From NCBI GenBank assembly GCA_013202615.1, contig JABMRL010000056.1:1-15255 (forward strand): a stretch of 15,255 nt of DNA, in the 5' to 3' direction. The notes beneath the pieces are model-generated. The model saw nothing but the letters and a program-made list of their open reading frames with translations. It ran no database searches and was not told the origin of the DNA. Below, in pieces: positions 1-15,255 of this stretch. A program made the translations under genes and the position numbers. This stretch comes from Dehalococcoidia bacterium (GTDB lineage: Bacteria > Chloroflexota > Dehalococcoidia > Dehalococcoidales > RBG-16-60-22). Positions within the stretch are counted from its first letter, which is position 1; each line of letters opens with the position of its first letter.

Positions 1-1181
1 GTTTGCCTCCATATCTCTTCCAGATTGTGCCTGTGCTCTTCCGGTAACCCTTTTTTATCGGAAGCCAGAGCATCCAATCTGCGGGAAAGTACCACCAGAG
101 CCTGAATTGTTTCATCATGCAGCTCGTGAGAAATGCGTTTCCTCTCTTCTTCCTGAGCTTTTGTTACCTGTTGCAGGTAAAAGCGGAGGTTTTCTTGCAT
201 TTTAGCGAGCTGGTCCACCACCTCCTGCTGCCTCTGGTAGAGACGCGCGTTTTCAACGGCTACACCAATCTGGTTCCCGATAGCTGCTAGCTGTTCAACT
301 TCCTCTTCCTGGAACGTCCTGTGGCTATGCATGGCTATGTCAAGAGTCCCGTTGACCTCGCCTTTTGCGCTTAAGGGGACTGCCAGCAAGGAGTGGACGT
401 TATATTTACTTACCACTTCCCGGGCAAGCCTGGAATCCTGGGATGCATCCTCAGTAAATAGTGGCTTACCTGTCTCAGCTACTATTCCGCTAAACCCCTC
501 CCCTATCTTTAGCCTGTCTATACCACGAGCAAACTCCTCTGAAAAGCCACGGTGAGCGGATAACTCGAGTTCCCTGGTTTCCTCGTTGAGCAGGAATATC
601 CAGGCGGCATCAACCTGCATAATATCTACAACGTTGTCTATCGCCGCATTCAGTACCTGCTCCAGTTCCAGCGATTGAGATATTGTGCTGGAGATCTGGT
701 TCAATGAGACAAGCCTTCGTTCGTTTTCCTTTATGGCCTGAATATGAGTTTTCAGTTCTTGATGGGCTATCTCCAGTTGACTGCGGTATTCTCGCTCTTT
801 ACGAAGTGAAGCGAAACTTATGGCCACCACATTTCCGATAACAAAAACGGCACCCGTTTCAAAGACGGCGTCTGTCTGATTCGCTGAGATAAAAAGCGCG
901 CGGGGCAGCAGGCAAGCCAGGGCAACCAGAGAAGTCGCAAAGGCTCCCCTCCAGCCAAAAAGGAAACCAGCCCAGACAATAGGCGCCATAAAGAGAATTC
1001 TCTCGAAGGCATGTCGCGTCAAGTCCACGTTGGCAATTAGTTGAGAGATTATTCCCGGGTATTCTTGGGATTCGGCATAGTGCAATACCGTTATAAGCAC
1101 GATGATTGTAAGGGTAAACCAAAAGCCGGGCTTTTGAATGATGGTTACAAGTCGACTTATTGATGAAAAGCGTGTTGTCAT
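1..1181 (-). CDS. Sensor histidine kinase (NarX/DegS-type HisKA_3) with GAF domain, C-terminus cut by window edge
   Basis: An open frame of 393 codons starts at the ATG at 1181 and is still open at base 1. Residues about 18-38, 62-97 and 106-124 are hydrophobic and should form the membrane-embedded input region. They are followed by a charged helical linker (about 126-160) and a GAF domain (about 170-315). The DHp helix begins near 343 with EEERKRISHELHDETIQAL, which is the HisKA_3 signature; His355 in ELHD is the expected phospho-acceptor. The ATP-binding HATPase_c domain lies outside the window. The gene starts 25 nt after the response regulator stop, so the two are almost certainly co-transcribed and form one phosphorelay pair. 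No strong ribosome binding site is visible before the start, so it may depend on translation of the regulator. The ligand of the GAF or membrane region cannot be deduced. Confidence 0.9.
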   Translation of the reverse strand, partial: MTTRFSSISRLVTIIQKPGFWFTLTIIVLITVLHYAESQEYPGIISQLIANVDLTRHAFERILFMAPIVWAGFLFGWRGAFATSLVALACLLPRALFISANQTDAVFETGAVFVIGNVVAISFASLRKEREYRSQLEIAHQELKTHIQAIKENERRLVSLNQISSTISQSLELEQVLNAAIDNVVDIMQVDAAWIFLLNEETRELELSAHRGFSEEFARGIDRLKIGEGFSGIVAETGKPLFTEDASQDSRLAREVVSKYNVHSLLAVPLSAKGEVNGTLDIAMHSHRTFQEEEVEQLAAIGNQIGVAVENARLYQRQQEVVDQLAKMQENLRFYLQQVTKAQEEERKRISHELHDETIQALVVLSRRLDALASDKKGLPEEHRHNLEEIWRQ

Positions 1182-1206
1182 CTTTCGGCATATATTCGGT
1201 TTTCAG

Positions 1207-1875
1207 TCATTCCGGCAGGTCATCAACAGAAACCCAACCCTCTTTTATAGCACGCACCACTGCCTCGGTCCGAGAGCTAACTTGCAGTTTGTTGAAGATA
1301 TGTCCCAGATGTGCCTGTACGGTACGTAAACTCAGGACCAGCTCGTCGGCAATCTCTTGATTACTTAACCCTCTGGCGGCTTTATTCAGCACATCCATCT
1401 CACGATTGCTCAAGACTTTGTCAGGCTTTTTCTTCTCCAACCTGCCCGCCTTTGGGGCAAACCGGTTTAGCACTTTGCGCGCAATGGTCGGGTGCAGCAC
1501 TGACTCCCCGTTATAGACCTGCCTTATCGCCTCAACCAGTTCCTGACCGCGAACGCTTTTCAGCAAATAGCCGGCGGCCCCGGCTTCCAGGAGACTGAAG
1601 ACGAACTGTTCGTCGTCATAAGCACTGAGTATTAGAACTGCTATTCCGGGATAAAGCGTCTTTATTTGTTTTGTGGCTTCAATACCATCAACCCTGGGCA
1701 TTGAAATATCAATAATCGCTACATCCGGCTGCGATGTGCCGGCCAGCTTAATTGCCTCCTCACCGTCACAGGCTTCAGCCACCACAGTTAAATCCGATTC
1801 CTGCTCGAGAATTTGGCGGGTGCCCTCTCGCACTACAGCGTGGTCGTCAGCAATTAAAAGCTTTATTTGTTCCAA
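1207..1875 (-). CDS. NarL/FixJ-family response regulator (receiver + LuxR-type HTH)
   Basis: The 222-residue product has the usual NarL-family length. The receiver domain covers residues 1-120: acidic pair Asp10/Asp11, phospho-acceptor Asp56 in AIIDISMP, Ser84 in LILSAYDD and Lys106 in GYLLKS. The LuxR/GerE DNA-binding domain covers about 153-215, with LSNREMDVLNKAARGLSNQEIA and the recognition region LRTVQAHLGHIFNKL. Translation starts at a TTG (1875-1873) with a GAGG-type ribosome binding site upstream. It is the first gene of a regulator-kinase pair. A good sigma70-like promoter overlapped by a palindrome lies just upstream, which suggests autoregulation or control by another factor. Target genes are not known; NarL-like heptamers elsewhere in the window make it a candidate regulator of the small membrane protein genes. 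That link is inference. Confidence 0.93.
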   Translation of the reverse strand: MEQIKLLIADDHAVVREGTRQILEQESDLTVVAEACDGEEAIKLAGTSQPDVAIIDISMPRVDGIEATKQIKTLYPGIAVLILSAYDDEQFVFSLLEAGAAGYLLKSVRGQELVEAIRQVYNGESVLHPTIARKVLNRFAPKAGRLEKKKPDKVLSNREMDVLNKAARGLSNQEIADELVLSLRTVQAHLGHIFNKLQVSSRTEAVVRAIKEGWVSVDDLPE

Positions 1876-1904
1876 AACCCTACCCTCACTACCCGGCTGC
1901 TTTT

Positions 1905-1933
1905 ATCATACACCCTTTCCATCCACGCCTCAA
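1905..1933 (-). promoter_or_regulatory. Sigma70-like promoter of the response regulator-kinase operon
   Basis: On the minus strand TTGAGG (1933-1928) and TATGAT (1910-1905) are separated by exactly 17 nt. The predicted start of transcription is near 1898, about 23 nt before the TTG start codon at 1875. The -35 matches four of six consensus bases and the -10 matches five of six. Confidence 0.55.
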
Positions 1934-1941
1934 TGGAAAGG
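1914..1941. repeat. Perfect 9-bp inverted repeat over the response regulator promoter
   Basis: CCTTTCCAT (1914-1922) and ATGGAAAGG (1933-1941) are exact reverse complements separated by 10 nt. They cover the -35 element and spacer of the predicted promoter at 1905-1933. The position and symmetry fit a dimeric operator. No T-run follows on either strand, so a terminator is unlikely. Confidence 0.5.
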
Positions 1942-1973
1942 AAATGCTTACCGATTATTTTGAGGTAAGACAA

Positions 1974-2012
1974 ATAGGTAAAAGTGCCTACCCAAGCAGC
2001 CAGAAATAAGTA
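1974..2012 (+). promoter_or_regulatory. Upstream element of small membrane protein gene, shared with two other loci
   Basis: This stretch holds ATAGGTA (1974-1980) and, 25 nt later, ATAAGTA (2006-2012) inside GCAGCCAGAAATAAGTA. The same element occurs upstream of the small membrane protein genes at 7555-7806 and 13344-13514, in the same orientation relative to each gene. Read on the other strand, the heptamers are TACCTAT and TACTTAT, which both fit the E. coli NarL consensus TACYYMT. The element lies about 133 nt before the ATG at 2145, against about 72 nt in the other two loci. It also sits upstream of the divergent response regulator gene. A direct repeat AAATGCTTAC (1942-1951 and 2014-2023) flanks it. 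Confidence 0.45.
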
Positions 2013-2144
2013 CAAATGCTTACTATTTTAAATTCAAAAATTAGGTATCGCGGCGGAAGTCCATTTACTCGAACGGATGTTATTCTGAAAATGAAGATAA
2101 GGAAATGAAGGGGCTTAGCCAATAAATATAAGGAGGAACAAAAA

Positions 2145-2339
2145 ATGGGATGGCAAGTTATTTTGGCACTGGTCCTGATAATCCCGGTGATACTCATTCC
2201 GGTCGCCTTCGTCTGGTATCTGAACATCGGCGGCCTCCACGCTGTCTTGAAAGAGGCCAAGGAAAAACGAGCTGCCAGTGAGATGGAAATAAGAGCGAAG
2301 ACAGTAGAGTCCCATACTGAAGCCGGTGCGCTAGACTGA
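2145..2339 (+). CDS. Small single-pass membrane protein, paralog C (64 aa)
   Basis: I do not recognise a named family. The ATG follows a strong AGGAGG with 8 nt spacing. Residues about 4-24 form one hydrophobic helix with the core IPVILIPVAFVWYLNIGG, and a charged, Lys/Glu-rich tail of about 34 residues follows. The positive tail and nearly uncharged N-terminus suggest the C-terminus is cytoplasmic. Two further genes in the window (7555-7806 and 13344-13514) encode clear relatives with the same tryptophan at position 3, the same IP-x4-P spacing and the same W(Y/F)LN-x-GG boundary. Unlike those, this copy is on the plus strand, convergent with etfD and divergent from the response regulator operon. 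It may be an accessory or assembly subunit of a membrane electron-transfer complex; that is inference from context only. Confidence 0.8.
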   Translation: MGWQVILALVLIIPVILIPVAFVWYLNIGGLHAVLKEAKEKRAASEMEIRAKTVESHTEAGALD

Positions 2340-2383
2340 AAAGCTGCTATATGAGGTAAGGCTGATGCAATGGGAAGTCGCGA

Positions 2384-2407
2384 TGGTTAAATAAACATGA
2401 TTAACCA
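2384..2407. repeat. 7-bp inverted repeat between convergent genes
   Basis: TGGTTAA (2384-2390) and TTAACCA (2401-2407) are exact reverse complements with a 10-nt gap, between the stop of the small gene at 2339 and the stop of etfD at 2467. The stem is AT-rich and no T-run follows on either strand, so it is at best a weak bidirectional terminator. It could also be a protein site. Confidence 0.3.
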
Positions 2408-2466
2408 AATTCACAGAGTTTTCTTAAACAGAAATCAAGTAAGCGTAAAATAACGAAATGGATGAG

Positions 2467-4479
2467 CTACTTTATGGCTTGAGCCGTGATTTCGGCGAGG
2501 TCAAGAATCTGAACTTGTTCCGTGATATTTTTGTCCTTCAGCCCGTCTTCAAACATGGTCATACAGTAGGGACAGCAGACACAAATTGTCTGCGGGTCTT
2601 TTTCCAGCGCCTGTTCAACACGGGCCACATTGATGTGTTTGCCGAGACTTTCTTCCATCCACATCCTGCCACCTCCGGCACCGCAACAAAAAGAACGCTC
2701 CTTGTGTAAATCCATCTCCGCCGGTTCATGCCCGGTGACCGCGGTGAGCACCTGGCGAGGAGCCTCATAAATATTATTGTAACGTCCCAGGTAGCAGGAG
2801 TCATGGAAAGCGAGTTTTCCCAGGTCGGTTATCGGATTTAATTTCAGTCTGCCGTCTTGAATTAACTCGTAGATGAATTCAGTATGGTGGTAGACTTCTA
2901 ATTCAGCGCCATATTGTTTGTAGTCGTTCTTCAAAGTGCTATAACAGTGGGGGCACTGGGTAATAATTTTGGTCACCCCTCTCTCGGCAAATAGTCTTAT
3001 ATTCTCCTGCGCCATACGGTCAAAGACATATTCATTGCCCAGGCGTCGCAGGCTATCCCCACAGCACGACTCATCTTTGCCCAAAATACCCCAGGAAACA
3101 CCGGCTGCATTCAGAATCTTGGTGACAGCCAGGGTTGTGCGCCGACTTCGGGCATCAAAGGCGCCGGCACAGCCGACGTAGTATAAATATTCAGTCGCAT
3201 CAGCCGAGAAAGGTTTCACGTCAATATCGCTCGCCCACTTGGCGCGCTCTGATGGAGCAATGCCCCAGGGGTTGCTTCGCTGCTCCATATTTTCAAACAG
3301 GTTCAGCAGTTCATCGGGGAATCTGGCCTGTAACTGCACCAGATTGCGCCGCAGGTCAATGATGTGGTGTACGTGCTCAACATTTACCGGGCATACCTCC
3401 ATGCAGGCACCGCAGGTGGTACACTCCCAGAGCACCTCTTCGGAAACGCTGCCTTCTCCGTTCTCCGCAATTAACGGCAGTAACGGCTCCTTCTTTTCCA
3501 ACATTAATGGCCCATTGGTCAACAGGTTGGACTTGAGGTCCTGAATCAACGAGCGAGGATTGAGCGGTTTGCCGGTGGCGTAGGCGGGACAGACCTCCTG
3601 GCAGTGACCGGGTTCAACGCAGGCGTAAAGGTCGAGGAGCTGCTTCCGGGTGAAGCCGTCTATGCTTGAGACACCAAAAGTGGCCTCATCCTCCAAGTTG
3701 ATGCGGTGGGGAATACCTCGGGGTGGTGGCGTGGAGAAGAGGTCATTCAAGAGGGCAGCGAGCATATGCAGGTATCTGGTATAGCCAATGATAATCAGCA
3801 CCAGCAGGACAAATCCCCAGTGGCTCCAGAACCAGACATTGTGCCACAGGTCCAGTGAAGCGCTGGAGGTGTAGATATGGCTGAAGGCGGTGCTTATCGG
3901 TGGGGTAAGAATACCCAGGCCGGCTGGAGGGTGCCCCGCGGCAATCTGGGTGGCAATTTTGCCCAGATGAGTTATCGGGTGGATGAGCACAGTGACCAGA
4001 ATCACCATCGCCTCAAAAGTCCGTTGACCTTCAAGGCGCGGTGGCCTGATTATGTAGCGCCGGATAATCCCCCACAGTGCTCCCAGCATGATGAAGGGAG
4101 CGACGATGTCCATAATCCAGGTATAGATGCCGTAGACCGGATTATGCTCCATGACATCCGAGATGCCGAATCCGGAGGCAATAATAATAAAGAAAAAGTA
4201 GTAGACAATAAATAAGAGAAAACCCCAGGCCATGAGCATGTGGCCTATACCGGCACGGTCTTTTCTGGTCAGGTTCTTGAACTGGCACTGCTGGGCAATT
4301 AGATGGCCGATGGCCGTGACTGCCCTTCGGAAAAGCTGGCCGTAGCTTTCCTCTTTTCTGCCCAGAGAGAGATAACGATAGAGCTGATAAAGCCGGTAGC
4401 CGAATACACCTGCGGCAAGCGCAGTCAAGCCCCAGAAAAGGACATACCCGAAAACTCCCAGATGACTCACTGGGTCCAT
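2467..4479 (-). CDS. etfD: EtfD-type membrane Fe-S oxidoreductase (ETF:quinone oxidoreductase; NarI-like + ferredoxin + two CCG domains)
   Basis: The 670-residue protein has an N-terminal NarI-like membrane part with helices near 10-32, 82-103, 122-140, 155-175 and 212-235. His residues around 80, 167, 171, 213 and 220 are candidate heme b ligands. A two-cluster ferredoxin region follows (287-363), with CTTCGACMEVCP at 353-364. Two HdrB-like CCG domains follow: Cys437, Cys472-473, CPHC 509-512; then Cys562, Cys598-599, CPYC 636-639. This order defines the EtfD/FadF/EMO proteins, which pass electrons from reduced ETF to menaquinone. The gene is last in an etfB-etfA-etfD operon, 27 nt after etfA. 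One oddity is that the first ferredoxin motif reads C287-VEPGH-C293-QEV-C297, with Pro290 where the usual second cysteine stands. The codon is CCC, so this is not a frameshift. Confidence 0.9.
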   Translation of the reverse strand: MDPVSHLGVFGYVLFWGLTALAAGVFGYRLYQLYRYLSLGRKEESYGQLFRRAVTAIGHLIAQQCQFKNLTRKDRAGIGHMLMAWGFLLFIVYYFFFIIIASGFGISDVMEHNPVYGIYTWIMDIVAPFIMLGALWGIIRRYIIRPPRLEGQRTFEAMVILVTVLIHPITHLGKIATQIAAGHPPAGLGILTPPISTAFSHIYTSSASLDLWHNVWFWSHWGFVLLVLIIIGYTRYLHMLAALLNDLFSTPPPRGIPHRINLEDEATFGVSSIDGFTRKQLLDLYACVEPGHCQEVCPAYATGKPLNPRSLIQDLKSNLLTNGPLMLEKKEPLLPLIAENGEGSVSEEVLWECTTCGACMEVCPVNVEHVHHIIDLRRNLVQLQARFPDELLNLFENMEQRSNPWGIAPSERAKWASDIDVKPFSADATEYLYYVGCAGAFDARSRRTTLAVTKILNAAGVSWGILGKDESCCGDSLRRLGNEYVFDRMAQENIRLFAERGVTKIITQCPHCYSTLKNDYKQYGAELEVYHHTEFIYELIQDGRLKLNPITDLGKLAFHDSCYLGRYNNIYEAPRQVLTAVTGHEPAEMDLHKERSFCCGAGGGRMWMEESLGKHINVARVEQALEKDPQTICVCCPYCMTMFEDGLKDKNITEQVQILDLAEITAQAIK

Positions 4480-4506
4480 ATCAACTTCTTTGTCCTTTCC
4501 ATCCGG

Positions 4507-5856
4507 TCAATGCCTCTCCACCATGAAATCCACGCCTTTAGCACGAAGCTCCCTGACCCTTTTCGTCAAGGCAGGGACAATTTTGAGCACATCACCGACA
4601 ATCCCGTAGGTGGATACTTCAAAGATAGGCGCATTCTTGTCAGAATTTATGGCCACGATGACATCGGAGTCCTGCATGCCGACCAAATGCTGAATTGCGC
4701 CGCTAATGCCGCAGGCGATGTAGAGCTTGGGTCGGACCGTTTTCCCGGTCTGGCCGACCTGCCGTTCCGCCGGCATCCAGCCCGCCTCTACGGCACCGCG
4801 AGAGGAACCAACAACGCCGTCCAGTTCATCAGCCAGCTCCTGAAGCAGGCTAAAGTTTTCTTTCGCGCGCATGCCGCGACCGCCTGATACTATGATATCC
4901 GCCGACGCGACATCTACCTCACCGGCCTTGCGCTCATCTATCGCCTCAAGTACCTTGACGGCTATGTCAGCTTCTTCAAGCGGTACAATCTCGGATACAA
5001 TTTCCCCCTTACGTGAAGTGTCTTTAGCCGGCAGGGGCATGACATGCGGGCGAACCGTAGCCATCTGCGGCCGGGTACGCTCGGTCAGGATGGTAGCCAT
5101 GATATTGCCGCCGAAGGCGGGGCGGGTCTGCAGCAGATAACCCCGTTCATCGATTGATAAACCGGTGCAGTCAGCGGTGAGGCCGGTCTGGATTTCGGTA
5201 GCTACCGCCCCGGCCAGGTCCCTTCCCAGTCCGGTTGCACCCATCAGTATAATTTCCGGCCGGTATTTTCTGACCAGATAGCATATGGCTTTGTAGTACG
5301 GCTCGGTGCGGTAGTAATGGAATAAAGGGGCGTCGATAATATAAGCTTTACTTGCGCCATAGGCAAATGATTCAAGGCAAAGGTGCTCCACCCTGTCACC
5401 GATAACCACGGAACACAATTCCTCGCCGCGTTCCCTGGCCAAATCAGCACCGACGCCCAGCAACTCCCAGGAAACCCCGGCCGGTTCGCCTGCCGTCTGC
5501 TCCACAAATACCCAGACTCCCCGGTATTCCCTGAGTTTGGCAAGTAATGCTGCTTCCTCTTCGGTTACCTCAGGAGCTTCTTCTGCGGCAGGGGCCTTTT
5601 TCCGTGCCGCCAGTTCGGCAATGATTTTCTGCTCTTCCGGGGTTAAGTAAATTTCCAGGGCATCGGTGGGGCAGACTTTGAGGCATTTACGACAGCCGAT
5701 ACATTTAGCAACGATGATTGTCGGCTCACCCTGCTCATTCATTTCGATGGCATCTTTGGGGCAGGAGCTCTGGCAGCGGGCACCGCAGGCGATACATTTA
5801 CCGGGAATGAGTCGGGCTATGCCGCGTGGTCTTTTCGTTTTCTTCCTGTCTTCCAT
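4507..5856 (-). CDS. etfA: Electron transfer flavoprotein alpha subunit with N-terminal 2[4Fe-4S] ferredoxin domain
   Basis: At 449 residues this is about 100 longer than a classical EtfA because of an N-terminal ferredoxin module. Its second motif, C52-IG-C55-RK-C58-LKV-C62-P, is standard. Its first, C21-IA-C24-GAR-C28-QSS-C32-P, has one extra residue between the second and third cysteines. A linker rich in Ala and Glu (about 75-108) joins it to the EtfA core. The C-terminal FAD domain shows SGGRGM (about 328) and the ETF-alpha signature LYIACGISGAIQHLVGMQDS near 390. The ATG follows AAAGG, 11 nt after the etfB stop. The protein pairs with EtfB and should deliver electrons to EtfD at the membrane. 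The ferredoxin arm may add an electron exit or entry; nothing in the sequence proves flavin-based bifurcation. Confidence 0.93.
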   Translation of the reverse strand: MEDRKKTKRPRGIARLIPGKCIACGARCQSSCPKDAIEMNEQGEPTIIVAKCIGCRKCLKVCPTDALEIYLTPEEQKIIAELAARKKAPAAEEAPEVTEEEAALLAKLREYRGVWVFVEQTAGEPAGVSWELLGVGADLARERGEELCSVVIGDRVEHLCLESFAYGASKAYIIDAPLFHYYRTEPYYKAICYLVRKYRPEIILMGATGLGRDLAGAVATEIQTGLTADCTGLSIDERGYLLQTRPAFGGNIMATILTERTRPQMATVRPHVMPLPAKDTSRKGEIVSEIVPLEEADIAVKVLEAIDERKAGEVDVASADIIVSGGRGMRAKENFSLLQELADELDGVVGSSRGAVEAGWMPAERQVGQTGKTVRPKLYIACGISGAIQHLVGMQDSDVIVAINSDKNAPIFEVSTYGIVGDVLKIVPALTKRVRELRAKGVDFMVERH

Positions 5857-5867
5857 GTGCCTTTCTA

Positions 5868-6692
5868 TTATCTGTTCGAATTAAAATAGAGCACGTCTTT
5901 TTCGATGAGATTTCCCAGCAGCAGGTTGGCGGCGTCTTCAGGTTCGTTTAATCCGTCACCCAGAATTTCGCCCTTTACTCTTTCCGGAGAAAAGATTCGG
6001 CGCACCTGCGTTGCCGAACCTCTGAGGCCGACCATACTCTCATCCAGCTTCATTTCCTTGTTATCCCATAACGATACCGGGGCTTTCTCGGCCATTAATC
6101 GCCTGGGCACCGTTGGGTAGCGCAGCCGGTTGATTTCCCGCACCACCGCAATCAACGCCGGCAGCGGTGCCTCGACTATTTCCCGCCAGCCGCCCACTTT
6201 GCGTCTTACTCTGACTTTTTTCGATACAACGTCGACATCTTCAATACGGTCAACCAGCGTTAGCTGCGAGAAGCCGAGGCGGGTAGCGATGCCCGGTCCA
6301 ACCTGTGCCGTATCACCGTCAATAGTCTGCCGACCGCAAATCACCGCCGCCAGTTCGTTTTTCTGATGCAGCTGCTTGATTGCCTCAGCCAGCACGAAAC
6401 TCGTTGCCAGAGTATCAGCGCCGCCGAAGGCGCGGTCACTTAAAAGTATGGCCTCGTCAACTCCTAAAGCTAAAGACTTACGCAGCGTAATCTCGGTATT
6501 CGGGGGGCCCATCGAGACAACCGCCACCCGAAATCCATACCTGTCCTTAAGACGAAGACTCTCCTCCAGAGCGTGGACATCAAAAGGATTCATAATAAAA
6601 GGCACCCCTTCTCGCTTCAGAGTGCCCGTTACTGGATCAATTTCAACCTGAGTGGTATCGGGTACCTGTTTAATACAGGCGACGACTAACAA
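5868..6692 (-). CDS. etfB: Electron transfer flavoprotein beta subunit
   Basis: The 274-residue product has normal EtfB/FixA length. It starts with the family hallmark CIKQVPDT (residues 6-13) and continues with NPFDVHALEESLRLKD, VVSMGPP and the AMP/nucleotide-binding region GGADTLATSFVLAEAI. It forms the ETF heterodimer with EtfA. I chose the TTG at 6692-6690 because GAGGTG lies 6 nt before it and the frame gives the expected N-terminus; a nearby ATG at 6696 is in another frame. It is the first gene of etfB-etfA-etfD, with a promoter-like sequence at 6728-6757. No acyl-CoA dehydrogenase, the usual electron donor, is inside the window. Confidence 0.95.
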   Translation of the reverse strand: MLVVACIKQVPDTTQVEIDPVTGTLKREGVPFIMNPFDVHALEESLRLKDRYGFRVAVVSMGPPNTEITLRKSLALGVDEAILLSDRAFGGADTLATSFVLAEAIKQLHQKNELAAVICGRQTIDGDTAQVGPGIATRLGFSQLTLVDRIEDVDVVSKKVRVRRKVGGWREIVEAPLPALIAVVREINRLRYPTVPRRLMAEKAPVSLWDNKEMKLDESMVGLRGSATQVRRIFSPERVKGEILGDGLNEPEDAANLLLGNLIEKDVLYFNSNR

Positions 6693-6727
6693 ACATCACA
6701 CCTCTACTTGTATCTTCTTATCGATTT

Positions 6728-6757
6728 AATATATCTGACTGGGCATGTTTTTGCAAA
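6728..6757 (-). promoter_or_regulatory. Probable promoter of etfB-etfA-etfD
   Basis: On the minus strand TTTGCA (6757-6752) and TATATT (6733-6728) are 18 nt apart. The -10 matches five of six consensus bases and the -35 four of six. The predicted transcription start, near 6721, leaves a leader of about 30 nt before the TTG start at 6692. Confidence 0.4.
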
Positions 6758-6861
6758 CCGCATTAATAACTAATTCACGCCGGGGGTTCATAGGTTTTTA
6801 TGCTTATTACGCGCGGCATACGACTTGCGCACCAGTTAAATTATTTATATCTTGATAACAT

Positions 6862-6956
6862 TAGTAGGAGACTGATTTACAGTATTGTCACTCTGTGTGA
6901 ATACTGCACTGGCCATAATCTCGATTGGTCAACTAGATATTTTTGGTGTCCTACTA
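6862..6956. repeat. Nested inverted repeats between usp and etfB
   Basis: The outer arms TAGTAGGAGAC (6862-6872) and GTGTCCTACTA (6946-6956) pair over 11 bp with one mismatch, and the right arm ends inside the usp stop codon. Inside lies a 27-nt palindrome (6880-6906): CAGTATT, then CAC and GTG around a TCT centre, then AATACTG. On the minus strand no T-run follows, so it is not a simple intrinsic terminator. It could be an operator upstream of the etf operon, a structured 3' end of the usp mRNA, or the relic of a small inverted-repeat element. Confidence 0.45.
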
Positions 6957-7421
6957 GGTTCTCACCATCAATACGGGTACCTTGCCTCCTCGCAGTACTT
7001 TATCGGTAACACTACCGAAAGCCCAACGACCAATACCTGCCCGTCCGTGTGTTGACATAGCCACCAGGTCGGCATTGTACTCTTCTTCAGCTTTAATAAT
7101 CTCGTCAGCAGGACTATGCCCTATGCCCACCTTAAATAACACGGTAGCCCCTTTGTTTCTGAGGTTTTCTCCAACCTCCTCAAGATATTTCATGGCATCG
7201 ACTTTCATTTGCTCCAGCTCGCTTTCGCTGTATGGTACTGTAATAGTACCCGCTCCACCTCCACTGATATGAACATCATGTCTCAGCGTTGTAATGACAT
7301 GGAAAAGAGTAACTTCCGCCTGTTCCCCTGGTGCCAGTCTAGATAACATTTCCTCAATATAGTGCAGGGCAGCCTCACCTAATTTAGAGCCATCCAATGG
7401 AACCAGTATTTTCTCAGACAT
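6954..7421 (-). CDS. Universal stress protein (UspA family)
   Basis: The 155-residue protein is one complete Usp domain. It begins KILVPLDGSKLGEAAL and ends with the nucleotide-binding loop STHGRAGIGRWAFGSV followed by VPVLMVRT. The loop follows the ATP-binding Usp pattern G-x9-GS, with Ser replacing the first glycine of the G-x2-G part, so ATP binding is likely but not proven. The ATG at 7421 follows AAAGGAGG with good spacing. A consensus sigma70 promoter (7453-7480) lies directly upstream, so the gene has its own transcription start even though it sits downstream of the small membrane protein gene at 7555-7806. Such proteins usually respond to starvation, redox or energy stress. Confidence 0.93.
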   Translation of the reverse strand: MSEKILVPLDGSKLGEAALHYIEEMLSRLAPGEQAEVTLFHVITTLRHDVHISGGGAGTITVPYSESELEQMKVDAMKYLEEVGENLRNKGATVLFKVGIGHSPADEIIKAEEEYNADLVAMSTHGRAGIGRWAFGSVTDKVLRGGKVPVLMVRT

Positions 7422-7452
7422 CTTTTACCTCCTTTCCTTACAGTATTTTTAA

Positions 7453-7480
7453 ATTATAGTCCTGGTTTCGTGTTTGTCAA
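7453..7480 (-). promoter_or_regulatory. Consensus sigma70 promoter of the usp gene
   Basis: On the minus strand TTGACA (7480-7475) and TATAAT (7458-7453) are both perfect consensus hexamers, separated by 16 nt. The predicted transcription start is near 7446, about 25 nt before the usp ATG, with the ribosome binding site in between. This is the strongest promoter in the window by sequence. Confidence 0.75.
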
Positions 7481-7554
7481 TTCCTTTTTCTAACCCCCTG
7501 AGACTTAACCTGGGCATCGTGGGGAGCACCCCGGAGCGGAATACGATTGGGACG

Positions 7555-7806
7555 TCAGCTTCTTTTCATCTGGTCAACGAGCTCGCCTACATTGTCCATG
7601 TAATACTGCTTGATTTCCTCCCCCTGTCTCTCCCAGGCGATGGTACCTTTACGTTCAAAGTTAAAAAGCCATTTGGCGGCCGCACTTCTTTTACGCCTTT
7701 CAAGTATTGCGACAATACCACCAAAGTTAAGGTACCATATATATGCAACCGGGATGAGCATAATGGGTATTGCTAATACTATAGCCACTACAATTGGCCA
7801 TTCCAT
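7555..7806 (-). CDS. Small single-pass membrane protein, paralog B (83 aa)
   Basis: This is a relative of the proteins at 2145-2339 and 13344-13514. The start is the ATG at 7806, with AGGAGG 8 nt upstream. An in-frame GTG at 7815 overlaps that ribosome binding site and is unlikely. The product begins MEWPIVV and has one hydrophobic helix (about 4-24) with AIPIMLIPVAYIWYLNFGG. Paralog B differs by a longer C-terminal tail of about 48 residues, rich in Lys, Arg, Glu and aromatic residues, ending DNVGELVDQMKRS. That tail is probably cytoplasmic and partly helical. The leader (7816-7907) is nearly identical to that of paralog A. The gene lies 133 nt before usp and about 400 nt after the formate dehydrogenase operon. 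Function unknown; I assign no family name. Confidence 0.8.
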   Translation of the reverse strand: MEWPIVVAIVLAIPIMLIPVAYIWYLNFGGIVAILERRKRSAAAKWLFNFERKGTIAWERQGEEIKQYYMDNVGELVDQMKRS

Positions 7807-7815
7807 CTTAGTCAC

Positions 7816-7907
7816 CTCCTTTTCTTATTTCCATTAGTAGCTTACTACCTTCTTGTTTAAGCTTACATCCGTTTTAATACTTATTTCGGACTGCCTTAAA
7901 TACCTAA
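7816..7907 (-). promoter_or_regulatory. Conserved leader/upstream region of paralog B
   Basis: Read on the minus strand this region is nearly identical to 13520-13616 upstream of paralog A. Shared parts, in gene order: TTAGGTATTTAA, GCAGTCCGAAATAAGTATTA, CGGATGT, a stem-forming AAGCTTA...TAAGCTA pair (7837-7865) around a 13-nt loop ending AGGTAG, and TGGAAATAAGAAAAGGAGG, which includes the ribosome binding site. TTAGGTA (7907-7901) and ATAAGTA (7884-7878) lie 16 nt apart, exactly as in paralog A. No consensus -10/-35 pair is obvious, which fits an activator-dependent promoter. Confidence 0.6.
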
Positions 7908-8215
7908 TACATGTCCCTTTTCATGTAGTTATCTGCTTACCCCACTTCAGATAAATTGGGTATATATTCTGATAAGAGAAGCAAATCTAATCTTAGCGTG
8001 CGGAATCTAGTTACGGCCATTGGCGTGGAAAGCTCGCCTTTATGATTAAGGTGATATATCGTCGCTTGTGAAATAAGGTAATAAACGAGCTATTGTTATC
8101 TCGGGCATAGTGTATAACTGTACCAGTATTCGGGACAGGTTAATCCCGGTGATTTCTCTATCTTTTTGGGTTACCTGCGCCCGTAGAGCTAAGACATCTG
8201 CGGCATACCCCTTTT
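7908..8215. other. Intergenic stretch without a gene
   Basis: I see no credible coding frame here. It holds two short hairpins: GGCG (8022-8025) with CGCC (8035-8038), and CGGGA (8131-8135) with TCCCG (8144-8148). The second lies about 70 nt beyond the stop of the HybB-like gene and may mark the end of the formate dehydrogenase transcript, although no T-run follows it on the minus strand. Confidence 0.5.
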
Positions 8216-9382
8216 TTAACTGCTTCCCTCGATTGCTTCTCCGTGGCTGACTATCGGCAGCAACCGGTGAGCCAGCAAGATAACGAGCAAAGCGTCGGCA
8301 ACGAGCCCTACCGAGATGGCAAGCTCCATCCAGTGAGGGAAGTAAATCGTGCCCGGCCGCATGCCTAGAGCCAGCATGCTCACATTAAAGCGGTTAAGCA
8401 CCAGCCCGATGATAACCAGCACTGAGCTCCAAAACACGGCGTTACGGTTTTGCCGCACACCGGGCATGGAGAAGAGGATGATTGGTAAAATGACCCCAAC
8501 AATAATCTCCCCCCACCACAGCATGTTCTGCGGATATGCCAGAAAGATGAGCCCTATTTCTCCAACTGCCATCAAGTCTATCACTTTTAATAGCAGGTAA
8601 AGACCCAGGATGTAGGGAATCGCTCTGGCCAGCCCGCTGAGCACATCCAGGTCTAATTTGTGGCCGAAAGCTCTGGTGCTGAGAGTCGACTCGAAAATAA
8701 CCATTGCCGGGCCTACGGCTACAGCCGAAATGAGGAAGAGAATTGGCAATATCGGTGTGTACCACAAGGCATGCAGTGTTTCCGGCATCATCAGCAACAT
8801 AGATCCCAGGGAAGACTGATGTAACGTTGAGAGAACAACGCCGGCGATTACCAGGGGAATCTGAATTGCCCGGATGATGCGTATGGGGACATGCCAGTTG
8901 AAGCGCCTGATGACTGGGAAATTGCTCTTGCTTAAGCCTTCAAAGACCGCAGGGCTGAACTCTAGAGCCAGCACGGTGGTATATGCCATCACGCATACTG
9001 CCACCTCGAACAGAGGGGAATGGATGTTCCAGTAGATTATAGCGTGCCAGATGTACCAGGGTTGTCCCAGGTCTACCAACAGGGCGAGAATCACCAGCGT
9101 GTAGCCCAGAAAGGCAGTCAGAATCGCTGGCCTTACCACGGGGTGGTATTTTTTCAGGTTAAAGATGTAGACTGCACCCGCCAATGTGAACCCGCCAGCT
9201 GCCAGGGCAACGCCGCAGTACAGGTCGAAGCTGATCCACAGTCCCCAGGCACGGCCGTCGCTCAGGTTGCTTATCGCTCCCAGCCCATTAAGGTAGCGAA
9301 CAATCACCGTCACCAGGCCAAGGATAACCAGAACACTTAAGATGGAGGTGCCGACAGGGAATGAACGTTTCTTTTGTATCAT
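8216..9382 (-). CDS. HybB/NrfD-family integral membrane subunit (quinone-reactive)
   Basis: The 388-residue protein is almost entirely hydrophobic, with about ten membrane helices. The second helical region, WGLWISFDLYCGVALAAGGF (about 46-65), is typical of HybB-like members of the NrfD/PsrC family, and the length matches HybB (about 390) better than NrfD (about 318). Family members carry no heme. They take electrons from a ferredoxin-like partner to the quinone pool, or in some complexes couple this to ion movement. The ATG overlaps the fdhB stop as ATGA, with GAGGTG upstream, so the gene is translationally coupled. Its place as third gene shows that this formate dehydrogenase uses a HybB-type anchor instead of the cytochrome b subunit (FdnI) of E. 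coli Fdh-N. Dehalococcoides carries a comparable pairing in its organohalide respiration complex (OmeA/OmeB). Confidence 0.88.
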   Translation of the reverse strand: MIQKKRSFPVGTSILSVLVILGLVTVIVRYLNGLGAISNLSDGRAWGLWISFDLYCGVALAAGGFTLAGAVYIFNLKKYHPVVRPAILTAFLGYTLVILALLVDLGQPWYIWHAIIYWNIHSPLFEVAVCVMAYTTVLALEFSPAVFEGLSKSNFPVIRRFNWHVPIRIIRAIQIPLVIAGVVLSTLHQSSLGSMLLMMPETLHALWYTPILPILFLISAVAVGPAMVIFESTLSTRAFGHKLDLDVLSGLARAIPYILGLYLLLKVIDLMAVGEIGLIFLAYPQNMLWWGEIIVGVILPIILFSMPGVRQNRNAVFWSSVLVIIGLVLNRFNVSMLALGMRPGTIYFPHWMELAISVGLVADALLVILLAHRLLPIVSHGEAIEGSS

Positions 9383-10185
9383 TTCGTCACCTCTTTTCTC
9401 TCTTCCTTATCGGCTCTTTCCTGGCTCATTCTGTCACGCCGCTTGATGACCCAATAAGCGCCAGCCATAACTGCCGCCGCGCCGAATAGTACCGGCGGAA
9501 CGGCTCCCATGGCGCGTTCAGCATCAACAGTCACCGGCTCAGAACCGAGGGTTGGTAACCCCAGTTTCTCAAAGGGGACAGGGGAGAGATATAGCCAGGA
9601 TGTACCGCCTACCTCCTTCTCTCCATAGATATGATTTACATATTTGTCTGACGAGGCCGTAATACGCTCCCTGGCCTCGATGATGAGTTCCTCCCTATCA
9701 CCGAACTTGAGGGCACCGGTGGGACATGTCGTGACACAGGCTGGCTCCAGACCTCCACCCTGCCGGTCCGCGCAAAAGGTGCACTTGCGGATCCAGGGCA
9801 GTGGCTTGTCCCACTCAAAATTCGGTATGCCAAACGGGCAGGCTACCATGCAGTAGCGGCAGCCGAAGCATTTGTTGTCGTCATAAACTACCGGTCCGTC
9901 TGGTGTCTTCTGTAAAGCGCCTACCGGGCAGGCTGTCACGCAGGCCGGGTGTTCGCAGTGCATGCACTGGAGCTTGGTAAAGACAAAGTGGAACTTGCCA
10001 TCGTCATCATCTACTTCATTAAAACGTATCTTGGTAAAGGTGTAAGCAGACAATTGCGGTGGGTTCTCATAGGTTCCCCTATTGATAGTCGCCTCTGTGG
10101 GCAGTTCGTTCCATTGCTTGCAGGCTACCTGACAGGCTCGGCATCCTATGCATTTAGTAGCGTCGTACAGTACTGCTTTACTCAT
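9379..10185 (-). CDS. fdhB: Formate dehydrogenase Fe-S subunit, four-cluster ferredoxin with C-terminal membrane anchor
   Basis: The 268-residue protein carries sixteen cysteines in four ferredoxin motifs: C12/15/18/22, C74/77/82/86, C106/109/112/116 and C135/138/150/154. It is the electron wire between the FdhA active site and the membrane subunit. Residues about 226-248 (VPPVLFGAAAVMAGAYWVI) form a single membrane helix, followed by a charged tail, as in FdnH/HybA-type subunits. It has no signal peptide of its own, so it would be exported with the Tat-targeted FdhA. I chose the ATG at 10185 because AAGGAG lies 6 nt before it and it overlaps the fdhA stop as ATGA. An in-frame ATG at 10206 lies upstream of that ribosome binding site and would add seven residues, two of them cysteines. 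Confidence 0.92.
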   Translation of the reverse strand: MSKAVLYDATKCIGCRACQVACKQWNELPTEATINRGTYENPPQLSAYTFTKIRFNEVDDDDGKFHFVFTKLQCMHCEHPACVTACPVGALQKTPDGPVVYDDNKCFGCRYCMVACPFGIPNFEWDKPLPWIRKCTFCADRQGGGLEPACVTTCPTGALKFGDREELIIEARERITASSDKYVNHIYGEKEVGGTSWLYLSPVPFEKLGLPTLGSEPVTVDAERAMGAVPPVLFGAAAVMAGAYWVIKRRDRMSQERADKEERKEVTK

Positions 10186-13100
10186 CTTGCACTCCTTACA
10201 TTGCACAGGAAAGTCTTGTATTCCGGGATGGTTGTATTGGCATCGCCAACGTGGGGCGTAAGAATGTTACCGCTGTCACCTTTAGCCATGCCGCTGTAAC
10301 CCCAGTGGTTAAGGATACCAATATGGTGAATGTCCTTCCCGCCCACCTTCAGCGGCTGGAACCGGCGGGTGACCACAGCTACCGCTTTAATCTCTCCACG
10401 CGCGTTACTCACGATAACGCTATCGCCACTTTTGATGCCCTTTTCGGCAGCCAGTTCCTCATCCATTTCTACGTACATCTCCGGCATAAGCTCCACCAGC
10501 CAGGGAAGACTTCTGGTCATGATACCAGTCTGCCAGTGCTCAGTGCAGCGGTAGGTAGTGCCTACATAGGGGTACCGGTCGGATGAGCTGTGTTCATTCC
10601 TATATTTTCCGATAAAGGCACAGGGGTTATTCCGGGTGCCTGACATCAGGTTTTTGTCTAATGGACTCTCCCAGGGCTCATAAACCTCAGGTACTGGTCC
10701 ATCGGCACGGTCGTAGCCCCAGAGACGCGCTACACCTTCCGGCTTCATAATAAAGGGCAGGTATTTCTCTCCCTCCTTGGCTTGACTTATCGGCGGCCAG
10801 CCGCCGTCGGGAACATCACCCTGCCATTTTGTCACAGGATTATAGTTCAGAATAACCGGGTGTTCCTTATCCCAGGGCACTCCATCCAGGTCAACCGATG
10901 CCCGATTGTAGATAATGCGTCGATTCAGCGGCCAGCACCAGGTCCAGTCGGAGTACAGCCCGATTTGGTTGGGGTGTGAATCTACCGTGTTTCGCCTCTT
11001 GGCTTTATTACCGTCTGCCTCGGTGAACATGTTGCAGTAGAGCCAGTTTCCAGAACTGGTGGTGCCATCGTCCTTGAGGTTGCCAAAACTTTCCGCCAGT
11101 TTGCCGATGGTCAGGTCGTAGCCATTAATCTCTCTGGCGACGGCATCGGCAGTGATATGCACTCCATAATTCCAATCAAGGCTGGTAATAGCCTCGGCCT
11201 GGGGCGCAGAGCTGTCCGCCTGATAGAGTTCCTTCAGCTTAAGCATAATGAGGTTCATGATTTCCAGGTCAGGCAAGCTCTCTCCTGGTGGCTCTACTGC
11301 TTTGTAGCGCCACTGTACCCATCGGCCACTATTGCTGATGCTCCCTTCCTTCTCATAGGAACAAGCCGCCGGGAGGACAAACACCTCGGTCTTGATGTCA
11401 GGCGAATTGACCCCGGGCCTCTGCCAGAATTCCGAGGTTTCGTTCATCCAGATGTCGGCGACGACGAGCCAGTCCAGATTTCCCAGCGCCTCGCGCTCCC
11501 CGTTGGAATTGGGGCCGCCTGATGCCGGGTTTTGCCCCCAAACCCAGAGTCCCCTGATTTTATCCTCGCCCATTGCCTCGAACATCCCGATGTGGGTATA
11601 GTTTACGCTGGGGTCGCACTTGGGTAGGTAATTAAAGCAAAAGTCATTACCCCCGGTGGCAGCATCGCCATACCATGCCTTAAGCAGGCTCACCACATAT
11701 TTTTTGTAATTGCTCCACCAGTTAGCGCTTTTATCTCCGGTCAAGCCCTGAGGCGTGATGGTTGAAGGGCAGGCTCGCTTAAGGTAAGTTTCAAGGTCAG
11801 TGTCGACTTCTTGGGGCACGGCCAGGTAACCGGGCAGGATATGGCTTAGCAGGCACATGTCAGTGGACCCTTGAACGTTGGAGGTGCCTCGCAGTGCGTT
11901 TATGCCACCGCCGGCAACTCCCATGTTGCCTAGCAGGAGCTGGAGTATGGCGTAGGACCTGACATTCTGGGTGCCATAGGTATGCTGGGTAGTGCCCATG
12001 GCATACATAATGGTTCCGGCCTTACCTTTCTGCCCCGTGGCACAGAAGGTGCGGCAAACATCCATGTATATATCCTTCGGCGTGCCGGTGATATTGCATA
12101 CCGTGTCCACGTCATAGCGAGAGTAGTGCTTTTTGAGCAGCTGGAATACGGAATCGGGGTCTTTTAAAGCAGGGTCCGTAGCAGGGGTTTCGGTATCGGC
12201 ATATTTCCACGTCTTCTTAGCCGCTGCGGTATACTTACCGTCACTCACTTCACCAAATAACCCGTCTTCAAAGGTAAATCCAGCGTTAACCACAAAAGCG
12301 GCATTAGTGTACTGCTTGATGTATTCCATGTTGTAATTTTCGGGATTTTGCTCCATGTCGTTGAGTATGTAGTTTATCATTCCGCCGATAAAGGCTATGT
12401 CCGTCCCCGACCTTAGCGGCGCATATATATCAGCCTTAGAGGAGGTGCGGGTGAAGCGCGGGTCAACATGGATAAGCCTGGCTCCCCTCTCCATAGCCCT
12501 GGTAACCCACTTGAAAGATAGGGGGTGATTTTCGGCGGCGTTGGAGCCAATAATCATGATGCAGTCGGCGTTTCTGATGTCAATCCAATGGTTGGTCATA
12601 GCGCCTCTGCCGAAACTTTCCGCCAGACCGGCGACAGTGGCGGAGTGTCATATACGGGCGCAGTGCTCTAAATACACCACGCCGAGAGCACGGTTCATCT
12701 TGGACAGCAGATAACACTCTTCATTATCCAGCTCGCCACCACCGAGACTGGCGATAGCATCAGTCCGGCTGGCTCTACCAGTCCAATATTTATCACGGGT
12801 GGCCTTAACTCTCCTGGCGATTGTCTCTATCATCCAGCCCCATGATTTCTCTTCCCATTCGGTTGCGTTTGGAGCCCGATACAGGGGCTTGGTAAGCCGG
12901 TACTGGTTAGGCTTGCCATTTACCTGGTGTATCTGAGACATAGCCAGTCCCTTGCTGCACAGCGCGCCCTCATTGATGGGGTGGTCGGGGTCTCCCTCTA
13001 TTTTGATGATTCCATCCCCGTAGGCAGCTACAATGGCTCCGCAGCCAACACCGCAGTAACAGCAGATAGTAGTCGTCTCCTTGACCTTTGTTTTTAGCGG

Positions 13101-13211
13101 AAACTCTCTGGGGGCAGCCATCACGGTTCCGTCAGGGAGAAAAGCGAAGGCTACGGCGGCACTGAGACCTGTTCCCGATAGCTTTAAGAAGTCTCTACGG
13201 TTTAGTTCCAC
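10182..13211 (-). CDS. fdhA: Selenocysteine-containing formate dehydrogenase catalytic subunit (Fdh-N type, Tat-exported)
   Basis: The frame reads through one in-frame TGA (12650-12648), giving 1009 residues, close to E. coli FdnG. The TGA is flanked by EHCARI-U188-HSATVAGL, then GRGAMTNHW and GSNAAENHP, the exact context of the selenocysteine-His pair in formate dehydrogenases. Residues 4-22 (NRRDFLKLSGTGLSAAVAF) are a twin-arginine signal. The [4Fe-4S] motif is C50-C51-Y-C53-GVG-C57, with a fourth ligand in EGALCSKG. A molybdopterin-guanine-dinucleotide-binding domain closes the protein. It should oxidise formate on the outer face of the membrane. The start is the GTG at 13211 with AGGAGG 9 nt upstream; an earlier in-frame GTG at 13232 lies before that ribosome binding site. 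It is the first gene of fdhA-fdhB-hybB-like. Selenocysteine machinery is not in the window. Confidence 0.93.
12609..12650 (-). promoter_or_regulatory. Bacterial SECIS element with its UGA codon in fdhA
   Basis: On the minus strand the TGA (12650-12648) is followed, after 18 nt, by the loop GGTCT (12629-12625). A CGCC/GGCG stem closes the loop. Outer pairs ACT/AGT and GCC/GGC extend the stem, with small internal loops between. The loop sequence and its 18-nt distance from the UGA are the same as in the E. coli fdhF SECIS recognised by SelB, as I recall it. Confidence 0.8.
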
Positions 13212-13248
13212 AAAGCGTCTCCTCCTTTGCACGCATATTTTACTGCAT

Positions 13249-13297
13249 AAAAAAGGGGGGGCAACTAAGAGATTTCGTTCTCTACTGTCAACCCCCC
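13249..13297 (-). terminator. Intrinsic terminator/attenuator-like hairpin between paralog A and fdhA
   Basis: On the minus strand GGGGGG (13297-13292) can pair with the C-run at 13261-13255. An inner AGAGA/TCTCT stem has loop ACGAAA, and T6 follows immediately (13254-13249). This is the form of a rho-independent terminator for the 56-codon gene upstream. It ends only about 38 nt before the fdhA start, so fdhA must be expressed by read-through or from a promoter overlapping the hairpin. A perfect TTGACA (13290-13285) lies inside it, but no good -10 sits 17 nt downstream; TAAAAT further on has poor spacing. Confidence 0.65.
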
Positions 13298-13343
13298 TCT
13301 TCTTTCACCGGTTGGTATGTTTTCATCTGTCCGCAGCAATATA

Positions 13344-13514
13344 CTACTTAACCTCTAATGCTACCTTCGCTCCCTTCGCATGAGCAACTCGCCTTGCCCG
13401 GGCTTCCTTGACGGAGGCATAGAGACCACCGATGTTCAGGAACCAAACGAACGCGACCGGGAAAAGGATGACGGGTATTGCAATCACCAGTGCTACTATG
13501 ATTTGCCATTCCAT
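13344..13514 (-). CDS. Small single-pass membrane protein, paralog A (56 aa)
   Basis: The ATG at 13514 follows AGGAGG with 9 nt spacing and opens a 56-codon frame ending in TAG. The product begins MEWQIIVALV and continues IPVILFPVAFVWFLNIGG, one membrane helix (about 4-24). A short basic tail with KEARARR follows, consistent with a cytoplasmic C-terminus. It is the shortest of three paralogs in the window and closest to paralog C (2145-2339). It lies 132 nt upstream of fdhA in the same direction, with a terminator-like hairpin between, so it is probably made in excess over the formate dehydrogenase. Its position suggests an accessory role in assembling or anchoring that complex; this is inference. 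I do not recognise a named family. Confidence 0.8.
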   Translation of the reverse strand: MEWQIIVALVIAIPVILFPVAFVWFLNIGGLYASVKEARARRVAHAKGAKVALEVK

Positions 13515-13519
13515 CTCAT

Positions 13520-13616
13520 TAATCCTCCTTTTCTTATTTCCATTATTAGCTTACTACCTCATTGTATAAGCTAACATCCGCCGTAATACTTATTTCCGAC
13601 TGCTTTAAATACCTAA
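13520..13616 (-). promoter_or_regulatory. Conserved leader/upstream region of paralog A
   Basis: This region matches 7816-7907 nearly base for base on the minus strand. It includes TTAGGTA (13616-13610), ATAAGTA (13593-13587) inside GCAGTCGGAAATAAGTA, GCGGATGTTAGC, and a perfect 8-bp stem TTAGCTTA/TAAGCTAA (13546-13553 with 13567-13574). The 13-nt loop ends AGGTAG. TGGAAATAAGAAAAGGAGG then runs into the ribosome binding site. Conservation outside the coding part shows that the regulation, not only the protein, was duplicated or is selected. Confidence 0.6.
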
Positions 13617-13827
13617 ATTGTATATCTTCTCTCCGTCGTTTTATGCTTATTGAGAATTGGCTTGAACTAGGTAGATATGCTTTTACAGTGCATTGTAATG
13701 ATATAAATTATTGGCGGAGTTTAGGGGGATAATTAAACTCCTAATCTTCATTGGTAACTATATTTTTCTTCAGAGGCAGGTCGACTCCCATTCACCTGAC
13801 ATCCAGCTTGAACTAAATATGACAAAA
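13617..13827. other. Divergent intergenic region between paralog A and the HTH gene
   Basis: I see no credible gene. The region contains a perfect 8-bp inverted repeat, GGAGTTTA (13716-13723) and TAAACTCC (13734-13741), with a 10-nt gap. It also has a near-palindrome TTACAGTGCATTGTAA (13683-13698) and a direct repeat GCTTGAACTA (13660-13669 and 13806-13815). The symmetry suggests regulator binding, but no consensus promoter for paralog A was found. Confidence 0.45.
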
Positions 13828-13864
13828 GTACTAATCGTTTCGGTACTAATGTAATAGTACGAAT
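13828..13864 (+). promoter_or_regulatory. Candidate operator: three GTACKAAT repeats upstream of the HTH gene
   Basis: GTACTAAT occurs at 13828-13835 and 13843-13850, and GTACGAAT at 13857-13864, with periods of 15 and 14 nt. The second copy begins a perfect inverted repeat, GTACTA-N6-TAGTAC (13843-13860). The array ends 12 nt before the predicted -35 element, a typical activator position. Confidence 0.5.
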
Positions 13865-13876
13865 CCCCCATTTTGA

Positions 13877-13905
13877 TTGATGTCTCCAGGTTCATGAGGT
13901 AAAAT
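13877..13905 (+). promoter_or_regulatory. Sigma70-like promoter of the small HTH gene
   Basis: TTGATG (13877-13882) and TAAAAT (13900-13905) are 17 nt apart. They match four and five consensus bases, respectively. Predicted transcription start is near 13912, about 30 nt before the ATG at 13942. Confidence 0.5.
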
Positions 13906-13941
13906 AAAGCACATTCAAGTAGTATCAACTAGGTTTAAGCT

Positions 13942-14157
13942 ATGTCATTATTATTGAACAGAAAGCGCTACTACAGAACTGCGGAAGCTTGCAAGAGAGC
14001 AGGTATAAGCCGTAGTACCTTTTTCCGATGGTTGAGGAAAGGGTTATTTCAGGACGTGGAAACTTTTGATAGGAGAGGGTGGAGGCTGTTTACAGAGAAG
14101 GATTTGCGCAGGTTGAAAAAAGAGGCTAACCGGATAAGCCTTAATTCAAGTGGATGA
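13942..14157 (+). CDS. Small MerR/excisionase-like HTH DNA-binding protein
   Basis: The 71-residue protein consists of a single winged-helix domain. RTAEACKRAGISRSTFFRWL (12-31) is the helix-turn-helix, and GWRLFTEKDLRRLKKEA (46-62) matches the wing and following helix of MerR-type DNA-binding domains. The C-terminal dimerisation or sensing domain of full MerR proteins is missing, so this resembles the stand-alone HTH_17 or excisionase-like group. No integrase or mobile element is nearby, which argues for a regulator. The array of GTACKAAT repeats before its promoter is a candidate binding site for itself. The ribosome binding site is weak. The gene lies divergent from the fdh locus and 60 nt before the CHASE2 gene in the same direction. 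Confidence 0.75.
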   Translation: MSLLLNRKRYYRTAEACKRAGISRSTFFRWLRKGLFQDVETFDRRGWRLFTEKDLRRLKKEANRISLNSSG

Positions 14158-14217
14158 AAAATAAGGCAATTTTTCAAGCAGGGTGTCCTTTTTTATTTTT
14201 CTGATGTGGGTGATAGT

Positions 14218-15255
14218 ATGGCGTGGGTATTCGGAAGAAGGCGGTTTTTTGTGGGGATGGCAATTGCCCTCCTCTTCGGTGTATTACTTGCTCTAGCTGT
14301 TCATTTCAATCTACTCTATACCCTCCAGCAGCGCAGCAGCGATTTACCTTTTCAAGCCGCCAGCTTAGAGCCGCCGCTGGCGCCTAGCGAAAGTATAGTA
14401 ATTGTCGGCGTTGATGACACGAGTCTTGAGAAATTGGGGCATTTCCCCTCCTGGCCCCGCTCCTACCATGCCGAGCTAATTCAGATACTGACCAAAGCCG
14501 GAGCCAGGGTGATTGTTTTTGATCTCCTTTTCGCTGAGCCAACGCCCGATGATGAAGGGCTGGCCACAGCCATCAAAGATGCCGATAATGTCGTCCTTCC
14601 TGTTATCGGCATTACAATGGGAGCTGATTCCCTGGTAAAACGGCGGTTAACGCAACCCAGTGGCTTTATCAGGCCCATAGCCATCTTAGAACAGGAAGCT
14701 ATAGCACTGGGACACGCCAATGTTTTCCCTGATGCTGATGGTGTGGTTAGAATGATTCCCGTTGTGCTTGGTGAAGGTGGTGATGCTGAGCCGGCACTGG
14801 CTCTGGCCGCGGTGGCCAAATATCTCCGGCGCCCTGAGGTTATGGAGTCTCCGATTAAGAATAACGTGTTGCCCTTTGCCGGACGACATTTACCCGTGGT
14901 TCGTGATAGGAGCTTGCTCATTAACTATATGGATAGCTTGCATGGTGCTTCAGGATTAGCGCGTTTTCACCTCATACCGTTTGTTGATGTAATTGACGGG
15001 GAAATCGACCAGAATGTTTTCAAAGATAAGATGGTGCTTATAGGCGCCACTGCCAGTGGTCTCGGAGATACCTTCTGGACCCCTGTTGGGAAGATGACCG
15101 GGGTTGAAATACACGCTGTGGCCATGCACACCATTCTGAACGGAAATTTCCTTAAGCCTGTCCCTTCGGCAGTCACCATTGCTTCCATACTGGTCCTTTC
15201 GCTTCTCTCCGGGCTGCTAGCCCTCAGCCTTAAATTGCTACAGGCTATACCGCTA
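14218..15255 (+). CDS. CHASE2-domain sensor protein, C-terminus cut by window edge
   Basis: The frame starts at the ATG at 14218 and is still open after 346 codons at the right edge. Residues about 10-32 form an N-terminal membrane helix. An extracytoplasmic CHASE2 domain follows (about 45-322), shown by IVIVGVDDTSLEKLG, WPRSYHAELIQILTKAGARV and FDLLFAEPTPDDEGLA, then GHANVFPDADGVVRMIPV and, near the end, KMVLIGATASGLGDTFWTPV and GVEIHAVAMHTIL. A second hydrophobic segment starts near residue 326. CHASE2 is normally followed by three membrane helices and then an adenylate/guanylate cyclase, GGDEF or histidine kinase domain; which one applies here cannot be told because the gene leaves the window. 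Only a weak ribosome binding site is visible. Confidence 0.88.
   Translation, partial: MAWVFGRRRFFVGMAIALLFGVLLALAVHFNLLYTLQQRSSDLPFQAASLEPPLAPSESIVIVGVDDTSLEKLGHFPSWPRSYHAELIQILTKAGARVIVFDLLFAEPTPDDEGLATAIKDADNVVLPVIGITMGADSLVKRRLTQPSGFIRPIAILEQEAIALGHANVFPDADGVVRMIPVVLGEGGDAEPALALAAVAKYLRRPEVMESPIKNNVLPFAGRHLPVVRDRSLLINYMDSLHGASGLARFHLIPFVDVIDGEIDQNVFKDKMVLIGATASGLGDTFWTPVGKMTGVEIHAVAMHTILNGNFLKPVPSAVTIASILVLSLLSGLLALSLKLLQAIPL

Follow-up and report, generated by a model that had tools for sequence, protein, structure and literature searches.

Predicted one-helix membrane proteins, an operator-like DNA element and a NarL-type two-component system beside electron-transfer operons in Dehalococcoidia

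MgrB and SafA are small membrane proteins of two-component regulons. They have one short hydrophobic helix in common with the three predicted small proteins described here, whose genes may likewise be under a response regulator. CydX is an example of a single-helix accessory subunit of a membrane redox complex, and PspB has a short N-terminal helix with proline and tryptophan followed by a charged tail. The DNA site of NarL is a 7-2-7 palindrome. We have analysed a stretch of 15,255 nucleotides from a Dehalococcoidia bacterium (the window; GCA_013202615.1, contig JABMRL010000056.1), which encodes the small proteins S1, S2 and S3 together with a sensor kinase, a response regulator and two electron-transfer operons (Table 1).

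Table 1. Positions of genes and candidate regulatory sites in the window.
Feature	Position	Strand	Remarks
Sensor histidine kinase	3..1181	-	N-terminal membrane part, GAF, HisKA_3; 3' end cut by contig end
NarL/LuxR-type response regulator	1207..1875	-	divergent from S1; Pfam domains from the L034 orthologue, not this copy
Palindrome-like sites upstream of S1	1975..2023	+	TAGGTAAAAGTGCCTA 1975-1990; TAAGTACAAATGCTTA 2008-2023
Operator-like element upstream of S1	2042..2059	+	TAGGTATCGCGGCGGAAG
S1, small one-helix membrane protein (predicted)	2145..2339	+	64 aa; divergent from response regulator
EtfD-like protein	2467..4479	-	CCG plus 4Fe-4S, membrane; Pfam/NCBIfam scans
EtfA with ferredoxin domains	4507..5856	-	Pfam scan
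EtfB	5868..6692	-	Pfam scan
Universal stress protein (usp)	6954..7421	-	Pfam scan
S2, small one-helix membrane protein (predicted)	7555..7806	-	83 aa; first gene ahead of usp-etfB-etfA-etfD
Promoter/leader region, 93 bp, common to S2 and S3	7815..7907	-	second TAGGTAT half-site 7900-7906
Operator-like element upstream of S2	7866..7883	-	TAAGTATTAAAACGGATG
HybB/NrfD-type membrane subunit	8216..9382	-	Pfam/NCBIfam scans
FdhB/HybA-like iron-sulfur subunit	9379..10206	-	Pfam/NCBIfam scans
Formate dehydrogenase alpha subunit	10182..13232	-	in-frame TGA 12648-12650 taken as selenocysteine
S3, small one-helix membrane protein (predicted)	13344..13514	-	56 aa; first gene ahead of fdhA-fdhB-hybB
Promoter/leader region, 93 bp, common to S3 and S2	13524..13616	-	second TAGGTAT half-site 13609-13615
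Operator-like element upstream of S3	13575..13592	-	TAAGTATTACGGCGGATG

The initial annotation had picked out three look-alike small membrane proteins, and their coordinates and lengths, the order of S3 directly before fdhA and S2 before usp-etf, and the strong ribosome binding sites (AAGGAGG before all three genes, by direct reading) are all borne out, with the detail that the ORF tool places the S2 start at a GTG three codons upstream of the reading in Table 1. Placing the remaining copy "after etfD" was misleading, as S1 lies on the opposite strand to etfD, convergent with it, and is the divergent neighbour of the response regulator, 270 bp away. The helix alignment of S1, S2 and S3 has 17 invariant columns (M1, W3, A8, V10, I13, P14, L17, P19, V20, A21, W24, L26, N27, G29, G30, A33 and A44), and when the bacterium's own genome is searched with S3 the places of the three genes are the only matches at E<=1, from 1.1e-31 (S3 itself) to 4.7e-12. 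The likeness among the three exceeds chance, and judged by sequence they are paralogues within an unnamed family of one-helix membrane proteins. Five positions (M1, P14, P19, W24 and G30) are invariant among 48 family members, and W3, A8, L17, A21 and N27 are conserved at >=90%. Protein-level constraint, whose lack the initial annotation had named as telling against its proposal, is present: dN/dS is below 1 in all 11 chosen pairs of related genes, indicating purifying selection, with few changes behind the value of 0.75 for the pair of window S1 with its relative at locus L059.

At E<=0.001 the family comprises 762 protein clusters, and a profile search at the loose limit of E<=10 collects 4387 proteins. 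Up to 9 matches occur per genome, and matches were found only in the window's own class, Dehalococcoidia going by record titles. That it belongs to no named family holds for Pfam-A, where no model passes the cut-off for S1-S3 and the best E among the 48 members is 0.0024, and for NCBIfam, where no model passes the curated cut-off for the three window proteins scanned. A PDB sequence search gave a single match, at E 4.1, that is not meaningful. The literature searched, judged by title or abstract start, does not describe the family; one figure legend (PMC5736913) gives unlabelled genes as nonconserved hypothetical proteins. At E<=1 the 48 members match 19 Pfam families, among which neither PspB (PF06667) nor a Tat profile appears. 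Direct search with the PspB profile matches none of the small genes of eight genomes at E<=10, and a TatA-like tail is not indicated either, since residues 31-48 are not amphipathic (mean hydrophobic moment 0.17, against 0.28 for shuffled sequences).

Computed hydropathy and charge describe a small single-helix membrane protein, an MgrB-type feature. The tail is positively charged in 48/48 members and the N-terminus carries -2 to 0, so that the predicted orientation is one helix with the N-terminus out and the basic tail in. This agrees with the architecture of one relative, in which the family helix forms the C-terminus of an FMN_bind protein encoded just ahead of fdhB; the fusion is a single case and contains a Met at the point that corresponds to the start of the small protein. 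Tandem copies occur in 35 of 79 gene clusters, a set made non-redundant by leaving out any cluster with the same 30-residue C-terminus as an earlier one, and strings of two or three copies are found. Two-unit proteins also exist, and in 4 of 13 that were read no linker helix is seen, so the two units of these four should not both lie in the same orientation.

The 93 bp upstream of S2 and S3 are 89% identical. Neither this likeness nor the link to the regulator figured in the initial annotation, and the upstream likeness proved key. Each small gene is preceded by an operator-like element with the consensus TARGYAT-N5-CGGAWG, and the draft genome (77% complete) contains three exact matches, one before each of them, and none to the reversed pattern. 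Because the pattern was drawn by eye from a 23-row alignment that included the window promoters (two rows, from L059, are near-duplicates of these and several others are close relatives), the three matches are partly by construction, whereas the lack of any other match in the genome is not. Thirty-six chosen genomes hold 38 matches, of which 21 precede a family gene by no more than about 215 bp, and the 12 of these 21 that are absent from the source alignment are likewise not by construction. One of the other 17 precedes a PAS-type membrane protein, 15 lie elsewhere, and one, in genome G129, stands ahead of a tandem pair of unrelated one-helix ORFs that lie divergently to the same regulator; the reversed pattern gives 13 matches in total, at all places taken together, in these genomes. 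The label PAS-type denotes a BLAST relative of a protein at locus L036, and among five such proteins scanned one passes the PAS cut-off, one falls just below it and three have no match. The exact element occurs in only 9/23 aligned promoters and a relaxed form before only 24/79 clusters; the aligned L042 and L043 promoters have no such element. The sequence TACCTAT fits the NarL heptamer, TACYYMT. A hairpin is common to six aligned leaders of relatives, and as only one of its 11 predicted pairs is changed on both sides among these six sequences we make no claim of a riboswitch. Rfam has no match in the window and, at seven related loci, finds nothing at gathering scores beyond tRNAs and a single L10 leader.

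The most specific association of the family is with a NarL-type two-component system together with the operator-like element. A family gene lies divergently 162-343 bp away from 15 of 20 regulator orthologues, and for 4/20 (G014, G018, G021 and G100) a scan of as many as 1500 divergent bases shows no one-helix ORF. The orthologue at locus L034 carries Response_reg and GerE domains. Conversely, a regulator orthologue scoring at least 300 bits is the immediate divergent neighbour in 21/79 clusters, eight of which carry redox genes behind, while any regulator-family neighbour at all is found for 4/357 control genes, an enrichment inflated by the seeding of labels from loci near small genes. Among the 27 small-bearing genomes of the order, 11 have no close orthologue of the S1-side regulator, and yet one without it (G007) carries the element upstream of two of its small genes. 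These absences, like those given below, are soft because most of the genomes are incomplete bins.

We propose that S1, S2 and S3 may be first-in-operon products, S1 being alone, of one two-component regulon and act as general membrane adaptors or assembly partners, a reading that we would place only slightly short of an even chance. The conserved DNA suggests that the targets of the sensor kinase and the NarL-type regulator would be three transcription units (S1 alone, S2-usp-etfBAD and S3-fdhAB-hybB), reached by way of the putative element and an upstream TAGGTAT-type site. Each protein would cross the membrane once, by a helix that carries the two conserved prolines. Less certainly, packing of the helix, often in pairs of different copies, may be its mode of action, and the protein, made together with electron-transfer modules, may be an adaptor or assembly partner and not a permanent subunit of one particular enzyme. 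Counting against this proposal are the promoters and clusters that lack the element, the genomes with no close regulator orthologue, the clusters with neither redox nor sensor neighbours, the regulator-linked clusters with no redox genes behind, the non-amphipathic tail, the two-unit proteins in which no linker helix is seen, and the single occurrence and internal Met of the FMN_bind fusion.

The same regulator link would be expected if the small proteins were tuners of the sensor kinase in the manner of MgrB or SafA, made under the regulator and binding the membrane part of the kinase, with copies elsewhere connecting their operons to it. MgrB of PhoPQ offers a precedent (PMC8534201), and the one-helix architecture, the common operator-like element, the conserved divergent position and the lone regulator-linked copies of G011, G023 and G029, three genomes in which HybB was not found, are all consistent with it. 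We consider it rather unlikely, however: so many matches per genome and strings of tandem copies would be out of the ordinary for a feedback peptide, many of the copies that precede hdr, etf and fdh have no kinase gene next to them, and four of the 20 regulator orthologues have no one-helix ORF in the divergent stretch scanned.

A second explanation, which the initial annotation had advanced, is that every small protein works for the enzyme whose genes follow it, as an accessory subunit or assembly factor of a specific membrane redox complex. Fdh/HybB, Hdr, Etf or Nuo genes follow 26/79 clusters as against 22/407 control genes, although the Hdr, Nuo, PAS and kinase labels were seeded from loci near small genes, which inflates the enrichment; restricted to the 72 clusters with more than 1 kb downstream, redox genes are found in 23. 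The 63-locus set includes overlapping stretches of one contig. Four of the five best non-self matches to S3 are fdh-linked (G008, G053, G047 and G006), in G012 hybB is separated from the small gene by 3-6 bp, and the FMN_bind fusion stands before fdhB. To that extent the original idea is upheld, but the family is not tied to a single enzyme, as its members are followed by all these modules and also by genes for purine salvage (L049), an amine-oxidase-like protein (L046) and Hsp20 (L047), S1 stands alone, and 32/79 clusters have neither redox nor sensor/regulator neighbours. Intact HybB of the window clade is missing from 14 of the 27 small-bearing genomes of the order, with remnants in 2/14, and in three lineages (G027, G042 and G120) small genes persist beside a hybB remnant where no fdhAB is labelled at the locus. 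The survey giving these 14/27 and the 15/20 above yields Fisher p values of 1.2e-10 and 3.9e-10 with phylogeny ignored. A distant HybB (38-42% identity) is present in 15 genomes of the order that lack the close HybB; 11 of the 15 belong to family f9, which we take to be Dehalococcoidaceae, and the distant HybB coincides with a small gene in just one (G099, on a different contig). By its gene distribution an S3-type protein thus does not appear to be present only with the enzyme, as a fixed Fdh/HybB subunit would be, and we regard this explanation as unlikely; the regulatory finding is stronger.

It is also improbable, in our estimation, that the small membrane proteins serve the envelope or the response to energy stress in a role unrelated to the enzymes encoded behind them, whose genes would simply be using the same promoter. 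The clusters with neither kind of neighbour, the usp and Hsp20 genes behind some copies and the retention of small genes where hybB is a remnant would fit, and the enrichment of redox operons and the FMN_bind fusion speak against it. That they are leader ORFs whose translation matters and whose product does not, as first-cistron position and the leader hairpin might suggest, is highly implausible given the dN/dS values, and the residues invariant across 48 members, the fusions to other domains and the lone copies with no gene behind them also oppose it.

Returning to the regulon with general adaptors, we think that the small proteins probably act as membrane adaptors for electron-transfer modules. 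More speculatively, and with real doubt, a cassette of promoter plus membrane peptide may have been copied ahead of unrelated energy operons (Fdh, Hdr, Etf and Nuo) in Dehalococcoidia under one two-component system, the peptide being a shared adaptor that lets exchangeable modules dock or report their state to the kinase. The family is in any case large and has no name. A real regulon would place the formate and flavoprotein electron-transfer operons of Dehalococcoidia, and in relatives heterodisulfide-reductase operons too, under one sensor, and the DNA element would then be a testable means of finding further members. Should the proteins prove to be shared adaptors, they would illustrate how a single membrane anchors electron-transfer modules of very different kinds; should they prove to be kinase tuners, they would represent a multi-copy version of the MgrB idea.

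Comparison with the known systems brings out both likenesses and departures. The half-sites here are arranged GTA...TAC, the reverse of the NarL 7-2-7 palindrome. PspB has a similar look, but its profile finds no small gene in the eight genomes searched. Like single-helix accessory subunits such as CydX, the family is co-operonic with electron-transfer enzymes at some loci, but it is not confined to one enzyme and is present where the enzyme is not found. One member is fused to the C-terminus of an FMN_bind/RnfG-type protein (PF04205), whereas the usual member has no other domain. MgrB has Trp20 in or near the membrane, like the family's conserved Trp, and two conserved cysteines (PMC8534201), whereas the family has no Cys among its common residues 1-40. 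In contrast to MgrB and SafA, it occurs as several paralogues per genome, in tandem and ahead of redox operons, and its likeness to them is one of general features.

The most useful result of the analysis is an operator-like element, together with a putative regulon, that unifies the three small one-helix membrane protein genes S1, S2 and S3. Searched as a pattern, TARGYAT-N5-CGGAWG hits the genome of the window exactly three times, once upstream of each small gene, and the reversed control pattern gives no hit. If two mismatches are tolerated, the window itself contains five matches, a number reached in 12 of 200 shuffles, and the three perfect matches lie upstream of S1, S2 and S3. S2 and S3 have 93 bp of upstream DNA in common at 89% identity, and an upstream alignment of 23 small genes of this family contains, in order, palindrome-like TARG...CYTA sites (14 rows), an AAATARGTAT-N5-CGGAAG-like element (by eye in 21 rows, in varying form; nine rows fit the later pattern exactly), a TGATA-like box and, last, the ribosome binding site, an arrangement suggestive of a common promoter architecture for these genes. 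TAGGTAT or its complement is present in 16 of 21 upstream regions, and the commonest 7-mer over 30 randomisations reaches at most 8. A set of 36 chosen genomes yields 38 matches to the element. Of these, 21 lie upstream of family genes (12 outside the alignment), one precedes a PAS-type membrane protein, another precedes two ORFs in genome G129, and the remaining 15 are elsewhere; the reversed control has 13.

The position of the element and the family of the NarL-type response regulator encoded beside S1 lead us to infer that this regulator binds it, and we take TACCTAT to resemble the NarL heptamer. The two-component system adjacent to S1 quite probably governs the three window units as a single regulon, in which the kinase and regulator would control the S1, S2 and S3 units together. 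Of the 139 genomes of the window's order, 20 contain an orthologue of the regulator (E<=1e-85, at least 65% identity), and 15 of the 20 have a divergent family gene 162-343 bp away. A regulator orthologue (300 bits or more) directly flanks 21 of 79 non-redundant small-gene clusters on the divergent side, against 4 of 357 control genes, lying >4 kb from any small gene, that have a divergent regulator-family neighbour. In G129, one of the other five, the equivalent place is occupied by a tandem pair of unrelated one-helix ORFs, with the element; in G018, G014, G021 and G100 up to 1500 bases divergent from the regulator contain no one-helix ORF. Over the first 63 loci, two kinds of neighbour are the most frequent within four genes of the small genes: sensor kinases or PAS-type membrane proteins related to them (30 loci) and NarL-type regulators (29 loci). 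FdhB and HybB relatives are at 10 loci each. The regulator scanned, at locus L034, contains Response_reg and GerE; both kinases scanned carry HisKA_3 together with PAS or GAF, plus a MASE1 match too weak to pass the cut-off. The PAS-type protein, found behind 9 of 79 small-gene clusters, has a membrane part (HDxHRLLFLxPI...LPRAxFIS) resembling that of the kinase, and the G047 protein has an element of its own. At six loci (L037, L038, L053, L057, L061 and L101) the leader upstream of the first small gene contains an inverted repeat, GGAGGTAAG...CTTACCTCC, enclosing a CTTCGG-like core; in principle the 3' arm might alternatively base-pair with the genuine ribosome binding site, and covariation in the hairpin is weak (1 of 11 pairs).

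Coordinates of features in the window and at loci of relatives (L)
Feature	Sequence	Coordinates	Strand	Remark
Sensor kinase	window	3-1181		pair divergent from S1
NarL-type regulator	window	1207-1875		pair divergent from S1
S1	window	2145-2339	+	
Short frame MQWEVAMVK-stop	window	2365-2394	+	3' of S1; start as in family members (MQWE)
S2	window	7555-7806	-	
In-frame TGA	window	12648-12650	-	within fdhA
S3	window	13344-13514	-	
Helix-turn-helix-like ORF	window	13942-14157	+	short; by eye; between S3 and large gene
Large gene	window	from about 14218		cut by contig end
Further small ORF	L059	3212-3439		position equivalent to window 2365-2394
Frame with cysteine-rich C-terminal stretch	L068	177-713		in one frame with small helix
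Frame with cysteine-rich C-terminal stretch	L120	3289-3636		in one frame with small helix
PAS-type membrane protein	L036	12529-13278		others elsewhere
PAS-type membrane protein	L044	4899-5618		
PAS-type membrane protein	L054	11866-12696		
HybB remnant	L033	8643-9334		
HybB remnant	L101	8649-8947		
HybB remnant	L012	1707-2418		

The initial annotation was right in what it observed: the three ORFs are present where it placed them, and their alignment bears out paralogy, with likeness over a 30-residue N-terminal part and divergent tails. With S3 as query, the only matches at E<=1 in the 1.34-Mb draft genome (77% complete) are S1, S2 and S3. None of the three matches a Pfam-A or NCBIfam model, and a Pfam scan of 48 family members turned up no more than weak, scattered hits, the best of them at E 0.0024. 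M1, P14, P19, W24 and G30 are invariant in all 48, with a strongly hydrophobic helix. Charge runs from -2 to 0 over the first four residues and from +1 to +6 over residues 28-47, positive there in every member, a distribution that predicts an N-out/C-in orientation; the C-terminal tail is basic and not amphipathic. In eleven chosen pairs of relatives dN/dS ranges from 0.09 to 0.75, below 1 in every pair. The short frame 3' of S1 may be a relic of a second tandem small gene.

One-sequence and profile searches matched 762 proteins at E<=0.001 and 4387 at E<=10, respectively, and among the 120 matches listed for each, those named are hypothetical, apart from one stray name in the former. Patterns drawn from the three sequences, run against 84,980 species genomes, hit 39 loci. 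The titles are of Chloroflexota type for 38; the remaining locus, L037, is titled Deltaproteobacteria, probably a misnomer, because the identical place appears as G069, classed in the window's order. In genome searches, family genes turned up in 27 of the order's 139 genomes, in 31 of a sample of 394 from the class and in 2 of a sample of 301 from the phylum, these two belonging to the window's order; a single genome had up to nine matches. Small genes are in tandem in 35 of 79 clusters, and the top profile-search hits include two-unit proteins of 129-160 residues; by eye, nine of thirteen (P0121-P0131, P0145 and P0164) have an extra hydrophobic stretch between the units, absent in four. The arrangement suggests that tandem copies act together.

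The proposal that the small proteins are accessory subunits of redox complexes stands in part: redox genes lie downstream of 26 of 79 non-redundant clusters (Fdh/HybB in 12, Hdr in 11, Etf in 3, Nuo in 2) versus 22 of 407 control genes, but a tie to one enzyme is lacking. Redox genes lie behind 8 of 21 regulator-linked clusters, 32 of the 79 have neither redox nor sensor genes nearby, and purine-salvage, Hsp20 and other genes were also assigned near small genes, besides Hdr and Nuo. Intact HybB assignable to the window's clade (at least 64% identity) was seen in 14 of the order's genomes; 13 of these have a family gene, counting a weak hit on another contig only (G096) and short matches near hybB (G130, G136). 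Fourteen of the 27 small-bearing genomes of the order are without intact HybB, two of them (G120, G042) retaining fragments. At the loci of G120, G042 and G027, the last from outside the 139 genomes, HybB occurs only as fragments and no fdhAB gene is labelled, and thus the small genes seem not to need an adjoining fdh. The fragment in G120 is out of frame after small-gene codons, a frame in G027 begins exactly as a small gene (MEWQIIVALV) and runs on as the HybB C-terminus, and in G042 the fragments are downstream of a small gene; G120 and G027 keep the regulator and its small gene. The remnants in G120 and G042, from two different families, begin at nearly one HybB residue (178-180), as if one breakpoint had been used twice. 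In the window's own fdhA we take the in-frame TGA as a selenocysteine codon.

In G136, 99 bp before fdhB, a 244-residue open frame has an FMN_bind domain (E 4e-11) with the family helix at its C-terminal end, and a separate start at an internal Met is possible. Since domains of this type are known from extracytosolic electron transfer (PMC8238504), this one fusion agrees with the N-out/C-in orientation and links the helix to electron transfer.

As to the peptide's own job, we favour, with low confidence, a general helix-packing adaptor that would be produced along with electron-transfer modules. Four points lead us to this choice: redox genes are enriched behind the clusters, the helix occurs fused to FMN_bind, there are tandem and two-unit forms, and no single enzyme is tied to the family. 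The main rival, in which the peptide would tune the kinase in the manner of MgrB (PMC8534201), would give the best account of the divergent position; a free-standing stress protein comes third.
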